This document shows, one piece after another, positions 1-64,000 of a DNA stretch of 64,000 nucleotides (positions within the stretch are counted from its first letter, which is position 1; the number at the start of each line of letters is the position of its first letter). The stretch spans positions 3,162,001 through 3,226,000 of the forward strand of contig NZ_CP099997.1 in NCBI RefSeq assembly GCF_024138145.1, written 5' to 3'. Source of the DNA: Natronosalvus halobius (GTDB taxonomy: Archaea; Halobacteriota; Halobacteria; Halobacteriales; Natrialbaceae). A program made the translations under genes and the position numbers. The notes below the pieces were generated by a model. It was not told the origin of the DNA. It searched no databases and worked only from the letters and a program-made list of their open reading frames with translations.

Positions 1-198
1 AGACACTGTATGATATTGTGCAACGAGTTATAAATAAATTGTCCTAGCAGGTTAAGCGCTGGGTGTTGTGGTGAGACGAAGTTTCTGCGAAAGCCCGGCA
101 GCGAAATGGCCGTTGGCCGTGAGCTGCCCGGAACGTGGAGGTGGGTGGGGCGGTGGGTAGTGGGTGATCGGGCACCAGTAAAAAAGAGAGGTTGTCGG

Positions 199-1038
199 CT
201 ACTCCCACCAGGACTCGCGCTCTGGGAACACGATTTCCGACCACCGAGTCAGCGCAATCGAACACCGACCATTGTACCAGTTCTTCGCCGCCGTCCTGAA
301 CCGCACCCGTTCGCCTTCTCGAACCATCGTCTGTCGACTCTTCGCCCAAATCGTGAACTTTGTTCTTCCAGTCTCGTCTTCGAGTAACCCGACCTGTTGA
401 ATCGCGGGACTCGAGGCATCCCACAGTTCGATCACACGGCCTTCGACACTGACTTCGCCCTTTCTAATCGACTCAAGCCTTCCAATCGGTACGATCGTCC
501 CTGCCTCGTGTTGTATCTCTTCTTTGGTATCCATCACCGCCTCGAACATGTCCGCACCCTCGAGCACTCGACTGGCAATTCGCTTCCCGATGACCGCTCG
601 CGTGTACCCACCTTGGACGTCTTCTGCCAACCGCCGTGCCTGCCGATTGACCTGTCCCAGTTCTCTTCGCTCGAGTTTCTCTCGAGGATCGACTTCGTTG
701 ACCGGCCGCTCACGACGCGCCGCTTCAACTACTGCTCTCGTTCGCTCCGCTCGTCCCTCCTGTCGACCGAACGCTGCCTGTACGCTGATTCGCTCGAGTT
801 CTTCCTCTCTCGCTCGAATGCGCTCTTCCTGGGCCAGGGTCACGCCGTAGATCCGATCTCCGCTGGTGTCGACCATCCCCTCCGGGTGGTTCGAATCCAC
901 CTTCGCCTGTATCTCCATCTCGACCGTTGGCCGGAACTCTGGAGTCTCATCGACGACGTCTTCTCCTCGAACCGCCTCCTGTTCGTACGCCTGTTCATCG
1001 ACCGAAACGATCTTACTGACTGACTTCTTAGTAGACAT
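199..1038 (-). CDS. OB-fold single-stranded DNA-binding protein (RPA-like, haloarchaeal)
   Basis: A 279-residue protein. The last 85 or so residues look like an OB-fold: VEGRVIELWD starts the first strands, DETGRTKFTIW follows, and it ends in the FPERESWWE tail found in haloarchaeal DNA-binding proteins of this type. The first 190 residues are highly charged and probably helical, including the phrase EMEIQAKVDSNHPEGM and an Arg/Glu-rich stretch. Family knowledge suggests binding of single-stranded DNA in replication or repair; such genes occur on haloarchaeal chromosomes and plasmids. The ATG at 1038 is the first in frame and fits the family length. It stands alone, with mobile DNA upstream. 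The family is well recognised; the exact role is inferred. Confidence 0.8.
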   Translation of the reverse strand: MSTKKSVSKIVSVDEQAYEQEAVRGEDVVDETPEFRPTVEMEIQAKVDSNHPEGMVDTSGDRIYGVTLAQEERIRAREEELERISVQAAFGRQEGRAERTRAVVEAARRERPVNEVDPREKLERRELGQVNRQARRLAEDVQGGYTRAVIGKRIASRVLEGADMFEAVMDTKEEIQHEAGTIVPIGRLESIRKGEVSVEGRVIELWDASSPAIQQVGLLEDETGRTKFTIWAKSRQTMVREGERVRFRTAAKNWYNGRCSIALTRWSEIVFPERESWWE

Positions 1039-1447
1039 TGGAATTCTTGCTAATTCCGAAGGCGCTCACTCGGTGTCTTTTCCGACACCACGACTCTCCA
1101 GCCCTGGCTCTCTTCGTCGTTCAACTTCTCCATCACACGCGTCTCGCTCGCGCCTTCGCACGCGCCCCCTGGGGCGCGAGCGAGACGCGCCGATGTCAGA
1201 TCTAACCAGTACCGCGCGTCGCTTCAACCGGAGCGAGCGTCCAGCGGGATATGCCCGCTCGTGTTCGGCCCGCAAGGGGCGCAACCGACGGGGATACCTG
1301 CTGGCGTCGAGGGCACATCCACTTTAGCCCGGCAGCCCGCCCGCTACTGCAGGCAGGCAGCCCGGAATGGTCGGTCGCGAGCGATGCGGAGGGTGGAAGC
1401 GACGAGCGGTGCGCGCCGTCAGGTCAAGTGTGTAACTTGATTCAGGT
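1039..1447. other. Non-coding stretch upstream of the OB-fold gene
   Basis: No convincing gene is present; the open frames here are arginine-rich reading-frame noise. The only clear structure is the long inverted repeat at 1141-1186, listed separately. A purine-rich segment near 1375-1415 has no recognisable feature. Confidence 0.5.
1141..1186. repeat. Perfect 14-bp inverted repeat with GC-rich spacer
   Basis: The left arm GTCTCGCTCGCGCC (1141-1154) is matched exactly by its reverse complement at 1173-1186, with an 18-base spacer. Inside the right half of the spacer and arm lies a second, shorter palindrome, GCGCCCC-CT-GGGGCGC. It could be a hairpin terminator, a mobile-element end or a protein site. 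It lies between a gene read leftward and an IS element read rightward, so it does not follow an obvious transcript end. Confidence 0.6.
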
Positions 1448-1636
1448 GCTAAGCCCCTTCTTTAAGAGCAACATAGAATACGAAGTGACCGAGTAGCACA
1501 AAAAGGGGGAATACAGCGACACACGAGTTTCTGAACTTAGTTGCTAAGTCCCCCTTCCTCAAGGACCAATGCAGGGAGTGATACGGCAGAGTAGCGCAGT
1601 AGGGAGGGATACAGCGCCCCCAGAAATTGGAAATTT
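1448..1636. repeat. Tandem imperfect repeat, two units of about 95 bases
   Basis: Unit 1 begins GCTAAGCCCC at 1448 and unit 2 begins GCTAAGTCCCC at 1543. Both then contain GAGTAGC followed by a purine run and end in GGGATACAGCG or GGGAATACAGCG. The units match in order and spacing but with many differences. They lie just upstream of the tnpB element, so the likeliest reading is two copies of its left end, one intact and one left by an older insertion. Confidence 0.55.
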
Positions 1637-1666
1637 CTGGTGTGCGAGCGAGACGCAGAGCGTCTC
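1621..1666. repeat. Two subterminal hairpins at the left end of the IS1341-type element
   Basis: CAGAAATT-GGA-AATTTCTG (1621-1639) is a perfect 8-bp stem with a 3-base loop. GAGACGC-AGA-GCGTCTC (1650-1666) is a perfect 7-bp stem. Subterminal hairpins are the recognition signal of IS200/IS605 elements, which supports a left end just upstream. Confidence 0.55.
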
Positions 1667-1749
1667 GTCAACGGCGCACATTCTCAAACACCCACGATAC
1701 CCACTTCAGAGGTCTATCGCTACCTTTATGTCTATCCATAGTCTATACA

Positions 1750-1902
1750 ATGGTGATGGATAGGTTTGAAATCGAAGGCGAGGAAGTCCTCGATGGCACG
1801 GCAAAACCGTCGGGCAATAGCGCTCACGTCATCGTTCCCAAACGCTGGCGCGGAGCCGACGTGAAAGTCGTCCGCGTCTCCAAACCTAACTCAGACGAAT
1901 AG
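1750..1902 (+). CDS. Small DUF2080-type protein accompanying tnpB
   Basis: A 50-residue protein starting at the ATG at 1750 (MVMDRFEIEGEE). The core DGTAKPSGNSAHVIVPKRW is characteristic of the short 'transposon-encoded' DUF2080 proteins that precede tnpB in many haloarchaeal IS1341 elements. It looks like a swapped-hairpin, AbrB-type DNA-binding fold, which would fit an element regulator, but that is inference. A longer in-frame start at 1627 exists but would run through the left-end hairpins, so it is rejected. The stop lies 3 bases before the tnpB start, indicating one transcript. Confidence 0.75.
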   Translation: MVMDRFEIEGEEVLDGTAKPSGNSAHVIVPKRWRGADVKVVRVSKPNSDE

Positions 1903-1905
1903 TCA

Positions 1906-3111
1906 ATGCAGTACAACTACAAGTATCGAATTGACCCGCCAGAACCCCTCCAAGAGGAGCTTCTGTATCACGTCGATACTTGTAGACAACTGTACAACAA
2001 CGTTCTCTACCTACTCAACGACGCAGACGATATCCCATCCCGCTACGAGGTGCAAGGGCAACTCCCCGACCTCAAAACGTGGTGGGACGACCTGAACAAC
2101 GTTCACTCGAAAGTCCTCCAGATGGTCGTCAAGCGCGTCTACGACAACCTCTCCACGCTCAAAGCACAGAAGGAGAACGGGCGTTCCGTGGGGATGCTCA
2201 AGTGGAAACCGCCTCGGGAGTATCGGTCGCTCACCTACAATCAGTCCGGCTTCAAACTCAAGAATACGAGTGGTCGGCCCATCTTGTGGTTGAGCAAGAT
2301 TGGTGAGATTCCGATTCACCTCCACCGAGACATCCCCGAGGACGCGACCATCAAACAGGTCACGGTCAAGCGAGACCCCACGGGTGAGTGGTACGCCACG
2401 TTCGGCATCGACGTGGAGAAAGATCCTCCCGAGAAACCTGAGACGACCGAGGAGGTCGTTGGCATCGACGTAGGGATTCTCAAGTACGCACACGATACCA
2501 AGGGATACGCTATTGAAAGTCCTGACTTGAGTGAAGAACGTGACCGACTCGACTGCGCCCAACGCAACCTCTCACGGAAAGAACACGGGTCTGCGAATTG
2601 GGAGAAACAGCGAGAGGTCGTCGCCCGGCGCCATGCTGACCTGAAACGGAAGCGTCGAGACTTCCTCCACAAGTTGTCGAACTACTACGCCCAAGAGTAT
2701 GACCTCGTGGCGGTCGAGGATTTGGACGCGAAAGGGTTGGTCGAACTCCCCGGCAACTCTCGGGACCGAGTGGGGGCGGCGTGGGGAACGTTCCTACGAA
2801 TGCTCGAATACAAGTGCGAGCGCGAGGGAACGCATTTCGTCGCTGTTGATCCGAAGAATACGACGAAGGAGTGCGCGTCCTGCGGTATCAAGACGGACAA
2901 ACCGTTGTGGGTTCGTGAACACTCGTGTCCGGCGTGTGGGTTTGAATCGGATAGAGACGCGAATGCGGCATGGAACATCCTTTCCCGTGGCCTCGAAGAC
3001 GTAGGAGTGGTTCACTCCGAATTAACGCCTGTGGAGACTGCGCTCCCTGTTGATACTTCTGTGTCTGCAAAGCGTGTCGTGGAAACAGGAAGCCCCACCC
3101 TCACAGAGTGA
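1906..3111 (+). CDS. tnpB: TnpB, RNA-guided endonuclease of IS1341-type element
   Basis: A 401-residue protein of normal family length. The N-terminal helix-turn-helix-like part (MQYNYKYRIDPPEPLQEELL) is followed by the RuvC nuclease. The first catalytic Asp is in VVGIDVGILKYA (about residue 187), the Glu in VAVEDLDAKGLV (about 270) and the last Asp in ESDRDANAAWNIL (about 348). Between the last two motifs is a zinc ribbon with Cys pairs CASC and CPAC. All key residues are present, so it should be active. TnpB proteins cut DNA next to a short target motif using a guide RNA from the element's right end. The gene follows the DUF2080 gene by 3 bases. Confidence 0.93.
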   Translation: MQYNYKYRIDPPEPLQEELLYHVDTCRQLYNNVLYLLNDADDIPSRYEVQGQLPDLKTWWDDLNNVHSKVLQMVVKRVYDNLSTLKAQKENGRSVGMLKWKPPREYRSLTYNQSGFKLKNTSGRPILWLSKIGEIPIHLHRDIPEDATIKQVTVKRDPTGEWYATFGIDVEKDPPEKPETTEEVVGIDVGILKYAHDTKGYAIESPDLSEERDRLDCAQRNLSRKEHGSANWEKQREVVARRHADLKRKRRDFLHKLSNYYAQEYDLVAVEDLDAKGLVELPGNSRDRVGAAWGTFLRMLEYKCEREGTHFVAVDPKNTTKECASCGIKTDKPLWVREHSCPACGFESDRDANAAWNILSRGLEDVGVVHSELTPVETALPVDTSVSAKRVVETGSPTLTE

Positions 3112-3147
3112 ACGGTTCGATCGTGAACGTTTATGGGGGTAGTTCAC
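2990..3147 (+). ncRNA. Predicted reRNA/omega RNA overlapping the 3' end of tnpB
   Basis: In this superfamily the guide RNA scaffold is the tnpB 3' coding end plus the right end of the element, and sense overlapping RNAs of this sort are known from Halobacterium. Here the GC-rich segment from the tnpB tail through the right end carries complementary stretches such as AGCCCCACC (about 3091) and the GGGGGT near 3135. The RNA should end at 3147 with the guide read from the flanking DNA beyond. The 5' boundary is approximate; no RNA data are available here. Confidence 0.5.
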
Positions 3148-3713
3148 GCCGTTTTCGCGTCTGAGCGAGCGAAGACCGAAAGCGCGCTTAATACTGGCAA
3201 CCGAAGAGCGGGAGTGAGCGACGGTCAGAAGCGGCGAGCGGGACGGGCCATCCAGAAACACCCTAGGAAACCGGCTGATTCGCACCACTCTGATGAGACG
3301 ACTTCTCGGAACGACCGTGAAATGCGAAGGTTGATGCGTTCGATTTCGGGATCGCCATTGTTGGTCTCAGATTCAGACATACGCTTGTACGTGCGTAGCA
3401 CATACACAAAACAGTACCACCGATATTCAATCGAACCAGTTCGTCACCCGCTCATATCTGGATCTAAGCACGCGGCGCTACAACATTCGGACCGAGGCAT
3501 CCAATGGGCAAGTCCACTCATGGGGAGACAAGCGCGGAATAGTATACGTGTGAACGCTAAGACGAGATCTATGTGTAATCGGTATATACGGATGTATACT
3601 ACTAACGTGAATTACAGGGCCGCCGTGTCACCACAGCGCTGCTATTGCACATCTGCTGGACGTCCATCGCGATACTCAGTATCGTCGATGTATCCGTCTG
3701 TTCTGACCACTTG
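3148..3713. other. Gene-free stretch with an antitoxin-like remnant
   Basis: The rightward open frame through this stretch has no protein-like character and is treated as noise. The only recognisable item is the beginning of a ribbon-helix-helix gene on the other strand (3309-3380). The rest, near 3400-3700, has no visible gene or repeat. Confidence 0.5.
3309..3380 (-). pseudogene. 5' remnant of a ribbon-helix-helix (CopG/MetJ-like) gene
   Basis: Reading from the ATG at 3380 gives MSESETNNGDPEIERINLR followed by ISRSF, which resembles the start of a haloarchaeal ribbon-helix-helix regulator: an acidic lead and the first beta strand (INLRIS). After about 24 residues the frame turns into unrelated sequence rich in Trp and Cys, so the two helices are missing. 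The break lies toward the IS1341 element. The family assignment rests on a short segment. Confidence 0.3.
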
Positions 3714-4157
3714 CTAGGACCACAGTGTCTCTATTCGTTGTTCTATCGCGGTGAGCACTGTCGAGTATACCTCGAGTGGATGGAGTGAAGGGAACTCGAG
3801 ATTGGTGACTTCGGTGGCAGATGGCGGCTCGTGGAAGTGTAACCGGGTGTTGTGCGTATTCGGATGCCAATCCCAGCGACACTCCCAGAGCTCTCCATCC
3901 CCGTGTTCTTCAACGTAGTGGACCGAGAAATCACCAGTCGTGAACCACCGGATGTCGAGTCGGGCCGTGGTTACTGAGTCTGGGTACCGTCCAGCGTCGA
4001 AGAGCACATGAAGCAATCGGGGTTCGTAGGAATCCGGGTCGAACGTCGTTTCGGCGACGAGTGAATCCGACGTAAGGTGTCGTTCCAATAGACGCAATGT
4101 CTGTCGATCCGGTGGCCCTGTCGAGTGAGGCGCTGAATCATCTGGTGGCAGACTCAT
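3714..4157 (-). CDS. TumE-like (DUF6516-type) small protein, putative toxin partner
   Basis: A 147-residue protein. The central part reads as beta strands, with TARLDIRWFTTGDFSVHYVE and then LWECRWDWHPNTHNTRLHFH. This resembles the TumE/DUF6516 family, where a similar His/Trp-rich core follows a short N-terminal region. The start codon at 4157 directly abuts the stop codon of the upstream winged-helix gene (stop 4158-4160), so the two are co-translated. TumE-family proteins are described as toxins paired with a DNA-binding TumA antitoxin. The toxin label here is inference from family and layout. Confidence 0.55.
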   Translation of the reverse strand: MSLPPDDSAPHSTGPPDRQTLRLLERHLTSDSLVAETTFDPDSYEPRLLHVLFDAGRYPDSVTTARLDIRWFTTGDFSVHYVEEHGDGELWECRWDWHPNTHNTRLHFHEPPSATEVTNLEFPSLHPLEVYSTVLTAIEQRIETLWS

Positions 4158-4685
4158 TTAGGCTGGAATTAGATGCCCATCGTTCTGGGAGAGCTGGCGA
4201 GCAAGTTCATATAGCCGAATGTCCCGAATCACACCCTGCCACTCACTGACGGCGGTCATCCGTTCGTGGATGGTTTCGTGATCACCGTGGTCGAACACGT
4301 TGACAGCCGTTGGGTCTGCCGTCCCGAACTGCGATTCGTATTCCGCACGCTGTGTTTCAAGCGCCTCCACCCGATTGATGATCTCTTCGACAGAGAGCTC
4401 GGTTGCGATCCGACTGGCGTCTTGCCATTCGAGATACCCCTCGTTTCGTTCGTATGTCGCTGGGCGGCTGTCTCTATCGGCTCGGGCGATGCCCATCTCC
4501 GCCAAGCGCTCGAGGTGCTTTTTCGCGGCGTTCGGAGAGCAGTCTGCAAGCTCTGCAATTTCGGTGTACGCAATCGGAGACGTAACCCCAAGGACGACGT
4601 CGTAGACACGACCAAACGTGTCCGTTCCTGCTTGCCACCGTCGCTGGGCACCGTTGGACTCGGGGGCTGGATCGAACTCAGTCAT
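4158..4685 (-). CDS. Winged-helix DNA-binding protein, partner of the TumE-like gene
   Basis: A 175-residue protein starting MTEFDPAPESNGAQRRW. Residues about 20-85 form a winged helix: PIAYTEIAELADCSPNAAKKH is the turn and recognition helix (in two parts), and LAEMGIARAD the wing lead. The second half is a long coiled-coil-like helix (RVEALETQRAEYESQFG) and a C-terminal helical part. It resembles haloarchaeal DUF7342-type regulators. The start at 4685 is preferred over 4727 because the extra residues lack family character. As first gene of the pair it probably represses its own promoter and may neutralise the downstream protein; the latter is inference. Confidence 0.65.
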   Translation of the reverse strand: MTEFDPAPESNGAQRRWQAGTDTFGRVYDVVLGVTSPIAYTEIAELADCSPNAAKKHLERLAEMGIARADRDSRPATYERNEGYLEWQDASRIATELSVEEIINRVEALETQRAEYESQFGTADPTAVNVFDHGDHETIHERMTAVSEWQGVIRDIRLYELARQLSQNDGHLIPA

Positions 4686-4948
4686 ACCTCCCTGTAGGTG
4701 GCCACTTTCAATATATCTTCGGATCATTCAGATATATGCAACTGCGTGTAGGATGGCCTGCTGGGAGAGCACAATTTGCCTTGTGTCACCTACTCACTCA
4801 CGACTGATGCTGTTCGCTGATTGAGTTGGGTAGTTCACTTTTTTGATCGATCAATTCCAAATTCTTGATTATCGTGCTTGCACTCGAGCGAATACGCTCG
4901 AGACGTTCACTCACCGTTTCAGGTTCGTCGCCTTGCCACGCGGCCAGG

Positions 4949-5110
4949 TGAACCGCCTCCGGGTCGAGCCCGAGGCTTCCCGTGGGTTAGTCGGACACTC
5001 CCACGCGACCATCGGCCTGATAACCTCGAGCGGTCGGGTGGGTCACGGTCGGCTGATTCACACAGCCCGATGCCTGCCGTCGCAGTTTCCGAACAGTCGG
5101 AAGCGTGTTG
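4949..5110 (-). ncRNA. Predicted reRNA/omega RNA region at the right end of the second tnpB element
   Basis: This covers the 3' end of the second tnpB and the right end of its element, the place where the guide RNA scaffold lies in this superfamily. The terminal segment on the minus strand, GGGAAGCCTCGGGCTCGACC then CGGAGGCGGTTCAC, holds complementary CCTC and GAGG blocks able to pair. The guide would be read from CTGGCC onward, inside the ArdC-like remnant. The 5' limit is a guess. Confidence 0.4.
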
Positions 5111-6253
5111 AGAGCAGGCACATTTCGATTCAACGACTCCAATCCCTTCTTCGCAATATTCACTGCCGCGTTCCGGTCAGCGTGGTCTTGCCGACCACAC
5201 GCGTTGCACGTGAACCGCTTCTTCCGACGATTCGACCGAGCCGTATGCTCACACTCAGTAAACGAACACATCTGACTGGTGTACGCGGGGTCGATGTCAT
5301 CGCTCGGAATCCCTTCGAACGCCGCTTTGTACGCGACGAACGAACGGAGTTTGTGAAACGGCAACGAGTGCAACCGACGATTCATCCGAGTGCCGTAGTC
5401 AATCGAGTCTCGCATATACTTGAGGTCTTCAAACACAACGAGCGGCGACTCGAATTGCTGAACCCACTCCACAATCCGTCGGGAGACTTGATGGAGTTGG
5501 TCGTGGACGTATCGCTCTTCCTTGCCCTCGAATACCTGGTCAAACGCTGTCTGCCCAACGCTCTGCATCCGCTTTCGCATCGTGAAGTACCGATGCCGCT
5601 CTTGCTTGATTTCAGGATATTCGATAACCACCGAATCAACGATGGCATCTTCACGAAGGGCGGCGAGGGCCACGCAGTCTTCGTTGATGTCTACACCGAC
5701 AACGGTTTGCGCATCGTGTTTGTCTCGAACTGTCGCTTCGAGGTGAGTGACGTTGACGTGGAGTTCGTGGTTGCCGTAGCGGGTCATCGCTTCAGCGGTT
5801 CCCACTCGCCACTCCTCATTTCCGAGTGCGTGTGTGAGGAGCTCGAGGCTGTCTGGTGAGCCACGAAGCGTGCCTTTCACTGGATTGTACGGCTTGGCAC
5901 TGATTCGATAGTGTATCTTGCCGTCTACGAGTGTAAGGTTATAGCCCTCGGTGAAGTTCATCCGCAACGGGTATGGCCCGGTCTTCTCGTGACTGGGTGT
6001 GTTGTAGTCGTCGCGGTCGTAAGACTGCTGAAGTGCGTCGAGGGACTTTGCGACGACGCGTTGCGTGGTGTTTTTCACGAGGTCAGCTTCGTCTTCAAGA
6101 CGGGGGTGAGATGTCGTCCCAGTCTGTCCCGTCTTTCGCTAAGTGGATGGTCTGGTTGAACACCCATCGAGCTTCGTGGTATGCTTCGGAGAGAAGTCGC
6201 TCTTTCTTGGGTTGGAGTTGAAAGACGAGTGTCTTCGTGAGCGGCTTCTCCAT
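4987..6253 (-). pseudogene. tnpB: tnpB with a one-base frameshift
   Basis: The N-terminal 52 residues start at the ATG at 6253 (MEKPLTKTLVFQLQPKKERL) and run into a stop near 6095. The rest of the protein continues in another frame. Removing one C from the run of five C on the coding strand (about 6100-6104) joins ...WDDISP to RLEDEADLVKNTTQR and yields a 421-residue TnpB. RuvC residues are all present: Asp in VVGVDINEDCV, Glu in VVFEDLKYM, Asp in HADRNAAVNIA, plus a zinc ribbon (CSFTEC, CNAC). It may be a recent mutation, a sequencing error in a homopolymer, or programmed slippage. Confidence 0.85.
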
Positions 6254-6461
6254 ACTGTTTTCGACGGACTGCGGTGTTGTAAGGGTATGGGTTAGCGTTG
6301 ATAGATTAGGCGATGTTGGCTTCACCTCGCGGTCAAGCCCCGAGGCACTCGCCTTGCTCATCTGTAGAACGCCGAGCCGCTCGTATCGAGTCCGACGTGT
6401 CGGCCAACGGTGTAGGCGACTGCCTCGGCTTCGACTTCGCGGCTTGCGTGTTCGCTCTTGT

Positions 6462-6672
6462 AGGTCATTCAGTTCGAGGGGGTCGAAGGTATATGCTCTT
6501 TCAGCTTTGGCGGGAAGCGCGGACCCCCTCCCTACTCACTCGTGGTTCGAAAATCTTCGGTTTTCGTCATCACGAGAGACCTACGGTCTTTCGAACGACT
6601 TCGCTCGCGCTCGAGGAAGGGAACTCCGCACTACCACCCACGGTGAAAGTCCCTGACTCGCCATCTTCTATG
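6462..6672. other. Gene-free segment with two short hairpins
   Basis: After the sharp end of the ArdC-like homology there is no gene. CGAAAAtcttcggTTTTCG (6548-6566) and AGACCtacGGTCT (6577-6589) are short perfect palindromes in a row, a pattern seen at ends of archaeal mobile elements. They lie just downstream of the RelE-like toxin gene and could also end its transcript. Confidence 0.4.
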
Positions 6673-6972
6673 CTACTCGTCGTCGCACCAGGACCCCCAG
6701 ACCTCACGGTACTTCCCGAGTTCCCGATATTCCTTCTTGCGCTCGAAGACATCGATGGCGTAGATCTGCTCGTTGTCTTTGTCCCAGTCGATCAGCACAC
6801 GGAAGTCACCGACCCGGAGCTTGTACCCTGGGTGGTTCTTCAGCCGATCGAGAAAGTGGCCGGGAAAGTCCCTTATGCCTTCCAGTTTGTTGATAACGCG
6901 CTTCGCGTCTTCTGTCTCGAACTGTTCTACTGTCGAAAAGAATGTTTCCGTCAGGATAATATCGTGTGGCAC
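6673..6972 (-). CDS. RelE/ParE-family toxin
   Basis: A 99-residue protein of the RelE fold: an N-terminal helix (FFSTVEQFETEDAKRVINKL), then the strand motif GYKLRVGDFRVLIDWD, then IYAIDVFERKKEYREL. The Arg in LRVGDFRVLI and the Arg-Lys-Lys-Glu-Tyr end match typical RelE catalytic positions. Family members cleave mRNA on the ribosome. It follows the ribbon-helix-helix antitoxin gene by 10 bases, the standard antitoxin-first order. Confidence 0.88.
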   Translation of the reverse strand: MPHDIILTETFFSTVEQFETEDAKRVINKLEGIRDFPGHFLDRLKNHPGYKLRVGDFRVLIDWDKDNEQIYAIDVFERKKEYRELGKYREVWGSWCDDE

Positions 6973-6982
6973 TCGACAATCC

Positions 6983-7261
6983 TCACTCCCCGCTGTCGTT
7001 GTCGATGCCGAGTCGGTTCTTCGCTTCTGAGATTGACATCGTCCGTCCCGCGGCCACGTCCGCGTAGCCTTCGGAGATGCCTTCTTGTGCCCCGGGCGTT
7101 AGGATCGGCTCGGTCGTGTCGCGAAGTACCTCGCGGATGAACTCTGATCGATTAGTGTAGTTTAGCTCCTCCGCTAATTCATCAAGTTCCTTCAGAAGCC
7201 GTCTGGGAACTTTGACGTTGAGTTTCACCATGTCGCCGTTGTCGCCTGTATCCGTGCTCAT
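6983..7261 (-). CDS. Ribbon-helix-helix antitoxin
   Basis: A 92-residue protein starting MSTDTGDNGD at 7261. The ribbon-helix-helix is plain: MVKLNVKVPRRLLKELDELA (strand and helix 1), then ELNYTNRSEFIREVLRD (turn and helix 2). The C-terminal half (ISEGYADVAAGRTMSISEAK) is the acidic toxin-binding tail with the short GYADVAAGR motif seen in RelE partners. A longer in-frame start at 7315 would read through the operator-like palindromes and is less likely. It binds the toxin downstream and represses the pair. Confidence 0.85.
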   Translation of the reverse strand: MSTDTGDNGDMVKLNVKVPRRLLKELDELAEELNYTNRSEFIREVLRDTTEPILTPGAQEGISEGYADVAAGRTMSISEAKNRLGIDNDSGE

Positions 7262-7285
7262 GTATCGTGGTACGTGGGTGGTACT

Positions 7286-7305
7286 GATAGAACTATCGCT
7301 GATAG
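7286..7305 (-). promoter_or_regulatory. Overlapping GATAG palindromes, likely antitoxin operator
   Basis: GATAG-AA-CTATC (7286-7297) and CTATC-GCT-GATAG (7293-7305) overlap about 25-45 bases upstream of the antitoxin start. The spacing places them over the expected TATA/BRE position of a leaderless archaeal gene. Ribbon-helix-helix dimers usually bind such short, tandem inverted sites. Confidence 0.45.
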
Positions 7306-7384
7306 TGGTGGCCAAGTTCTGCCTCTTTGTCCGTCACTGTCGGTTCGAGAGGACAATTCGTGGTGAACTACCGCTGCTTTCTCG

Positions 7385-8311
7385 TTACTCAATTGACTCC
7401 AGTTGTTTGATAACTATATGTGCACTCGAGCGAATACGCTCGAAACGTTCACTCACCGTTTCAGGTTCGTCGCCTTGCCACGCGGCCAGGTAAAACGCCG
7501 AGCCGCTCGTATCGAGCCCGACGTATCGACCAACGATGTAGGCGACTGCCTCGGCTTCGACCTCGCGACTCGCATGTTCGCTCTTGCTGAGACCATCTGC
7601 GTGTAACAGCACATGGGCGTATTCGTGCACGAGCGTCGTAGCGAGGTCGGCAGTGTTTGTACGCTCACGTACTTTGACGGTGGGCCGCCTGTCGCGATGA
7701 AACTCACAGACGCCTCTGGCTGAGCCGAAGGGCCACGCTTCCGTAGCTACGATCGTCACCTCGATATCGAGCGCCTTCCCGGCTTCATAGAGTAGGGGAA
7801 CGATCTCGCGAGCATCTCCCGTTGTTTCGGTCTCGAGCGACGGAAGCGCCTCGCCTTCTGTCTGAGAAATATCGAAGACGGGAACGGGCTTGAATCCGAC
7901 GAGGCCTTTCGACCACTCCTCTGGAGGCGTTTCGGTGTACTCACACCCAGTACTCGAGTGACGCGATTTCGAGAGCCCACAGGATGGACATTTTCGAGCC
8001 GTGATTGGTGCCCAGATCCAGATCGCTCGTTCTCCTTTTTTGACCTGCCGGTCGAAATTCGTTTGCCAGCTTCGATACCCGGCGACGCGCGTTGCTGATG
8101 GACACTGCTGGGCGATCAAGAGCGTATTCCGGTGAGAGTAGTCGTGAAAGCGACTCTGTACTTCGAGCCAGTGTTTGAACTCCTCACTCGCTCGTGCTTC
8201 GCTGATCAGATCGACGAGATCGCTAAGCCACGATTCGATCGTCTCGTTCATCTCGTCGTGTCGAGTTTCGGTCTCCTCGAACGACGCTACTGTGGGTTGT
8301 TTCGTTGCCAT
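7385..8311 (-). CDS. ArdC-like N-terminal domain fused to ImmA/IrrE-type metallopeptidase
   Basis: A 308-residue protein starting MATKQPTVASFEET. Residues about 15-110 resemble the ArdC N-terminal ssDNA-binding domain (FHDYSHRNTLLIAQQCPSAT, then GYRSWQTNFDRQVKKGERAI). A Cys-containing insert (CPSCGLSKSRHSSTGC, about 107-122) could bind zinc. The C-terminal half has the zinc protease motif HEYAHVLLH with downstream EVEAEAVAYIVG supplying the third ligand. ArdC-type proteins are carried by conjugative DNA and counter host restriction; ImmA-type proteases cleave repressors. The start at 8311 is chosen over 8326 because the extra residues are not conserved-looking. A broken paralog lies at 4802-6461. 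Confidence 0.82.
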   Translation of the reverse strand: MATKQPTVASFEETETRHDEMNETIESWLSDLVDLISEARASEEFKHWLEVQSRFHDYSHRNTLLIAQQCPSATRVAGYRSWQTNFDRQVKKGERAIWIWAPITARKCPSCGLSKSRHSSTGCEYTETPPEEWSKGLVGFKPVPVFDISQTEGEALPSLETETTGDAREIVPLLYEAGKALDIEVTIVATEAWPFGSARGVCEFHRDRRPTVKVRERTNTADLATTLVHEYAHVLLHADGLSKSEHASREVEAEAVAYIVGRYVGLDTSGSAFYLAAWQGDEPETVSERFERIRSSAHIVIKQLESIE

Positions 8312-8619
8312 TGGTCGAACAGGCACACCGAATGGAGTGCCCTTACCCGTGAGGGCACCAAAAATCCACCACTACCGGTGCCCATAGGCCAGCGAAATCC
8401 CCTTCTTCAGCTGTAGTTTTTCGAGCGCGCTGTTGAATAAGGACACGGCGTTGGAGTGAGGTATGGCCTGCCCACAAACGAGGAATGAAAGAGTAAGATT
8501 TCGGAACCCACGCTTCATTCTTGACACTTAGTCAGAAAAGTCCATTATCGATGACTGCTATCCGAACCGTCCGTGTTCTAGTGGAAACGATGCCTCATCG
8601 AACCGCGGCAGGACGGGTG
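8312..8619. other. Intergenic stretch between the ArdC-like and MscS genes
   Basis: It holds the inverted repeat at 8337-8358 near the ArdC-like promoter. The remainder shows no gene, repeat or RNA. Confidence 0.5.
8337..8358 (-). promoter_or_regulatory. Inverted repeat GTGCCCT-N8-AGGGCAC upstream of the ArdC-like gene
   Basis: A perfect 7-bp inverted repeat lies 26-47 bases before the start codon, where a leaderless haloarchaeal promoter would sit. A T-rich, TATA-like ATTTTT lies just upstream of it on the coding strand. It could be an operator bound by a repressor. Confidence 0.4.
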
Positions 8620-9501
8620 TCAGTCGTCAGCGGTCGTCTCAATTTTGCTGGCGTTCGTGACCTCGATGTCCCCGGAGAGTTCGGTGTTGGGATACGGCAT
8701 GTCGAGTCCTTCGGCATCAAAGCGCTCCTTGACAGCCTCGACGAATCGTGCGCGGACCGCCCCGTAGCTGCTTTCCTCGGTGTTCATCCAGATCCGTCCC
8801 GAGAGCACAACAGCCGAGTCGCCCAGTTCCGTGACCGGAGCGGTCGGTTCGGGGTCGTCGAGCACGCCCTCGATGCGCGATCCTTCGTCGATGATCGCCT
8901 CACGTGCCTGCTCGATGTCGTCTTCGTAGCCGATGCCGAACTCGACCGATACCCGGCGCTCGTCGTTTGCTTCGTTGTTTATCAGGGCTGCACTCGCGAG
9001 GTCGCTGTTCGGTACGGTGACGAGCTGGTTGTCGAACGTGTCGAGTTTCGTGACTCGTAGCTGTATATCTCGAACAACGCCGGAGTTGTCGTCCCATTCG
9101 ATCCAGTCGCCCGACTTGAATGGCTTGTCCTGGATGATGAACACGCCAGCGACGAAATTGGCGATCAGGTCCTGGGCAGCGAAGCCAATCGCGAGTGCGA
9201 GCGCACCGGCGAGGGTCGCGAACGCTGCCAGGACGACGCCGAAGCCGGCGACCGTTGCGGCCAGCGCGACCGCCACGACGGCGACCACCACAGCGGTCAT
9301 GCTCACCGCGAGATCGATGAGTGTCCTGTCGAAGCCGCGGTATTCGAGACTGCTCTCTACTGCCTGCGTCATGAAATACTTCCCGAGCAAGTAAATGAGC
9401 GCGAATGCGACGACGAACAAGACGACAGTCGTAACCGCGCTGATAAGTGGTGGGACGTACTGCTGGGGATCGATAGGGATTGCCTGTTGGAGTGGTAGCA
9501 T
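8620..9501 (-). CDS. MscS-family mechanosensitive channel
   Basis: A 293-residue membrane protein starting MLPLQQAIPIDPQQYVPP. Three membrane segments follow (about 18-40, 65-88, 92-115). The last is the Gly/Ala-rich pore helix (TLAGALALAIGFAAQDLIAN) typical of MscS. The beta domain comes next (IQDKPFKSGDWIEWDDNSGV then VTVPNSDLASAALIN) and an alpha/beta C-terminal domain. The channel opens when the membrane is stretched and releases solutes during osmotic downshock. The start at 9501 is the first Met before the first membrane helix; the upstream extension is not protein-like. Confidence 0.92.
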   Translation of the reverse strand: MLPLQQAIPIDPQQYVPPLISAVTTVVLFVVAFALIYLLGKYFMTQAVESSLEYRGFDRTLIDLAVSMTAVVVAVVAVALAATVAGFGVVLAAFATLAGALALAIGFAAQDLIANFVAGVFIIQDKPFKSGDWIEWDDNSGVVRDIQLRVTKLDTFDNQLVTVPNSDLASAALINNEANDERRVSVEFGIGYEDDIEQAREAIIDEGSRIEGVLDDPEPTAPVTELGDSAVVLSGRIWMNTEESSYGAVRARFVEAVKERFDAEGLDMPYPNTELSGDIEVTNASKIETTADD

Positions 9502-9705
9502 AGTGTATTCCTTTTGTCCGATGCAAGCTCCTGTTAAACAATTTGCTCTTCGACTGTCCTGATGTCCGCCATTTCTAACAGAAAATCGCTTTGTAAGCCA
9601 CTCTAACTGTGACTCCACATCTATCCCTCGTTCGGACTGCTCGCCGTTAGCGAATCAGGAGTAATTGTCCCAACGTTTATTCGGGTTGCCAGCCTGTTAT
9701 GAACA

Positions 9706-9870
9706 ATGGATCTATTCAGGAAGGCCGGGGAGAAGTTCGAAGAAACGAAACAGTCGTTTATGGAAGGGAAGGAAACGCCGTACGTATGTCGCTCCTGTGA
9801 GGAGCCAGTGGACGATGACTACGATCACTGCCCTCACTGTGGCGAAGAGACGGTCGAACCGGTTGAGTGA
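9706..9870 (+). CDS. Small zinc-ribbon protein
   Basis: A 54-residue protein beginning MDLFRKAGEKFEETKQSFME. Its C-terminal half is a zinc ribbon with Cys pairs CRSC and CPHC separated by 11 residues. The N-terminus is an amphipathic helix. A TATA-like GTTTATTC lies 27-30 bases before the ATG, consistent with a leaderless transcript. Such mini zinc proteins are common in haloarchaea; the function is unknown. It is divergent from the MscS gene. Confidence 0.75.
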   Translation: MDLFRKAGEKFEETKQSFMEGKETPYVCRSCEEPVDDDYDHCPHCGEETVEPVE

Positions 9871-10163
9871 CCTCGCTGAGGGTACTAATTGGTTCCTCTG
9901 TAATCGGTCCATTAGTATTGTTGGATAACGGAGTAAGGATTCCCCTCGGGAAAGAGTGAGGCGTTGGATGGGTTGGAACGTAATTTTGAATCCACAAGTC
10001 AACGAGCCACGCTTATCGGTTGTGGTGACAGTCACACGAACTCGAATACGGATTTAATACGACCTACTCCAGTTACGGGGTATTGGAGTTACTCGAACAC
10101 GGCCGCTCTATCGCTATCTTCTGAGTGACGACGCCGCGTTTGTTGGCGCTCCGTTAGCTATCA

Positions 10164-13100
10164 ATGGCGACTGAAAAACACACTACGCCGCCTGCAGAGT
10201 CAATCTCGATGGGAGAAGACGCGGAGACGGGTTTTGAAACCGCCCCACAGGGTGATCTCGAGACATCCGTTGACAGCGATGATCGCCCGCCAGCGACGTC
10301 AAAAGAGAACGAGACGACAGACAGTTCGCTTCTGGAGACGCCATGTTCGCGAACGTACCTCGAGATCCGACCGTCGACGGACTCGCTGGAGTACGGTGCC
10401 GTTGCCCAGGCAATGGAGTTACTCTACAGGCGACTCGATGATCGGACGACAACAGGTGTGTTGAACTCGTTACGTGGCCGTTCGAACACGCCGGTCGTCG
10501 AGATGCTTCTCGTATCAGATGGGCACACGGATACGAGTATTCGGTATCTGATCGGGACAACAGACGACGACTTCCTCGATGATCTCGAAGGGATCTGTCG
10601 GACGGTCGTTCCGAACTCGTACGAACTAACGCGGGTCAAGTGGCATCCACGCGATCTCGAGGCAGTACTGAACGTTCCCAACCGCGAGTTAGACACAGAG
10701 TTCGATGAGCGAGTCTCCACGTCGGATCCGTTCGTCGCCGGTGTCGAGTATCGCGGCCGAGCCCAGTTACGCCGCGATTGGCTCATGCCGTTCAGGTCGT
10801 TCGACGAGTCGGACAATCGATCCTCAGCCCGGTCCAAACAGGAGTCTCGATCCACTGACTCACCTCGCGTTCCGCTTGCAACGCTCGTCGAAACGCTCTG
10901 TGAGAGTGACGTCCCGGTCATCTACCAGGTGGTCTGCCGACCGGCGGGCTCTCTGCAGCCGCTCGCAGACGAGTACCGATTCGAACTCGAGAGTGAGGTC
11001 GTCACGAGCGGTGATCGACTCTCTGCGTTCCTCTTTCCGCGACCAGTGCCAGAAGAGCGCACAGAGTCTCGGGAGATCACACCGGCATATCGAGACCGTC
11101 TCGAGGTGCTCAACCGTCGTGATCACAGACACGCGTTTCAGGCATCCGTCCGAGCGGTTGCACTCTCGAGGGACGACCCGGAGACGGTGACCAGGGTCGC
11201 ACACAATCTTGCAGGGGCGCTGTCCCATCTCAGCGGGGATTTCCACGAGGTTACGGGCCACGTCATCACCGACGACGAGTTTCATACGGGTCTCACCCCA
11301 CCTGGCACGCATCTGTACGAGGCACTCATCGATCGAACTTGTCTCGAGTCGACGTACGACGATCTCGGAAAACGCTTCCCGTGGAAGTCACACGAGAGCC
11401 CTGGAATCGTCGTTTCTGCAACGGAATTGCCTGTGTTCTGTCTGCTGGATGGTGGTGGCCTCACTGCACGCGGTCAGCGAGCCCTCGAGGCACGACATGC
11501 AGAGCGAACTGGACTCCCGCTTCCGGCCCCACAGCAACTCGCCCGATATACGGGGACTGGACAGGCGCTGTGCCGTCCCTTGACCGACGATCGACAGCCG
11601 ACTGCACAGCGATTTGTCCTCCCGCCCGAGCTGCAAGACCGCCACCTGTTCATCGTCGGTGATACTGGCTCTGGGAAATCCGTCCTCACGACTGGGGCCA
11701 TGCTGTCCAACACGACGGCCACAGCTGGCCCGGAGATCCTGTTCGACTACAAAGGCGGAGGCACGGCCGAAGAGTATCTCCAAACGCACTACGCGGCCGC
11801 TGGTGGCCTCGACAGCGATACCGTCCAGTACTTCGATCTCACGAAGATGCTCCCTGCGCTCTCGCTGTTCGACATCGGCCCACTCCTGGACGCGGGTCTC
11901 TCCCGAGAGGAGGCTCGATCACGGATCGCGGGGCACTACGAGGAGATTCTCGCGGGACTCCTGGGTGAAGAGCAGTACTATAGCGCCACCGAGTCGACCA
12001 AAGCCATCCGTAATCACCTACGGGCGTTGTACGACCCCATCCATGGTTCGGATGCGATCTCACACAAGGATCTGTACAGAGCGCTTCAGCGAACGCTGAG
12101 TGACCGATCACCACCGCCAACCTCAGACGAACGACTCACGGAGTACTTCGCAGGATTACTCGAGCGCGATCGCGACGTCTTCAATATGGTCCTCGGTGGT
12201 GCCGTTGCTCGAGTCGAGACGATTGCCACCGACGATCGACTGGCGCCGCTGTTCGATTACGTTCACATCGAGTCTTCAGACGTTGAGCACGGAGACACAG
12301 TCCAGGACTCTGGTCGTGAATCACGTTTTGAAGATGCAACACAGATGGAACTAGAACGTGAATCAGATCAGATTCGAAACCCACACTTCGATTTCATCGA
12401 TGTTATCGACGACGACTGTGTCGTCATTTTCGACTTCGGTGGCATGGAAGAGCGAGTCAAGCGAGCGCTCACACTCGTCTTGCTCTCGAATATGTGGAGT
12501 GCGTTGAAAGCTCGTGCTGAAGCTCCGAGCACGCCAGCGAACCCACCGCAGGTCAACCTGTATCTCGAGGAAGCGAAAGACGTCGCGGCGACCCAGTTGG
12601 TGGATACGCTGCTCTCCCAGGGTCGGTCCTTCGGCCTCTCGATCATGCTGGGCGTCCAGTTTCCGAGCCAACTCGATTCACCCGATCCCTCGAATCAGAC
12701 GTACGAAGAGGCGCTCAACGAGATCGGCACGCTCGTCGTCGGCAACGTCAGCATCGAAGACGACCTCGCGAAGACGCTGGCCACTGATGACGTCCCACCC
12801 CGTAAGGTAGCACGACGCCTCGCTGCGATTCGTCACGGGGAGTGGCTCATCCGCCCCGCTGCCGAATTTGGCGCCCCACCTGCACGACCGTTTCTCGGCC
12901 GTTCGTTATCGCCACCACGCGGCCATCCAGCGAGCGATGAACCACTTGCGGGCGAGCAAAAACGAGCCTTCGACGCGGCTTTCGAGTCCATCACCCTCGA
13001 GACCTGGAGACGCTCGGGGCTCGGTCACGAATCAGAACCAACACAGGCTGCTCATACGGGGTCACCGAACGATTCTGACGGAGACGAACCAGCGCACAGT

Positions 13101-14066
13101 GAATCGTCACTCCGTGTCGACTCACTCCTGCCACACACGAAGCGATTTCCTGACTGTGTCGTCTACGACGAAGCGATCGACGCACTCTGTTGTGCGTCCT
13201 GTGAGAACCGCTACGACCCAACGATCGAGGGGATGAAGCGAGCGATCGAGTGTTGTCACTCCCTCGAGGACGTCGACGCCGACGATATCCCGGTCTGTGA
13301 AATCAATCTCAAACTCACGCCAGCCGAGCGCGAAGCCTCCGAATGGAGTGATCGACAACTACTGTTCTTGCAGGCAGTCTACAACGCCCAGCAGCTGCGA
13401 TACGATCCACTCGAGTACGACATCCTCTCCGACTCAATGCTCAGGCTCCAGGAGTACGTCGGGATCGAAAACGACGACATCACGCCACTGATCGAGGCAG
13501 ACGTTCTTCGTCACGATACCGACCACCCACACCGGCTCTATACCGTGTCATCGGACGGTCGCGACGTCATTGGGGAGAGCTATCGCCTCGGCGTCGACTA
13601 TGGCCACGGCGCTGGCGACCTCGAAGAGTCTAGTCAGCACGTCCTCGGCATCGAGGTGACTCGCCAGTATCTCGAGGCAGTGTATGCCCAGAGCGCTGAC
13701 TCGAGCGTCACGGAGGTGATTCCATATTACGACCTCGACGACCAACACCGACTCGACCTCGCAGGTGTCGACGCCGATGGCGAGATCGTCGTCACCGCCG
13801 AAGTCGAACGGATCAACAACGATTATCACCGGGCCGTTCCCGAGGACTTCGATAAGATGGCTTCGTGCGAGCCTGACGAGGCTATCTGGGTGGTTATGAA
13901 ACAGGCCGATGGTCACAAGGTACTTTCTGCGCTCAATGATCCTTTAGAGGGTGAGCCTCGTGTCGAGAAGACCTACGCCAAGACAACGCCACCCCAGCAG
14001 TTCCGCATCGATACTCCAGGGATGACCGCTGTCTACCCCGCAGACTGGCTTCGAGAGCAGTACTAA
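10164..14066 (+). CDS. HerA/TraG-like ATPase with C-terminal nuclease-like domain
   Basis: A 1300-residue protein. Residues 1-60 are low-complexity and acidic. The ATPase core has the Walker A motif GDTGSGKS at 499-506 and a Walker B LYLEEAK with Glu802-Glu803. A second strand, CVVIFDFGGMEERVKRAL, precedes it. This is the layout of HerA/VirD4/TraG-type DNA pumps found on haloarchaeal plasmids and integrated elements. Near residue 1010-1035 is a Cys cluster (CVVYDE, CCASCENRY, CCH) that may bind zinc. The last 150 residues contain RLDLAGVDADGEIVVTAEVE, with Asp1198 and Glu1213-x-Glu1215, resembling a PD-(D/E)xK nuclease core. No membrane segments are evident. It probably moves DNA during conjugation or defence; the nuclease part is inference. 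Confidence 0.72.
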   Translation: MATEKHTTPPAESISMGEDAETGFETAPQGDLETSVDSDDRPPATSKENETTDSSLLETPCSRTYLEIRPSTDSLEYGAVAQAMELLYRRLDDRTTTGVLNSLRGRSNTPVVEMLLVSDGHTDTSIRYLIGTTDDDFLDDLEGICRTVVPNSYELTRVKWHPRDLEAVLNVPNRELDTEFDERVSTSDPFVAGVEYRGRAQLRRDWLMPFRSFDESDNRSSARSKQESRSTDSPRVPLATLVETLCESDVPVIYQVVCRPAGSLQPLADEYRFELESEVVTSGDRLSAFLFPRPVPEERTESREITPAYRDRLEVLNRRDHRHAFQASVRAVALSRDDPETVTRVAHNLAGALSHLSGDFHEVTGHVITDDEFHTGLTPPGTHLYEALIDRTCLESTYDDLGKRFPWKSHESPGIVVSATELPVFCLLDGGGLTARGQRALEARHAERTGLPLPAPQQLARYTGTGQALCRPLTDDRQPTAQRFVLPPELQDRHLFIVGDTGSGKSVLTTGAMLSNTTATAGPEILFDYKGGGTAEEYLQTHYAAAGGLDSDTVQYFDLTKMLPALSLFDIGPLLDAGLSREEARSRIAGHYEEILAGLLGEEQYYSATESTKAIRNHLRALYDPIHGSDAISHKDLYRALQRTLSDRSPPPTSDERLTEYFAGLLERDRDVFNMVLGGAVARVETIATDDRLAPLFDYVHIESSDVEHGDTVQDSGRESRFEDATQMELERESDQIRNPHFDFIDVIDDDCVVIFDFGGMEERVKRALTLVLLSNMWSALKARAEAPSTPANPPQVNLYLEEAKDVAATQLVDTLLSQGRSFGLSIMLGVQFPSQLDSPDPSNQTYEEALNEIGTLVVGNVSIEDDLAKTLATDDVPPRKVARRLAAIRHGEWLIRPAAEFGAPPARPFLGRSLSPPRGHPASDEPLAGEQKRAFDAAFESITLETWRRSGLGHESEPTQAAHTGSPNDSDGDEPAHSESSLRVDSLLPHTKRFPDCVVYDEAIDALCCASCENRYDPTIEGMKRAIECCHSLEDVDADDIPVCEINLKLTPAEREASEWSDRQLLFLQAVYNAQQLRYDPLEYDILSDSMLRLQEYVGIENDDITPLIEADVLRHDTDHPHRLYTVSSDGRDVIGESYRLGVDYGHGAGDLEESSQHVLGIEVTRQYLEAVYAQSADSSVTEVIPYYDLDDQHRLDLAGVDADGEIVVTAEVERINNDYHRAVPEDFDKMASCEPDEAIWVVMKQADGHKVLSALNDPLEGEPRVEKTYAKTTPPQQFRIDTPGMTAVYPADWLREQY

Positions 14067-14306
14067 TCGGCTCTATTGAAACCCTCCGCCAGTGATATGC
14101 TTAATCAGCCGTGCTGAATACAGTGCGCGAGTGTAACACTCGATGAAAGTCGATTACGAGGGGTGGTAATCGATCAGTACAGGGCGAGAATGTTGCACGA
14201 GATTCAATTCGGGTTTCGAATGTGGTGATCGGTCAGAACAGAGGAGGTACGTATTAGAGACAGGAATGCCCGACTGGCGAGATGCGGGGTGATTGGGACG
14301 TATTCA

Positions 14307-14639
14307 TCAGCGACGTATGCGTCCCAGTATCCGGCTTCGAACGTCATCGGCGGAAACGTACGTTTGGTTGTCGGTTGGGCCAAGCACTTCATCTAGGGAT
14401 TCCCATCCATCCTGCGTTTCGATTTCATAGTCGCCATAGGCCTCGATCAAGTCATCCGTCGTGGTTGGATAGTCATGGGTTTCGAGTGCTTCATCAAGGT
14501 CATCAAGCTGCTCAACAGCGTCGTTGCGCATCGGTTCGGCCTCATCGGCCCGGGTACGTGCTTCCTCAACTTCTCGCTCATGCTGACGTCGCTCTTCGTC
14601 ATCTGCTTGTTTGTCCCGGCCCTGTTTATCATCTGCCAT
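14307..14639 (-). CDS. DUF5789-like acidic haloarchaeal protein
   Basis: A 110-residue, strongly charged protein starting MADDKQGRDKQADDEERRQ. A coiled-coil-like helix fills the first half. The second half (LETHDYPTTTDDLIEAYGDY, then DGWESLDEVLG and SADDVRSRILGRI) is the conserved part of a haloarchaeal family of unknown function that I associate with DUF5789. An earlier ATG at 14684 would add 15 residues; the shorter start is chosen because family members begin near the charged stretch. No operon partner. Confidence 0.6.
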   Translation of the reverse strand: MADDKQGRDKQADDEERRQHEREVEEARTRADEAEPMRNDAVEQLDDLDEALETHDYPTTTDDLIEAYGDYEIETQDGWESLDEVLGPTDNQTYVSADDVRSRILGRIRR

Positions 14640-15926
14640 CGCGTGCATTAAGAGATCGATTCGGATAACGGTGTGGTCGCTCATCGGTGCGACCGCCTCC
14701 CAGATCCTCTGCATTTAACAGGCAACTTTCGCAATCTACTCAGGATTGTAGCAAAGCGTACTATTCGCGTTTCAAATAGCTCATAATCGGGTTCTACGTC
14801 CGGAAGAGTAGGTTTGGTCTCTGCTTCGAGAGTCGATTATGAAGATAGTCTAGGAAAGATTGCACGATGAGGTTCTCCCTCGAGTGTATGGCTTGTGACC
14901 CAATAGTCGAGTAAGTGGCCTCTCGAGGCGATTAGGGGACTTTCGCGTATGTTTTGATGATTGCTGGTGCTGATGAACGAGCAAGGACCGTTTCGTGATC
15001 GGTACTCGCTGCGTAGATGCAGAGCTCGAGGCATCAGACGTGCATAACCGGTTCGAGAAGCGCTCTATGGTGTTTTTACGTTCTCGGGAAGTGTCTCAAC
15101 CTGTTCGGCAATTTCAGTACTGTCTAGCACCCCAAAACCGATAGCAGAGGACCGATTATGAAATTTTGAATCGTGTCCTGGACGGTCACACGCTCGACTC
15201 GAGTGGGTGAGTGAGATCCCTGTAGAGAAGGCTCTAAACCAGCGAATCCAATTTCGTGGAATGGATCTGAGACGCTCTTCATAGCGATTCTCTTCCTGGT
15301 GACCGCCAACCCGAAAAACGCAAGACAGAAACCGATTATGAACTTTTGAGAGCGTGATTTCTCCCTCTTTTCGGGTCACTCACTTTGCCCTGCTCACGCC
15401 CACCTCTGTCCTGGACGCTATCTCGAGCGATAACCTCCTACTCCAGGATCTCTTCCTAGGTTCGTCCATAGATCACCTCTACACACATCTTCCGGACAGT
15501 TGTCGTGGTTATGATCAGGAAATGTTCTGGCCAATACCGTGATCCGCGAGGTTCAGAGTTTCTTTTTGACCTCCATGTAGAGTTTTGGGTGGAGATTCCT
15601 CCTCTCGTCAACAAAGTCATACAAGATGTCTGTAGCCGCTGCAGACGCCAACACTCCATCATTGTCCATTTGAGCAAGAGCATGACTACCCACAAGCGTT
15701 CGATACCATGACTTCGGGTGATCTCGAGTAGCTCTCGCCGTTTGCCAGCAGCAGCCCTCCTCATCCTCAGTGACTAAGATTCGCCTCGGCATCGACGGCC
15801 ACCAGAACTAAGCACAAATGAAAGAAGAAGCGAATAATCAATGGACGTACAGAGGGAGTACGAGACGATGTGTGACTGTAGCAAACTGCGACCTAACGTT
15901 CTGTATTGCCGGTGTGGGGGACGTCG
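14640..15926. other. Long gene-poor stretch with repeated CGATTATGA motifs
   Basis: No complete gene is convincing in these 1.3 kb. The motif CGATTATGA occurs at about 14833, 15152 and 15331, with the reverse form CATAATCGG at about 14779. The copies at 15152 and 15331 share ACCGATTATGAA and a following TTTTGA. A leftward frame of 79 codons at 15553-15792 (MPRRILVTEDEEGCCW...) has fairly protein-like composition but matches nothing I recognise. The stretch may be decayed mobile DNA. Confidence 0.4.
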
Positions 15927-18900
15927 ATGACGGACTTTCAGATGGGCCGTCGCGACGTGCTCAAAGCAACCGGTGCCGGAACGGTGCTAGCCTCCAGCGG
16001 GCTCACGAGCGGAACGGCGACTGGAGAGACCAGGGCCGTCTCAACTGGATTAGACATTACGTTCGTGGAGGCGAATCCGGACGCGGGATTCAATTACCCG
16101 TATTATCTCTATGCACCCGCGATTGACGACAATCATGAGCGGCCAATTCTGGTCGAACCGAACAACACTGGACGAAATACTGATGACTTCGAGGTTCATC
16201 GAGAATCGGCCGAGCGGCTGATCGAATGGCGATCGACGGCGTTCAGCGATTCGCTCGGCGTTCCGATGCTCGTCCCAGTGTTTCCTCGTCCTCGCTCGGA
16301 ACCGGTCGACTGGACGCATTACATCCATGCGCTCGACACCGAGACGATGCAGATCGAGTCCGGGGACCTACACCGCGTCGACCTCCAACTTATCAGTATG
16401 ATTGAGGACGCAAAGGCGAAACTCGCTGATCACTCGATTCCGGTCGCTGACGACATCCTCATGAACGGGTTTTCGGCGTCCGGGAACTTCGTCAACCGAT
16501 TCACGGCACTGCATCCCGAACTGGTCCGATCCGTCACCGCCGGCGGGATCAACGGAACTGCGATCCTCCCACTGTCAAAAGCGAGCAACCACACGCTAAA
16601 CTATCAGATCGGTGTTGCCGACCTCGCGTCACTCGTCGGCGAGGAGTTCGACGAAGGGGCCTGGGCGGAGACGGCCCAGCTGGTCTACATGGGTGGCGAC
16701 GACGAGAACGATACGATTCCGTACGGCGATGCCTGGAACTCGAGGCAGCGAGATATCGCGCTCGAGGTATACGGCGAGCACATGCAGGAAGATCGGATGC
16801 CGTACTGTAAGTCCGTCTACGACGAGGCCGATGCGACCGGCCGAGTGACGACGTATCCGAACGTCGGTCACCGGCCGATCGACTCCGAGATCATCACCTT
16901 TCACCGTAAGCGCGTCGTCCCGCACTCCGTCGCGTTCTCGACGCCACCGGCTATCGGCGCGACGACCGTTCACGTGCACGCGCTAACGACCGAATCGTCG
17001 ACCTACGACGTCCGCGTGTTCGACGAGACCGGGAGCGACAGTACGGTCGATCCGGCGACACTCGAGCCCGAAAGGGAGTTACTGACGGCCCTCGAGTTGT
17101 CGGAATCCCTGGTCGCAGGCGATACGATCGACGTCGCGCTTTTAGAATCGGGACAGACCGATCCCGAGCAGGCACTAGCCAGCGAGACGGCCACGGTAAT
17201 GGGTCGGGTCGAACTAGTCAAGGCGCCGGTTGCCGGCGAATCGGAGGTCACCGTCGAGTACGAACTCGCTGCGTCGTACGACCCGATGAAGACGCCGACG
17301 CTCCGGCTCGACACCGAGCAAGGCGGGGCGTCCGTGATGCGGGCGCTGGAACCCGGTGAGGACGGGATCGATACGTTCGAGGTGTCCACCGACGCAAACG
17401 GCGTTCCGTTCGAACAGACCAGGGAGGTCGTGGCGAGGATCGTCGACAACGACCCCCACGGCATCGATCCGATCGCCGTCGACACGGAGACGGTCAGCAC
17501 GCCGGACGACCCGGCGGTTTCGGTCGAAACGACCGCCGACCCAGCCGTCCTGAGCGGTGACGAGGTCGTTGTCGACGCACGAGTTCGAACGCTGGGCGGC
17601 GATCCGAACGACCTGGACGAGGCGCTCGTCACCTTCTCGATCGACGGTGACGTCGTGAGCGATGAGCCGATCGCGCTCGAAATCGGCGAGTACCGGACAG
17701 TGTCTACGGTCATCGAAATAGATTCGTCCACGGACGCGGACGAACTCACCGTCACGGCCAGCGTGGAAGGCGAATCCGACGCAGCCGCTGTGGTCATCGC
17801 GGAACGACCGGCGCTCGGCAACGGGACGAGCGAGGAGCCGTATCGGATCGAAAACGGTCGAGAACTGGCGTACGTTCACTTCGAGATGGACGCTCACTAC
17901 GAGGTGGCGTCTGCTATCGACCTCTCGGGCTACACGAGCTTCTTCTCGCTTGGTCGTTCAGCAAATTCATTTTCGGGCACGTTCGACGGCGCCGGCCACG
18001 AGATCAGTGGACTGACGATCGACTCGACGGACGACGCCGTCGGGCTGTTCAGCGAACTGCACGGCGGCGAAATCCGGAATCTCCGCCTGGTCGATGCGAC
18101 CGTCACCGGCGGCGATTTCGTCGGTGGTCTCGTCGGAATCGGTAACGGACTGGGGACCGTCTCGACGGTTCGCGTGTCCGGAACGATTGCGGGCGAGTCG
18201 GATATCGGGGGGCTCATTGGGGGAACGATGACCGGCCGCAACGATTCGAGCGAGATCGAGATCGACCGCGTCGCCGTCGATGCAACGGTCGTCGGCGACC
18301 GCAAAGTCGGCGGCCTCCTCGGACAGAGTTCGGGCGATTCGATCTCCCAATGCTACGTACTCGGCGAACTCGAGAGTACGTCGGCCGTCGGCGGGCTGAT
18401 CGGCCACGAAGCATTCGACGCGACGCTCGTCGAGTCGTACGCAGCGGCCACCTTCGAGAGTTCGGGTGGCGGTGGCCTGATCGCGACCGGAAGCGATCCG
18501 ACCGTCGTCGATTCCTACTGGGATAGGGACACGACCGGACGAAATACGTCGATCGGGGGTGGTACCGGCTTGTCGACCGAGGAGCTGACCGGTGAGGCCG
18601 CGGCCCGTGAGTTGGATGGCTTCGACTTCGACTCGAGCTGGACCGTGACCGACGGGTATCCGATACTGAGTTGGGAGAGTCGTCTCAGGATCGCGGCGGT
18701 CGAGGCGCCTGCGTCGATAGAACCCGGCGATCCGTTCGTCGTCTCCGTAACCGTGACGAACAACGGTGCTACCACAGAGGACGATGCCGTCGCACTTACC
18801 TTCGACGAGGAGGTGGTCGAGTCTCTCGCGATTTCTCTCGACCCTGGCTCGTCGAAGACGGTCGAGTTCGATCTCGATACAAGCGACCTCGAACCCGACG

Positions 18901-19319
18901 AGTACGACTATCTTATCGAACTGGATCAACACGGCGTGTCACGAACGGTCGCCCTGGTCTCCGACGACGAACCGGATGGTGAGGATGAGCCGGGTGAACC
19001 GGACGAATCAGGTAACGAGGACGAGACGGATGACGAAGACAAATCAGGCGACGGTGACGAGCAGAATGGCGACGACGAGACGGATGGCGAGGATGAACCA
19101 GATGACGAAAACCAACGTGACGATACTGACGGGGATGACGACAACCCAGAACCGAGCAACGGCTCTCCGAACAACGATTCATCCGACTCCGGTGGTGCTG
19201 ACGATCGGGAGGCTGAAGACGGAATGCCCGGCTTTGGGATCGTAAGCGCGGTCGGAACCATGGGAGGACTCGGCTATCTACTCAAACGTCGCCTCGAGGA
19301 CGCCGACGAAACGGAGTGA
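15927..19319 (+). CDS. Tat-exported protein: hydrolase-like domain, GLUG repeats, PGF-CTERM-like anchor
   Basis: A 1130-residue exported protein. The Tat signal MGRRDVLKATGAGTVLASSG is at residues 6-25. Residues about 45-330 resemble an alpha/beta hydrolase, with the nucleophile-elbow-like NGFSASGNF around Ser183 and a late conserved-looking GHRPI. Beta-rich domains follow (about 350-630). Residues 640-900 carry GLUG-type repeats (FSGTFDGAGHEISGLTI and several GGLVG or GGLIG units). A CARDB-like beta domain, a long Asp/Glu linker (about 1015-1090) and a terminal GMPGFGIVSAVGTMGGLGYL plus basic tail form a PGF-CTERM-type signal for archaeosortase processing and lipid anchoring. Two ATGs (15927, 15942) are possible. 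Substrate unknown; the surface location is well supported. Confidence 0.82.
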   Translation: MTDFQMGRRDVLKATGAGTVLASSGLTSGTATGETRAVSTGLDITFVEANPDAGFNYPYYLYAPAIDDNHERPILVEPNNTGRNTDDFEVHRESAERLIEWRSTAFSDSLGVPMLVPVFPRPRSEPVDWTHYIHALDTETMQIESGDLHRVDLQLISMIEDAKAKLADHSIPVADDILMNGFSASGNFVNRFTALHPELVRSVTAGGINGTAILPLSKASNHTLNYQIGVADLASLVGEEFDEGAWAETAQLVYMGGDDENDTIPYGDAWNSRQRDIALEVYGEHMQEDRMPYCKSVYDEADATGRVTTYPNVGHRPIDSEIITFHRKRVVPHSVAFSTPPAIGATTVHVHALTTESSTYDVRVFDETGSDSTVDPATLEPERELLTALELSESLVAGDTIDVALLESGQTDPEQALASETATVMGRVELVKAPVAGESEVTVEYELAASYDPMKTPTLRLDTEQGGASVMRALEPGEDGIDTFEVSTDANGVPFEQTREVVARIVDNDPHGIDPIAVDTETVSTPDDPAVSVETTADPAVLSGDEVVVDARVRTLGGDPNDLDEALVTFSIDGDVVSDEPIALEIGEYRTVSTVIEIDSSTDADELTVTASVEGESDAAAVVIAERPALGNGTSEEPYRIENGRELAYVHFEMDAHYEVASAIDLSGYTSFFSLGRSANSFSGTFDGAGHEISGLTIDSTDDAVGLFSELHGGEIRNLRLVDATVTGGDFVGGLVGIGNGLGTVSTVRVSGTIAGESDIGGLIGGTMTGRNDSSEIEIDRVAVDATVVGDRKVGGLLGQSSGDSISQCYVLGELESTSAVGGLIGHEAFDATLVESYAAATFESSGGGGLIATGSDPTVVDSYWDRDTTGRNTSIGGGTGLSTEELTGEAAARELDGFDFDSSWTVTDGYPILSWESRLRIAAVEAPASIEPGDPFVVSVTVTNNGATTEDDAVALTFDEEVVESLAISLDPGSSKTVEFDLDTSDLEPDEYDYLIELDQHGVSRTVALVSDDEPDGEDEPGEPDESGNEDETDDEDKSGDGDEQNGDDETDGEDEPDDENQRDDTDGDDDNPEPSNGSPNNDSSDSGGADDREAEDGMPGFGIVSAVGTMGGLGYLLKRRLEDADETE

Positions 19320-19749
19320 CGACCGGGTTCGTTCGACATTCTATCCATCTTTCAAAACGACCGAACGAGTGGCGGGCTACGTCATCGTCACCAACGACGA
19401 TAGAACGGTTCGTTCGGGGAGTACACACGAACAGCTCCTCCAGGAGAACGGAACTGCTCCAGGACTCGGTCACTACCAGGCAGTGTTCCTATCGGACTCG
19501 AGTGCGGCCTACGCGGTCGTCCCCGGGGCAACGATCAACGCGACCGTCTCACCGAACGAGGAGGTTTCGGTGCGGACGACCGTCGATGTGGACGGCCAGT
19601 CGCTCGAGTACGAGCGGGTCGTTGAAGCGGATGGAGAGAGACGACTTCAGGTCACCGTGGCCTATCCAGGGACGTACGACGTCGGGGGTCAGAGTGTGGC
19701 GGTGTCGCAGGCAGACGTCGGGTCCGGTGAGACGGTCGTCGTCGAGTAA
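19320..19749 (+). pseudogene. aglB: C-terminal remnant of an AglB (STT3) oligosaccharyltransferase
   Basis: The reading frame from about 19321 through 19749 encodes VAGYVIVTNDD, then AAYAVVPGATINATVSPNEE, then VTVAYPGTYDVGGQSVAVS. It lines up segment by segment with the last 130 residues of the AglB at 41758-44208 (VGYVIMTDVEG, AAFALVPGATIEGVGKANE, VTVPYPGKYSIGDSTVEIS). The membrane and catalytic parts are absent. The fragment begins right after the stop of the PGF-CTERM gene, so recombination or deletion probably joined the two. GC-rich codon use shows it came from a different AglB than the one in this window. Confidence 0.85.
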
Positions 19750-19855
19750 GGATACGTTTCTCTAGCCGGTCACCTGGACTCGGCTAGCCTTAGTGGTAGT
19801 ATTCCGACGAGGTTATAACCGCCTGTGGATGAACACTGTGTAACTACACGTCCAT

Positions 19856-21661
19856 ATGTCATCTTCTGATTCGGAACGCGTTTCGAGACGCGCCAAACTC
19901 GAAGCCCTCCTCGACGTGGCCCGATACAACCCGAAGTTCGCCGCCGTGATCGTCGTCCTCGGTCTCGTCGCGGCTGTCCTCGAGGGTGTCGGCCTGAGCT
20001 TCATCCTGCCGATCATCGAACTCGTCCAGGTCGACGATCCGACGGCGGAGGCCGACGGCCTCATGGGGGCGTTCGTGATGGCATACGATACCCTGGGGGT
20101 TCCGTTCACGCTCGGCTATATCGTCGTCGGCGTGGCCGCGGTAATGACTGTTCGCTACACCACGAGCTTCGTCGTCGCGTGGTTTCGTGAAGCGCTGCGG
20201 ACGTACTACATTCGGGATTTGCAATTGCGGGCGTACGACAACGCGCTGGACGCGAAGGTCAGTTACTTCGACGAGGAAGGCTCGGACGACATCCTGAACG
20301 CGATCGTGACCCAGACGACCTACGCAGGGCGAGTGATTCAGCGGGTTGTGAAACTACTCGAGATGGTCTTTCTCTCGCTTGCGTATCTCGTCATTGCGCT
20401 CGTCATCTCGCCGATGTTGACGGTGTTTGCGGCTGGTATCCTCGGCTTTTTGACCGTGTTTCTTCGACGAGTCGTCGAACCGGGATACGCCGTCGGCGAT
20501 CTGGTCGCCGAGGCCAACGAGCGTCGGCAGGAAGCGGCACAGGCGGGAACACAGGGGATTCGGGACGTTCGACTCTTTGGACTCGCAAGTGAGTTACGAG
20601 AGGACTTTAACAACGCGATCGATCAGTTCACGAGCGCGCGGATTACCCTCCGGCGAAACGAGGCAGCGATCAACAATTTCTACAACCTCGGCGTTGCAGT
20701 GTCCGTATTCGTCCTTATTTACCTCGCGCTGACGTTCGCTGATCTCTCGGTTGGCGCGCTCGGCGTCTTCCTCTTCGCGATGTTCCAGCTCGGGCCGAAA
20801 GTGAGCCATGTAAATACACTATTCTACCAGGTCGAGAACGATTTGCCGCACCTGGTTCGAACGCAGAACTTCATCAAGGACCTCGAGACCCGGCAGGAAC
20901 CCAACGAACCGACTCGAGCGGTTCCCGCAGAGGTGACGGATGTCGAGTTCGACGATGTCCACTTCTCGTACGACGACGAGGAGCAGGTGCTTCGCGGCAT
21001 CGACTTCACCGTCGAGAAGGGCGAGTTCGTCGCCTTCGTCGGCCAGTCCGGTGCCGGGAAGTCGACGATCGTCTCCGTGCTCGCCCGGTTGTACGAACTG
21101 GACCAGGGAGAAATTCGAGCGAACGGCATTCCGATCGACGAGATGGACATTTCGGAGTGGCGCGACCACGTCGCCGTGGTTCGTCAGGATCCGTTCATCT
21201 TCAACGACACGCTCGAGTACAACCTTACAATCGGCAACCGGGACGTCACTCGAGAGGAACTGGATCGGGCCTGCGAGATTTCGAAGGTCGACGAATTCTT
21301 TGGGGAACTACCCAACGGGTACGACACCATGCTCGGCGACGACGGCGTTCGGCTGTCGGGTGGACAGAAACAGCGGGTGGCGCTGGCTCGAGCATTACTG
21401 CAAGATGCTGATCTGCTGGTGCTCGACGAGGCGACGAGTGACCTGGACTCGAACCTCGAGCAGGAGGTTCAGGCGGCCATCGAGTCCATGGATCGAGACT
21501 ACGCGATGATCGCTATCGCTCATCGCCTGTCGACGGTCGAGAATGCCGACCGGATCTATACCGTGGACAATGGGGAGATCGTGGAGGCTGGAGAGCACCG
21601 CGACTTGATCGACAACGGTGGACAGTACGCGAACCTGTATGCGATTCAGTCGGGCCAATAA
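19856..21661 (+). CDS. ABC transporter, fused membrane and ATPase domains (MsbA/PglK type)
   Basis: A 601-residue half transporter. Residues 1-330 hold about six membrane helices, beginning FAAVIVVLGLVAAVLEGVGL. The ATPase domain has Walker A GQSGAGKST (about 397-405), a Q-loop VVRQDPF, signature LSGGQKQR (about 500), Walker B LLVLDEATSDLD and switch IAHRLS. As a homodimer it would flip a large lipid-linked substrate across the membrane. PglK of Campylobacter, of this type, flips lipid-linked N-glycans; the neighbouring aglB remnant and glycan genes make the same job plausible. A palindromic TATA-like GGTTATAACC is at 19811-19820. Confidence 0.9.
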   Translation: MSSSDSERVSRRAKLEALLDVARYNPKFAAVIVVLGLVAAVLEGVGLSFILPIIELVQVDDPTAEADGLMGAFVMAYDTLGVPFTLGYIVVGVAAVMTVRYTTSFVVAWFREALRTYYIRDLQLRAYDNALDAKVSYFDEEGSDDILNAIVTQTTYAGRVIQRVVKLLEMVFLSLAYLVIALVISPMLTVFAAGILGFLTVFLRRVVEPGYAVGDLVAEANERRQEAAQAGTQGIRDVRLFGLASELREDFNNAIDQFTSARITLRRNEAAINNFYNLGVAVSVFVLIYLALTFADLSVGALGVFLFAMFQLGPKVSHVNTLFYQVENDLPHLVRTQNFIKDLETRQEPNEPTRAVPAEVTDVEFDDVHFSYDDEEQVLRGIDFTVEKGEFVAFVGQSGAGKSTIVSVLARLYELDQGEIRANGIPIDEMDISEWRDHVAVVRQDPFIFNDTLEYNLTIGNRDVTREELDRACEISKVDEFFGELPNGYDTMLGDDGVRLSGGQKQRVALARALLQDADLLVLDEATSDLDSNLEQEVQAAIESMDRDYAMIAIAHRLSTVENADRIYTVDNGEIVEAGEHRDLIDNGGQYANLYAIQSGQ

Positions 21662-21699
21662 CGAATCGGCCAGACATCTACTCTCCCTTCGTCGACTGG

Positions 21700-23124
21700 C
21701 TATATGTAGCCGAGATCCGCTAGCCGGCGTTGGGTACTTTCAGCCATCCCTTCTTCTATTCCTTGTCTCGTGTCCGCTGCCACTGCTTGTTCTTTATACG
21801 TCGTAATATCGGTCGAGAAATGATCGAGCGCCCACTCGGGCGGGTTTTCTTCCCGCTCGATCTCCGTCTGGGAACTGGGTGTGTCGGGGTCGAGCGCGTA
21901 CCATCTGACGGATCCTAACGAATCCCATTCGACTTTGGTCCCATCTCGATACGCACAACGGATCATCCGATCCCAGTACTCGATCTGTTCTTCATCGACA
22001 TTTTTCCGATGGGCCGAACAGATCCCGATTACTTCAGCGGCGATCGTTTCATCGAAGACGTCCGGCGTTTCGTTATTCGCGAGTCCAACCAGTAGTTCTG
22101 GGAGTCGGATGTGACTAAATAGACCATCCTCAAGCTCGTCATACCCCTCTGGAGCGTTGACAATCACAAAGGGGACGTGGAGCAACCCCTCCGAAACACT
22201 GCTCGTGTGTTTGACGAGGTACTCTTCGTCCGGGTACCCGAAATTCTCGCCGTGGTCGGCAGTGATAACGAACGTCGTCTCTCGGGTGGAGTTCGCCTGA
22301 ATGTAATCGATGTATTTCGCCACCATCCGGTCAACGTAGTCCACTTCTGCTGCGTGGAGTTTCCTCAGCGAGGTATAAACGTCATTGAACTTCGATTTGT
22401 CGTCGCCCAAGTGTATCTCCCATGTCTTGAAACGTCGTTCCCAATCCGCAGGCAGGCCATGGAGGCTATTGTCATACCCCAGTCGCGGATGCCGGGGTGC
22501 GTGCGCGTCCATTATGTTCGCGAAGAGGAAAAACGGCTCGTCGAGGCTTCCAAATTCCCGTTTTGTCTCTCTGAGGATGCTTTTTGCCCCATCATCCAGG
22601 GGCCGGGGGATACCAAGATTCGGCAAAGCAGATTGAAGCTGACTCATGATACCGTTCGAGATACTCTCAAGTGGGTGCTCGTGAGTGATGGCTGCACGAA
22701 AAAACTGCGGATATTTTCTCAGACTTTCTGAATCGTGCTCCTCGAGCCACTCAGAGACTCGAATGCCGTTGTTGAACAGCGTCCCCCGATAAATATCGAC
22801 GAACGAGTCGAACAGCACGTCGAAACCGAAATCAGAACTCGCATACGAGTTTGCAGAGACGCCAACGGTGGAATATCCCGGGAGTTCCGAGAGGAATGTC
22901 TCTGATATCTCGAGATCCGCATAGGTGGGATTATGGGAGTGGTAGCCGTGCTCTGATGGAAACTTCCCGGTAAACATGCTCCCGTGACTGGGAAGACTCC
23001 AGCAACTAGCCGCTCTCGCCTGGGAAAAGGTCACGTCTGCCCGTTCTTGAATACGGGTGGCATACCGGTCGAAGAAGTCCTTTCGAGCCGTATCGACACA
23101 GATGAGAACGATATTTCGATCCAT
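21700..23124 (-). CDS. Sulfatase-like protein (alkaline phosphatase superfamily)
   Basis: A 474-residue cytoplasmic-looking protein starting MDRNIVLICVDTARKDFF, where Asp11 is the first metal ligand. The place of the usual sulfatase C-x-P-x-R motif reads ASCWSLPSHGSMFTG: Ser43 sits where the formylglycine Cys should be, and the Arg is a His. The second metal site is FVITADHGENFG. It ends LADLGYI, a tail shared by the other sulfatase-like proteins here. Haloarchaeal relatives lie in glycan islands and may move sulfate, phosphate or phospho-alcohol groups. Convergent with the ABC gene. The longer frame start at 23190 is rejected; 23124 gives the family start. Confidence 0.85.
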   Translation of the reverse strand: MDRNIVLICVDTARKDFFDRYATRIQERADVTFSQARAASCWSLPSHGSMFTGKFPSEHGYHSHNPTYADLEISETFLSELPGYSTVGVSANSYASSDFGFDVLFDSFVDIYRGTLFNNGIRVSEWLEEHDSESLRKYPQFFRAAITHEHPLESISNGIMSQLQSALPNLGIPRPLDDGAKSILRETKREFGSLDEPFFLFANIMDAHAPRHPRLGYDNSLHGLPADWERRFKTWEIHLGDDKSKFNDVYTSLRKLHAAEVDYVDRMVAKYIDYIQANSTRETTFVITADHGENFGYPDEEYLVKHTSSVSEGLLHVPFVIVNAPEGYDELEDGLFSHIRLPELLVGLANNETPDVFDETIAAEVIGICSAHRKNVDEEQIEYWDRMIRCAYRDGTKVEWDSLGSVRWYALDPDTPSSQTEIEREENPPEWALDHFSTDITTYKEQAVAADTRQGIEEGMAESTQRRLADLGYI

Positions 23125-23470
23125 GTACGCTATATCTTCACAATGGAAAATAGCTTTATTGATCCACATAATCCTATGAACTTCACACATTTTTTAATAT
23201 TCTATTGGAAATTGAGGAGGGGAACAGGTAATTGACGCCAATTCTGACTTCTGGTGTGATCTGGTTGTATCACCTGTCCCGTGAGTCAGGGATCACGGTA
23301 CGAGTTAACGTAATCAATCAACGACCGCACGAAGCGCTGTGAAACAAATTAGCCCATCTCGTCTCGAGAGTCGAAACGATATCCTGAGTTCGTCTCGCGA
23401 AGACGCCCTCTCATTCACCTCGAGAACCCGACCAAAAGGTATAGTTACAGGCTGTTGAAGCGATACGTAG
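23125..23470. other. Divergent intergenic region
   Basis: This separates the sulfatase-like gene (leftward) from the TagF-like gene (rightward). It is AT-rich near 23150-23220 and holds the candidate promoter at 23440. No gene or repeat is visible. Confidence 0.45.
23440..23447 (+). promoter_or_regulatory. TATA box of the TagF-like gene
   Basis: TATAGTTA, preceded by a purine-rich AAAAGG that could serve as BRE, is centred about 28 bases before the ATG at 23471. That spacing predicts a leaderless transcript. Confidence 0.4.
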
Positions 23471-24676
23471 ATGCAAGAAATTCGTAGAGCGATAGAAATC
23501 TATAATCAGGAGGGGGGGAAAAAATTACTAATCGATTCGAAAGATTACCTCGTAAGACAACTATCCGTTATTGTGTATGTCATCACGTACGTGGCGTCAA
23601 TGTTTTTTGAAAAAGATGACTCGATATGGCTGTTTACGAATCACGCACGTAACGCTGGCTTCTCCGATAATGGTAAGTACCTATACCTTTACCTGAACGA
23701 AGAGACAGACGAACGGGCAATCTGGCTCACCTCTAGTAAAGAAGTGCACGATGCGCTAAACGCTCGAGGATATGAAGTCTACCGCTCTGATAGTTGGAAA
23801 GCGAGGTATCTTCGCTTGAAAAGCAAATACATCGTCACCACGACCACATTGGGACTCGTCGAATGGGCGTACTACGGGGGTTCAACCATTATTCAACTTT
23901 GGCACGGCGTTCCTTTGAAAAATCTCAACCTGACCGGTCACCACGAACCAGTACACGATCTGAAAGAGAAATTATTGAAATACGATTTTCTCGTAGTCAA
24001 CTCTGAGTTGACGGAACAATACCTGAAAGAAACGAAGCGATATACGAAAGCCATCTATGCTGGCTATCCAAGGAACGATGTCTTATTGAAGGACATCCCT
24101 AATTCCTCTCTCGGAATTCCTGTAGAGACCAATGATCTACTCGAAGAAATCGGCAATTCGGAGACGATCATCGGTTACTTCCCAACGTGGCGGAAATACG
24201 AGGTGAATTACGATAATTTCGAGTACGATCGGTTCGACGAATTTCTCGAAGAGAACGATGCTCACTTCCTCTACAAGCCACACAGGTACATGGAGGTGAA
24301 CATCGATGACCAGTATGATCGGATTCACTTGCTGCCTGCATACGGCGATATCTATCCGCTCCTCGAGGAATTCGATATCATGATCACGGATTATTCTTCT
24401 ATCGTATTCGATTATCTGCTCCTCGACAACCCCGCTATCTTCTACCCGTTCGATTTCGAACTGTACGAGAAGGAACGTGGGTTTCACCTGGATTATGATG
24501 AGTTCACCCCCGGGCCGAAAGCGTACGATTTCGCCTCCCTGCTACAGACTATCGAAGAATGCATCGACGAGGATGAGTATGGGGAGCGGAGACGAGACGT
24601 GAGAAGGAAAATCCTTCAGGGAAAGAATCCACACGCATGTGAACACATATACGAGACTATCAAAAGCGAGTCCTGA
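23471..24676 (+). CDS. TagF/TagB-like CDP-glycerol:glycerophosphotransferase
   Basis: A 401-residue member of the CDP-glycerol glycerophosphotransferase family (Glyphos_transf). A membrane-associating helix is at about 28-45 ([18 protein letters not shown]). The family core includes [20 protein letters not shown], then [19 protein letters not shown] and [20 protein letters not shown], which hold the conserved His and Asp/Ser residues. Bacterial relatives build or prime poly(glycerol phosphate) teichoic acids. The product in an archaeon is unknown; a phospho-polyol modification of a surface glycan is plausible. It stands alone, with AT-richer codons than the upstream genes. Confidence 0.85.
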
Positions 24677-24849
24677 GTTGATTGGAGAAGAATTGCAACT
24701 ATGTTATACTTTCAACTGCGGACTGATGCAACAATGAGGGCTCATCTCACGGCTCAACTCGTGTGTTTGTAGCCACTGTCGGTCTCCAGAGATTATGTTC
24801 CGAGACGCTCGACCTGCATCGGCTGCTGAGACGTACTCCTTCACCTATT

Positions 24850-25641
24850 TCATTTGATTACTGCGCGCAGAAGATACGTAGGCGTATACGCTTCTGTGCT
24901 GATCGACGGGTTTCGAATGTCCGCTGACCAGCTCGCTGTTAGCGATCGGTGATTCATCACAGATAATTCATACCCTAGCTCCTGGAGATACTCGAGAAGA
25001 TCCGTTTCAGCAGCCCCGAGTAATTCGGGATGAACCTCTATATACAATCTTGGCCGTGCTGTCTCCAGTGTTTTCTCGAGTCCGTAAAGCGCATCCAGTT
25101 CGGCACCTTCTATATCCATCGTGACTATGGAAGGAGACGGCTGAATTTTTGCGTAACTATCAACAGAGAACGTTCCATCCGATCCGTCCCCAACGCGGAC
25201 CTGGGTACGGTTCGATTCGGGACTGTTCAGCTTGCAGAACCTCACACGTTTCCAGTTCATCTCGAAAAGATGAATATTTTTAGAGGGAATTGAAAGCGAT
25301 TCCCCAACTTTCGCATTATAGCCATATCCCGCTCCGATGTCATACAGAACGTCGTTCTTATCGGAAATGCTTGCTAACTCCCTCACTAAGCCCGGTTCGT
25401 AACCGCCCTCTCTCCCGGATTTCGTCACTAACACGCCGCTCGAATAGTCTGGCACGAGTAGGACGAATTCACCTGCGGCTGTTTCGAATCGTAGTTTTTT
25501 CTTCTCCATGTGCCGAACCTGGAAGTCCCTATACAGCGATGATTTTTTCAGGTGAGTAAAATACGTGTTCAGTCCGATCTGTTTGGCAGTCACTTTGAGT
25601 GGCTTTGGGACCGAATTTTCAATTCTTCCCAGTGGATCCAT
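24850..25641 (-). CDS. FkbM-family methyltransferase
   Basis: A 263-residue protein from the ATG at 25641 (MDPLGRIENSVPK). The SAM-binding motif is VLYDIGAGYGYNAKVG (about 95-110), followed by the acidic loop IHLFEMNWKRV. The FkbM hallmark VTMDIEGAELDALYGLE is at about 170-186. FkbM enzymes O-methylate sugars. Last gene of a leftward set with glycosyltransferase, sulfatase-like and nucleotidyltransferase genes, so a sugar on the surface glycan is the likely substrate. Confidence 0.87.
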   Translation of the reverse strand: MDPLGRIENSVPKPLKVTAKQIGLNTYFTHLKKSSLYRDFQVRHMEKKKLRFETAAGEFVLLVPDYSSGVLVTKSGREGGYEPGLVRELASISDKNDVLYDIGAGYGYNAKVGESLSIPSKNIHLFEMNWKRVRFCKLNSPESNRTQVRVGDGSDGTFSVDSYAKIQPSPSIVTMDIEGAELDALYGLEKTLETARPRLYIEVHPELLGAAETDLLEYLQELGYELSVMNHRSLTASWSADIRNPSISTEAYTPTYLLRAVIK

Positions 25642-25845
25642 GAAGTAGATCACGACGTCTCGCCTTAAGGGTGTAACACTGGTTTTTCAGTATCTGGTAG
25701 ATTCTTCTCGTTACGTCTCGCTTGGAGCGCCCCGTCACTGAGGAGAAAGGACTGTTGTGAACGCAGCTGGCTGTTGAGGTCTCTTTCGTCTCAATTACGC
25801 TATTTCTGACGTTGATTTCCATGGAAAGACCGAACCTTGCACGAG

Positions 25846-26568
25846 TCAATCTGTATTCAAACCTGGTCTATCCACCATCCACTGGCGGGCTACTTTACGC
25901 CTTGCTTGCTGTAGATGTTCCGGCGTATTTATCTCCGCATGGTCTCTTTCCGCTATTTTTATCGGTTTTGTCGGTATCTGTGGGAATATTATTGGGAACC
26001 ACTCGTCACGGTTCTCCGAAAGGATATCCTTCGCCGTTTCGATGTGGGCCTGGTTTAAAATGAATATGCCTGCCTCTTGATGTCCACGAATGGCTCCGTA
26101 ATCGACGATGTTCTGTTCTTCATCCCATGTGACCGCCGTCATCTCGTCTTGCACGCCCTCGATCACGGTTGCTGCGCTGTGATCGTCGAACGCTTCCTTT
26201 TCGAACTGCTCAACGACGTTCTCGAGCATCTCGTGTCTGAATATCACGTCGCCACAAACGAGCAAGAGGTCATCGTCAATATCCAACTGATCTAGCGCGA
26301 AATAACACGATCCGCCGTTCTCGTGTTGGCGCCATCCACTGTAATAGTGAAGATTGACGTCATCACCATCTATTGGGGCCTGATCAACGGTCTGCTCGTC
26401 GAACCCGTGTCCTAATATTACGTGAATGTCATCGACCACCGCTGAGAGAACCGCTAGCTGAATATCACAGATCCGCCGTCCATCTATATCGAGAAACCAC
26501 TTTGGGAGCTCTCGGGTGTGATTCTGCATCCTGCTTCCTCTCCCTGCAGAAAGTATGATGGCGTCCAT
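25846..26568 (-). CDS. NTP:sugar or polyol phosphate nucleotidyltransferase
   Basis: A 240-residue protein from the ATG at 26568. The nucleotide-binding start is MDAIILSAGRGSRMQNHTRE with the Lys of LPKWFLDIDGRRI. The metal-binding Asp is in LLLVCGDVIFRHEML. It is short and resembles the LicC/sugar-nucleotidyltransferase group rather than the RmlA type. It would activate a sugar or alcohol phosphate. With a TagF-like enzyme 1.2 kb away, a CDP-polyol donor is an attractive but unproven idea; it is not a TagD-type enzyme because the HxGH motif is absent. The start at 26604 is rejected because it precedes the Rossmann strand by 12 odd residues. Confidence 0.82.
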   Translation of the reverse strand: MDAIILSAGRGSRMQNHTRELPKWFLDIDGRRICDIQLAVLSAVVDDIHVILGHGFDEQTVDQAPIDGDDVNLHYYSGWRQHENGGSCYFALDQLDIDDDLLLVCGDVIFRHEMLENVVEQFEKEAFDDHSAATVIEGVQDEMTAVTWDEEQNIVDYGAIRGHQEAGIFILNQAHIETAKDILSENRDEWFPIIFPQIPTKPIKIAERDHAEINTPEHLQQARRKVARQWMVDRPGLNTD

Positions 26569-26764
26569 TAGTGAATATTCTCCTCCCACGATCCGCTTTA
26601 TCAATCTTTGTGAGACGAGGGAGGCGAAATGGTAGCTTACAAAAAACGCTGGGACATCGCTCGAATCTCTGCTTCCATTAGCGGTAGCCTACTCGAGAAT
26701 CACTACCCAATTCCGTTTTCGGTGGAGGATGCAGGAGTCCGGTCTGCTATTTGCCAACCCCCTC

Positions 26765-27688
26765 CTATGACAAGTATCCCAAGTTTTCAAGATGTCCTTC
26801 TACGTCCCTGGACTGGTCTCTTTCCTCGAGCGTGGGCTCGTATTCGCCGGTATCTTTCGCAACCGTCGTCGCCCACGGGACTCGTTTGATCTTCGGGTGG
26901 GGAATCGCCATCGGATGCCGATTAATCCCCCACTCGCCGAACGCCTCCCCGTGATCGGCGCTTATTGCTACCTCTTCTGCATCGATACTCTGGATCAAAA
27001 CCGAGACTTCGTCGAGGACCAGCCGAAGGTTATCGAGATACGCAGCCCAGACGGTCTCAAAGTCGCCACCGTTTTGCAAATAGGTCCACGGTCTTTTTTC
27101 GTAGTCGTAGAGTTCCCCTCGTCCCTCGGCGTCGGCGTTGGCGACGTACGGTTCGTGAGGCTGGCTATAATGAACGACTAAGCGGTCTGGCTCGTGATCC
27201 CTCGCGTGCGTAATCGCTCGATCCGTTACGTGTCGTGGTCGGACGTGGCCGTGTTCCGGTTTCGGCGCGTATTTCCACACCTGATCCAGTTTTAATAAGT
27301 CGCGCTCGCTAAGCGTCGACCAATTCGTCCACGCAAACCTGCGATCGTGGCCCGGTAGCATGCCCTGACACAGGATCGGTTCGTCGAATCCGTTCGCCGA
27401 AACGTAGATGGTTTCCGCTACTTCCTCGCGATACTCGTCGACGAACGTACACGCTATCCATTCGCTCGAGGTACTTCCCACGGACGTCATCGCGTCGATG
27501 TCGGAGAGAAAGTCGTACTCCGGTGCGACCTCGCGAAGCGCATCTACTCGACACGTGTCCAATAATACGAGCACGTCCCACTCCCGTTGGAATACGTTCG
27601 TCCCTATCGGGTAGCGGGAGAACGCGGATAGAGCTGCGCTGAGATACACATCGTATCCCGCTGAGACCAGCCTCGACCGTATCGACAT
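26765..27688 (-). CDS. Sulfatase-like protein (alkaline phosphatase superfamily)
   Basis: A 307-residue, short member of the superfamily, starting MSIRSRLVSAGYDVYLSAAL. Metal ligands are in VLVLLDTCRVDAL and EEVAISADHGEAFGEWG. The nucleophile region reads AMTSVGSTSSEWI, with no Cys, so no formylglycine. The motif VHYSQPHEPYVAN is typical of haloarchaeal members. The tail ENLGYLS matches the other sulfatase-like proteins here. The ATG at 27688 is preferred over a GTG at 27703. It sits between the glycosyltransferase and nucleotidyltransferase genes on the same strand. Confidence 0.8.
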   Translation of the reverse strand: MSIRSRLVSAGYDVYLSAALSAFSRYPIGTNVFQREWDVLVLLDTCRVDALREVAPEYDFLSDIDAMTSVGSTSSEWIACTFVDEYREEVAETIYVSANGFDEPILCQGMLPGHDRRFAWTNWSTLSERDLLKLDQVWKYAPKPEHGHVRPRHVTDRAITHARDHEPDRLVVHYSQPHEPYVANADAEGRGELYDYEKRPWTYLQNGGDFETVWAAYLDNLRLVLDEVSVLIQSIDAEEVAISADHGEAFGEWGINRHPMAIPHPKIKRVPWATTVAKDTGEYEPTLEERDQSRDVEGHLENLGYLS

Positions 27689-27752
27689 CAGGCCGTCCCC
27701 CACTTCAGTTGGATTACCGCTGTCGACGAGTTGGTTCTACTTCTGGACATCT

Positions 27753-28991
27753 CTAGCTATATCGAGAGGTAATCGACTGGGGCGACCGCCCCCTGATCGC
27801 TTCTCGATAGATCTCTACCAACCGATCGTTGAGGATTTCCTTATCGAAATTCCGTTCCACGTGTTCTCGCCCGGCGTCCCCCATGACGAGCCGCCTGGAC
27901 GGATTCCGAACGAGCCGTTCTAACCCGGCAGCAATTCTATACGGGTCGCGTGGTGGCACGAGAATTGCCGACCGCCCTGACTCGACTGCTTCCGGTATTC
28001 CGCCTACATTCGAAGCGACGACAGGAAGTGAACACGCCTGGGCTTCGAGGAGGACTTTTCCAAACCCCTCCCGTACGCTGGGCAGTAAAAAGACGTCCGC
28101 GTTCTGTAACTCGAGCACTACTTCCTCCTGATTCTTCGCGCCACAGAGGGTGACGATGCTTCCGAGCTGTCTTTCTGCTATCAGTCGTTCTAGCTGTGCT
28201 CTTTTCGGCCCGTCTCCGACGATCCGATACTCGATTTCGACGTCGGGCACTCGAGTGGCGAGTTCCTCAATCGCACGTATACCGTACTCGTGGCCCTTCA
28301 CTTCGTGGATCCGTGCGACCGTCAGTATCGTTATTCGATCCGGATCTGGGTCTCGCTTTTTCGCTCGAAATTTTTCCGTATCGATACCGACGTGATGGAC
28401 GATGACCTGGTCCCGTTCAGCCCCAAATTTGATGAGTTTCTCTCGAGCGAACTCGCTATTCGCGAGGAGTTGATCGCAAGATTCAAAGAGTTCGTGGTAG
28501 ATCTCGCTGCCTCGTTCCTCACCCTCACGAAGCCCCACACCGTGAAACGAGGTGACGAACGCATCGAACTCGCCGTTCTTGTACAGCTTCGCACCGATCC
28601 GGCCCGATTGTCCGAAATGAGCGTGGAGCACGTCGAGATCTGCATCCAGGATTGGTGGCGCCTGATAGGCGAATTTCCCGGCGATCATCGGCCCCTGTCT
28701 AAAGGCGAGGTCGAAAAAACTGCCTAGACACGGGGGGTATTTTTCGAGAAGCGTGAGCAATGTTCGAGGCAGTCCGAGGCCCGCGAGTAGTAACGAATCT
28801 GGTGGGCCAGTGTACGTGATATATTGGTCTAACTGGTATTCCTCGAGTTCGCCGTGTAGAACCGAGTCACGCGAAGGGCGAGCGGGAAAGATTGAGACAG
28901 AATGCCCCCGGTCGATCATTCCCGTTACCTGATCAGTTATGAACGTCTTCGACGTATTTGGGTACACCACCGGCATCACGCCGATTTTCAT
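27753..28991 (-). CDS. GT4-family glycosyltransferase
   Basis: A 412-residue GT-B enzyme starting MKIGVMPVVYPNTSKTFITD. The C-terminal nucleotide-binding half has the GT4 E-x7-E motif in REGFGKVLLEAQACSLPVVA and a preceding ILTVARIHEVKGHEYGI. It adds a sugar from a nucleotide donor to a lipid-linked glycan on the inner face of the membrane. The ATG at 28991 is chosen; a TATA-like AAATAATTAAG lies about 30 bases upstream (29016-29027). First gene of the leftward set ending with the FkbM methyltransferase. Confidence 0.9.
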   Translation of the reverse strand: MKIGVMPVVYPNTSKTFITDQVTGMIDRGHSVSIFPARPSRDSVLHGELEEYQLDQYITYTGPPDSLLLAGLGLPRTLLTLLEKYPPCLGSFFDLAFRQGPMIAGKFAYQAPPILDADLDVLHAHFGQSGRIGAKLYKNGEFDAFVTSFHGVGLREGEERGSEIYHELFESCDQLLANSEFAREKLIKFGAERDQVIVHHVGIDTEKFRAKKRDPDPDRITILTVARIHEVKGHEYGIRAIEELATRVPDVEIEYRIVGDGPKRAQLERLIAERQLGSIVTLCGAKNQEEVVLELQNADVFLLPSVREGFGKVLLEAQACSLPVVASNVGGIPEAVESGRSAILVPPRDPYRIAAGLERLVRNPSRRLVMGDAGREHVERNFDKEILNDRLVEIYREAIRGRSPQSITSRYS

Positions 28992-29317
28992 AGAACCCGG
29001 GATGGGAGTTGTGGGCTTAATTATTTCAAGCCTACTCAACCCCTCCTCCTGTATTGGTCGTGCTTTTACTCTGTATGGCGGTCCTGGACGGACTGGCCTG
29101 GCGGCTTCTTTTAGTTTACAGATTAATGAGCATATGTCAGGAGCAAAGGGATAAGATAGTCTACCCGGCTTCCGTTCTCAACTAGAGTTCCTAACGCTAC
29201 TATATAATTCAAGGCGACCTAGGCTAGCCATTACGTACGTCTTTCTTCTCCGTTCATTATCAATACAGTCAAGCGCTTCCAACAGATTGATATGTGCCCC
29301 GAAGTTGACTAAAAACA
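28992..29317. other. Divergent promoter region before the nonulosonate genes
   Basis: It separates the leftward glycosyltransferase set from the rightward sugar pathway. An AT-rich TATA-like stretch CTATATAATT is at about 29199-29208 and a weaker TGATATG at about 29288 would suit a leaderless start at 29318. No gene is seen. Confidence 0.4.
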
Positions 29318-30418
29318 ATGATTACTGGGAAGAACGTTCTTCTGACGGGTGGGGCCGGCTCGGTGGGTCGGGCGCTTATCCCCAAATTACTGGATCAAAA
29401 CCCGAATGTTCTCCGAGTTTTCGATAACAACGAACCCGGCCTCGCCAAAATCAAATCGGCAGGTAGTGATGATCGATGTCGGTATCTTACGGGCGACGTT
29501 AGAGACAAAGATCGGTTATCACGAGCAATGGAAGAGATAGACATCGTCGTGCATACAGCGGCGATGAAACACGTGGACATCTGCGAGTACAACCCGTTTG
29601 AGGCGGTGAAAACGAATACACTCGGATTGCAGAATATCGTCGATACGGCTATTGATGCGGGTGCTGAGCGTGTGGTTTTTACGAGCAGCGATAAGGCTGT
29701 CAATCCGGCGAACACGATGGGAACGACGAAACTTCTGGGGGAGAAACTCATCACAGCAGGGAACAACCACCGTGGCGATCGAGATTTGCGACTAGCGTCC
29801 GTTCGCTTTGGCAATATCATCAATTCCTCCCAGTCGGTTATTCCGATCTTTACGGAGCAGATTCGCGAGGGCGGTCCTGTCACACTCACCGACGAACAAA
29901 TGACGCGGTTTTTCCTGACGTACGACGATGTCTTCGATCTCGTCACACAGGCTATTGAGAAAACGGCGGGTGGCGAGGTATTCGTATATAAGATGCCAGC
30001 GATCAAAATCGAGGACCTCGCGAAAGCAATGATCGAAACGCTGGCGCCGCAATTCGGCCATGATGCGGCAGAAATCGGGATCGAAGTAATCGGCCGCCGC
30101 CCTGGAGAGACGTTTCACGAGGAGATCATGACGAATCGTGAGGCACGAAGAGCGTACGAAAACGAGACACTGTACGCTATCGCGCCAGAGATGACTGAGT
30201 TTCAGGCCGTTGATGGCGTTGCGGAGTTCAAAGAAACCTCCGAGATCGTACTGTCATCAGAACACGCTCCGAAACTCTCGAAAAACGAAATAGTGACGCT
30301 GTTAGAGGAAAATGACGTTCTTGGCATGACCAGTGAGACGGCAAGCACTTCGGGGCGTAGCGCTGGCGCGTCATCGGAAGAGCAAAGACTCAGCTTTGAC
30401 GAATCGAGCACGCTTTAG
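29318..30418 (+). CDS. CapD/Pen-like UDP-GlcNAc 4,6-dehydratase, first step of the nonulosonate pathway
   Basis: A 366-residue short-chain dehydrogenase. It begins with the NAD motif LLTGGAGSVGRALI and has YLTGDVRDKDRL. The catalytic segment is FTSSDKAVNPANTMGTTK: the usual Tyr of YxxxK is Met, giving the Ser-Met-Lys set of CapD/WbpM rather than the Asp-Lys-Tyr set of PseB. The C-terminal part has MTRFFLTYDDVFDLV. It should remove water from UDP-GlcNAc. With the next gene it matches the two-enzyme Pen/Pal route to UDP-4-keto-6-deoxy-L-AltNAc known in Bacillus. The last 50 residues are a low-complexity extension. The next gene starts 6 bases downstream. Confidence 0.82.
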   Translation: MITGKNVLLTGGAGSVGRALIPKLLDQNPNVLRVFDNNEPGLAKIKSAGSDDRCRYLTGDVRDKDRLSRAMEEIDIVVHTAAMKHVDICEYNPFEAVKTNTLGLQNIVDTAIDAGAERVVFTSSDKAVNPANTMGTTKLLGEKLITAGNNHRGDRDLRLASVRFGNIINSSQSVIPIFTEQIREGGPVTLTDEQMTRFFLTYDDVFDLVTQAIEKTAGGEVFVYKMPAIKIEDLAKAMIETLAPQFGHDAAEIGIEVIGRRPGETFHEEIMTNREARRAYENETLYAIAPEMTEFQAVDGVAEFKETSEIVLSSEHAPKLSKNEIVTLLEENDVLGMTSETASTSGRSAGASSEEQRLSFDESSTL

Positions 30419-30424
30419 ATTAGA

Positions 30425-31378
30425 ATGACCAAGGAAATCGTCGTTACTGGTGCAGCAGGGTTTATCGGTCGATGGGTCACCAACGAATTACTTGCCCGCG
30501 GGCACCGCGTATATGGACTAGATGACTTCTCGAACGGCTCGTATCGCAACATCAAGGAACTCAATGAGTCAGAGCGATTTACGATCGCTGAAGGTGATAT
30601 CTGCGATGAGGACGCTGTCGATGAACTCTTTAACGAAGGTGTCGACGCCTGTATTCACCTCGCTGCGGAGATCGACGTTCAGGAGAGCCTCGAGGACCCG
30701 CAATCTCACTTCGACTCGAACGTCGTCGGCACGCAAAACGTCTTGGAGGCTTGCCGTCGGACGGATACGCGCCTCGGACTCGTCGGCACGTGTATGGTCT
30801 ACGACATGGCTGGTTCCGAGGAGGGCATCAGCGAAGAACATCCCGTTAAACCTGCATCACCCTACGCCGGTTCGAAGCTCGCGGCAGAGAACCTCGCGGA
30901 GAGCTACTACCACGGCTACGACCTCCCCGTTGTTATCCTCCGACCGTTCAACACGTACGGCCCCTTCCAGAAGACCGGAATGGCCGGCGGTGTCGTCTCA
31001 ATTTTCACGAACCGCGATAACCAGGGCGAACCGCTGAAGATTTTCGGCGACGGAACCCAGAGCCGGGACCTCCTGTACGCGACAGACTGTGCACGATTCA
31101 TCGTCGAAGGTACGTTCTGTGACGAAGCAGTTGGCGAGGTCTTGAACGCCGGGACCGGATCAGACATCTCGATCAACGAGCTAGCCGAACTAATTTCGAC
31201 CGACGGAACGGAAATCACACACGTCGAACACCACCACCCACAGAGCGAGGTGCAGACGCTCCGCTGTGATCCGAGTAAGGCCGAAGCCATGCTCGACTGG
31301 GAGCCAGAAGTGAGCCTCGAAGAAGGCGTCGACCGGCTTCGAACGTGGCTACGGGAAGAGGGTGCTGAACAGGCGTAG
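30425..31378 (+). CDS. NAD-dependent epimerase/dehydratase, Pal-like candidate
   Basis: A 317-residue extended short-chain dehydrogenase. VTGAAGFIGRWVTNELL binds NAD, and the catalytic YxxxK is SPYAGSKLAAE with VGTCMVYDMAG before it. RPFNTYGPFQ binds the sugar. Together with the CapD-like gene before and the PseC-like gene after, it occupies the place of Pal, which converts the dehydratase product by C5 epimerisation. That role is inferred from order only; a UDP-sugar 4-epimerase is the alternative. One base separates its stop from the next start. Confidence 0.8.
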   Translation: MTKEIVVTGAAGFIGRWVTNELLARGHRVYGLDDFSNGSYRNIKELNESERFTIAEGDICDEDAVDELFNEGVDACIHLAAEIDVQESLEDPQSHFDSNVVGTQNVLEACRRTDTRLGLVGTCMVYDMAGSEEGISEEHPVKPASPYAGSKLAAENLAESYYHGYDLPVVILRPFNTYGPFQKTGMAGGVVSIFTNRDNQGEPLKIFGDGTQSRDLLYATDCARFIVEGTFCDEAVGEVLNAGTGSDISINELAELISTDGTEITHVEHHHPQSEVQTLRCDPSKAEAMLDWEPEVSLEEGVDRLRTWLREEGAEQA

Positions 31379-31379
31379 T

Positions 31380-32570
31380 ATGACGGACCGAACGCCAGCA
31401 CTGTACGGCGGTAAGCCAGTTCGTGAATCAGTCCTCGGCTACGGCAGCCAGAGCATAACCGATCACGAGAAACAGGCCGTTCTCGAGGCACTCGAGGGAG
31501 ATTACATCACTCGCGGTCCCACTGTCGAGGAATTCGAAACTCGCGTTGCGGATTTCGTCGGTGTCGACCACGCGATTGCGACGACCTCTGGAACGACGGC
31601 GTTGCACCTCGCTGGCGACGCTGCCGGGTTCTCGGCTGGCGACGAGGTGATCACTACGCCACTGACGTTCGCATCGACGGCGCACGCAGCGACGTACAAC
31701 GATGCGACGCCAGTGTTCGCAGATATTGATCCGTATCGCCGAACGCTTGATCCGGAGGCGGTCCGCGAGCAGGTAACTGACGATACTGTGGGACTCGTTC
31801 CGATGCACTACGCTGGCCACCCTGCTGATATCGATGGGCTGCTCGAGGTTGCCGACGAGCACGACTTGACGGTCATCTGGGACGCCTGTCACGCCTTCGG
31901 TGGAACCTGGCGTGGCGAAGGAATCGGTGCCCAACGCGACATGGCCGTGTTTAGCTTCCATCCAGTGAAGAACGTCACGACCGGAGAGGGTGGCATGGTC
32001 GTAACCGATGATGACAACCTGGCTCGTCGACTTCGCCGACTTCGGTCGTTCGACATGAATTACGACCCGGCTGGGCACGAAGACGAGCCCTGGTACCAGG
32101 TGACCGAGAGCGTTGGCTACAACTACAACGTCACTGATCTGCAGGCTGCACTTGGATTGGCGCAGTTGGATCGACTCAGCGAGTTCAAAGAGCGACGCGA
32201 CGAGATTATCGACCGCTACAACGAGGCATTTTCTGGTATCGAGGGGATTCGAACGCCACCAGTACCGGAGGAGTCGGGTCCGATGTGTCATCTATACGCA
32301 GTCGAAATTGGTGAGGACTTTGGGTGCGATCGTCAGGAGTTCGTCCAGGCGATGCACGCGGAGAACATTGGTGTGCAAGTTCACTACGTTCCGCTTCACT
32401 ACCATCCGTACTTCCAGACGGAATTCGGATACAGTCGGGGCGAGTTCCCGAAGACGGAACAAGTGTACGACGGGCTAGTGAGTCTTCCACTTCATGCTGA
32501 GATGAACGGGGGGGACGTCGGAGACGTTATTACGGCGGTGACTGCGCTTCGATCACACCACCGGGAGTAG
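31380..32570 (+). CDS. pseC: PseC-like aminotransferase (DegT/DnrJ/EryC1 family)
   Basis: A 396-residue PLP enzyme starting MTDRTPALYGGKPVRESVLG. The cofactor Lys is in FSFHPVKNVTTGEGGMVV, and the Asp in VIWDACHAFGGTW binds the PLP ring nitrogen. GTTALHLAGDAAGF binds the phosphate. It would transfer an amino group to C4 of the 4-keto sugar, giving UDP-4-amino-4,6-dideoxy-AltNAc. The name rests on the pathway around it (dehydratase, PseI, PseG, PseH, cytidylyltransferase). The ATG at 31380 is preferred to a GTG further up inside the previous gene. Confidence 0.85.
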   Translation: MTDRTPALYGGKPVRESVLGYGSQSITDHEKQAVLEALEGDYITRGPTVEEFETRVADFVGVDHAIATTSGTTALHLAGDAAGFSAGDEVITTPLTFASTAHAATYNDATPVFADIDPYRRTLDPEAVREQVTDDTVGLVPMHYAGHPADIDGLLEVADEHDLTVIWDACHAFGGTWRGEGIGAQRDMAVFSFHPVKNVTTGEGGMVVTDDDNLARRLRRLRSFDMNYDPAGHEDEPWYQVTESVGYNYNVTDLQAALGLAQLDRLSEFKERRDEIIDRYNEAFSGIEGIRTPPVPEESGPMCHLYAVEIGEDFGCDRQEFVQAMHAENIGVQVHYVPLHYHPYFQTEFGYSRGEFPKTEQVYDGLVSLPLHAEMNGGDVGDVITAVTALRSHHRE

Positions 32571-32605
32571 GTGTCTTTATTTTGCTCCCGCGTTGGAGTT
32601 GGACC

Positions 32606-33655
32606 ATGGAACCGTTCACTATCGGCAATCGAAAAATTGGCCCAGACGAGCCAACGTACGTCATCGCGGAAGCCGGATCGAATCACAACGGTGACCTCGA
32701 GATTGCAAAAGAATTGATCGACGTTGCAGCTGATGCTGGTGCCGATGCAGTAAAATTTCAGACATTTCGGGCCGAGGATCTCTATGTTGAAGATAGCGGT
32801 GACGTAGAATACCTCGAGGATGAACGGTCTATCTACGAAATTATCGAGTCGATGGAAATGCCTTATGAGTGGATACCTATATTATATGACTATTGCAACC
32901 AACGTGGGATTGATTTTATGTCGACGCCATTTGACGAACGATCAGCCTCAGAACTGGAGGAATACGTATCCGCGTGGAAAGTCGCTTCGTATACGAGCAG
33001 CCACATCCCGTTTCTCGAATATCTGGCCGATACCGAGATGCCGATAATTATGTCGACAGGGGCTCATAGCCTTGAAGAAGTCTCCGAGTCAGTTTCGGTA
33101 CTTCGATCGGCTGGTGTCTCTGATCTCGTATTACTACAGTGTGTGGCAGCGTATCCGACGCCGCTATCGGAGATCAATCTACGTGTTATTGAAACACTAT
33201 CGAATGAATTTGAGATAATTTCTGGTCTGTCTGATCACACGCTTGATCCAACTATCGCACCCAGTGCTGCAGTCGCTCTCGGTGCCTGTGTCGTAGAAAA
33301 ACACTTTACGCTGGACAAGTCCATGGATGGGCCTGACCACGAGTTCGCCTTGGAACCTGCCGAACTCCAGGATATGATTACCACTATTCGCGCAACAGAG
33401 ACTGCACTCGGCTCTTCTGAGAAGCGTGTCCTTGAGGTCGAAAACGAACTTTACGAGAAGGCTCGGCGTGCGGTCCACGCCGTTTCTGATATTAGCGCAG
33501 GAGAGAGAATATCTGAGGAAAATGTCAAGATATTACGGTCTGGAAGTCAAGAAGGTGGCTTACCTCCAAAATTCTATAAAGAAATCACCGGGAAAATTGC
33601 GGCCCGACCTATTAACAGTGGTAAAGGCATTGAGTGGGACGATATCGATGTTTAA
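32606..33655 (+). CDS. pseI: Pseudaminic acid (nonulosonate) synthase, NeuB/PseI family
   Basis: A 349-residue protein starting MEPFTIGNRKIGPDEP. The N-terminal barrel has VIAEAGSNHNGDLEIAKELI and GADAVKFQTF; conserved metal- and PEP-binding parts include DHTLDPTIAPSAAVALGA and VEKHFTLDK. A C-terminal SAF (antifreeze-like) domain starts near residue 290 (ARRAVHAVSDISAGE). The enzyme joins phosphoenolpyruvate to a 6-carbon amino sugar, making the 9-carbon acid. It ends in a 4-base overlap with the convergent pseH-like gene. Confidence 0.92.
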   Translation: MEPFTIGNRKIGPDEPTYVIAEAGSNHNGDLEIAKELIDVAADAGADAVKFQTFRAEDLYVEDSGDVEYLEDERSIYEIIESMEMPYEWIPILYDYCNQRGIDFMSTPFDERSASELEEYVSAWKVASYTSSHIPFLEYLADTEMPIIMSTGAHSLEEVSESVSVLRSAGVSDLVLLQCVAAYPTPLSEINLRVIETLSNEFEIISGLSDHTLDPTIAPSAAVALGACVVEKHFTLDKSMDGPDHEFALEPAELQDMITTIRATETALGSSEKRVLEVENELYEKARRAVHAVSDISAGERISEENVKILRSGSQEGGLPPKFYKEITGKIAARPINSGKGIEWDDIDV

Positions 33656-34200
33656 GTAGTGTATTGTAACTTCACCCAGTCCCCATTTTCTGCTTGTTTC
33701 TCAAATCCGCATCGGCTGAATAATTGCATTGACTGTGTATTCTCATTAGAAACGTTCGCCGTTAACGGGGTATGATCGTCGAACCGATCACAAAGCCATC
33801 TAAGTGCACTCGTTGCCACACCGTATCCTTGTGCGGAATGTTCTCCGATGAAAATCCCGACTTCATCTTCCGAATTTAAACTAATACTTCCGACTCGTCG
33901 GCCTTCATAGTGTATAATAAAATCATATCGATTCTCATCTCTACTCTGAAACCAATTCAGGTGCTCTTCCCACGATAGTGGCCCATCTTGCTTACGAAAA
34001 TGCTCGTAAATCTCTGGAAAAGACCTCCATGCCAGTAGTAGTTCGAGATCGTTTCTATCTATTGACGAGATTCTCATTTCTGCCCTATCTTCCATGAGAT
34101 TCTCACAAGCATCACAACCGACCTTCTTCTCTTGCTTCCCACCGTTGTCTGTGCGATGCCTGAGTTTCTGATGACAAAATCCACAGTATGCCATAGCCAT
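33652..34200 (-). CDS. pseH: GNAT acetyltransferase (PseH-like) with N-terminal zinc ribbon
   Basis: A 182-residue protein. Residues 42-182 are a GNAT domain that starts MRISSIDRNDLELLLAWRSF, as PseH/SpsD proteins do, and has the acetyl-CoA loop EHSAQGYGVATSALRW and NTQSMQLFSRCGFE. It should acetylate the C4 amine of the PseC product. The first 40 residues carry two Cys pairs, CGFC and CDAC, forming a likely zinc ribbon not found in the bacterial enzymes I know. An internal ATG at 34077 would give the GNAT alone, so the extension depends on the true start. It follows pseG by 33 bases. Confidence 0.8.
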   Translation of the reverse strand: MAMAYCGFCHQKLRHRTDNGGKQEKKVGCDACENLMEDRAEMRISSIDRNDLELLLAWRSFPEIYEHFRKQDGPLSWEEHLNWFQSRDENRYDFIIHYEGRRVGSISLNSEDEVGIFIGEHSAQGYGVATSALRWLCDRFDDHTPLTANVSNENTQSMQLFSRCGFEKQAENGDWVKLQYTT

Positions 34201-34233
34201 AGAACTGGGCGAGTCGATAATACCATTGATGGT

Positions 34234-35241
34234 TTACGACGAATACCTGTTAGTTAAGCAATCCACTACCCGGTGTGTTCCTTTTCCATCAACGAGATTT
34301 CTTCCTAAACTCCGTCGATTCCACCTTAGATCTTTTTTCTGGATGTAGGTCTCTACTGCCTCTCGGAGTCTCGCTACATCACATTCTGGTTGGAGGACAG
34401 TCGCTGCGTCGCGCTTGAGAAGTTCCGCTGCGATTAGTTGTTGGTTGTCGACTACGGGAAGACTGATTATTGGCGTTCCAAGGGCCAGCATTTCGTACGT
34501 TGTAGTGCTTGCTGTACAAACTGCAAAGTCTGATTCGAAAATCCGTCGAGCGATATCGTCGGGCTCACGAATTGGATACACATCTGCAGAAACAGTTTCA
34601 GCGATCCGTCGAATATGGCGCTCTTGTCTCTCAGAAAAACCCGGCCCAATGATTGCGTCTACTCGGAGGCTGGTTCCATCAAAGCCTTCTAGTATTTTTG
34701 GTGTCATTTCAGTTGGGTCGCTTCCACCCATTGTAATGATGGTTCGTTCAGGCTGTTCTCGCCACGGTGGTTCCTCAACTGCTTTACTCGCTATAGATTC
34801 ACGGAGCAAGAGATAGTCGGCACCAAGACACCAAACGGGTTCATTACCCAAAACCTCGTACTCGAGCTCAGTCCCGTATATATTTCCGTTAATCACGACG
34901 TCTGCGCAGACAGGGTGACGTGTATCGTCTGAAACGAGAACAACTGATACTTTATCACGGATGGTTCGTTGATAGTCTTTGCCCGCCCTGTAGGAATCAA
35001 TCAAGACTACGTCGGTTTGGTCAGGGAGAACCTGAGTAAACGACCTGGGTTTATCTCTCGATTTGAGTTCGATGATTTCGACCGATGAGGGGGTTACTGA
35101 GGCAACATTTCTGGGAGTCGTCGTTGCATAGGTTACTTGATGCCCACGCCTCAGCAATTCTTCCGCTACTGCACTGGTACGAAAAAGATGTCCAAAACCA
35201 ATCTCTGCATTTCCGTCTGCCCGGATCGTAATCCTCATCAT
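34234..35241 (-). CDS. pseG: PseG-like UDP-sugar hydrolase
   Basis: A 335-residue GT-B-fold protein. The start IRADGNAEIGFGHLFRTSAV has the His of the PseG motif G-x-G-H. It also shows VLIDSYRAGKDY, IITMGGSDPTEMTP and CTASTTTYEMLALGTPII. PseG removes UDP from UDP-2,4-diacetamido-2,4,6-trideoxy-L-altrose so the synthase can use the free sugar. This is the strongest sign that the product is of the pseudaminic type, because legionaminic routes use a NeuC-like epimerase instead. Its ATG overlaps the stop of the previous gene by 4 bases. Confidence 0.9.
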   Translation of the reverse strand: MMRITIRADGNAEIGFGHLFRTSAVAEELLRRGHQVTYATTTPRNVASVTPSSVEIIELKSRDKPRSFTQVLPDQTDVVLIDSYRAGKDYQRTIRDKVSVVLVSDDTRHPVCADVVINGNIYGTELEYEVLGNEPVWCLGADYLLLRESIASKAVEEPPWREQPERTIITMGGSDPTEMTPKILEGFDGTSLRVDAIIGPGFSERQERHIRRIAETVSADVYPIREPDDIARRIFESDFAVCTASTTTYEMLALGTPIISLPVVDNQQLIAAELLKRDAATVLQPECDVARLREAVETYIQKKDLRWNRRSLGRNLVDGKGTHRVVDCLTNRYSS

Positions 35242-35984
35242 ATTTCTTTTTGATTTACATGTTTATTGACATCCATTAAATCCTGCTCATCTACATAACG
35301 AACTGCATCCTGGATTGGGAGGATTTCATCGTATGCTACATTATCGTATACTTGACGAAGAACTTCGTAATCTGGTCCTTCATCGAGGGTCAATCGGAGA
35401 TCCGTTCGATTATGCATCCATTCCTGATTGAAGACTTCGTCAGATGTGACGTTCTCGAGTCTAAATTGGTCTTGGTTCTCGTGGTAGTAAGGCGTGACAT
35501 GTTCTCGATGGTGCTGCTCAGTTGCATCGATTTGAATTTTCTCAAAACTGTTCTTTGTGAAGGCCTCTACGTCCAATCCTCTCGGAAAAGTACGTTTGAG
35601 AACATTTGTTGCATAGTCACTTCCCGTCTCTACCAGTCTGGTGGTTACAGCATCAATAGTCCGGGGATCAATGAGTGGACAATCGCCAGTAATTCGAACG
35701 ACAATATCTGGGTCGTGCTGCTCTACGATTTGCACAAATCGACTCAGAACGTCTGATTCTGATCCTCGAAGAACATCAGCATCGCATAGTGGGGCAGATC
35801 GATATATGACTTCGTCCTGTGGTTCTGTCGACGTTGCAACGACCACATTTGTGACTTGCTCCGCAGCCTGTACTCGCCTGGTAACGTGACCGATTGCTGG
35901 CTCTCCGTTCAAAGGATACATCACTTTTCCAGGAAGACGACTTGATCCGACTCGAGCCTGAATTGTAGCGGTTACCTTTTTCAT
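35238..35984 (-). CDS. pseF: SpsF/PseF-like cytidylyltransferase
   Basis: A 248-residue protein starting MKKVTATIQARVGSSRLPGK, where the Arg and Lys of the SRLPGK loop bind CTP. VRITGDCPLIDPRTID has the metal-binding Asp. It belongs to the SpsF group of the CMP-sugar synthetases. It would charge the nonulosonate as the CMP form for glycosyltransferases. The frame opens further upstream to 36122, but the extra 46 residues have no family character. First gene of a leftward trio with pseG and pseH. Confidence 0.87.
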   Translation of the reverse strand: MKKVTATIQARVGSSRLPGKVMYPLNGEPAIGHVTRRVQAAEQVTNVVVATSTEPQDEVIYRSAPLCDADVLRGSESDVLSRFVQIVEQHDPDIVVRITGDCPLIDPRTIDAVTTRLVETGSDYATNVLKRTFPRGLDVEAFTKNSFEKIQIDATEQHHREHVTPYYHENQDQFRLENVTSDEVFNQEWMHNRTDLRLTLDEGPDYEVLRQVYDNVAYDEILPIQDAVRYVDEQDLMDVNKHVNQKEI

Positions 35985-36234
35985 TGGTTGTGATTTGGCT
36001 TCTTTATCCTTACACTTATTGGTCCTATGGAGGTCAAGAGTGTTTTTAGGTGGGTTTACTTTGTGAGAATAGGCAGTATTACTCTGAATCTCCAATTCAA
36101 CACCAACCAAGTTTTGCTCCACAACCTTTGAATTTCATCATTGTAGGCTCATGTGTTTTCACCTACCAATATGCCAAGTATGCCGATAGTCAAAAGAGTA
36201 ATAATGCTATGAAAAAACCTCAAAATAGAGTATT

Positions 36235-37365
36235 ATGAGCCCAGACTATCGTTTCCTTGTTTTAACCACTTGGCCGAAAGGTGGCACGGGGAATGTTGGA
36301 GATAAACTCATCACAGAGAGTGCGAAAGACTTTCTCCAGCATGAACTCGGGGAGATTGAATTCGAACAAATATTTCGTGGTAAAGATCTCACTGATCGCC
36401 TCGATTACGTGAATTCGTTTGATACTGTGTTGCTTCCTGGATTTGCAGTTCGAGAGCCTATCTCGAGTACCTATGCTATTGCGGAGGTTTTCGACAAGGT
36501 ATCTGTCCCGGCCGTGCCACTCGGATCGGGATGGAAAAGTTATCCAGGTGATCGTCTTGATGCAGAAATGACCGAATATAACAGCGATACGAAGGACTTT
36601 CTCTCAAAAGTTAGTTCGGGCGTATCATTACTTTCTACTCGAGATTACATGACTGACCGGGCGTTCCGTGAAAATGGCGTTGCTAACACAGTCATGACTG
36701 GCGATTGTGCTTGGTACGATACTGACTACCTTGGTGAGCCGATGCATCGCCCCAAGTCGATCGATAGTGTGGTACTTACTACCCCACATTCGGGCCATTA
36801 CGAATCGCAGGCGATTGACGTTGCTGATATGCTTTTTGAAGTATTCCCATCTGCAGATGTTACCTGTACATTGCACAGTAAGCCAACCTCACATGAACAG
36901 CGTATCGCGGATCACTGCCAACGTCGTGGCGGTAAGGTGGTGAACGCTGCTAACAACATTTCAGCAATTGATTTTTACAAAGAGTCGGATCTACACGTCG
37001 GGTACCGCGTCCACGGTCACGTCGCTCATCTCCGTAAACGGCGTCCATCTATTCTCATCTCAGAGGATGGTCGCGGTGTTGGATTCTCGAACTCACTCGG
37101 TCATACCTGTTTCCAGGCATTTAGCCGTCGCGTTGCACATGGCGCGTTTTCCTCAAATAGCGCGTTCTACCGGGTCTCATCGCTATTCGATAAGCACCTA
37201 GAAACTCATAATAAGAATTTGGTATCCAATCTCCGTCATTATATCGACGAAGAATACCGGTCTGATTTCAGACGTATTTCGACTATTGCACCAATTATTG
37301 ATGAAACCTACGAGAAGATTCAAGATGTAATTCGAAACGAGATACCAGCAAAACGGACTATATAA
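36235..37365 (+). CDS. Polysaccharide pyruvyl transferase family protein
   Basis: A 376-residue protein. The N-terminal TGNVGDKLITESAKDFL is the family motif, and DLHVGYRVHGHVAHLRKRRP near residue 255 holds the conserved Gly-x-Arg-x-His-Gly. Members add ketal pyruvate to sugars or act as related transferases, giving more negative charge. It starts divergent from the pseF trio and stands alone. The AT-richer codon use differs from the pseC region. The exact acceptor is unknown. Confidence 0.82.
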   Translation: MSPDYRFLVLTTWPKGGTGNVGDKLITESAKDFLQHELGEIEFEQIFRGKDLTDRLDYVNSFDTVLLPGFAVREPISSTYAIAEVFDKVSVPAVPLGSGWKSYPGDRLDAEMTEYNSDTKDFLSKVSSGVSLLSTRDYMTDRAFRENGVANTVMTGDCAWYDTDYLGEPMHRPKSIDSVVLTTPHSGHYESQAIDVADMLFEVFPSADVTCTLHSKPTSHEQRIADHCQRRGGKVVNAANNISAIDFYKESDLHVGYRVHGHVAHLRKRRPSILISEDGRGVGFSNSLGHTCFQAFSRRVAHGAFSSNSAFYRVSSLFDKHLETHNKNLVSNLRHYIDEEYRSDFRRISTIAPIIDETYEKIQDVIRNEIPAKRTI

Positions 37366-37538
37366 TGTCTCGTATATGTATGCCCGCCGAAACGTGGTTG
37401 CAAGCCTTCGCCGTCTGGTGGAACTCACTTAATTAAATACGATAACCGTCAATGACCGCACTAAACTCTCGATGGAAAGACGCAACTCGATGAGGTACGG
37501 AACAATACAATGTCACTGAACGAAAACCTCAGAAAGCA

Positions 37539-39065
37539 CTAACTCGTAGAAGAGGTTGACTTTTGGCCATTAATCTCTACAAATTCACAATTATCGCAAG
37601 TAGCATTATACAATGTATATACATTTTCCTCGTTGCTTGTATTAAGGGATCCATGATATACGTACGATTCAATATTTGAGACAAAATTATCGATAGCTCT
37701 ATTTGTGATAGTGTCCTTCCTAAGGATATCTTCAACTGCATTGCTTATTTGATCACGAGTTTTAACGTGATGACAACCGGGTGCATCACGGTACCAAGCA
37801 CTTCCGAATGTGATTGCTGGTGTACCACGAACGAGGGCTTCCCAACCTGCTGTCCCAGTAACGGTGGCGACACCCATAGCGTTGTCAATTAGTTCAAATG
37901 GTTCTGAATTGAGAGAAATTAGTTCCACACTAGAAATAGTGTTCAAATCTTCGTAATAGTGGGATTGTCGTCCTTGCTCACCTTTTAACCTCGAACTGAA
38001 CTGCGATGGGTGCTCCTTGACGTAAACGGATATTCCATCTGGCAAGGATCCGGCAAGCAGTTCAACAGCGAGATATTGGTGGACATACTGCCCACCTTCG
38101 GGAGAGGTAGTCCTTTCAGGCTGATAATGGAGAGGAAAATAAATGTATTTAGTTGAATAATCTGGTTCTATTGTATACTTTTGGTACTGAAGGCGCAACC
38201 TTCGCCTGTAGTATCTTGCCCTAACACGGTAGAGTTCCCATTCCCAAAATCTCACCCGAGATTTTTCGATAGGCTTCCCCGATTTTTTAATATATGCCTT
38301 CGGCTTCTCACGCAACAAGAGTGGCAATTTCAACAACTTATTTATGGCTTTTTCGATTTCTAGTCCGTAGGTGATTAATCTACTCAAATCCGTTCGTCTT
38401 GCGTCTTCCTGCATATACTCAGGTTCTGCTTGCGAATACTTCCCTCGTAATTTCTGCACGTGTTCCTCAAGGTCGGGGGAGAGTTTGGAATCATCAATAT
38501 CAGTTTTCTCGAATTGCGTGGGACTTTCGTGAATCCCTTTTCGGACACAAAAACGATCTGGAAGACTAGTGTGGGTGAAAATCACTGTTTCTATATCACG
38601 TTGCTCACAGATTGCATAGAGCAAATAATCATAGATGGAATGTGGTGCAGCTCCAAAGATGACAACATCTGGACTGATATTATCAACTACATGAATCCAG
38701 TAAGAGAGTTGCCGGTGATAATGCCTTACACGATCAGAATGCGTAAAATCACCTCCTGTAACATTACCAGCATCCATCCGATCCATCATCTTTAGAACGA
38801 TCGACTCATACTCCTGAAATCGGTTTAAAACTTCAGAATCGAGCAATGAGTGAAATGAACTGTGATCGTATTCGTCGGGAAATCGTCCCTGTATAGCGTC
38901 GATAGAATCGTGTACAGTTGTATTTCTGAATCTTTCGCTGATATCGTCCTTTAAATCGTGACTTATCCAGTATCTTGGCCGCAATCCGTGTTTTCTGTAT
39001 AACTTTTCTGCGACAGCTGGCCAATCATTGGAAGGAGTAGTTGAGTAGATAACGTCAATAGTCAT
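37539..39065 (-). CDS. Capsule-polysaccharide (KpsS/KpsC-type) glycosyltransferase-like protein
   Basis: A 508-residue protein. The second half has YIYFPLHYQPERTTSPEGG, then VYVKEHPSQFSSRLKG and VTGTAGWEALVRGTPAITFG, which match the Capsule_synth family of KpsC/KpsS Kdo transferases. The middle (residues 220-300) is strongly basic (YYRRRLRLQYQKY) and may lie on the membrane. The relatives transfer Kdo, an eight-carbon acid sugar from a CMP donor, so transfer of the nonulosonate made by the adjacent genes is an attractive idea. That donor is inference. No signal peptide. Confidence 0.75.
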   Translation of the reverse strand: MTIDVIYSTTPSNDWPAVAEKLYRKHGLRPRYWISHDLKDDISERFRNTTVHDSIDAIQGRFPDEYDHSSFHSLLDSEVLNRFQEYESIVLKMMDRMDAGNVTGGDFTHSDRVRHYHRQLSYWIHVVDNISPDVVIFGAAPHSIYDYLLYAICEQRDIETVIFTHTSLPDRFCVRKGIHESPTQFEKTDIDDSKLSPDLEEHVQKLRGKYSQAEPEYMQEDARRTDLSRLITYGLEIEKAINKLLKLPLLLREKPKAYIKKSGKPIEKSRVRFWEWELYRVRARYYRRRLRLQYQKYTIEPDYSTKYIYFPLHYQPERTTSPEGGQYVHQYLAVELLAGSLPDGISVYVKEHPSQFSSRLKGEQGRQSHYYEDLNTISSVELISLNSEPFELIDNAMGVATVTGTAGWEALVRGTPAITFGSAWYRDAPGCHHVKTRDQISNAVEDILRKDTITNRAIDNFVSNIESYVYHGSLNTSNEENVYTLYNATCDNCEFVEINGQKSTSSTS

Positions 39066-39219
39066 ACAGATATTAATTGATTTTCAAACATTATTACTCT
39101 TTTGCCACGGACGAATCGGGATATTCAAATATCTCGAAGTTTCTTCTCCACTATTAAGAGTATTGGAATCCGTACTATTGTTTCCTTATTACACTGGTGA
39201 ATAAAACCCTCAAATGGCA

Positions 39220-40647
39220 CTAGTTCTCAATAACAGACCGCCTATACACCGTCCCTTCGTCGGCCAACCGTTCGATCACAGTACAAGCTTGCTCAGTTGC
39301 TCCAGGCGTAAAGTAGTATTCACGATCAAATGAAACCTTCCTGTGCCCGAGCAATGAGGCAAGGTCGTTTGCCGATGATACAAGATTAGCTGTATCCTCG
39401 TCAACCAATGGCTGTAATACTGACGATCCCGGACATTCGTAGACGAACGTCTCAAGTCCGAATGCTAATCCCTCGTAAACAGCTGTCGAACCGACACCGA
39501 TCTGTGCACTTGACTCCGCAAACAGTTGGTAGAGCTGCCGATCCGAATCATCGACAATTTCGAAGTCGGCTTCTAGAAGCCATGGGTATTCCGCTTCCCA
39601 CCGGTTGTATTCGCCGGGATGAAGTTTGTACACGATCTCGTGATTAATGTCTGGATGTCGTTCGGCCTCCATGGCAAACTTGGAGAGCTGCCTGCCGATC
39701 GTCCCCTGGGAGATGAAAAGCAACTGTTCCTTCGATTTGACGTCTTTGTACTCGCCGATTGACTGCTCGAGATAGGGATAGCCGACGGAAATCACACGCT
39801 CATCAGGAATTGGAAACTTCACAGCATCTTTCCAGAAATCACCGAATGTAAGAAGATAATCGGGAAAGGTCTCCTTCGTCCGTGGATCAGGATACGAGTA
39901 GCCGAAATGATGTTCGTAGATGACGCCGTGTTGGAGTTCAACAACTGGAATACCTAGATTATCACAGGCTTCGACTAGTGTTTCGCGGATGTAGGAAACA
40001 ATCATCACCACTAGTTCCGGGTCAACTCGTTTGAGGAAGTACTCGTAAAAGGGAAGCGTCGTTCGCCGAACGTGGAGTTGTTCTTTGGCCCTTGAGAGGA
40101 GGTCTACATCAGTATCAAACTCTCTGCGTATCGCCTGTTGAGCGTCTTTGAGCTTACGTCGTTTTATGGCTGGAATAGTCGGCTCATTCACGCCTAGCAT
40201 TTGCTGAATCGTCCCCGCATACTGTGCGAGATCGAGATATCGAAGGTTCGATGTCTTTGCAGGGGTGTGGTGCTCCAGTCGGTGTGGCGACTCTACATGA
40301 AGGTAGCTTTGACCGCAGGCCTCGTGGATAGGGTCGCAGTAGATGTCCCACCAGTAGCCGTCTTCACGCTTCTTTCGTCGATGGTGGCCAACGTAAAGGA
40401 TGTCGTGTTTGCCCCCGAAATACGGATTCTTGATCACGAGATTCCGAAGGAAGAGCCAGAATCCACGAGTGTAGTCTCGCCAGTTCTTTTCGATTCCGGT
40501 GTGGGCCTGGCCCATTCCATTTTGCTTCTGGATTTCTCTGAACGCCCGAAATCGGATCCGTTCCCAGATCGCAACGTCGTCGATCCGGAGGTCGAAGAGG
40601 GAGTGGTTGAGTTCGAAGTCTTCGAAGGTGGAGGGGTCTACCTGCAT
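39220..40647 (-). CDS. Putative GT-B surface-polysaccharide transferase
   Basis: A 475-residue protein without a precise family name. The C-terminal half has a GT-B nucleotide-binding look: LLFISQGTIGRQLSKFAME, then HEIVYKLHPGEYNRWE and GVGSTAVYEGLAFGLETFVY. The middle has VVELQHGVIYEHHFGYSYPD, a motif common in haloarchaeal glycan islands. It resembles the KpsS-like gene before it in overall layout but not in detail. It probably adds one of the acid sugars; the donor is unknown. It is on the same strand as the previous gene with 154 bases between. Confidence 0.6.
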   Translation of the reverse strand: MQVDPSTFEDFELNHSLFDLRIDDVAIWERIRFRAFREIQKQNGMGQAHTGIEKNWRDYTRGFWLFLRNLVIKNPYFGGKHDILYVGHHRRKKREDGYWWDIYCDPIHEACGQSYLHVESPHRLEHHTPAKTSNLRYLDLAQYAGTIQQMLGVNEPTIPAIKRRKLKDAQQAIRREFDTDVDLLSRAKEQLHVRRTTLPFYEYFLKRVDPELVVMIVSYIRETLVEACDNLGIPVVELQHGVIYEHHFGYSYPDPRTKETFPDYLLTFGDFWKDAVKFPIPDERVISVGYPYLEQSIGEYKDVKSKEQLLFISQGTIGRQLSKFAMEAERHPDINHEIVYKLHPGEYNRWEAEYPWLLEADFEIVDDSDRQLYQLFAESSAQIGVGSTAVYEGLAFGLETFVYECPGSSVLQPLVDEDTANLVSSANDLASLLGHRKVSFDREYYFTPGATEQACTVIERLADEGTVYRRSVIEN

Positions 40648-40738
40648 TTGTATATCAAAATCTGATTAGTTGCTTATTCGTCTGGACAATCTTATAAAGA
40701 ACGGTTCCATCTGCTGCCAGCGGTATTCTGGAATTACT

Positions 40739-41680
40739 CTATGATGAACGGACAAGCGGATCGTACCAATCCTGGTTAGCACGATCCCACTCGATAAATT
40801 TCGAAATACCCTGTCGAATATCCACACTCGATTCGTAGCCGAGCAGGTCGTTAGCCTTCGCGATATCTGCGTGGGTATGCTCTGCGTCACCCTCTCGAGG
40901 CTCCCCAAACTCGATTTCGAGAGTCGGATCGATTTCGTTGCGGATGGCCTCTGCGAGGGTGAGGCCGTCGATGTTGTCCGTTGAGCCGACGTTCAGGATC
41001 TCGCCGTCGGCACTGTCGTCGGTGAGTAGCTGTTCGTTGACGCCGACGACGTCGTCGATATAGGTGAAACCGCGCGTCTTTGAGCCGTCGCCGTAGATCA
41101 CCGAGGATTCGCCGTGGAGACACCGTGAGACGAAATTTGTCATCGCCATGTTCGGGCGCATTCGGGGCCCGTAGACGGTGAAATATCGGAATGAGACCGT
41201 TGGCAGGCTGTAGATTTCGTTGTAGACCCGTGCATACTGCTCGGTCGCGAGTTTGGAGACGCCGTAGGGCGACACTGGATACGTCGGATGATTCTCGTCG
41301 TAGGGGAGATACTCCGGTTTGCCGTAGACAGAGGAGGGGGAGGCGACGACGCGCTCGAGGTCGTGGGCGCGAGCGGTTCGAGCAGATTGATCGTCCCGTC
41401 GACGTTGAAGGCGTTGACCTTCGCCGGCTCCTCGACGCTCTTTCGGACGCCGGCCTGGGCCGCCTAGTGGTAGACCACGTCGGCGTCGGCGACGAGGTCG
41501 TCGAGGAGGGACTGGTCGGTGATCGAGCCCTCGACGAACTCGTAGTTCGAATCAGCGTTTTCGGCCGCTGCCTTCGCCGCGTCGATATTGTGCTCCTTGA
41601 TCCCGAGGTCGTAGTAGGGCTCGAGATTGTCGAGGACTTGAGACGGGCCGAGCGTGGCTGCCGCCTTTCGAGCTATCGGT
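40739..41680 (-). pseudogene. NAD-dependent epimerase (UDP-sugar 4-epimerase type), decayed
   Basis: The last 178 residues are open (SPYGVSKLATEQYARVYNEI, RYFTVYGPRMRP). Upstream the same protein continues in other frames. At 41464-41466 an in-frame TAG replaces the Gln of the usual VVYHQAAQAGVRKSV. Near 41370 one base is missing in the LLEAARAHDLERVV segment. Finally the NAD-binding GGAGFIG start is gone: homology fades around 41670, about 80 bases from the divergent aglB. With three separate lesions it is a dead gene. The downstream open part might still be translated but lacks the cofactor domain. Confidence 0.9.
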
Positions 41681-41757
41681 CTTGGTGTTGCGTTGGGGAA
41701 TTGCGGTTGTGTCCTGGAACGAAAGGGTAATGGAACGCGATACTCACTATCGGTGCA

Positions 41758-44208
41758 ATGGCTGCGGCAGACCGCGTCGCTGTATACGAGGCTACAACCC
41801 AGTTCCTTGAGGAACAACCTAAGGGCGAAGATGCACTCAAGGCCGTCCTTGAGGTAGATTCGCAACTCGAAACGTGGACCTTCGATGATATTGACCTCGA
41901 TTCGGGTACATTCGGTGAGTTGGTCTCTAGAGGGATTGTCGAGAAGGTAGATGAGGAGTATCGGATCACCGATCGTACGGCCATCAAGGCCGTGGTGGCG
42001 GGCAAGGATGTCGTCGCGGATTCGTCGTCCAAGAAGTCGTGGCAGTCTTTGCTTGAGTTCGATCTGGGTATCTGGGGTGACCGACGGGCGCTCGGCGGAC
42101 TGGTCGGCGCACTGTTGTTGGTCTTCACGATGCGAATTACTCAGTACAGAGCGGTGTTCCGCGGCGACCACGTCGTCTCGCCGGGAAACGACCCGTACTA
42201 CTATCGGTACTGGATGGAGGCATTACTGGCCGAGTCCTCAAGGCCGACAGATATTGGGCTACTTTCGGAGATGCCAGAAAGTGCAAACACTATGCGCCCG
42301 CTAACCCACGCGCTGAACTGGTGGTTCGCAACGCTGTTAGGGGGCGACCAGTGGGCCGCCGACATAGTCGCAACTTGGCTCCCTATCGTTGCGACGCTCG
42401 CACTAGGTATCGTCATCTACGCGCTAGCAATAGTAGTGACGAGGGATATCCGCATTGGACTCGCTTCGGTCATACTTTTCGGTGTTGCACCCGTTCATGT
42501 CGTCTATACGCAGGTGGGCTTTCTCGAGCACCGACTACATCAATACTTTTGGCTTGGCGTGACGCTGCTGGTGTTGGCGTGGCTTGCGGTCGATCTACGT
42601 CAGCGATTCGAGTCTGAGAATCAGCGGGCAGCTGTTCGAGAACACCTCTTGTCGCCCGTGACGTGGATTTTTGCGGTTATATTAGGTCTCGCGCTCGGGA
42701 TTTCGGTCCACCTCTGGGGTGGGTCACCATTGATGTTTGTTCCCTTAGCGGTGTACATTGGACTGCGAGCGATTCTTGATGCTCGCGAGGGCATTCCACC
42801 AATGCTGGCGAATTTTCCGTTAGTGGTCGGTCTCGCGTTAAGTAGCACACTCTCGGCTTGGGTCCACATCAACTGGGGCTGGCGAGAGCCATTCGTTGCC
42901 TACACGCCTGGGATGGTGCTCGTAGTGACTGTCCCCGTTCTTCTCTTAGGGGAACTCTGGCAACGATTTCAATGGCACAATAGTAGACTGGTGGCGGTTG
43001 AGGTCGGCGTCGCCGGATTAGGGCTGTACGTGCTTTGGTTAGTTCGGCCAAATGATTGGACTGACATTCAAGGACGAGTCGACAGTCTGTTCTTCAGGGA
43101 GGGCGCCACTGAGACATCTTCGTTGTTCACCTTCGACTATGGGGTGATCTTTGGACCATTGACCCAGATTGGAGTGGGGTTTTATCTTGGTGTTGCAGTA
43201 CTTATTTGGACTATCTGGATAGTCAATAAACGATATGAACCCGCGTGGCTGTTGCTTGCGGTCTACACGTCATACTTCATGGTGTTGGCGGGAATACAGG
43301 TTCGGTTCGCTGCGCAACTTGTTGTTTCGTTATCCTTTCTTGGCGGTGTTGGCTTCGTGTACGTTCTGTCAGCAATTGACCTCGTACGATGCCCTCTGCC
43401 GTTGCAGAGCGGTAGCAACCAATTCCAGTCAGAGGTACCCGATAGTGGGAGTGGTGAACAGTTGATTACGTTTCCCGATCGGCGAAAAGCCGCATACATT
43501 CTTGGGATCGGATTGCTTATCTGCAGCTTCAGCTTTCTCTATATTCCCGGGCTGTCCGGACAAATCTCGTATAGCGATGCAGAGTTCGACGCTGCGATGG
43601 CGATTAATGAGCACTCAGCGGAAACTGATCGCGGATATTCTGAAAATTATGTGATAAGTGAATGGGGCAATAATCGGATGTACAACTACTTCGTGAGCGG
43701 AGAATCGGAAAGCTATCGGTACGCGAGAACATATTTCAATGACTTCCGCTTTGGCGACGATCCTGACGACTACTACGACCAGTTTGGAAACCGAGTTGGA
43801 TATGTTATCATGACTGATGTTGAAGGTAATTTGCCGGCAGACACTGCGCAAGTACAATTAATGGAGGAATTTGGAACAGGGAATAATACTACCAAGCCGC
43901 TAGACCACTACCGACTTTTGACCATTAATAACGAACGGACTGTTGCAGCATTCGCCTTGGTACCGGGTGCAACGATTGAAGGTGTCGGCAAAGCGAACGA
44001 GACTGTGAACGTAAGTACAGATGTGTCCGTCGACGGGGCGTCCTTCACATACGAGCGCGAAGTAACCGTTGGAGAGGGCGGCCAATTTAAGGTGACGGTA
44101 CCATACCCTGGCAAGTACTCGATCGGCGACAGTACTGTTGAAATTTCTGAGGAACATGTAGAAAACGGGTTAAAGATCAAAGTTGATAGCTCTGGTGGCA
44201 CTGTCTAG
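41758..44208 (+). CDS. aglB: AglB-type oligosaccharyltransferase (STT3) with N-terminal winged-helix-like domain
   Basis: An 816-residue protein. Residues 1-95 are soluble and helix-turn-helix-like (WTFDDIDLDSGTFGELVSRG then IVEKVDEEYRIT). About 12 membrane helices follow (112-610). The first acidic motif GNDPYYYRYW has Asp145, and VGFLEHRLHQ is in the second lumenal loop. The expected WWDYG reads SEWGNNRMYNYF (Trp636), so the Asn-binding motif is altered. The C-terminal domain is beta-rich. AglB moves a lipid-linked glycan onto Asn on the outer face. The last residues GTV and the stop come from the inverted repeat of a mobile element. The dead epimerase is divergent. Confidence 0.87.
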   Translation: MAAADRVAVYEATTQFLEEQPKGEDALKAVLEVDSQLETWTFDDIDLDSGTFGELVSRGIVEKVDEEYRITDRTAIKAVVAGKDVVADSSSKKSWQSLLEFDLGIWGDRRALGGLVGALLLVFTMRITQYRAVFRGDHVVSPGNDPYYYRYWMEALLAESSRPTDIGLLSEMPESANTMRPLTHALNWWFATLLGGDQWAADIVATWLPIVATLALGIVIYALAIVVTRDIRIGLASVILFGVAPVHVVYTQVGFLEHRLHQYFWLGVTLLVLAWLAVDLRQRFESENQRAAVREHLLSPVTWIFAVILGLALGISVHLWGGSPLMFVPLAVYIGLRAILDAREGIPPMLANFPLVVGLALSSTLSAWVHINWGWREPFVAYTPGMVLVVTVPVLLLGELWQRFQWHNSRLVAVEVGVAGLGLYVLWLVRPNDWTDIQGRVDSLFFREGATETSSLFTFDYGVIFGPLTQIGVGFYLGVAVLIWTIWIVNKRYEPAWLLLAVYTSYFMVLAGIQVRFAAQLVVSLSFLGGVGFVYVLSAIDLVRCPLPLQSGSNQFQSEVPDSGSGEQLITFPDRRKAAYILGIGLLICSFSFLYIPGLSGQISYSDAEFDAAMAINEHSAETDRGYSENYVISEWGNNRMYNYFVSGESESYRYARTYFNDFRFGDDPDDYYDQFGNRVGYVIMTDVEGNLPADTAQVQLMEEFGTGNNTTKPLDHYRLLTINNERTVAAFALVPGATIEGVGKANETVNVSTDVSVDGASFTYEREVTVGEGGQFKVTVPYPGKYSIGDSTVEISEEHVENGLKIKVDSSGGTV

Positions 44209-44671
44209 TTTAGCATCTCCGCTGTCGTCTATCCGTTAATGACTGGTGCAGTCGTTCTGTGTTGTAGGCGTGTACGAACTGTTCAATTAGTTTCTGAAGC
44301 TCGCTCGACGTAATCGAACCGAACGCTCAGTTTCAATTGAGGGAGGGCAGTCAAATAGCTGCGGCCATCGACGAGAATCACCGTCTCGGAGAGATCGTGT
44401 TTCTCGGTCAATCGGTGCAGAAACGCAGTGCCTGGATCGGTACTCGTTGTCCGAAGACTGCGACATCAAGATTCAACCGAGAATCTTGAAGCGGAATACC
44501 GATTGAACAAAGGCGGACGGCGAACACCTTATCGATTGTCGCTGCCGCTCACATTCTCAACAGTCATCAAATTCTGCTACGTAAACTTGCTGAGCAAGTT
44601 TGCGATCCTCGTTCCCAGTCCATTCCACGGACTGCTCGTCCTTAGAACCGCTTAACCAGATACTGCCTGAT
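44197..44671 (-). mobile_element. Deleted IS6-like element next to aglB
   Basis: The ends are imperfect inverted repeats: GGCACTGTCTAGTTTAGC at 44197 and, inverted, GGCAGTATCTGGTTAAGC ending at 44671. On the minus strand a transposase fragment reads FLHRLTEKHDLSETVILVDG and YLTALPQLKLSVRFDYVE, the second half of an IS6-type DDE transposase, then a stop. The first half is mostly missing. No target duplication is visible. A perfect palindrome AAACTTGC-TGA-GCAAGTTT is at 44583-44601. The left repeat overlaps the last codons of aglB. Confidence 0.78.
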
Positions 44672-44759
44672 CTTAATCATGTCCACATTCTATTTGACAT
44701 CTCTACCACTGAAACAGACAGAATCTCTCAGGGGGTAATAAACGAGAGAAATCGGCGCT

Positions 44760-44966
44760 TTGAACAGGAACGACATCTTTGAACTATTTACAAGGAGAAT
44801 TGCATTGAGAAGCTATTCGCACGATATATGGTTACTTAGCAGATACATTCCTAATTACCGTGATGATATGGATAATACTGAACTAAATAAGTTACTTTCT
44901 TGGACTGAAACTAATATCTATGGAACGACCGGGCGTGTGAAGATATCAATAGATCGAATGCTATGA
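44760..44966 (+). CDS. Possible small gene coupled to the Wzx flippase gene
   Basis: A 68-codon frame starting MNRNDIFELFTRRIALRSYS. Its stop overlaps the ATG of the flippase gene in the arrangement ATGA (44963-44966), a common translation-coupling layout. The composition is AT-rich like the flippase. The sequence is protein-like but matches no family I know; it has no membrane segment. It may instead be the tail of a gene cut by the mobile element at 44671. Confidence 0.35.
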   Translation: MNRNDIFELFTRRIALRSYSHDIWLLSRYIPNYRDDMDNTELNKLLSWTETNIYGTTGRVKISIDRML

Positions 44967-46435
44967 ACCGGTCGCTTTCGTTTGCTATTAGTGCTGTATT
45001 TAGTGCCAGGATTTTTATTATTGTCGTTGGTGCACTTATCACTCCCCTACTAACACGATTGTTAGGTCCATCATCATATGGCCAATATGCTACAATACTT
45101 TCGATATTTCTATTGGTAAAAATACTTATGGTGTCTGGAATCCGAAGCGGAACAAAGAAATATTTGTCAGAGGAACGCTCGATACCAAACTGGAAAAATC
45201 ATGTTTTATCCACCTATCTGCACATATCAATAATATTTGGCAGTTTGTTTGCCTTTGGATTAGCAACTCTATCTGCAAGTGGAATTATCGCCATTACATT
45301 TGGTGAATCTTACATTTTATTATTCTACTTGCTTTCAATCCTTGCGTTAATCACCCAATTCCGAAACTTGTTAGTCAGTGCGCTTATGGGTCTACAACTT
45401 GAAAAATATTCGGAGCCAATCAAAATATTTGAGAAAGCAACATTCGGGATCGTAGCCATTACCCTAACGGCAATTGGATTTGGCGTACCTGGGGTGATTA
45501 TAGGTCATATCATTTCAGTTGGGCTTGCCTTATTAATCTGTTCAGTAATTGTCCACAACCAAATTGATTTGTCAAAAATCACGGATCCCATTCCGAAGGA
45601 GTTTCCGAAACGAGAGCTATGGAAATTCAACTATAGTTCTGTGCTTTTTGCCTTCCTACTATATTCGCTCTATCATGTTGATGTAATTTTGTTGCAGATA
45701 TTTACAGGTGAGGAAACTGTAGGATATTACAAGGCTGCACTTGTTATTGTTGAATTGCTCTGGGTAATACCTCGTTCGATTCAATCAGTATTGATTCAGT
45801 CTGTCTCCGAATATTGGAGATTGGGTTCCATCTATAAAATCAACGAATTATCATCTAAAATAACAAAATATGTGTCCTTAATCACTATATTGTTAGCTGT
45901 CGGACTAATGGTACTCGCTGAGGCGTTTATGCCGTTTTATTTCGGTGATAGTTACTCCCCAGCGACAACACCACTTCTGATACTATTGCCTGGAACAATT
46001 TGTTTCGCAGTCATCAGACCATCTCTTGCTATTACTCATGCAAAAGGTGATATGAGACTATTGATCACTGGAACAGGTATTGCTGCTGGAATCAATATAA
46101 TATTAAATATGCTATTAATTCCGCCCTATGGAATGGTAGGTGCCGCTGTTGCTACAACTCTGGGTTACAGCTCGTTATTGATAACCCAATTGCTCTCTGC
46201 ACGATCCATTGGGTATAATCCGTTTTCTGGTACACAACCGGTCCGTGTAATTATCACAGGAATTCTAACTGGAATTGTACTATTTGTTGTTCAGTATAAT
46301 ATAACAAGCCCAATACACAAGCTCATAATAATTCCCCCCTTAGGTGGGGTCCTGTTCACACTGATCGCTATAGGATTGGGCATAATAACATGGGAGAAAA
46401 TCCGTACTACCTGGACTATGATTTTCACAGATTAG
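44963..46435 (+). CDS. Wzx-type oligosaccharide flippase
   Basis: A 490-residue integral membrane protein of the MATE/MOP-like polysaccharide group, with 12-14 hydrophobic segments from residue 5 to 485. The start FSARIFIIVVGALITPLLTR, then LLGPSSYGQYATILSIFLLV is typical of Wzx. A conserved middle reads EETVGYYKAALVIVELLWVI. It would carry a lipid-linked oligosaccharide to the outer face of the membrane, giving substrate to AglB or to the Wzy candidate at 50349. Strongly AT-rich, unlike aglB, which suggests separate transfer. Confidence 0.9.
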   Translation: MNRSLSFAISAVFSARIFIIVVGALITPLLTRLLGPSSYGQYATILSIFLLVKILMVSGIRSGTKKYLSEERSIPNWKNHVLSTYLHISIIFGSLFAFGLATLSASGIIAITFGESYILLFYLLSILALITQFRNLLVSALMGLQLEKYSEPIKIFEKATFGIVAITLTAIGFGVPGVIIGHIISVGLALLICSVIVHNQIDLSKITDPIPKEFPKRELWKFNYSSVLFAFLLYSLYHVDVILLQIFTGEETVGYYKAALVIVELLWVIPRSIQSVLIQSVSEYWRLGSIYKINELSSKITKYVSLITILLAVGLMVLAEAFMPFYFGDSYSPATTPLLILLPGTICFAVIRPSLAITHAKGDMRLLITGTGIAAGINIILNMLLIPPYGMVGAAVATTLGYSSLLITQLLSARSIGYNPFSGTQPVRVIITGILTGIVLFVVQYNITSPIHKLIIIPPLGGVLFTLIAIGLGIITWEKIRTTWTMIFTD

Positions 46436-47857
46436 TTTGGTGGGTGAGGATATTATAGAACAGTTTTCAAGGAATAGAGTGAGCACTGAGGTGAAAACCG
46501 TATAGTTAGGCCAGTTTTAGGAATAAGTGGGTTGTGAAGTTAATTTGAAATCACGCTCACTGATCGACTCAGTGAATGCTATGTGGCAGGATTTGATGGA
46601 TGTTAGCAGCGCCAACGGACAACAACGCCCGTCACGGTATTTTATTCGCCATTCGCCTCCACGCAATGGTTGTTCGCTTTGAAAGACTTCGGTAGTTTGG
46701 CGTTGAACAGTCTCACCGGGCTATCTACATTGGTTGGCTACTAGCATTCCAGCAGTCTCCGTTGCGCAAGAACTGAACAACTTGATTGTCTGGCTCAACT
46801 CAGCTTCGATTATCAACCGTCCAGATATACGGTTGATCCCTCCATTATTGATCTTGAACACGTCATTGACGGAGTCTTCGACAATCTCGTTGACCAAGCC
46901 ACTTGCTGCGGCCTGCTCAACTTGACCTACTGCATTGATTTGACTGACGTAGGAACGATGCCCGTTAATCAAGATTCGTAGAAATGCTACAACCAACTGC
47001 TGAAGAGTACTACGGCTGTACGGCCGTAGCAATAGGACAAACCCCTATTGTAGGAAAGTCTACCGAAAGCAAATAAGCCTGAAAAGACGGCGATGCGCGT
47101 CGCCCGTAACGCATTCACCGTCAGTAACCGAAGTGGATTGTCAGTGACAGCGCGTACGATACACTCGATCGATATGGCCACCTGATGGACGTGTTCGATA
47201 TCGAATAGAGGGTCGGAATCCCAGAATTTGAGGTTCCATTTTTACGAACGTAAATTGGAACCGTGGGTACGCCTAATCAACGAGAAGACGGTTTCGCCCG
47301 TTCAGTATAGGGTATCCACGGATGCTCATCCGAGCGTTGTGTGCTCTATCAAGTGAAGAGTAGACCCGGCGCTTGATCAGTGGGGCGCATGCCACCGGTA
47401 GGAGTCCATCTCAAACCGGTTTTCTGTCGTAGTCTTGGCAGCGGCCAGTGACCTTAGGTCCAATCTTCACATCGTGTTTCTTCATCGTTGTACAGTGAAC
47501 ATCGAAGACGTACAGCGTTTTCACGTCAACTTGAGCGAGTGCACAATTGCGAGCGTGAGTCGTGTAATGGCGAGACGGCTGATATCGGTTGAACCCTGTT
47601 GAGTCGACAGAACGTTGCCAATACGTTTAGCAACGAACCAGCCGAGAAACGCATAGTAAGTCTCCATAGCGATGTTTTTGAACCTGTCACGAAGCACGGT
47701 AAAGTGAGAGGGCTGCGTGAGGTCAATATCATTGGGATGTCTGGCATTTTCCTAGGAGATTAATCGCCGGGTGTAGGACTTTTTAAGTTTAGTTCAAAGC
47801 ACTTGCAACGTGAGCATCGCCCATTCATTGAACTCGCCGATCCTGATGGGGATGACG
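46436..47857. other. Decayed mobile DNA, no intact gene
   Basis: No open gene is convincing. On the + strand, from about 46826, a frame reads DPSIIDLEHVIDGVFDNLVD and then CIDLTDVGTMPVNQDS, and in the next frame EEYYGCTAVAIGQTPIV. The pattern of an Asp strand followed by an aromatic-rich strand is what a haloarchaeal DDE transposase shows, here broken by stops. Between 47530 and 47720 the minus strand has another open piece (FKNIAMETYYAFLGWFVAKR) that I cannot name. A perfect CTACGGC-N6-GCCGTAG palindrome lies at about 47020-47040. Confidence 0.4.
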
Positions 47858-48087
47858 GCACTGTCTAGATAGGGGAAACCGCAAGACCTGGAGAGGGTGA
47901 AGACGTAATGACACCCCTGACACCACCATATAGTCTCTGACACAAGTGGGACTCGACCGACGAGCAGCGGACATTCGACAACTTCAGTACACTTCTCACA
48001 ATGAGTGAATATCTACCCTTCAGCAGGAGAGCCTCGACAGTCGGTGAAGCGTCGGTCTACGCCAGAAGCGCTTAACTAGACAATGCC
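47858..48087. mobile_element. 230-bp non-autonomous element (MITE) with 8-bp target duplication
   Basis: The ends are GGCACTGTCTAG (47858-47869) and, inverted, GGCATTGTCTAG ending at 48087. The eight bases outside each end are identical, GGGATGAC (47850-47857 and 48088-48095). An 8-bp duplication and these ends fit the IS6 family. The inside holds no transposase frame. The same terminal sequence borders the deleted element beside aglB, so a common transposase could move both. Confidence 0.85.
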
Positions 48088-48209
48088 GGGATGACGGATT
48101 AATAAGATTCTCGACAAGTTCTATAGCTTACCACTAGGCCTTCCAGCGGTAGCTCTCCCTGGCGAACAATCTGGTTCGCAAGAGCGAAGAAGGTATTTAT
48201 GAGACGTGT

Positions 48210-49616
48210 TTAGTCAAGATATCCCATATCTCGAAGTTGATCCTTCATTTGTTCCGTGAATTCTGCCTTTACAGAAGATTCAAATTTGTCAGTAGGGAGT
48301 CGTTCATCAAGTGCTTTTTCGAGTTCATCTCTTTTTCCTGGAAATTCGCTAGAGAGATCGGTTGTTTCATCTGGCAAGCGGAATAATTCCTCTCGGTCAG
48401 TGCTTTTCTGATATTTCCATTCTTTTGACCGAAGACAAGCAACCCCAGTTCGATGGAATCTTCTATCATCTATTTGGCTATTTATCTTCTTCAAATTATC
48501 GATATCCTCGGGCCGCGGACCACGTTCAGCTATTACGAAATCCCTCTTCTGACTATTCAAATCAAACCCTTGAAATTGGGTTGTATCTACACCAATTGTA
48601 TTGAGGATCGTCTGCATGACATCCATATGTTGCATAAGTGCATCGTCAGAAACAGTCTCCAAGTCTAACCCATAGACTACCATAGGGACATGAAGTAGTT
48701 TATCATGCAAAATAAGATTATGTCCAAACACACCTTTTTCACCAAAGAGTTCACCGTGGTCGCCGGTAATAACTATAATAGTATTTTTTTGAGACCGGAC
48801 GTAATTGAAAATCTTTCCAATGAAATAATCGTCATATCGAATTTCAGCCTCATACGCTGCCAATACAGCCCTTCGTTGATTAGCATTCAGTGTAGAGTTA
48901 TTAGCTATCAAATCCATGATACCATCACTAAATTTATTGGAATGTTTTCTCACCTCAGAGATCGTTATATCATTGTCAGATATCGTATGTCTCAATACTG
49001 CATTGGGGGGTCGATACGGATGGTGTGAGTTATTAATATGGACATAGCCAAAATATGGCATTTCAGACTCTGTGCAGGATTTGATCCAGTCCCTTAGTCC
49101 AATGAATTGATGCCACTCTCTGAAACTATCTCCATGAGTTGGAATATCTGTCCTCAGCCCTATACCATTATATCTCACATTCTTTATATACTGGTAGAAT
49201 GCTTTCATACCTCTTAAAGAAAATAGATCCGTTTCAGAAGTCGTATCACATTGGTCAAATCCACGATCAAGGCCTGTGGCGGAGCTTACATATGTATTGC
49301 CCCCAAAGAGAGCTGTTTGATAGCCTTGGCCATCTAGTAGTTGGGGGACAGTAGACAAATCCCGTGGGACTTTAGTTATATTTTTCCCAGATTTGTAACC
49401 GACACCATGGCTTGAAGGATATGTTCCTGTGAGAATTGATGTTGTAGAAGCAGGAGTCCAATGAGCATGAGCGTAGCAGTTGCTAAAGTATCTTCCCTCA
49501 TCTGTGGAAGCTATTCGCTTAATATTCGGAGTTGGTGTATCGTTCGACTGCCCCAAGGATGTGTAGTCAGCACGGACACTCTCAAGAGATATCCAGAGAA
49601 CATTAGGTTTAGCCAT
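48210..49616 (-). CDS. Sulfatase-like protein (alkaline phosphatase superfamily)
   Basis: A 468-residue protein starting MAKPNVLWISLESVRADYTS. The first metal ligand is Glu12 where most relatives have Asp. The nucleophile area is AHWTPASTTSILTG: Thr54 or Ser57, not Cys, so no formylglycine. The second metal site is IIVITGDHGELFGEKGVFGH. It ends LRDMGYLD. AT-rich. Likely a phosphate, sulfate or phospho-alcohol transferase or hydrolase acting on glycans. The longer start at 49670 reads into a transposase remnant and is rejected. A TTTATCA about 30 bases upstream may be its promoter and lies inside that remnant. Confidence 0.85.
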   Translation of the reverse strand: MAKPNVLWISLESVRADYTSLGQSNDTPTPNIKRIASTDEGRYFSNCYAHAHWTPASTTSILTGTYPSSHGVGYKSGKNITKVPRDLSTVPQLLDGQGYQTALFGGNTYVSSATGLDRGFDQCDTTSETDLFSLRGMKAFYQYIKNVRYNGIGLRTDIPTHGDSFREWHQFIGLRDWIKSCTESEMPYFGYVHINNSHHPYRPPNAVLRHTISDNDITISEVRKHSNKFSDGIMDLIANNSTLNANQRRAVLAAYEAEIRYDDYFIGKIFNYVRSQKNTIIVITGDHGELFGEKGVFGHNLILHDKLLHVPMVVYGLDLETVSDDALMQHMDVMQTILNTIGVDTTQFQGFDLNSQKRDFVIAERGPRPEDIDNLKKINSQIDDRRFHRTGVACLRSKEWKYQKSTDREELFRLPDETTDLSSEFPGKRDELEKALDERLPTDKFESSVKAEFTEQMKDQLRDMGYLD

Positions 49617-50172
49617 ATATAGGTTTCTGCATTTTGAGTTGATAAAGCCATTGGTAGAACCTCTTATCATTATCTTTGATGTTCGTGGCGCTCGTATCGA
49701 AATCGGAGCTCTTAGCAGTGGAGTGAAGCGTGTAGCCGCTGTGCAGAATCAGCGAGAAATACAGCGTCTTTGATGTCGGTTTCTCGGAAAGTCCGGCAAG
49801 AAAGTTCGAAGTGACAGCGATATTTCGCGGCGGAAAGAACCGGGAGTGAAGGAATTCGTTAGTTTTGGGATTGACGGAAGTGAACAGCCAGTAACGCAGG
49901 TCAGTGAGTTAGATCACCGATTCGCTAACGGCGACTTGATTCGGTGACGTGCCGTCTGTAGGCTGTAAGTCTGCTACTGGACCCGGTTGTGAATAGAGAT
50001 CGAACCCGTTTGACACCGGATCTCTCGAGTATACAAGAGTACATGAAAATGATAACCCGTGCAAATGCAGGTGGATACTAAGGTGCATCAACTCACGTGG
50101 TATCGCTTTTTGTTCCACAAACCCTGACTAAATTTCTGTAACAGATCCGCCGAGGCGGTCAAGTTCGGGCAT
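49617..50172 (-). pseudogene. Decayed IS6-type transposase
   Basis: The protein can be followed in pieces on the minus strand. MPELDRLGGSVTEI (from 50172), FVEQKAIPRELMHLSIHLHL, then ADLQPTDGTSPNQVAVSESV, then LRYWLFTSVNPKTNEFLH and FFPPRNIAVTSNFLA. The order matches an IS6/IS240-like DDE transposase: N-terminal helix, first catalytic strand (VAVDETV in relatives, here VAVSESV, with the Asp lost), next strands. Stops and frameshifts break it several times. It runs up to the sulfatase-like gene, whose promoter may therefore be IS-derived. Confidence 0.72.
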
Positions 50173-50348
50173 ATCCATCACGAATTCCACTGCCGCTCCT
50201 TCAATCTTAAATCTGAACAACGCCCGCCTCGCCCATCAACAGTATTATTAGCTACCGTTCCGATTTTCCAGCGAAGCAAAAACCTCCAGACTTTATGCTT
50301 GACACAGGGTGCATTATTAAGCATTTGGGGATATGAGGTATAAAATCC

Positions 50349-51608
50349 ATGGAAATTAATATAAATAAGAGATATGTATTAGAAGTACGCAGTTATATAT
50401 TATTTATCACTGTTCTTTCAATGATGTATATGTTATTTGCCGCAAGGATCCTTGCCCATGTTGGCTATTCCGCTGAGTACGATCTATTGAGGGCGTTCGA
50501 ATTATTTATTATCTCAATTTTCTTTTTAATGTCTTTAAATGGGTATAACCAAAAGCCATCCTCGTCAGTAATCAATATGCTTTCTGTATTCTTGTTTATT
50601 CCTACACTAATATTATATACATTTAATGGAGGGCCTAGAATATATATACACGCTGTCTCTATTGGCTTTATTTTAACTATTTTAATGATAAGAGCGCTCC
50701 CTCGGGGTCAACTTTGTTTAATTCCAGTACCTAAAAGTGGATTTTGGATATCTATTTTGGTATTTAGCATTGTTGTCTATTCTACATTGTACGTGTCAAA
50801 CGGAATTCCTTCGATTACTGCCATTAATCCATATTCTGTATACGAAGTCCGTGGGTCTACAACCTTCCTTCATCCTTTATTCTTATATCTCACTCTATGG
50901 CAGGCAAATATTCTAAATCCATTTTTAATCGGAAAATCCATTTTAAATCGCAATTATATACTGTTTCTATTCTCCGTCTTTGCCCAAATAGTGTTGTATC
51001 TGTATATGGCGCACAAATCTTTTGTGATGGCAATTGTACTTCTAGTTCTTATCCTTTATCTGCTGGAGCGTAATCGGCTCTTTTTAGGATTGCTCCGCGG
51101 GATCTCAGTTGGAGTGCTTCTTTCTTGGTTAGCATGGATTGTGTCCGGCCTTGTTATCTTCCCTTCAATCTTAATTGGACGACTGTTCTTTACCCAACCT
51201 CGTAATCAGTTTTATTATTACGAATATTTTATTCATCGAGAAAAGTCTTGGTTTTCGAATTCAAAGATTGGTTTTTTATTTGAGGATACTTATAATACAC
51301 CAGTCCCAGAACTTGTTGGAAGTGAATATACCGATTCATTCGCGAATGCCGCTTATTTTGGCGACGCGTACGCACAAATGGGGCTTCTAGGAATCCTTCT
51401 GATCTCCATTGCTTTGGGTCTGCTTCTTTATATTTCTGATCTTTTAATCATTGAAGAAAATTCTCTATCAGTGGCTATTATTGTTACGGGAATGTTCAAT
51501 TTGGTCAACACAGGCCTTACAACGTCTATATTAACAATGGGAATTGCTTTTTCGTTTCTATTAGCCACTGGATATCAGCTTTCTTATCATAATGAATATA
51601 TTGATTAG
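50349..51608 (+). CDS. Wzy-type polysaccharide polymerase candidate
   Basis: A 419-residue membrane protein with about ten hydrophobic segments (17-35, 48-65, 76-95 and on). A loop INPYSVYEVRGSTTFLHPLF and, later, ANAAYFGDAYAQMGLLGILL are the sort of motifs seen in O-antigen polymerases. Such enzymes join lipid-linked repeats on the outer face. It is very AT-rich and flanked on both sides by decayed IS6-like elements, so it probably arrived separately. Wzy proteins differ widely in sequence, so the name depends on topology and context. Confidence 0.75.
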   Translation: MEININKRYVLEVRSYILFITVLSMMYMLFAARILAHVGYSAEYDLLRAFELFIISIFFLMSLNGYNQKPSSSVINMLSVFLFIPTLILYTFNGGPRIYIHAVSIGFILTILMIRALPRGQLCLIPVPKSGFWISILVFSIVVYSTLYVSNGIPSITAINPYSVYEVRGSTTFLHPLFLYLTLWQANILNPFLIGKSILNRNYILFLFSVFAQIVLYLYMAHKSFVMAIVLLVLILYLLERNRLFLGLLRGISVGVLLSWLAWIVSGLVIFPSILIGRLFFTQPRNQFYYYEYFIHREKSWFSNSKIGFLFEDTYNTPVPELVGSEYTDSFANAAYFGDAYAQMGLLGILLISIALGLLLYISDLLIIEENSLSVAIIVTGMFNLVNTGLTTSILTMGIAFSFLLATGYQLSYHNEYID

Positions 51609-52228
51609 TAATGGATGTGGTCGTTGTGGATATAGTAGCGGCCGAAAGGTTTAATCTATGTCTGACGTTTGTCCGGCTGCCCACCATGAGTTCTGGAAGC
51701 GGTCACCTGTATTTTGAGGATATGAAATCACATTTCGGTCAAGATTCGCTCGACGTTTCGAACCGACCGATCAATTTTCCTCGGGGAGTGCTGTCAGATA
51801 GCTGTAGCCATTGATGGAAACATTGTCTTGGAGAGATCGTATTTCTCGGTCAATTGGTGCAGAAACGTAGCGGTTCGGTTTCTGCCGTTTGAGCCGTGAG
51901 TCTAGGTCTAAGTAATGAAGGCCCTAGATCATTCGCCGTTGATCTTGACAGCATTCTCATCAATGGCGACCCGCGACGGCTTCGCTGTTGGCGGGTCTGG
52001 AACGCTATCAGCCAGCCAATGTATCCAGTGACAGATTGCTTGATGAGAGAGTTCTACGCCGAGCAAGGAATAATCATTTGTGGCTGTGGAAGCGAACACC
52101 CTGTCGCATACGCTCCCAAACTTCATCAACTTCCGTCGCGTAGCACTCGCTGAACAGGTCTGGGAGTTACATTCCAAACTAACTCCACGACCTGCCCGTT
52201 CCTCTAACTGTCCTAACAAGGTACTGCC
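51609..52228 (-). pseudogene. Decayed IS6-type element and transposase
   Basis: The right end carries GGCAGTACCTTGTTAGG inverted (to 52228), like the ends of the element near aglB. Minus-strand pieces read LSHQAICHWIHWLADSVPDP, then KPSRVAIDENAVKINGE, then after frameshifts FLHQLTEKYDLSKTMF. These match the beginning, the first catalytic strand and the middle of the same transposase type as at 44197. The other end is not recognisable; 51609-51769 holds nothing else I can name. It separates the Wzy candidate from the next sulfatase-like gene. Confidence 0.72.
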
Positions 52229-52298
52229 ATCGTTTTCGAATCAGCGCGGTCGAATTCATAAGGTAGAACGCAATTTCTCCTAGTATTCCTAACCGGCG

Positions 52299-53690
52299 CT
52301 AATCTAAATACCCTAGATCACGAAGATGATCTTCATTAGCCTTATAGCCAATTGAACGGTTGCCTGACTGGTACTTCACAACGTCACCACGCTCCCGAAT
52401 TTCTGAGTAGAGGTCAGTATGTATACTAGTTAAATTTCTCTCCTCTATGCAATCATCCAAATCATGAGTTTCCATGACTTTTTCTTCAAGATCATTGATG
52501 TCAGTATAGACTATTCGATCTTCATCAAATCGACGCAGTCCAAAGCATTTTTCTCCGGTTTTTGCCCGAACTCCTTGGAACGTTGTTATTGACCCGTTCT
52601 CAGGCTCCTCCCATTCTGACACCATGAAAACATGGTCTCGAGAAATATCTGAAGGCCACAGTGATGTTTCTCCACGAATTCCCGAAATATTAGTTAGAAT
52701 GTGCTTTAAATCGATTAAACTGACTAGATTGTCGTCCGTTGAGTTTGGCCATTGGGGGCATCCGACAATAAATGGTACTCGTACAATATCATCCCAGAAG
52801 GCTGGTGGGACATGTCCCAGCATTCCATATCTTTCACGGTCTAGGATCTCTCCGTGATCAGCAGTTATCACTACAATATCTTTTCCTGGATTGAAATACC
52901 CTCGGTCTTTAACAGTCGTGATGAAATTGGTTAGTTCATCCCGAATATAATCGCAGCACGCTCGATATGATGCCTTGAGATCTTCCAATTCCTCATCGGT
53001 AAGTGATTCCCCATTAGATTTGATTGCGTTTCGAGTGAACTCTCCCAGTTTACTTTGAGAGCGATATTCATGAAACGATTGTGCGTTAAGGTACTTTTCT
53101 GGGGGTTGATACGGGTGGTGGGTATCCATATAATGAAGCCAACAAAAAATTGGAGCGTTTGATTTTCGAACTTCAAGCCAGTCAAGCGCCTCCTTATTAA
53201 GAGAATTTGCACTTCTGTAGAACGATTTTTCTTCACCTCCCAGAGCTAACACTGGTTCTATAACATTAAAATACGCTGCCTCAAAAAGACCGAATAAAGA
53301 ATTAAGTGGTGTGTTTTTGATAGCATTCACAATCTGTTTTTTCCGACCAGGTTGTCCACGATTCCCTGCTGAAAATCCTCTATCATAATTGTATTCGCTG
53401 CCGAATAAGTAATTATCTGTCCAAAGACCGCAATCGTACCCAGCTTTTTCAAATTCCTCCGCGACCGGGGCTGGCTCACCTGATTCTGGAAGCCCCCATG
53501 CATCTATTTCATCTGTATATTTGCCAGTGTTAATAGCCGGCATCGCTGAACTGGTGTATGACGCTGGAGAAATTGCATTCGTAAAATTGACACCGCCAAC
53601 CAGTTCTGCCAACTCTTGACTACTATTTGCGAACCAAGAATATGAAAGTGAGTCGACCGAGAGAACGAAAACATTTGGTTGCTCTGCCAT
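52299..53690 (-). CDS. Sulfatase-like protein (alkaline phosphatase superfamily)
   Basis: A 463-residue protein starting MAEQPNVFVLSVDSLSYSWF with metal ligand Asp13. The nucleophile region is ISPASYTSSAMPAINTG with Thr46/Ser47 and no Cys. The second metal site is IVVITADHGEILDRERYGML. WLHYMDTHHPYQPPEKYL is the typical middle motif. It ends LRDLGYLD. AT-rich. Divergent from the glycosyltransferase gene at 53799. Its role in modifying the surface glycan is inferred from the island and the three similar genes. Confidence 0.85.
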   Translation of the reverse strand: MAEQPNVFVLSVDSLSYSWFANSSQELAELVGGVNFTNAISPASYTSSAMPAINTGKYTDEIDAWGLPESGEPAPVAEEFEKAGYDCGLWTDNYLFGSEYNYDRGFSAGNRGQPGRKKQIVNAIKNTPLNSLFGLFEAAYFNVIEPVLALGGEEKSFYRSANSLNKEALDWLEVRKSNAPIFCWLHYMDTHHPYQPPEKYLNAQSFHEYRSQSKLGEFTRNAIKSNGESLTDEELEDLKASYRACCDYIRDELTNFITTVKDRGYFNPGKDIVVITADHGEILDRERYGMLGHVPPAFWDDIVRVPFIVGCPQWPNSTDDNLVSLIDLKHILTNISGIRGETSLWPSDISRDHVFMVSEWEEPENGSITTFQGVRAKTGEKCFGLRRFDEDRIVYTDINDLEEKVMETHDLDDCIEERNLTSIHTDLYSEIRERGDVVKYQSGNRSIGYKANEDHLRDLGYLD

Positions 53691-53767
53691 GCGCTGTCAT
53701 CTATTAGATAGGGTTACAAAGCTATTGATATTTCCGAGTGCAGCTCAGAGCGTGTCTCTGACAACGC

Positions 53768-53775
53768 TTTTATAT
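53768..53775 (+). promoter_or_regulatory. TATA box of the glycosyltransferase gene
   Basis: TTTTATAT is centred about 27 bases before the ATG at 53799, predicting a leaderless transcript and favouring that ATG over the GTG at 53796. Confidence 0.55.
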
Positions 53776-53798
53776 GGAACGTACAGAGATTTCATGTG

Positions 53799-54905
53799 AT
53801 GGATGGACTCCACTTGACAACTGCACATACACCACTTGATACACGTATATTTGATAAAGAGGCAAAAAGTCTCGCGGAGTACGGATTTGATATTGGAATT
53901 ATGGCTCATAATACCCCAAATGGTGAAGATTACCAAGTTTCATTTTATGACTTGGGGATACCGTCTACACGCATTGATCGCTGGAAGAACGTTCTACAGG
54001 CAGCTAGAAAAGCGAAGGACTTAGATGCATCTATCTATCATTTCCATGATCCGGAGCTGATACCAGTTGGATTGTACTTATCTAAGATGACGGACTCTGC
54101 TATAATCTATGATGTGCATGAGGACTATGGACATATTGCATCCATGAGAGAGTGGATTCCTAACATGGTGGCCCCATTTCTTTCGAGAGGAGTTCCCCAA
54201 ATAGAGAGATATGCATCTTCTCGATTTGATGCTGTAGTTACTGTTTCAGAATGGATTGCAGAACCGTTTGTTGATATAAATGATAATGTCTGTATTGCAC
54301 ATAATTTCCCAAAAGTAGGTTCACAACCCGTTCATGATAAATCAATCGAACGAACTTCTGAATATGTGCTTTGTTATGTAGGGGGATTGGTAGATGTTCG
54401 AGGCATTCATCGTATGTTGCGTGTTCTAAAAATATTAGTTGATCGCGATATTGACATTGAGTTATGGGCTATTGGATCTTGGAAACCTGACGCAAACAAA
54501 GCACAAGCAAAACATTTCATTCAAGAAAATGGATTGACTTCACGTGTTAAATTCCCTGGATATTTAGATCACGACGAGATGTTTCAATATCTCTATTCAG
54601 CAGATGTTGGACTTGCCCTATTAGATGTTCAGCATTATCAAAAAGGAGTTCCAACAAAACTTTTCGAATACCTTTATGCTGGATTACCAATTATTGTGAC
54701 TCCGATTGACGCAATTGGTAAATACATGCCTGAAAAATATTGTCACACAGTCTCACAAAGCGATATGGTTGCAACAGCAGAAACCATAGAGACGGCACTT
54801 GAGACTAACTATGACAAGCAAGAGATGCGGTCACTTGTAGAGGAGAAGTATAGTTGGGAGTCCGAAGCTGAGTCTCTTATATCTCTTTATAATAGATTGG
54901 TCTAG
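53799..54905 (+). CDS. GT4-like glycosyltransferase
   Basis: A 368-residue GT-B enzyme beginning MDGLHLTTAHTPLDTRIFDK. The N-terminal half has IYHFHDPELIPVGLYLSKM and IIYDVHEDY; the C-terminal half has YVLCYVGGLVDVRGIHRMLR, FPGYLDHDEMFQYLYSADVG and GVPTKLFEYLYAGLPIIVTP. The Lys-x-Phe-Glu-Tyr motif is the GT4 donor site. It adds a hexose-type sugar to the growing glycan; the donor is unknown. The start is chosen by the TATA spacing. AT-rich. Confidence 0.87.
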   Translation: MDGLHLTTAHTPLDTRIFDKEAKSLAEYGFDIGIMAHNTPNGEDYQVSFYDLGIPSTRIDRWKNVLQAARKAKDLDASIYHFHDPELIPVGLYLSKMTDSAIIYDVHEDYGHIASMREWIPNMVAPFLSRGVPQIERYASSRFDAVVTVSEWIAEPFVDINDNVCIAHNFPKVGSQPVHDKSIERTSEYVLCYVGGLVDVRGIHRMLRVLKILVDRDIDIELWAIGSWKPDANKAQAKHFIQENGLTSRVKFPGYLDHDEMFQYLYSADVGLALLDVQHYQKGVPTKLFEYLYAGLPIIVTPIDAIGKYMPEKYCHTVSQSDMVATAETIETALETNYDKQEMRSLVEEKYSWESEAESLISLYNRLV

Positions 54906-54932
54906 ATTCAATACATTGCATTAACGCCATCG

Positions 54933-54940
54933 TTATATAC
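54933..54940 (+). promoter_or_regulatory. TATA box of the asparagine-synthase-like gene
   Basis: TTATATAC is centred about 27 bases before the ATG at 54963, so transcription should start at or next to the start codon. Confidence 0.6.
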
Positions 54941-54962
54941 GTCTGCCAATACCACCTTCATA

Positions 54963-56429
54963 ATGACGAACCCTGACCAATTTCGAAACCAATATCTTTT
55001 GACGTCTGCTGACAGACCAGGTAAATATGAAGCTTGGCCAGATGAATATATTGATGAGAATTTGATCTTATATTCTCATCCAGATTTACCGGTTCGCTCT
55101 GCTTCTAAGAACCAAACTACAATAACGTCTATAGGGTATATTTTGGACCCTCTCTCGCCAAAAAAGTCAAATTTTGAGATACTCAGTCAACTGGCCTCTG
55201 ATCTCAATGCTGATGGTGACCCATTTGAAGAAATTAACCACTTAGGTGGGAGATATGTATTAATTATTGATCACCCGGAAAACCAATTACTGGTTCCAGA
55301 TGCTGGTGCCCTTCGCCCAATTATGTATGGTCGTATAGGTGATGATTTAGTTATCACTTCTTCGCCGAAACTGTCTCTCGCGTGGTTCGATACGGAACAG
55401 GTAATGAATAAACAAAAGGAAAACTACATACCACGAATCGGCTGGCGAGTGGGTAGGGGTACAGACGATGATCGTCTAACGCGTGTTCTGGCAAATCATT
55501 TTCTTGATCTGGAAAAGCAGTCACAATCTCGGATTCCCTATTCTCCTCCATCAACTATTAAATCAATAAAGTACTCCTCAGAACTTTTGGAAGGAACTCT
55601 CAGAGCAATTGTTGAACGATTCGAAAATCCCCAGATGTGGATCTCTGGCGGATTGGATTCTCGTATGCTTATTGCTGCATCAAAACCGATTTCAGACCAA
55701 TGTCAATATATCGTCTTTAATCGTAATGATGTTAAAGAAACAGATGTGAGTATTGCCCAACAATTGCAGGTGGAATTAGACATTGATGTTACGACAGCTG
55801 ACCTCGGACCTATTAGCGCGTCATTCAAAAATAAAATTGATTCCAATTTCTGTTCACCTAGATATGATAACACTCTTCCAAATGTTGAATGGACCGGAAA
55901 TAACCAATCAGAAAATGGCATTGTAATTTCGGGAATTGTATCAGAAGTAGGTCGGACCTTCTACGAACACCCTACAAAAGAACTATCCGCTGAGCTTTGT
56001 CATACCTTGGCTCACTTACCACAAACAGAGTATAGCTATAGAGAACTCAACAACTGGCTCGATTGCGCAAAAAGATATGAAAAAGAGAGTGGAATTAACC
56101 CATATGATCTATTTTATTGGGAGCAGAAGATCAGTAATTGGGGAGCACGAGCCGGTCGTGAGTTAGATTTGGTGAGCGAGTTATCTGCTCCATTTGCAAA
56201 CCGTGAACTACTGCACACGATTTTGCAGACGCCTCGAGAGGATCGTCGTCCACCGAAGTATACTACTTCTCGGAGGATAATCCAAAACTGCTGGCCTGAA
56301 TGTTTGGAAGTCCCAATCAACCCAAATAAGACATTGACGGACAAAATGATGAGCTACATTAAATCAAGGTCTCAAACAAACTTACTACATTACAAGATCA
56401 AAGAGGCCTATTATACTGCAAAGTATTAA
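54963..56429 (+). CDS. Asparagine-synthase-like amidotransferase (WbpS-type candidate)
   Basis: A 488-residue protein. Residues 1-170 resemble the glutaminase half of asparagine synthase (DGDPFEEINHLGGRYVLIID then PDAGALRPIMYG), but there is no N-terminal Cys, so it cannot split glutamine. The synthetase half has the ATP loop PQMWISGGLDSRMLIAAS (about 225-242) and later motif GARAGRELDLVSELSAPFAN. It activates a carboxyl group and forms an amide. In Pseudomonas O-antigen clusters a related protein, WbpS, amidates uronic acids. It stops 3 bases before the convergent 2-epimerase gene of the ManNAc3NAcA set, so amidating that acid is a reasonable guess. Confidence 0.8.
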   Translation: MTNPDQFRNQYLLTSADRPGKYEAWPDEYIDENLILYSHPDLPVRSASKNQTTITSIGYILDPLSPKKSNFEILSQLASDLNADGDPFEEINHLGGRYVLIIDHPENQLLVPDAGALRPIMYGRIGDDLVITSSPKLSLAWFDTEQVMNKQKENYIPRIGWRVGRGTDDDRLTRVLANHFLDLEKQSQSRIPYSPPSTIKSIKYSSELLEGTLRAIVERFENPQMWISGGLDSRMLIAASKPISDQCQYIVFNRNDVKETDVSIAQQLQVELDIDVTTADLGPISASFKNKIDSNFCSPRYDNTLPNVEWTGNNQSENGIVISGIVSEVGRTFYEHPTKELSAELCHTLAHLPQTEYSYRELNNWLDCAKRYEKESGINPYDLFYWEQKISNWGARAGRELDLVSELSAPFANRELLHTILQTPREDRRPPKYTTSRRIIQNCWPECLEVPINPNKTLTDKMMSYIKSRSQTNLLHYKIKEAYYTAKY

Positions 56430-56431
56430 CT

Positions 56432-57496
56432 TCATTGTAAATCCTCTAAGGCTTGGACGATTTTGCTTGCTGCTGCACCATCGCCATATGGTTGCGCATC
56501 TGATTCTGGATAAGGGGGGTCTAATAGTGCCTCTCTAATCAGTTCAGAATTTGCTCCGACCAAGATATTGCCCCTAGCTTCAACTGTTTCTGGCCATTCA
56601 GTTTCTTCTCGTAGTGTGATGCAGGGAGTGCTGAGGAAAAATGCCTCTTTTTGAACACCTCCTGAATCAGTCACAATTACGTTTGCCTTTGCTTGGAGCT
56701 TTACGAAATCAAGATAGCCAAGCGGGTCAACGAGTATAAGTTCGTCTTTGGCTTTCTTCAGTAGATCGTAGTGGGAAAGCTGTTCTCTTGTCCTTGGGTG
56801 GGCGGGAAAGACAACAGGGCGTCGATCTTCTATTAAGGGCGAAAGGATGGCGCCCAGTCGGTCTCGGTTATCCGTGTTTCGAGGTCGATGAACTGTCGCA
56901 AGGAGATAATCTGTGTTTATGAGATTGAGATCTTCAAGAATCGTTGATTGTTTTGAGGCCTTTTCATGTGCCCACAATAATGAGTCATACATAACATCAC
57001 CTACATTGCGAACGTTGTCTGTGATATCTTCTTTCTTTAATTGTTCCAGAGCACGTTCACTCGGCGTGAATAGAATATTCGATGCGTGGTCAGTTAGAAC
57101 TCGGTTTACCTCTTCTGGCATATTACGATTAAAACTTCTGAGTCCGGCTTCAACGTGTGCAAGTTGCACGTCCATCTTTGAGGCGGCTATAGCTGCTGCA
57201 AGTGTTGAGTTCGTATCTCCATAGCAGAGTACTAGATCCGATTGGTACTCACTTATGAGTTCCTCAAGATCAACCATCATTTGGGCAGTTTGCTTTGCGT
57301 GGCTCTCAGATCCAACACCCAAGTTATGATCTGGCTCAGGAATACCGAGTTCGTCGAAAAAGATATCCGAAAGCTCCTCATCGTAATGTTGTCCAGTATG
57401 AACGAGCACTTCGTTATGTTGTGGCCGGAGTTCTCGAGAGACAATAAAGGCTTTAACGAATTGTGGTCGTGCACCGACTACGGTAAGTACGTTCAT
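56432..57496 (-). CDS. wecB: UDP-sugar 2-epimerase, non-hydrolysing (WbpI/WecB family)
   Basis: A 354-residue protein starting MNVLTVVGARPQFVKAFIVS, with VHTGQHYDEELSDIFFDELG, LAHVEAGLRSFNRNMPEEVN, NVRNVGDVMYDSLL, LVDPLGYLDFVKL and IVTDSGGVQKEAFFL. All the binding residues of the family are present. WecB makes UDP-ManNAc; WbpI does the same on UDP-GlcNAc3NAcA. The divergent operon contains the other four Wbp steps, so WbpI is the better guess, though sequence alone does not decide. The extra start at 57508 is dropped. Confidence 0.9.
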   Translation of the reverse strand: MNVLTVVGARPQFVKAFIVSRELRPQHNEVLVHTGQHYDEELSDIFFDELGIPEPDHNLGVGSESHAKQTAQMMVDLEELISEYQSDLVLCYGDTNSTLAAAIAASKMDVQLAHVEAGLRSFNRNMPEEVNRVLTDHASNILFTPSERALEQLKKEDITDNVRNVGDVMYDSLLWAHEKASKQSTILEDLNLINTDYLLATVHRPRNTDNRDRLGAILSPLIEDRRPVVFPAHPRTREQLSHYDLLKKAKDELILVDPLGYLDFVKLQAKANVIVTDSGGVQKEAFFLSTPCITLREETEWPETVEARGNILVGANSELIREALLDPPYPESDAQPYGDGAAASKIVQALEDLQ

Positions 57497-57613
57497 AATC
57501 GTACACAAAACCTACCACGGCATTTTCTTATGTCATTCGATACCGTTGTTGTGGCCGCTTCATTGATTACTGGGATCCATATGAATCGGAAGATTATCAG
57601 GCACTGACCACAA

Positions 57614-57621
57614 TCTAAATA
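57614..57621 (+). promoter_or_regulatory. TATA box of the Wbp-like operon
   Basis: TCTAAATA is centred about 27 bases before the ATG at 57645. This favours that ATG over the GTG at 57636 and predicts a leaderless transcript. The region 57497-57635 also holds the divergent promoter of the 2-epimerase gene. Confidence 0.5.
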
Positions 57622-57644
57622 GACAGAAACAACAAGTGAATGAG

Positions 57645-58193
57645 ATGAACGAAAAAGCTACGATTGGATTTGAGTATACGGAGGACTCACATGAGCCACG
57701 TATTGGGTCTGACTCAACGATCAGGTCAGGAACGATAATCTACAATGACGTCGTAATTGGTGACCACTTTTCTACAGGGCATTATGCTCTCGTGCGAGAG
57801 CTAACCGAAATTGGCGACAATGTACTAATCGGAACAAACACCGTCATAGACGGCCGATCAGTTATTGGCTCGAACGTCAGCCTGCAGACGGGCGTCTACA
57901 TCCCCTCGAATACGACGATTGGTAGCCAGGTATTCATCGGCCCACACGCAGTACTGACGAATGACCAGTATCCGGTTCGACAAGATACTGAACTATCTGG
58001 CCCAACAATTGAGGACCATGTTTCTATTGGGGCGAACTCAACAATTCTCCCGAACGTCACAATTGGTGAAGGTTCGTTCGTCGCAGCTGGCTCAGTTGTC
58101 GTTGATGATGTACCGCCGCAGACGCTTGCCGTTGGAATCCCAGCAGAACATCGATCACTACCAAAAAATCTCCAAGGAGGAAACGACATTTGA
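57645..58193 (+). CDS. Left-handed beta-helix acetyltransferase (WbpD-like)
   Basis: A 182-residue hexapeptide-repeat protein (MNEKATIGFEYTEDSHEP). Repeats run from about 25 to 165: IRSGTIIYNDVVIGD, IGTNTVIDGRSVIGSNV, then SIGANSTILPNVTIGEGSFV. A loop GPHAVLTNDQYPVRQD carries the active-site area. It should acetylate the 3-amino group of UDP-GlcNAc3NA. First gene of the rightward operon; its stop overlaps the TTG start of the aminotransferase gene by 4 bases. Confidence 0.85.
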   Translation: MNEKATIGFEYTEDSHEPRIGSDSTIRSGTIIYNDVVIGDHFSTGHYALVRELTEIGDNVLIGTNTVIDGRSVIGSNVSLQTGVYIPSNTTIGSQVFIGPHAVLTNDQYPVRQDTELSGPTIEDHVSIGANSTILPNVTIGEGSFVAAGSVVVDDVPPQTLAVGIPAEHRSLPKNLQGGNDI

Positions 58194-59263
58194 TCCCGAT
58201 TGCAAACCCAACGATCAGCGACGAAGCAAAGGAACGTGTTCAGGCAGTTCTCGACAGTGGAATGCTCGCTGATGGGCCGGAAGTCCGAGAATTTGAGCGC
58301 GAATTCGCTGATTACTGTGGGGTTGAACACGCAGTGGGCACTGCAAACGGAACGACTGCCTTACACGCCGCTCTTGAAGCGCTCGATATTGGCGAAGGCG
58401 ATCTCGTATTGACGACTCCGTTTTCGTTTATCGCAACGACGAATGCAATCCGCTTTAGTGGGGCCGAACCGGTTTTTGCAGACATTGACCCAGATACCTA
58501 CAATCTTGACCCAGATTCAGTACGGAAAGTCGCATACGAGCGAGATATCGACGCGATTGTTCCAGTTCATCTCTACGGTCTCCCTGCAGAGATGGAACCC
58601 ATTTGTAAGCTTGCCACTGAACTCGACATTCCAGTAATTGAAGACGCGGCACAGGCACATGGAGCAAAGTACCAGGGCGATAGGGTTGGCTCGATCGGAG
58701 ACGTCGCCTGCTTCTCGTTCTATCCGACGAAGAATATGACGACAGGTGAAGGCGGAATGATCGTTACTGATCGGGACGATATTGCATCGTCACTTCGTCA
58801 GTTCATTAACCACGGCCGGACGGGGTCGTATGAACACGAAACGATCGGGCACAATTTCCGTATGACAAGTATCGCAGCTGCAATTGGTCGAGCACAACTA
58901 CAGCAACTTCCGGGCTTCATCGAAACGCGCAGGAAGAACGCGGAACAGCTAACTGACGGACTCGAATCGACGTCACTTGAAACACCATCTGAACCGAGTC
59001 AAATGAAACACGTTTACCATCAGTACACGGTCCGTAGCAACGACCGAGAAGAGTTCAAGTCGTATCTTTCGAGCCAAGATATCGGCTCGGGCATCTACTA
59101 TCCAACGTGTATCCATAACCAACCGGCATATGATAATTTGGAGGCGACGGCACCGAACGCAGAGGCTGCCGCTGACACCGTTTTCTCACTACCCGTCCAC
59201 CCAGCAGTCTCGACGAACGATATTAAACACATGATTGATGTGATCACTACCTATGAGTCGTAA
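58190..59263 (+). CDS. WbpE-like aminotransferase (DegT/DnrJ/EryC1 family), TTG start
   Basis: A 357-residue PLP enzyme. The start is TTG at 58190, supported by AAGGAGG about 8 bases before it and by the family N-terminus IPIANPTISDEAKERVQ. The cofactor Lys is in FYPTKNMTTGEGGMIV, and IEDAAQAHGAKYQG has the Asp for the PLP ring. It would aminate the 3-keto sugar made by the next enzyme. A strong ribosome binding site and a non-ATG start are notable in an organism with many leaderless genes; both fit re-initiation inside an operon. Confidence 0.87.
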   Translation: MIPIANPTISDEAKERVQAVLDSGMLADGPEVREFEREFADYCGVEHAVGTANGTTALHAALEALDIGEGDLVLTTPFSFIATTNAIRFSGAEPVFADIDPDTYNLDPDSVRKVAYERDIDAIVPVHLYGLPAEMEPICKLATELDIPVIEDAAQAHGAKYQGDRVGSIGDVACFSFYPTKNMTTGEGGMIVTDRDDIASSLRQFINHGRTGSYEHETIGHNFRMTSIAAAIGRAQLQQLPGFIETRRKNAEQLTDGLESTSLETPSEPSQMKHVYHQYTVRSNDREEFKSYLSSQDIGSGIYYPTCIHNQPAYDNLEATAPNAEAAADTVFSLPVHPAVSTNDIKHMIDVITTYES

Positions 59264-60230
59264 GGAAATCGACGTTGGTGTTATGGGTGTTGGATCAATG
59301 GGCCAGCACCATGCGCGGGTGTATAGTGAAATTCCGAACGTAAATCTTGTCGGAATCTCTGATCTCAACGAGGAACGCGCAAGCACAGTCGCCCAAAAGC
59401 ACGATACAGTGGTGATGGATAGCGACGAACTTTTGGCTACTGTTGATGCTGTCTCAGTAGTCGTTCCAACCCAATTTCACTACGATATGGTAACGACGTG
59501 TCTCGATGCAGATGTTGCGACGTTCGTGGAAAAACCTGTCTTGGATAATCTCGATCGTGCTGAAGACCTTCGATCACGGGTTAAATCTGTAGATGTTCCC
59601 GTACAGGTTGGTCATATTGAACGATTCAATCCAGCGATAACCGCACTAAAAGAGATTATTGATGATCTGTCAATCGTCAGTATTCGAGCTCAGCGGCTCG
59701 GCCCGTCGCCTGACCGAAAAATAAAGGATAGCGCAGTCTTGGATCTAATGATCCACGATATCGATATCGTTCTGTCCCTCTTCGGAGAAAGACCCTCCTC
59801 GGTCACAGCAAATGGTGTCAATGAGAACCGACATGCTGCGGCACTTTTGGGATTTAGTGGGGATCGAATGGCATCACTCACTGCGAGTCGAAAGACACAG
59901 CAGAAAGTCCGGACACTCGAAATCACCGCAGAAGAATGTTTCATCGAACTGGATTACATCGATCAATCGATAGAGATCCACCGGAATTCGGTCCCAGAAT
60001 ACATCGAAAAGAACGGGGACGTTCGGTTCAAACACGAGAGTATCATCGAACGGCCGACCATTCAAACTAACGAACCGCTACGCAAAGAACTTGAATCGTT
60101 CATTGAGGCGACAAGGTCTAACTCACCACCAGAAGTCACCGTCCAGGATGGAATTGATGCACTCGCAGTAGCTTTAGAGATTGAAGGAATAGCCAACTCC
60201 GAAATACAGGAGGTGAATTTTGATGAGTGA
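59253..60230 (+). CDS. WbpB-like Gfo/Idh/MocA sugar-nucleotide 3-dehydrogenase
   Basis: A 325-residue oxidoreductase starting MSRKEIDVGVMGVGSMGQHH. The NAD motif GVMGVGSMG, the family triad FVEKPVLDN (Glu-Lys-Pro) and GHIERFNPAI are present. LDLMIHDIDIVLSLFG includes the usual catalytic Asp/His. It would oxidise C3 of UDP-GlcNAcA for amination by the aminotransferase. It starts 11 bases inside the previous gene and overlaps the next by 8, so the operon is tightly packed. Confidence 0.88.
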   Translation: MSRKEIDVGVMGVGSMGQHHARVYSEIPNVNLVGISDLNEERASTVAQKHDTVVMDSDELLATVDAVSVVVPTQFHYDMVTTCLDADVATFVEKPVLDNLDRAEDLRSRVKSVDVPVQVGHIERFNPAITALKEIIDDLSIVSIRAQRLGPSPDRKIKDSAVLDLMIHDIDIVLSLFGERPSSVTANGVNENRHAAALLGFSGDRMASLTASRKTQQKVRTLEITAEECFIELDYIDQSIEIHRNSVPEYIEKNGDVRFKHESIIERPTIQTNEPLRKELESFIEATRSNSPPEVTVQDGIDALAVALEIEGIANSEIQEVNFDE

Positions 60231-61611
60231 GAGCAACACGTCACAGGCCGGTGTCACGAAACTCTATGGGTCGGACAGCAATGAAACGCTTCAACGAGAG
60301 GCATTCTTGAACGGTGAAATCCCGGTTGCTGTCTACGGTTTAGGGAAAATGGGCCTTCCCCTGGCTTCAGTATTCGCTGAAACCTGTGGAAACGTCATCG
60401 GCGCAGATATCAATCCAGAGGTGGTGGCGACTATACAGAGTGGAAATAGTCATATTAAACGAGAGCCCGGTCTTGGAGATCTCGTTGAGAAACTTGTTAC
60501 ATCCAACGATCTCCGAGCGACTAAGGAGCCCCGTGAGGCCGTACAGTCAGCGTCAGTTCACGTAGTTATCGTTCCAACGCCGATCACTGATGAAAAAGAG
60601 CCCGATTTAGCTATCTTAGACGCCGTTGTTTCGGATATCGCAACGGGGCTAGACGAGGGCGATTTGGTGCTAATCGAGTGTACCGTTCCGCCCAAAACGA
60701 CAGAAGAGCGCGTGTTTGAACAGCTAAAATCCGAGTCTTCACTCTCTGAGGGGGAGTTTGGGGTCGCGTTCTGCCCTGAGCGCACCTCCTCGGGTCGAGC
60801 CTTGAAGGATATTCGAGGTGCGTATCCGAAAGTTGTTGGAGGTGTTGATGCTGAAAGTACGCGAGCAGCATCAATTATCTATAGCGAAGTGAATTCTGAG
60901 GGGGTACTCGAGGTTTCAGATGCGACAACTGCTGAAGCAATAAAAGTGTTCGAGGGAGTATATCGAGACGTCAACATCGCTTTAGCGAACGAGTTGGCAC
61001 AATTCACCGATGAACTGGGAATTGATGTTCGTGAAGCAATTGAGGTTGCAAATACCCAGCCGTTCTGTAATATCCACGATCCCGGTCCAGGAGTGGGTGG
61101 TCATTGCATTCCGTATTATCCATACTTCCTGATCAAGCCGTTTGACGCTCCTTCGCCGCTTCTCTCTACTGCCCGGTCAGTGAACGATTCAATGCCGGAA
61201 TTCACCGTCTCGAAAGTATGCGAGGGACTACAAACAGGGGGTATTGATGTTGAAAATGCAACTGTAGTAATTTTTGGATTGACATATCGACCCGGTGTCG
61301 AGGAAATACGAGCCTCTCCCTCAATTCCAATTTCACGTGAGCTAACTCAGCTCGGGGCAGATGTCTATGGAGTTGATCCGGTACTTGAGACGTTTGAGGC
61401 ATTCAGCGTTGAACCGATTACGATTGAAGACATGTATCAACTAGATATCGATGCTGTAGTACTCGTTACACCACATAATGAATTTGAATTGATTCGATGG
61501 AACGAATTAGAAACCAGCGAGAATGGACCTTTTGTCGTCATTGATGGGCGAGCAACGCTTGATGATATGAATCTCTGGTGCTACACAATTGGATCAGGGG
61601 CGAACAATTAG
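60223..61611 (+). CDS. wecC: UDP-N-acetylhexosamine 6-dehydrogenase (WbpA/WecC family)
   Basis: A 462-residue protein from the ATG at 60223, with AGGAGGTG about 8 bases upstream. The NAD motif is VYGLGKMGLPLASVFAETCG; IECTVPPKTTEE and FCPERTSSGRALKDI follow. The catalytic Cys is in GPGVGGHCIPYYPYFL (about residue 290). FGLTYRPGVEEIRASPSI is the C-terminal domain. It oxidises C6 of UDP-GlcNAc (WbpA) or UDP-ManNAc (WecC) to the uronic acid. The other genes here point to UDP-GlcNAc as the substrate. Confidence 0.92.
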   Translation: MSESNTSQAGVTKLYGSDSNETLQREAFLNGEIPVAVYGLGKMGLPLASVFAETCGNVIGADINPEVVATIQSGNSHIKREPGLGDLVEKLVTSNDLRATKEPREAVQSASVHVVIVPTPITDEKEPDLAILDAVVSDIATGLDEGDLVLIECTVPPKTTEERVFEQLKSESSLSEGEFGVAFCPERTSSGRALKDIRGAYPKVVGGVDAESTRAASIIYSEVNSEGVLEVSDATTAEAIKVFEGVYRDVNIALANELAQFTDELGIDVREAIEVANTQPFCNIHDPGPGVGGHCIPYYPYFLIKPFDAPSPLLSTARSVNDSMPEFTVSKVCEGLQTGGIDVENATVVIFGLTYRPGVEEIRASPSIPISRELTQLGADVYGVDPVLETFEAFSVEPITIEDMYQLDIDAVVLVTPHNEFELIRWNELETSENGPFVVIDGRATLDDMNLWCYTIGSGANN

Positions 61612-61689
61612 TTAGTAGCCATATTCGGTAAGTATTATTTGTCAGCTCATTTTTCGAAACTGAAGACGTCTTTAGAGTTCACAAACAAT

Positions 61690-62853
61690 TTACTCCTGGG
61701 TCCGGTCAACTGTTTCCCAGACGACAATGTTCTTTCCACGTAGGAAATTCATCAACCCGAGAAGCATACCATAGTTCGCCTGAAGGAAATAGTACGGGAC
61801 GTGAATAGTTAATGGGCTTTCAATATCGAACCGATCCGCAAGCCAACCAAATGCAGCAAACAGATAGAACAAAAACTGCCCACTTAGTAGCAATTGATAC
61901 ATAACCGAGTCATCTCTTGCTGCCAAACCAATGTTTGCGATGAAAACTATGACTAAGAGTATAGGGGAGAGCCATCGTAATATCTTGTGTGACCAAAGTT
62001 GATATGCGAACTTTATGTCTCGAAATGGATTCAACAATTCGGGAAAATCAGCTATACTGTTCCAACTTCTAGTAACAATTCGTATTCGACGCTGAAGTTC
62101 TGTTCTGGTTGAATCACTTGTTTCTTCCCAGGCGACGGCATCTGGAGCATACTTGACGAACTCTCCGTTTCGGATAATTGAAAGTGGTTCAGTAAAATCA
62201 CTTATTGCAGCGGGTGATTGAGGTACGTACGATTCTGATCTAACCGCATAAATTGAGCCGTTCCCGCTGACAGGCGAATGAATTCGCGATTCAAGTCGCT
62301 TAATCCAGGACTCGTATTTCCAGTAGAATGACTCGCCTTCGACGGCACTTGAGTCTTGATATCGTAATTCGCCAACGACACAACCCACATTTGAGGAAAA
62401 ACCTTGCACAAGTTCAGCTATTGCGTCGGGTTCGTAGATGCTATTGGCATCTGAAAAGACGAGTAGATCCGCATCAACCTCATTTGCAACGCGGTTTTGA
62501 CATTCCGTTTTCCCAACCCGCCCTTCAATTCGAATCAGAGTGACCCCTTGCTCTTGATATCCTGCAACTATTTCGTCTGTTCTGTCGTCTGACTCATCAG
62601 AAAATACGATAATATTGAGTAACTCTGATGGGTAGTCCAATTGAAGACTGTTTTCAATTTTTTCGGCAATGACGTCCTCTTCATTATATGCTGCGATAAT
62701 TAGCGCAACGCTCGGAAGACTTGTTCCTTCGTTTGATTGAACTCCCTCTTGGAATAGAGTCCAGAACTTAAGAGATATTGGATATAAAAAGAATGTATGA
62801 ACTAATCCCAGAGCAGTTCCCCAGAACAAAATTGTCAATAATCTCAAAATCAT
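61690..62853 (-). CDS. Membrane-bound GT2-family glycosyltransferase
   Basis: A 387-residue protein with an N-terminal membrane helix (LTILFWGTALGLVHTFFL), a GT2 domain and two or three C-terminal membrane helices (about 300-375). The GT-A motifs are VALIIAAYNEEDVIAEKIEN, the metal-binding LLVFSDANSIYEPDAI, and SGNGSIYAVRSE, with a Q/R-x-R-R-W-like IRIVTRSWNS. Such enzymes use the membrane lipid carrier as acceptor and could start or extend the glycan. Convergent with the dehydrogenase gene, 78 bases apart. Confidence 0.9.
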   Translation of the reverse strand: MILRLLTILFWGTALGLVHTFFLYPISLKFWTLFQEGVQSNEGTSLPSVALIIAAYNEEDVIAEKIENSLQLDYPSELLNIIVFSDESDDRTDEIVAGYQEQGVTLIRIEGRVGKTECQNRVANEVDADLLVFSDANSIYEPDAIAELVQGFSSNVGCVVGELRYQDSSAVEGESFYWKYESWIKRLESRIHSPVSGNGSIYAVRSESYVPQSPAAISDFTEPLSIIRNGEFVKYAPDAVAWEETSDSTRTELQRRIRIVTRSWNSIADFPELLNPFRDIKFAYQLWSHKILRWLSPILLVIVFIANIGLAARDDSVMYQLLLSGQFLFYLFAAFGWLADRFDIESPLTIHVPYYFLQANYGMLLGLMNFLRGKNIVVWETVDRTQE

Positions 62854-63078
62854 TGACTAGATCGGATACGTCCAAATTGATCGGTCCTGAATAGATGCTG
62901 AGAAATTTGTCTGATATCCATATCTCATAATTCCAGTCCTTCATCAAGAATATGTCTATCTAATGCCGCTCCACATCTACAGTGACCTTTTCTAGGTTAT
63001 ATTTGATATTTGGTAAAATCATAGAATTATATAATAATAAGAATCAATGAATTCGAGAAAGCCCTACCTCCCACTCCA

Positions 63079-63813
63079 CTAATCATCCCCAGCAAACGAC
63101 AGCGCCGGCGACACCAGCCCTTCCAAGAATCGGAACCACCGTCCAACGAGTGTCTTGTTGTGATCGTCGGAGTCATCGACCTCGAAATAGGCTCTCAGCG
63201 CCCGCCCGAACCACGTTTCGTTAGGCTCTTTGAGATCTGTCTGTTCCGTATACCACGGCTTGAATCCCCGTCGCAACAGTGGGATCGGAATCTCGGCCTC
63301 TCCAGATTCAACTGTGACCAACTCGACGAACACCTTAGCAGCCTCCTCATACCGAATCGAGGCGCTTTGCTGAGGTCGCTCCCACACCGGCGGCTTGTCG
63401 AAGATCGTAAAGCCATCCGCTGACTGGAATTCGACGACCGTGTTCTCGAGGTACTCAAATTGCGTCGGGACGAGTGGCTTTCGGATGAACGAATAACCGC
63501 TCGTGCCCGCCTCTTTTGTCCGTCGTTGTCGAAGCACTTCCCCCGAGGCCGACTCGAGTACCCATTCACCACCCGATTTCCGGACCCATGGCGTCGTAAA
63601 GTCGAACCCATTAATCGGTTGCTTCGCGTCACCTTCAGCGAGTATCGAGCCGTCAGGGCTGACCAACTGCAACACATCGTCGGGCGTCAATCGCCACGTG
63701 GCTTCAGACAGCTCGCGGGGAAGCAGATACCAGACATCGCTATCTTCTCGACGAACGAGCTTACGCTGGTTGTACAGGATCGTTCCCACCGTATCCGTAT
63801 CCTTAAACGCCAT
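63079..63813 (-). CDS. Haloarchaeal protein of unknown function
   Basis: A 244-residue protein starting MAFKDTDTVGTILYNQRKLV. I do not recognise the family. It has no signal peptide. Visible parts are a beta-rich first half with Asp/Gly turns (LVSPDGSILAEGDAKQP, ESASGEVLRQRRTKE) and a helical C-terminal end (FGRALRAYFEVDDSD). It overlaps the preceding frame by 11 bases and its GC content is back to that of the backbone. Perhaps a phospholipid scramblase-like or LURP-one-like fold, given the beta pattern, but this is only a guess. Confidence 0.55.
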   Translation of the reverse strand: MAFKDTDTVGTILYNQRKLVRREDSDVWYLLPRELSEATWRLTPDDVLQLVSPDGSILAEGDAKQPINGFDFTTPWVRKSGGEWVLESASGEVLRQRRTKEAGTSGYSFIRKPLVPTQFEYLENTVVEFQSADGFTIFDKPPVWERPQQSASIRYEEAAKVFVELVTVESGEAEIPIPLLRRGFKPWYTEQTDLKEPNETWFGRALRAYFEVDDSDDHNKTLVGRWFRFLEGLVSPALSFAGDD

Positions 63814-64000
63814 ACTGACAGGCCGCTTTGGCTTCGGGATGTTTCGTCCACAGCTTACTCTGTGCCTCCTCACGCGTCTCAGTAACGACGTGTAACTGGT
63901 GGCCGTGATAGGCGGCCCATGCGAGGTTCGTAATAAGCGTTGCCGGCTTTGTCTTGTTCTCGACTCGATTTCGTGGACGTAGATACACCGTCGTTCTTAC
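63803..64000 (-). CDS. C-terminal part of a gene running off the window edge
   Basis: The minus-strand frame is open from the last base of the window to the stop at 63803 (VYLRPRNRVENKTKPATLIT, ending EAKAACQYGV). An ATG at 63988 is available, but the open frame beyond it suggests the true start lies outside. It overlaps the next gene by 11 bases, a sign of co-translation. Function unknown. Confidence 0.5.
   Translation of the reverse strand, partial: VRTTVYLRPRNRVENKTKPATLITNLAWAAYHGHQLHVVTETREEAQSKLWTKHPEAKAACQYGV

Follow-up and report, generated by a model that had tools for sequence, protein, structure and literature searches.

Computational analysis of a 64,000-nucleotide stretch of the Natronosalvus halobius chromosome (the window) suggests that one of its genes encodes a type IV coupling protein of a haloarchaeal conjugative element, in which a C-terminal winged-helix/PD-(D/E)xK module nicks or processes the transferred DNA. 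We give this reading a probability of roughly 0.6. An earlier note on this DNA had described the product as a HerA/TraG-type ATPase carrying a nuclease-like C-terminal domain, and the open reading frame coordinates, Pfam searches and AF2 models all agree with that description. The features of the gene are:

10164..14066, forward strand: gene for the ATPase with nuclease-like domain, 1300 aa (ORF listing, Pfam, homologues)
10341..11558, forward strand: alpha/beta region at the N-terminus, residues 60-465 approximately (AF2, residues 58-975)
11559..12953, forward strand: ATPase core, about residues 466-930 (VIA structural comparison)
11658..11681, forward strand: Walker A motif GDTGSGKS, residues 499-506 (sequence)
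13188..13298, forward strand: Cys cluster, residues 1009-1045 (conservation; weak TRASH match)
13317..13583, forward strand: predicted winged-helix (MarR-like) domain, residues 1052-1140 (AF2; MarR-family rows in VIA)
13584..14063, forward strand: predicted restriction-endonuclease-like (PD-(D/E)xK-type) domain, residues 1141-1300 (AF2, structural neighbours, conservation)
13638..13640, forward strand: His1159, invariant (alignments)
13755..13757, forward strand: Asp1198, predicted catalytic, strand 2 (alignments, AF2)
13800..13808, forward strand: Glu1213-x-Glu1215, predicted catalytic, end of strand 3 (alignments, AF2)
13854..13856, forward strand: Lys1231, possibly a migrated Lys, in the helix that follows strand 3 (alignments)

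The ATPase belongs to the TrwB/VirB4/HerA class. Both Walker motifs listed in the earlier note are present, namely GDTGSGKS with K505 and VVIFDF with D757, the latter followed by NLYLEEA with E802/E803. The TrwB/VirD4-type profile TrwB_AAD_bind (PF10412) is matched with 26.2 bits against a cut-off of 20.5, and DUF87/HerA with 25.9 bits against 23.2. In VIA comparisons of the core the best rows are nearly tied, with DndH-C on top (Z 27.9) and VirB4 (26.4), TrwB (25.0) and HerA (24.7) close behind, and the first Foldseek rows for the model of residues 58-975 (pLDDT 87.0) are VirB4/TrwK. The alignments to VirB4/TrwK run over their full length and take in the N-terminal region, which possibly resembles the VirB4 N-terminal domain, but the rmsd of about 15 A makes this a weak match.

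The protein thus shares with the coupling proteins VirD4/TraG/TrwB its ATPase class, a TrwB_AAD_bind match above cut-off and linkage to VirB4/VirB6, and differs from them in its C-terminal winged helix and nuclease-like domain, its long N-terminal region and the absence of a transmembrane stretch. Hydropathy analysis of the 1300 residues found no such stretch or N-terminal membrane anchor, the best 19-residue value being 1.48 at residue 415. Some coupling proteins have no membrane anchor, so that its absence is not decisive against this assignment. At another locus (L153), which carries a shorter fusion, the adjoining upstream gene begins with a membrane-like stretch.

We confidently predict that the tail ends in a restriction-endonuclease-like domain. 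The AF2 tail model (pLDDT 93.1, pTM 0.90) shows a winged helix followed by a core of alpha-beta-beta-beta-alpha-beta topology, with strands 2 and 3 carrying the acidic residues, as in the PD-(D/E)xK fold. The VIA rows for the tail are mostly of the REase or MarR type (best Z 7.4); all rows for the nuclease part lie below 8, a range in which VIA values are common. Foldseek gave no row with E <0.001 against the PDB and viral libraries, its first PDB rows being Rio2 kinase-type chains (E 0.008-0.01) and Can2/Card1 (E 0.015-0.03), and the fold call therefore rests on topology, the VIA rows and residue conservation. Can2 and Card1, cyclic-oligoadenylate-activated CRISPR effectors, likewise combine a winged helix with an REase fold (VIA Z 5.9-7.2), but have no ATPase. 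Sequence searches with the tail recovered nothing specific in Pfam and NCBIfam and nothing credible in the PDB (one row, E 1.2), and the PF14281 PDDEXK_4 profile weakly matched one of 54 family members (E 0.23).

Conservation is strict. Among 95 homologous ORFs or fragments, 89 cover the nuclease-like region, and in every one of these H1159, Y1188, D1198, E1213, E1215 and D1228 are identical, while K1231 is kept in 86; the same residues also show no variation across a 16-row alignment that extends down to 26% identity to the window protein. The PD-(D/E)xK-like pattern of Asp1198 and Glu1213-x-Glu1215, numbered correctly in the earlier note, is hence beyond chance. That note would have given up its proposal for a tail of non-nuclease fold with unconserved acids; in the model, a winged helix is instead followed by a restriction-endonuclease-like domain, and the acids are invariant. 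In the four comparisons made, the dN/dS of the tail is about 0.05, 0.08, 0.08 and 0.12. Distance matrices of the ATPase and the nuclease part correlate with r 0.87 across 76 proteins, 0.48 within clade A and 0.79 within clade B.

It is improbable that the fold is catalytically dead and binds only DNA or a partner. The classical Lys of the ExK motif is a Glu in the window protein, and relatives of the winged-helix/nuclease module that stand alone have lost E1215 in 4/10 cases (kept in 6/10) and retain K1231 in only 3/10; non-catalytic PD-(D/E)xK-fold proteins do exist. However, H1159, D1198 and E1213 are identical in 25/25 rows with the stand-alone relatives included, and an ExE with a downstream Lys is also found in the TraX-type MOBC protein of pTEF1 (D152, E170, E172, K188).

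The Cys cluster noticed between the ATPase and the tail is real (C1009, C1010, C1013, C1030, C1031 and C1045). Positions 1010, 1013 and 1030 each carry a Cys in 63/95 family ORFs or fragments, and the cluster is absent from the three clade-B (plasmid-clade) rows of one alignment. Its resemblance to a TRASH-type zinc finger is weak (PF24273 in 5/54 members, best E 4e-4).

Genomic linkage points to conjugation. Among the matches listed, 37 of 101 fused genes have a VirB4 gene on the same strand within 6 kb and 33 more have one within 60 kb (24 of these divergent, with VirB4 upstream); VirB4 lies farther off in nine, and for 22 none is listed on the contig. Primase and primase-associated genes occur in 27/27 clade-B loci, and VirB4 in 25 of them. 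On the protein's own chromosome, VirB6 (PF19590, 8e-204), VirB4 and an NrS-1-type primase lie 23-32 kb upstream, and BLASTP clustering placed no other gene of that stretch in the cluster of this ATPase. These counts, with its own VirB6-VirB4-primase cluster, mark the protein as a second ATPase beside VirB4. Closer neighbours within the window are:

199..1038, reverse strand: OB-fold ssDNA-binding-type protein, cluster c2 (frequent neighbour; PDB sequence match)
6673..7261, reverse strand: a ParE-like gene, scoring below cut-off, and an RHH antitoxin gene (Pfam)
7385..8311, reverse strand: ArdC-N-type protein with IrrE-like stretch, cluster c29 (Pfam)

The first of these gave no Pfam match at 0.01 but matches 2kbn in the PDB (6e-11) and archaeal SSBs (about 0.01), and its cluster recurs in 31 clade-A and 9 clade-B loci. 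The toxin-antitoxin and anti-restriction-like neighbours proposed in the earlier note were borne out for the RHH antitoxin (35.3 bits, cut-off 20.5) and for ArdC-N (23.5 bits, cut-off 22.6; its cluster is found in 10 clade-A loci), but the ParE-like gene falls short (18.1 bits, cut-off 23). The element is probably integrated in the chromosome here. Regarding its ends, there are no direct repeats of at least 15 bp between 3132000-3140600 and 3176000-3186000, and neither the window nor any of three stretches upstream contains a tRNA. Origin-like repeats are absent from 9502-10163, and 14067-15926 holds three two-copy repeat families and no clear origin repeats.

These neighbourhoods also bear on a possible role in defence or inter-element conflict, whereby an ATPase-nuclease like HerA-DUF4297, HerA-SIR2, DndH or MADS would move along invading DNA and cut it. 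DndH-C is the top structural row, and a PADLOC scan of the window protein, its tail and two neighbours gave a mad8 match (E 2.1e-11) and weak HerA matches for the full protein; the toxin-antitoxin-like and ArdC-like neighbours could be read likewise. Against this, the linkage is instead to VirB4/VirB6/primase, the tail alone matches no PADLOC model, the structural comparison of the ATPase hardly separates DndH from VirB4, TrwB and HerA, and mobile elements commonly carry toxin-antitoxin and ArdC genes as cargo. We consider defence less likely than conjugation, and indeed very unlikely. From the earlier suggestion of a defence or DNA-processing machine, DNA processing is thus favoured by the conjugation-type linkage, and defence has no support beyond the HerA/mad8 profile and DndH-C structural matches.

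Half of the genomes sampled from the window's class, Halobacteria (97 of 194), have the nuclease-like domain, which among the matches listed is mostly fused to this ATPase. In a phylum sample 20/196 genomes matched, every one of them from the order to which the window belongs, with none outside Halobacteria; 54 pattern matches on viral contigs included no relative. Each of the 144 matching plasmids is classed as non-mobilizable by prediction, no relaxase having been typed; this is weak evidence, as MOB-suite labels CloDF13 so too. The stand-alone relatives, of winged-helix/nuclease type and without the ATPase, lie near integrases in 3/3 tested loci (two near-identical) and near NrS-1/primase-like genes in 5/10.

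They are relevant to a further, rather doubtful alternative: a coupling ATPase with a non-specific end-processing nuclease, comparable to HerA-NurA, that resects or trims ends or cuts concatemers, transfer proceeding without a starting nick. HerA is among the structural matches of the ATPase (Z 24.7), and HerA-NurA, HerA-DUF4297 and TdtA all have a HerA-class pump working with a nuclease; in those systems the nuclease is a separate protein, whereas the window protein unites both in one VirB4/VirB6-linked chain. In their accessible text, PMC9905601 proposes HerA-NurA strand generation for archaeal transfer and PMC5365140 describes a NurA-like nuclease supporting TdtA DNA donation in Thermus. 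Yet the one tail model places a winged helix, usually a DNA-reading domain, ahead of the nuclease, an end-processing nuclease would presumably need no such domain, and winged-helix/nuclease-type relatives stand alone without the ATPase.

The coupling-protein reading draws further on the MOBC relaxases (pAD1 TraX, CloDF13 MobC; PF13814), which have an N-terminal winged helix and an REase-type catalytic domain (PMC12857230, as far as its accessible text goes). The tail model has this architecture, and His, Asp, ExE and Lys follow in the same order by eye. A MOBC-type gene lies directly 5' of a coupling-ATPase gene in 3/3 bacillar plasmids, and the window domain is fused to the ATPase C-terminus. 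Unlike in MOBC, PF13814 Replic_Relax is not among the 19 families matched with E up to 1 by 54 members, and profile similarity is weak. That profile matches pTEF1 (28.8 bits) but gave no match on the CloDF13 record, and we therefore took pTEF1 and eight further MOBC-type sequences as the yardstick. Profile-profile probabilities were 0.5%, 16.9% in another comparison (winged helix only) and 22.5% over both domains (mostly winged helix), the last equalled by 0/100 shuffles; for the nuclease part alone 7/100 did as well. In an earlier set 1/150 shuffles were as good in local and 95/150 in global mode, and the global hhalign alignment spanned 3 columns and did not outperform shuffles. The window protein would thus fill the role of a MOBC-type relaxase, and is not a proven MOBC member.

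As a coupling protein, it may act in the following steps: 1) it would be the second ATPase, assembling with VirB4; 2) its winged helix and PD-(D/E)xK-like domain would, most likely, bind the element's transfer origin; 3) the tail, as an active nuclease, would most likely nick that origin specifically; 4) it would pass the nicked strand on to its own ATPase domain; 5) the ATPase would pump this single strand through the VirB4/VirB6 channel; and 6) an element-encoded primase would then make the second strand.

A broader and more tentative proposal, which we hold at somewhat below even odds, is that the haloarchaeal conjugation relaxase is built into the coupling pump as one chain, by default in plasmids and integrated elements, the stand-alone copies serving integrase/primase-bearing mobilizable elements. 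We rate it slightly lower because PMC8563766, in its accessible portion, counts MOBC-type matches in the plasmidome of a halobacteria-rich lake (41 with the MOBC profile, 73 with PF13814, hosts unresolved there). Those matches also weigh against the coupling-protein reading itself, as do canonical relaxase-like PF03432 genes, present in 6 of 97 haloarchaeal genomes. Our literature search turned up no paper on a relaxase joined to a coupling protein. The VirD4-type genes of two described groups of haloarchaeal elements may belong to the window protein's family. These are the integrated mobile elements with TraG/TraD/VirD4 and VirB4 genes (PMC9259645) and the 53-kb region of Haloferax volcanii (PMC2841640), both the same kind of element, and the accessible parts of their descriptions mention neither a nuclease domain nor a relaxase. 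According to a 2025 review, known archaeal conjugative plasmids are without a reported relaxase. If our reading is true, the fusion may be the enzyme so far lacking for the start of archaeal DNA transfer, and the conserved nuclease domain of this pump, carried by half of the genomes sampled in the class, offers a concrete candidate that can be mutated.

A DNA-pumping ATPase and a nuclease-like domain are joined in one chain encoded on this archaeal chromosome (C1:3162001-3226000, 3.85-Mb genome), and Pfam matches, AlphaFold2 models and residue conservation indicate that the fusion proposed in the earlier note is real and conserved. The relatives recovered by tblastn and pattern searches are haloarchaeal. 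The genes concerned are:

10164-14066 of the window, plus strand: pump-nuclease fusion gene, an open reading frame of 1300 aa
C1:3149097 down to 3140510, minus strand, upstream of the window: c1-c6-c12-VirB6-c5-VirB4-primase cluster (c-numbers denote neighbor protein clusters)

Both the TrwB_AAD_bind and the DUF87/HerA profiles of Pfam match the protein above their cut-offs. A model of residues 58-975 (AlphaFold2; pLDDT 87.0, pTM 0.76) matched DndH-C (Z 27.9), VirB4 (26.4), TrwB (25.0) and HerA (24.7) in VIA, and its top Foldseek rows were VirB4/TrwK (E 9e-12); VirB4 was alignable over the entire chain, yet with an rmsd of about 15 Å. Because these scores are close, the assignment as a coupling protein leans also on Pfam and gene context.

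The tail (residues 985-1300) was modeled by AlphaFold2 from an alignment including 54 sequences from homologous loci (pLDDT 93.1, pTM 0.90). A winged helix, which the earlier note had envisaged as the alternative to a nuclease, is indeed present, in a MarR-like form (1052-1140), and behind it lies a restriction-endonuclease (REase)-type core with the order helix, three strands, helix, strand, helix (helices 1157-1175, 1221-1233 and 1247-1258; strands 1184-1190, 1196-1202, 1208-1215 and 1239-1244). The suspected nuclease-like strand pattern is recovered in this model: D1198 lies on the second strand, and E1213 and E1215, all three correctly numbered from the sequence, end the third, with H1159 in the first helix and K1231 in the helix following the third strand. 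The 50 VIA rows were chiefly MarR-type regulators or proteins with the REase fold, including YaeQ (Z 7.4), Can2 (7.2), VC1899 (7.1), PaqCI (7.1), EcoT38I (6.9) and the nickase N.BspD6I (6.0). Foldseek gave no match below E 0.001, the first rows being Rio2 kinase and Can2/Card1. With no such match and VIA Z below 8, the fold call rests on topology and consistency, and the C-terminal domain is predicted to adopt the restriction-endonuclease fold.

Of the 95 focal ORFs or fragments, 89 cover the site and six do not (some genes, e.g. W/L008 and L003/L036, being counted twice); H1159, Y1188, D1198, E1213, E1215 and D1228 are identical in all 89 and K1231 in 86, counts biased in favor of D1228-K1231, as most loci were found by two search patterns, one of which spans that segment. 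The residues outside it occur in neither pattern. All these residues, including the acidic ones on which the nuclease proposal had hinged, are also invariant in 16 diverse rows with identity down to 26%. In a wider set of 25 rows, including 10 stand-alone relatives, H1159, D1198 and E1213 are retained throughout, E1215 in 21 and K1231 in 16. Tail dN/dS (Nei-Gojobori) was about 0.05 against genome G175, 0.08 against loci L012 and L013, and 0.12 against L020. The previously noted Cys cluster exists (C1010, C1013 and C1030 are each Cys in 63/95 family ORFs or fragments); it is absent from three plasmid-clade rows of the alignment, and is therefore clade-specific and outside the nuclease core. Our best guess from sequence is a TRASH zinc finger, to which the match is weak (5/54 members, best 4e-4).

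Neighbor clustering, with a simple purpose-made gene caller, covered 59 clade-A loci and 27 loci of clade B, the plasmid clade. A DNA primase and a primase-associated gene are present in all 27 clade-B loci, mostly immediately downstream of the fusion, and VirB4 in 25. Neighbors that recur in clade A are, in 31 loci, an OB-fold protein, in 21 an NrS-1-type primase and in 10 ArdC-like genes; 7 loci have VirB4 within the flanks covered. The fusion also precedes primase genes in the further clades L098, L099, L101 and L102, with VirB4 directly upstream in all except L102. Distance to VirB4 was scored for 101 fused genes among the matches listed, each in an open frame of 973 aa or more: VirB4 lies within 6 kb of the nuclease match on the same strand in 37 and within 60 kb in 33 more (in 24 of these the two are divergent and VirB4 is upstream; in one VirB4 is on the opposite strand, 2.2 kb away), is farther off in 9, and is recorded as none for 22, including the own genome's plasmid copy although VirB4 adjoins it. 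By arithmetic, a single VirB4 on this 3.51-Mb chromosome would lie no more than 60 kb from a randomly chosen point with a chance of about 3.5%.

Several other genes were observed at these loci. ATPases of cluster c22, resembling by eye the archaeal AAA-plus-DUF234 nuclease type, adjoin the fusion in 12 clade-A loci (e.g. L012:8295-9677). A gene pair at 3714-4685 of the window (DUF7342 HTH protein and a second small protein, c9/c13) recurs beside many fusion loci. The window also holds a TnpB gene, of an RNA-guided nuclease family (1906-3111), and, at 4987-6078, another gene that groups with TnpB proteins.

The chromosomal VirB6-VirB4-primase cluster lies 23-32 kb from the window gene start (3172164). 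Its VirB6-type protein matches PF19590 (8e-204), its VirB4 PF19044 and, barely, PF03135 over their cut-offs, and its primase the NrS-1 domain; this VirB4 shares 84.9% identity across 674 aa with its counterpart at plasmid locus L090. The VirB4 gene is not followed by a coupling ATPase; the NrS-1-type primase stands where clade-B elements carry the coupling protein. Among genes called in C1:3137000-3177000, the window gene is alone in its ATPase cluster (BLASTP). The divergent layout is repeated in three genomes of the genus (G175, G045, G046), with 21-38 kb from VirB4 to the nuclease match. On contig C2 (294 kb) there is another such operon, which encodes a separate fusion protein of 1397 aa, and C1:3360595-3360672 holds a 26-codon remnant matching residues 1275-1300, with an internal stop.

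The nuclease domain occurs in 97/194 sampled genomes of the class and, in the phylum sample, in 20/196, all of the window's own order. Most of the matches listed fall within open frames 1100-1500 aa long; others are in frames of 800-900 aa or stand alone in 272-327 aa. Shorter fusions (830-846 aa; L153:4580-8499, L155:6427-10511) follow a 476-489-aa gene, which starts membrane-like in L153, and are perhaps a split form. By tblastn, 144 plasmid records matched, the genera among the matches listed being haloarchaeal; the prediction for all 144 is 'non-mobilizable' (no relaxase typed), which is weak evidence as CloDF13 is typed likewise.

Ten loci (L144-L152, L156) encode stand-alone winged-helix/nuclease-type proteins of 258-322 aa (one 414 aa), which may mark a family of small mobile elements in haloarchaea; some have integrases, primase-like genes or a UvrD helicase nearby. 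Integrases were near in 3/3 tested (L144 and L146 are near-identical) and primase-like genes in 5/10, as expected of a mobilizable-element initiator.

The most economical reading is that the fusion is a transfer enzyme: the winged helix would read the transfer origin, the nuclease domain would nick it, the same chain would pump the strand, and a primase would complete the DNA. Bacterial MOBC relaxases (TraX type, PF13814) have the tail's domain order, according to sections of PMC12857230, and in three bacillar plasmids their genes stand immediately before those for coupling ATPases. H102, D152, E170, E172 and K188 of the pTEF1 TraX correspond by eye to tail residues, and the ExE-to-Lys spacing is 18 in both. 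Profile comparison of tail and MOBC was weak (0.5%, 16.9% and 22.5%, mostly winged helix) and in global mode no better than shuffles; for the nuclease part by itself, 1/150 shuffles did as well in one set and 7/100 in another. Given the by-eye correspondence and weak profile tests, it is plausible that the fusion works like MOBC; that it belongs to MOBC is conjectural, and the PF13814 test was negative. A profile search of the own genome found neither PF13814 nor PF03432. The latter, a different and rarer haloarchaeal relaxase type, exceeds its cut-off in 6/97 genomes of the class; most such matches (L111-L113 and further places) fall in open frames 175-253 aa long.

Haloarchaeal VirB4/VirD4 regions are already known, at the annotation level in portions of PMC2841640 and PMC9259645, and the literature covered, with few subscription journals or preprints, showed no publication on the pump-nuclease fusion. 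The passages of PMC12857230, PMC9905601 and PMC6563490 that discuss archaeal conjugative elements report no relaxase, and a halobacteria-rich plasmidome counts MOBC-profile and PF13814 matches, with hosts unassigned to matches in the portion concerned (PMC8563766). Directly 3' of the fusion, a 1.9-kb stretch (window 14067-15926) that is poor in convincing ORFs and contains a 41-nt direct repeat in two copies (73%) is a candidate place for the transfer origin. The fusion is real, conserved and central to conjugation-like elements of haloarchaea, and it is a candidate for the missing haloarchaeal relaxase, a claim open to test.

Follow-up and report, generated by a model that had tools for sequence, protein, structure and literature searches.

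STT3 enzymes have been taken to N-glycosylate by one defining rule, the Asn-x-Ser/Thr sequon, and the locus described here raises the question of what an STT3-type protein might recognise when its WWDYG motif has been replaced by something else. The window (the whole stretch of 64,000 nucleotides from Natronosalvus halobius that was analysed) encodes such a protein, named OSTp here. Its features are as follows, the conservation counts referring to 88 aligned full-length relatives.

41758 to 44208, plus strand: OSTp, a WWDYG-less STT3/AglB paralog of 816 amino acids, with an ATG start, no internal stop and an intact open reading frame
41770 to 42000, plus strand: predicted N-terminal winged-helix domain (residues 5-81), common to haloarchaeal EMC3/TMCO1-type insertases
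42184 to 42192, plus strand: first catalytic motif of DXD type, G-N-D (residues 143-145), with N144 and D145 kept in 88/88
42526 to 42543, plus strand: second DXD-type motif, E-H-R-L-H-Q (residues 257-262), which is D-H-H-A-F-D in the other OSTp clade
43102 to 43113, plus strand: TIXE equivalent, G-A-T-E (residues 449-452), with the external-loop-5 Glu in 86/88
43297 to 43308, plus strand: Q-V-R-F (residues 514-517), with an invariant Arg near the phosphate site
43657 to 43689, plus strand: WWDYG position, S-E-W-G-N-N-R-M-Y-N-Y (residues 634-644), R640 and N643 in 88/88 and W636 in 87/88
43966 to 44115, plus strand: AglB_L1 peripheral domain (PF18079, residues 737-786), from Pfam

The membrane core and the WWDYG position

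It is clear from the sequence and fold homology of its membrane core that OSTp is a member of the STT3/AglB/PglB superfamily. The OSTp profile matched canonical AglB over 701 columns (hhalign E=1e-53), and the top Foldseek matches were to A. fulgidus AglB-L (PDB 3WAK, 5GMY, 7E9S). AglB_L1 was found at 33.9 bits against a Pfam cut-off of 23.6, and the NCBIfam model TIGR04154 gave a sub-threshold match (119.6 bits; curated cut-off 450). PF02516 was not listed among the Pfam matches of the window protein; a relative, L054, scored above the cut-off for that family (37.4 bits versus 24.5). A phmmer comparison of OSTp with PDB sequences gave no match, and an AF2 model of the whole protein, built from ten sequences, had a poor core (pLDDT 50). 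With haloarchaeal AglB (TIGR04154, e.g. that of Haloferax volcanii) OSTp shares the STT3 fold, the membrane core, G-N-D, the external-loop Glu, the conserved Arg and AglB_L1, but it lacks WWDYG, carries an extra N-terminal winged helix and has a shorter C-terminal part. Furthermore, the window genome also encodes a normal, full AglB (854 bits), around 136 kb from OSTp, which retains VMSWWDYGHLIT.

The earlier note on this DNA had proposed that the WWDYG motif was altered, one Trp being kept and Asp-Tyr-Gly lost, and this was borne out by a gap-free alignment. Residues 632-645 of OSTp are VISEWGNNRMYNYF, and the OSTp equivalent of the AglB segment VMSWWDYGHLIT is VISEWGNNRMYN; canonical V-M-S-W-W-D-Y-G-H-W-I-T becomes V-I-S-E-W-G-N-N-R-M-Y-N, the second Trp of the motif being kept and the first Trp and D-Y-G lost. 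A true WWDYG elsewhere in the chain, which the note itself had set against its claim, was looked for and none was found; “WW” and “DYG” occur as separate strings only at 188 and 460, which are unrelated to the motif position. WWDYG is missing from all 88 aligned full-length relatives, where the replacement reads V-[LF]-S-x-W-G-x-N-R-x-Y-N and is as conserved as the motif that was lost. Residues R126, N144, D145, Y147, P209, G254, H258, H370, W375, G472, R516, F517, V632, R640 and N643 are invariant in 88/88, and E452 (86/88) and W636 (87/88) are nearly so; the Thr of TIXE is not retained in the 88 aligned members.

Roles were assigned to these residues by aligning the profile to AglB and by reference to the published structure of the A. 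fulgidus enzyme (PMC8342417). D145 maps to the catalytic/metal Asp of Gly-Asn-Asp, 257-259 to the second DXD, E452 to the TIXE Glu and R516 to the Arg near the phosphate. The A. fulgidus enzyme, the best structural match, has the same Gly-Asn-Asp, and its Asp-His-His is found in one OSTp clade; the binding of the sequon Ser/Thr by WWDYG and DK motifs and the monophosphate donor are features of A. fulgidus AglB (PMC8342417) that set the two apart. Two sub-types of OSTp can be told from the second DXD, one with D-H-H-x-F-D as in AglB and one, including the window protein, with E-H-R/D-H-Q-x-H-Q. D-H-H, the euryarchaeal form of the motif, is present in 45/88. The window protein shares E-H-R with about 25 further members, and most of these proteins have a new His two positions later; because of this E-H-R, the metal site must differ in the window clade. 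With the core residues kept and the Ser/Thr-reading WWDYG gone in every member, the catalytic chemistry of OSTp looks retained and its recognition of the acceptor altered.

In a protein search OSTp matches (E below 1e-40) were found in 125/243 haloarchaeal genomes from 45 genera, and canonical AglB scored above its cut-off in 235/243. A tree of the membrane core split 88 OSTp paralogs and 29 canonical AglBs by a single branch with support 100; this separate clade and the invariant replacement motif of its 88 members rule out that OSTp is a decayed AglB copy. The subfamily is haloarchaea-specific and present in about half of the haloarchaea surveyed. Outside class Halobacteria no genome had the whole architecture (N-terminal domain at E <= 1e-15), the methanogen-side matches covering part of the membrane core only; a wider archaeal family was ruled out by the same confinement of the N-terminal domain, and a viral origin by the lack of any relative in IMG/VR. 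A large conserved subfamily beside normal AglB goes beyond the earlier note, as do the sharing of the N-terminal domain with EMC3/TMCO1 and the tie to a phosphoglycosyl transferase described below. Some OSTp proteins (L054:8551-11580 and several other loci) have an additional lectin domain at the C-terminus, laminin-G/ConA-like and about 170 amino acids long, and a broken second copy at G095:C1:214034-214499 lies beside S-layer genes in a genome without PF02397.

The N-terminal domain

The first membrane helix of OSTp is preceded by about 95 soluble residues that had been thought, from their appearance, to be a winged helix, and structure prediction agreed. In an AF2 model (pLDDT 86.6 overall) residues 3-81 form helix-helix-helix-strand-strand-helix with pLDDT above 90, and the best structural matches were winged-helix domains (ORC, CodY and others; Z 5-7.7); Foldseek alone gave no significant match for this domain (E about 0.2). 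As modelled, the N-terminal 80 or so residues fold as a winged helix of three helices and a two-strand wing.

When the profile of this domain was run against 59 genomes, nearly every genome yielded one further protein, of around 300 amino acids (E 1e-5 to 1e-14). These proteins are EMC3/TMCO1-type insertases (PF01956), and 15/15 of those sampled aligned to the window genome's own EMC3/TMCO1 copy with 37-69% identity. The shared domain of about 78 residues lies just before the first membrane helix in both families; the remainder of the insertase is Oxa1-type and unrelated to STT3. In the haloarchaeal insertases (window genome copy, L306) the N-terminal winged helix falls outside the Pfam match. 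From the STT3 fold, the domain in OSTp would be expected to face the cytoplasm, and it may serve for docking at the ribosome or translocon.

Genomic partners and the probable glycan carrier

The genes of the OSTp glycan island considered here, and the remains of a second OSTp copy, are the following.

44963 to 46435, plus strand: Wzx/MurJ-type polysaccharide flippase, the next same-strand gene after OSTp
53796 to 54905, plus strand: GT4 glycosyltransferase of the island
56432 to 57508, minus strand: UDP-GlcNAc 2-epimerase (WecB)
60220 to 61611, plus strand: UDP-glucose/GDP-mannose dehydrogenase of the island
G000:C1:3227254-3228708, minus strand: PF02397 phosphoglycosyl transferase, 1.25 kb past the window end
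19324 to 19749, plus strand: start-less relic of a second OSTp copy, covering its C-terminal domain, with 39% identity to residues 679-810

The commonest single-copy partner in 68 OSTp neighbourhoods was the PF02397 phosphoglycosyl transferase (30 loci, often as the next gene), the other neighbours including GT4s, epimerases, nucleotidyltransferases, flippases and GlmS. PF02397 was present in 121/125 genomes with OSTp and in 39/118 others (Fisher 1e-28), and none of 20000 within-genus shuffles of the 243 genomes gave so high an association; since 39 genomes have PF02397 without OSTp, the enzyme must also serve other pathways. Where all three genes shared a contig (26 genomes), the median distance to PF02397 was 12 kb for OSTp and 944 kb for canonical AglB, and PF02397 lay less than 30 kb from OSTp in 23/26 and from canonical AglB in 0/26. 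OSTp differs from haloarchaeal AglB in being linked to a phosphoglycosyl transferase and not to the DolP pathway. PF02397 enzymes give rise to polyprenyl-pyrophosphate sugars, and the donors of haloarchaeal AglB are DolP-linked. Taken together with the linkage, this suggests that OSTp, in contrast to AglB, probably takes its glycan from a dolichol-PP donor.

Several other genes of the window were noted. The OSTp relic (19324-19749) is flanked on one side by the gene of a CARDB secreted protein (15906-19319) and on the other by that of an ABC exporter (19856-21661). A nonulosonic (sialic-like) acid set occupies 29318-36122 and comprises a dehydratase, an epimerase, a DegT aminotransferase, NeuB, a GNAT protein and a cytidylyltransferase. 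Just upstream of OSTp on the opposite strand, an NAD-dependent epimerase is split over two frames (40739-41650, minus strand) and is probably a pseudogene. An archaeal CDP-glycerol:poly(glycerophosphate) glycerophosphotransferase at 23471-24676 (PF04464, 213 bits) hints at a teichoic-acid-like polymer.

Asparagine at the S-layer N-terminus

The suggestion, also made in the earlier note, that acceptor recognition had moved away from Asn-x-Ser/Thr finds indirect but strong support in the S-layer proteins of the same genomes. For each genome a single S-layer candidate was used, chosen by TIGR04216 first and then by TIGR04207, and mature N-termini were predicted by a simple A-x-A cleavage rule. 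Asn was found at predicted mature positions 1-3 in 53/67 OSTp carriers compared to 4/44 non-carriers (p=7e-14). A sequon-less Asn at the mature N-terminus was seen in 39/67 carriers and 0/44 non-carriers; in 15/67 carriers the N-terminal Asn lay in a canonical sequon, and in all 4 of the non-carriers that have one it lay in an ordinary sequon. Because the idea arose from the first 30 loci, the test was rerun without the discovery genomes, with similar results (41/52 carriers against 2/36; p=1.6e-12). The correlation also held when one value was taken per genus and state (p=2.5e-7), and within-genus shuffling equalled it in 6/20000 cases. At mature positions 4-12 of the same genomes, Asn gave no signal with OSTp presence. 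Among genomes with PF02397, 52/64 OSTp carriers had Asn at positions 1-3, against 0/6 non-carriers; many of the 12/64 with both genes that lack Asn at 1-3 have it at position 4. The window genome's own S-layer-type protein has the predicted mature start A-H-N-D-S, its Asn lying within a sequon.

Two of the three carriers without PF02397 in the S-layer set, G043 and G168, also lack the N-terminal Asn. The G043 protein is the one clearly degenerate OSTp (E452 to Q), and its coincidence with the lack of both PF02397 and the Asn is as would be expected if activity is selected. The same coincidence speaks against OSTp being an inactive protein that regulates or partners AglB, a possibility to which the one changed metal ligand of the window clade (D-H-H to E-H-R) might point; with the catalytic Asp, His and Arg invariant and the full D-H-H present in about half of the 88, we regard this as highly improbable. 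Alternatively, OSTp could read sequons as an ordinary oligosaccharyltransferase does, through a diverged pocket, and add a different glycan to Asn-x-Ser/Thr sites. The retained core residues are consistent with this, as are the 15/67 carriers whose N-terminal Asn is in a canonical sequon, but all 88 members have lost the residues known to bind the +2 hydroxyl and have another invariant set instead, and the sequon-less Asn is the main pattern (39/67 versus 0/44); this possibility appears quite improbable.

It could also be that OSTp moves pyrophosphate-linked glycans to some other acceptor (Ser/Thr, lipid or polysaccharide) and that the S-layer Asn is a by-product of common ancestry or of S-layer genes being inherited together with OSTp. 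The loss of WWDYG would fit such an activity, the islands contain polysaccharide genes (the CDP-glycerol glycerophosphotransferase and a capsule-type gene), and S-layer genes sometimes adjoin OSTp and could travel together with it. However, the Asn signal is position-specific and mostly sequon-less, and it persisted within genera as well as in a separate test set. The TIXE Glu, which faces the acceptor in AglB, is also retained in 86/88 OSTp proteins; we judge a different acceptor to be unlikely.

Judging from homology, conservation, the shared N-terminal domain, gene linkage and the correlation with the N-terminal Asn, we think it likely that OSTp is a second, dedicated STT3-fold oligosaccharyltransferase that transfers a pyrophosphate-linked glycan to the N-terminal Asn of S-layer proteins independently of the sequon, perhaps while docked at the translocon. 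The PF02397 phosphoglycosyl transferase would start the glycan on a pyrophosphate-linked dolichol carrier, probably with HexNAc-1-phosphate, and a Wzx or ABC flippase would flip it. Following signal peptide cleavage, OSTp would attach the glycan to an Asn that forms or adjoins the new S-layer N-terminus (typically A-N-x-x), with no need of Ser/Thr at +2, the W-G-x-N-R-x-Y-N surface taking the place of the hydroxyl-reading WWDYG pocket. The N-terminal winged helix would probably dock OSTp at the ribosome or translocon, allowing the emerging N-terminus to be modified early. The chances are roughly even for the fuller proposal, namely that OSTp forms a distinct sequon-blind branch which is docked at the translocon, marks one Asn at the free S-layer N-terminus and is responsible for the sequon-independent N-glycosylation of Halobacterium.

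A second haloarchaeal transferase has long been inferred, as H. salinarum has two N-glycans on different carriers and tolerates loss of the sequon Ser; OSTp would supply a concrete gene, a genomic partner and a predicted acceptor for this missing enzyme. The S-layer Asn-2 of H. salinarum bears a repeating sulfated glycan derived from dolichol pyrophosphate (PMC2952790, PMC8674786, PMC6591318), and Ser-4 of its Asn-Ala-Ser sequon is exchangeable, according to the title of Zeitler 1998 as cited in PMC2952790. The Asn-2 transferase has been described as not assigned, or as perhaps not AglB (PMC3871713, PMC6591318). These literature features (dolichol pyrophosphate donor, Asn-2 acceptor, dispensable Ser-4) are matched by the genome features with which OSTp correlates; the H. 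salinarum enzyme differs in never having been cloned, and the survey for OSTp covered other haloarchaea. The properties expected of that enzyme are combined in OSTp, which is tied to a probable pyrophosphate-linked donor and to an N-terminal acceptor and has lost the sequon pocket. OSTp is the best candidate so far for this second glycosyltransferase and most likely represents the type of transferase behind the Asn-2 glycan.

In Hfx. volcanii AglB is the only STT3 homolog reported (PMC3871713) and no PF02397 match was found. OSTp is therefore unlikely to be the Asn-498 transferase of that species, which must be something else.

A 30-residue H. salinarum S-layer peptide (from PMC8674786) matched genome G064 with 83% identity over 29 residues. 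G064 has its S-layer gene around 3.3 kb upstream of OSTp; GlmS, a pair of GlmU-like genes and PF02397 follow, and the predicted mature start of the S-layer protein is A-N-A-D.
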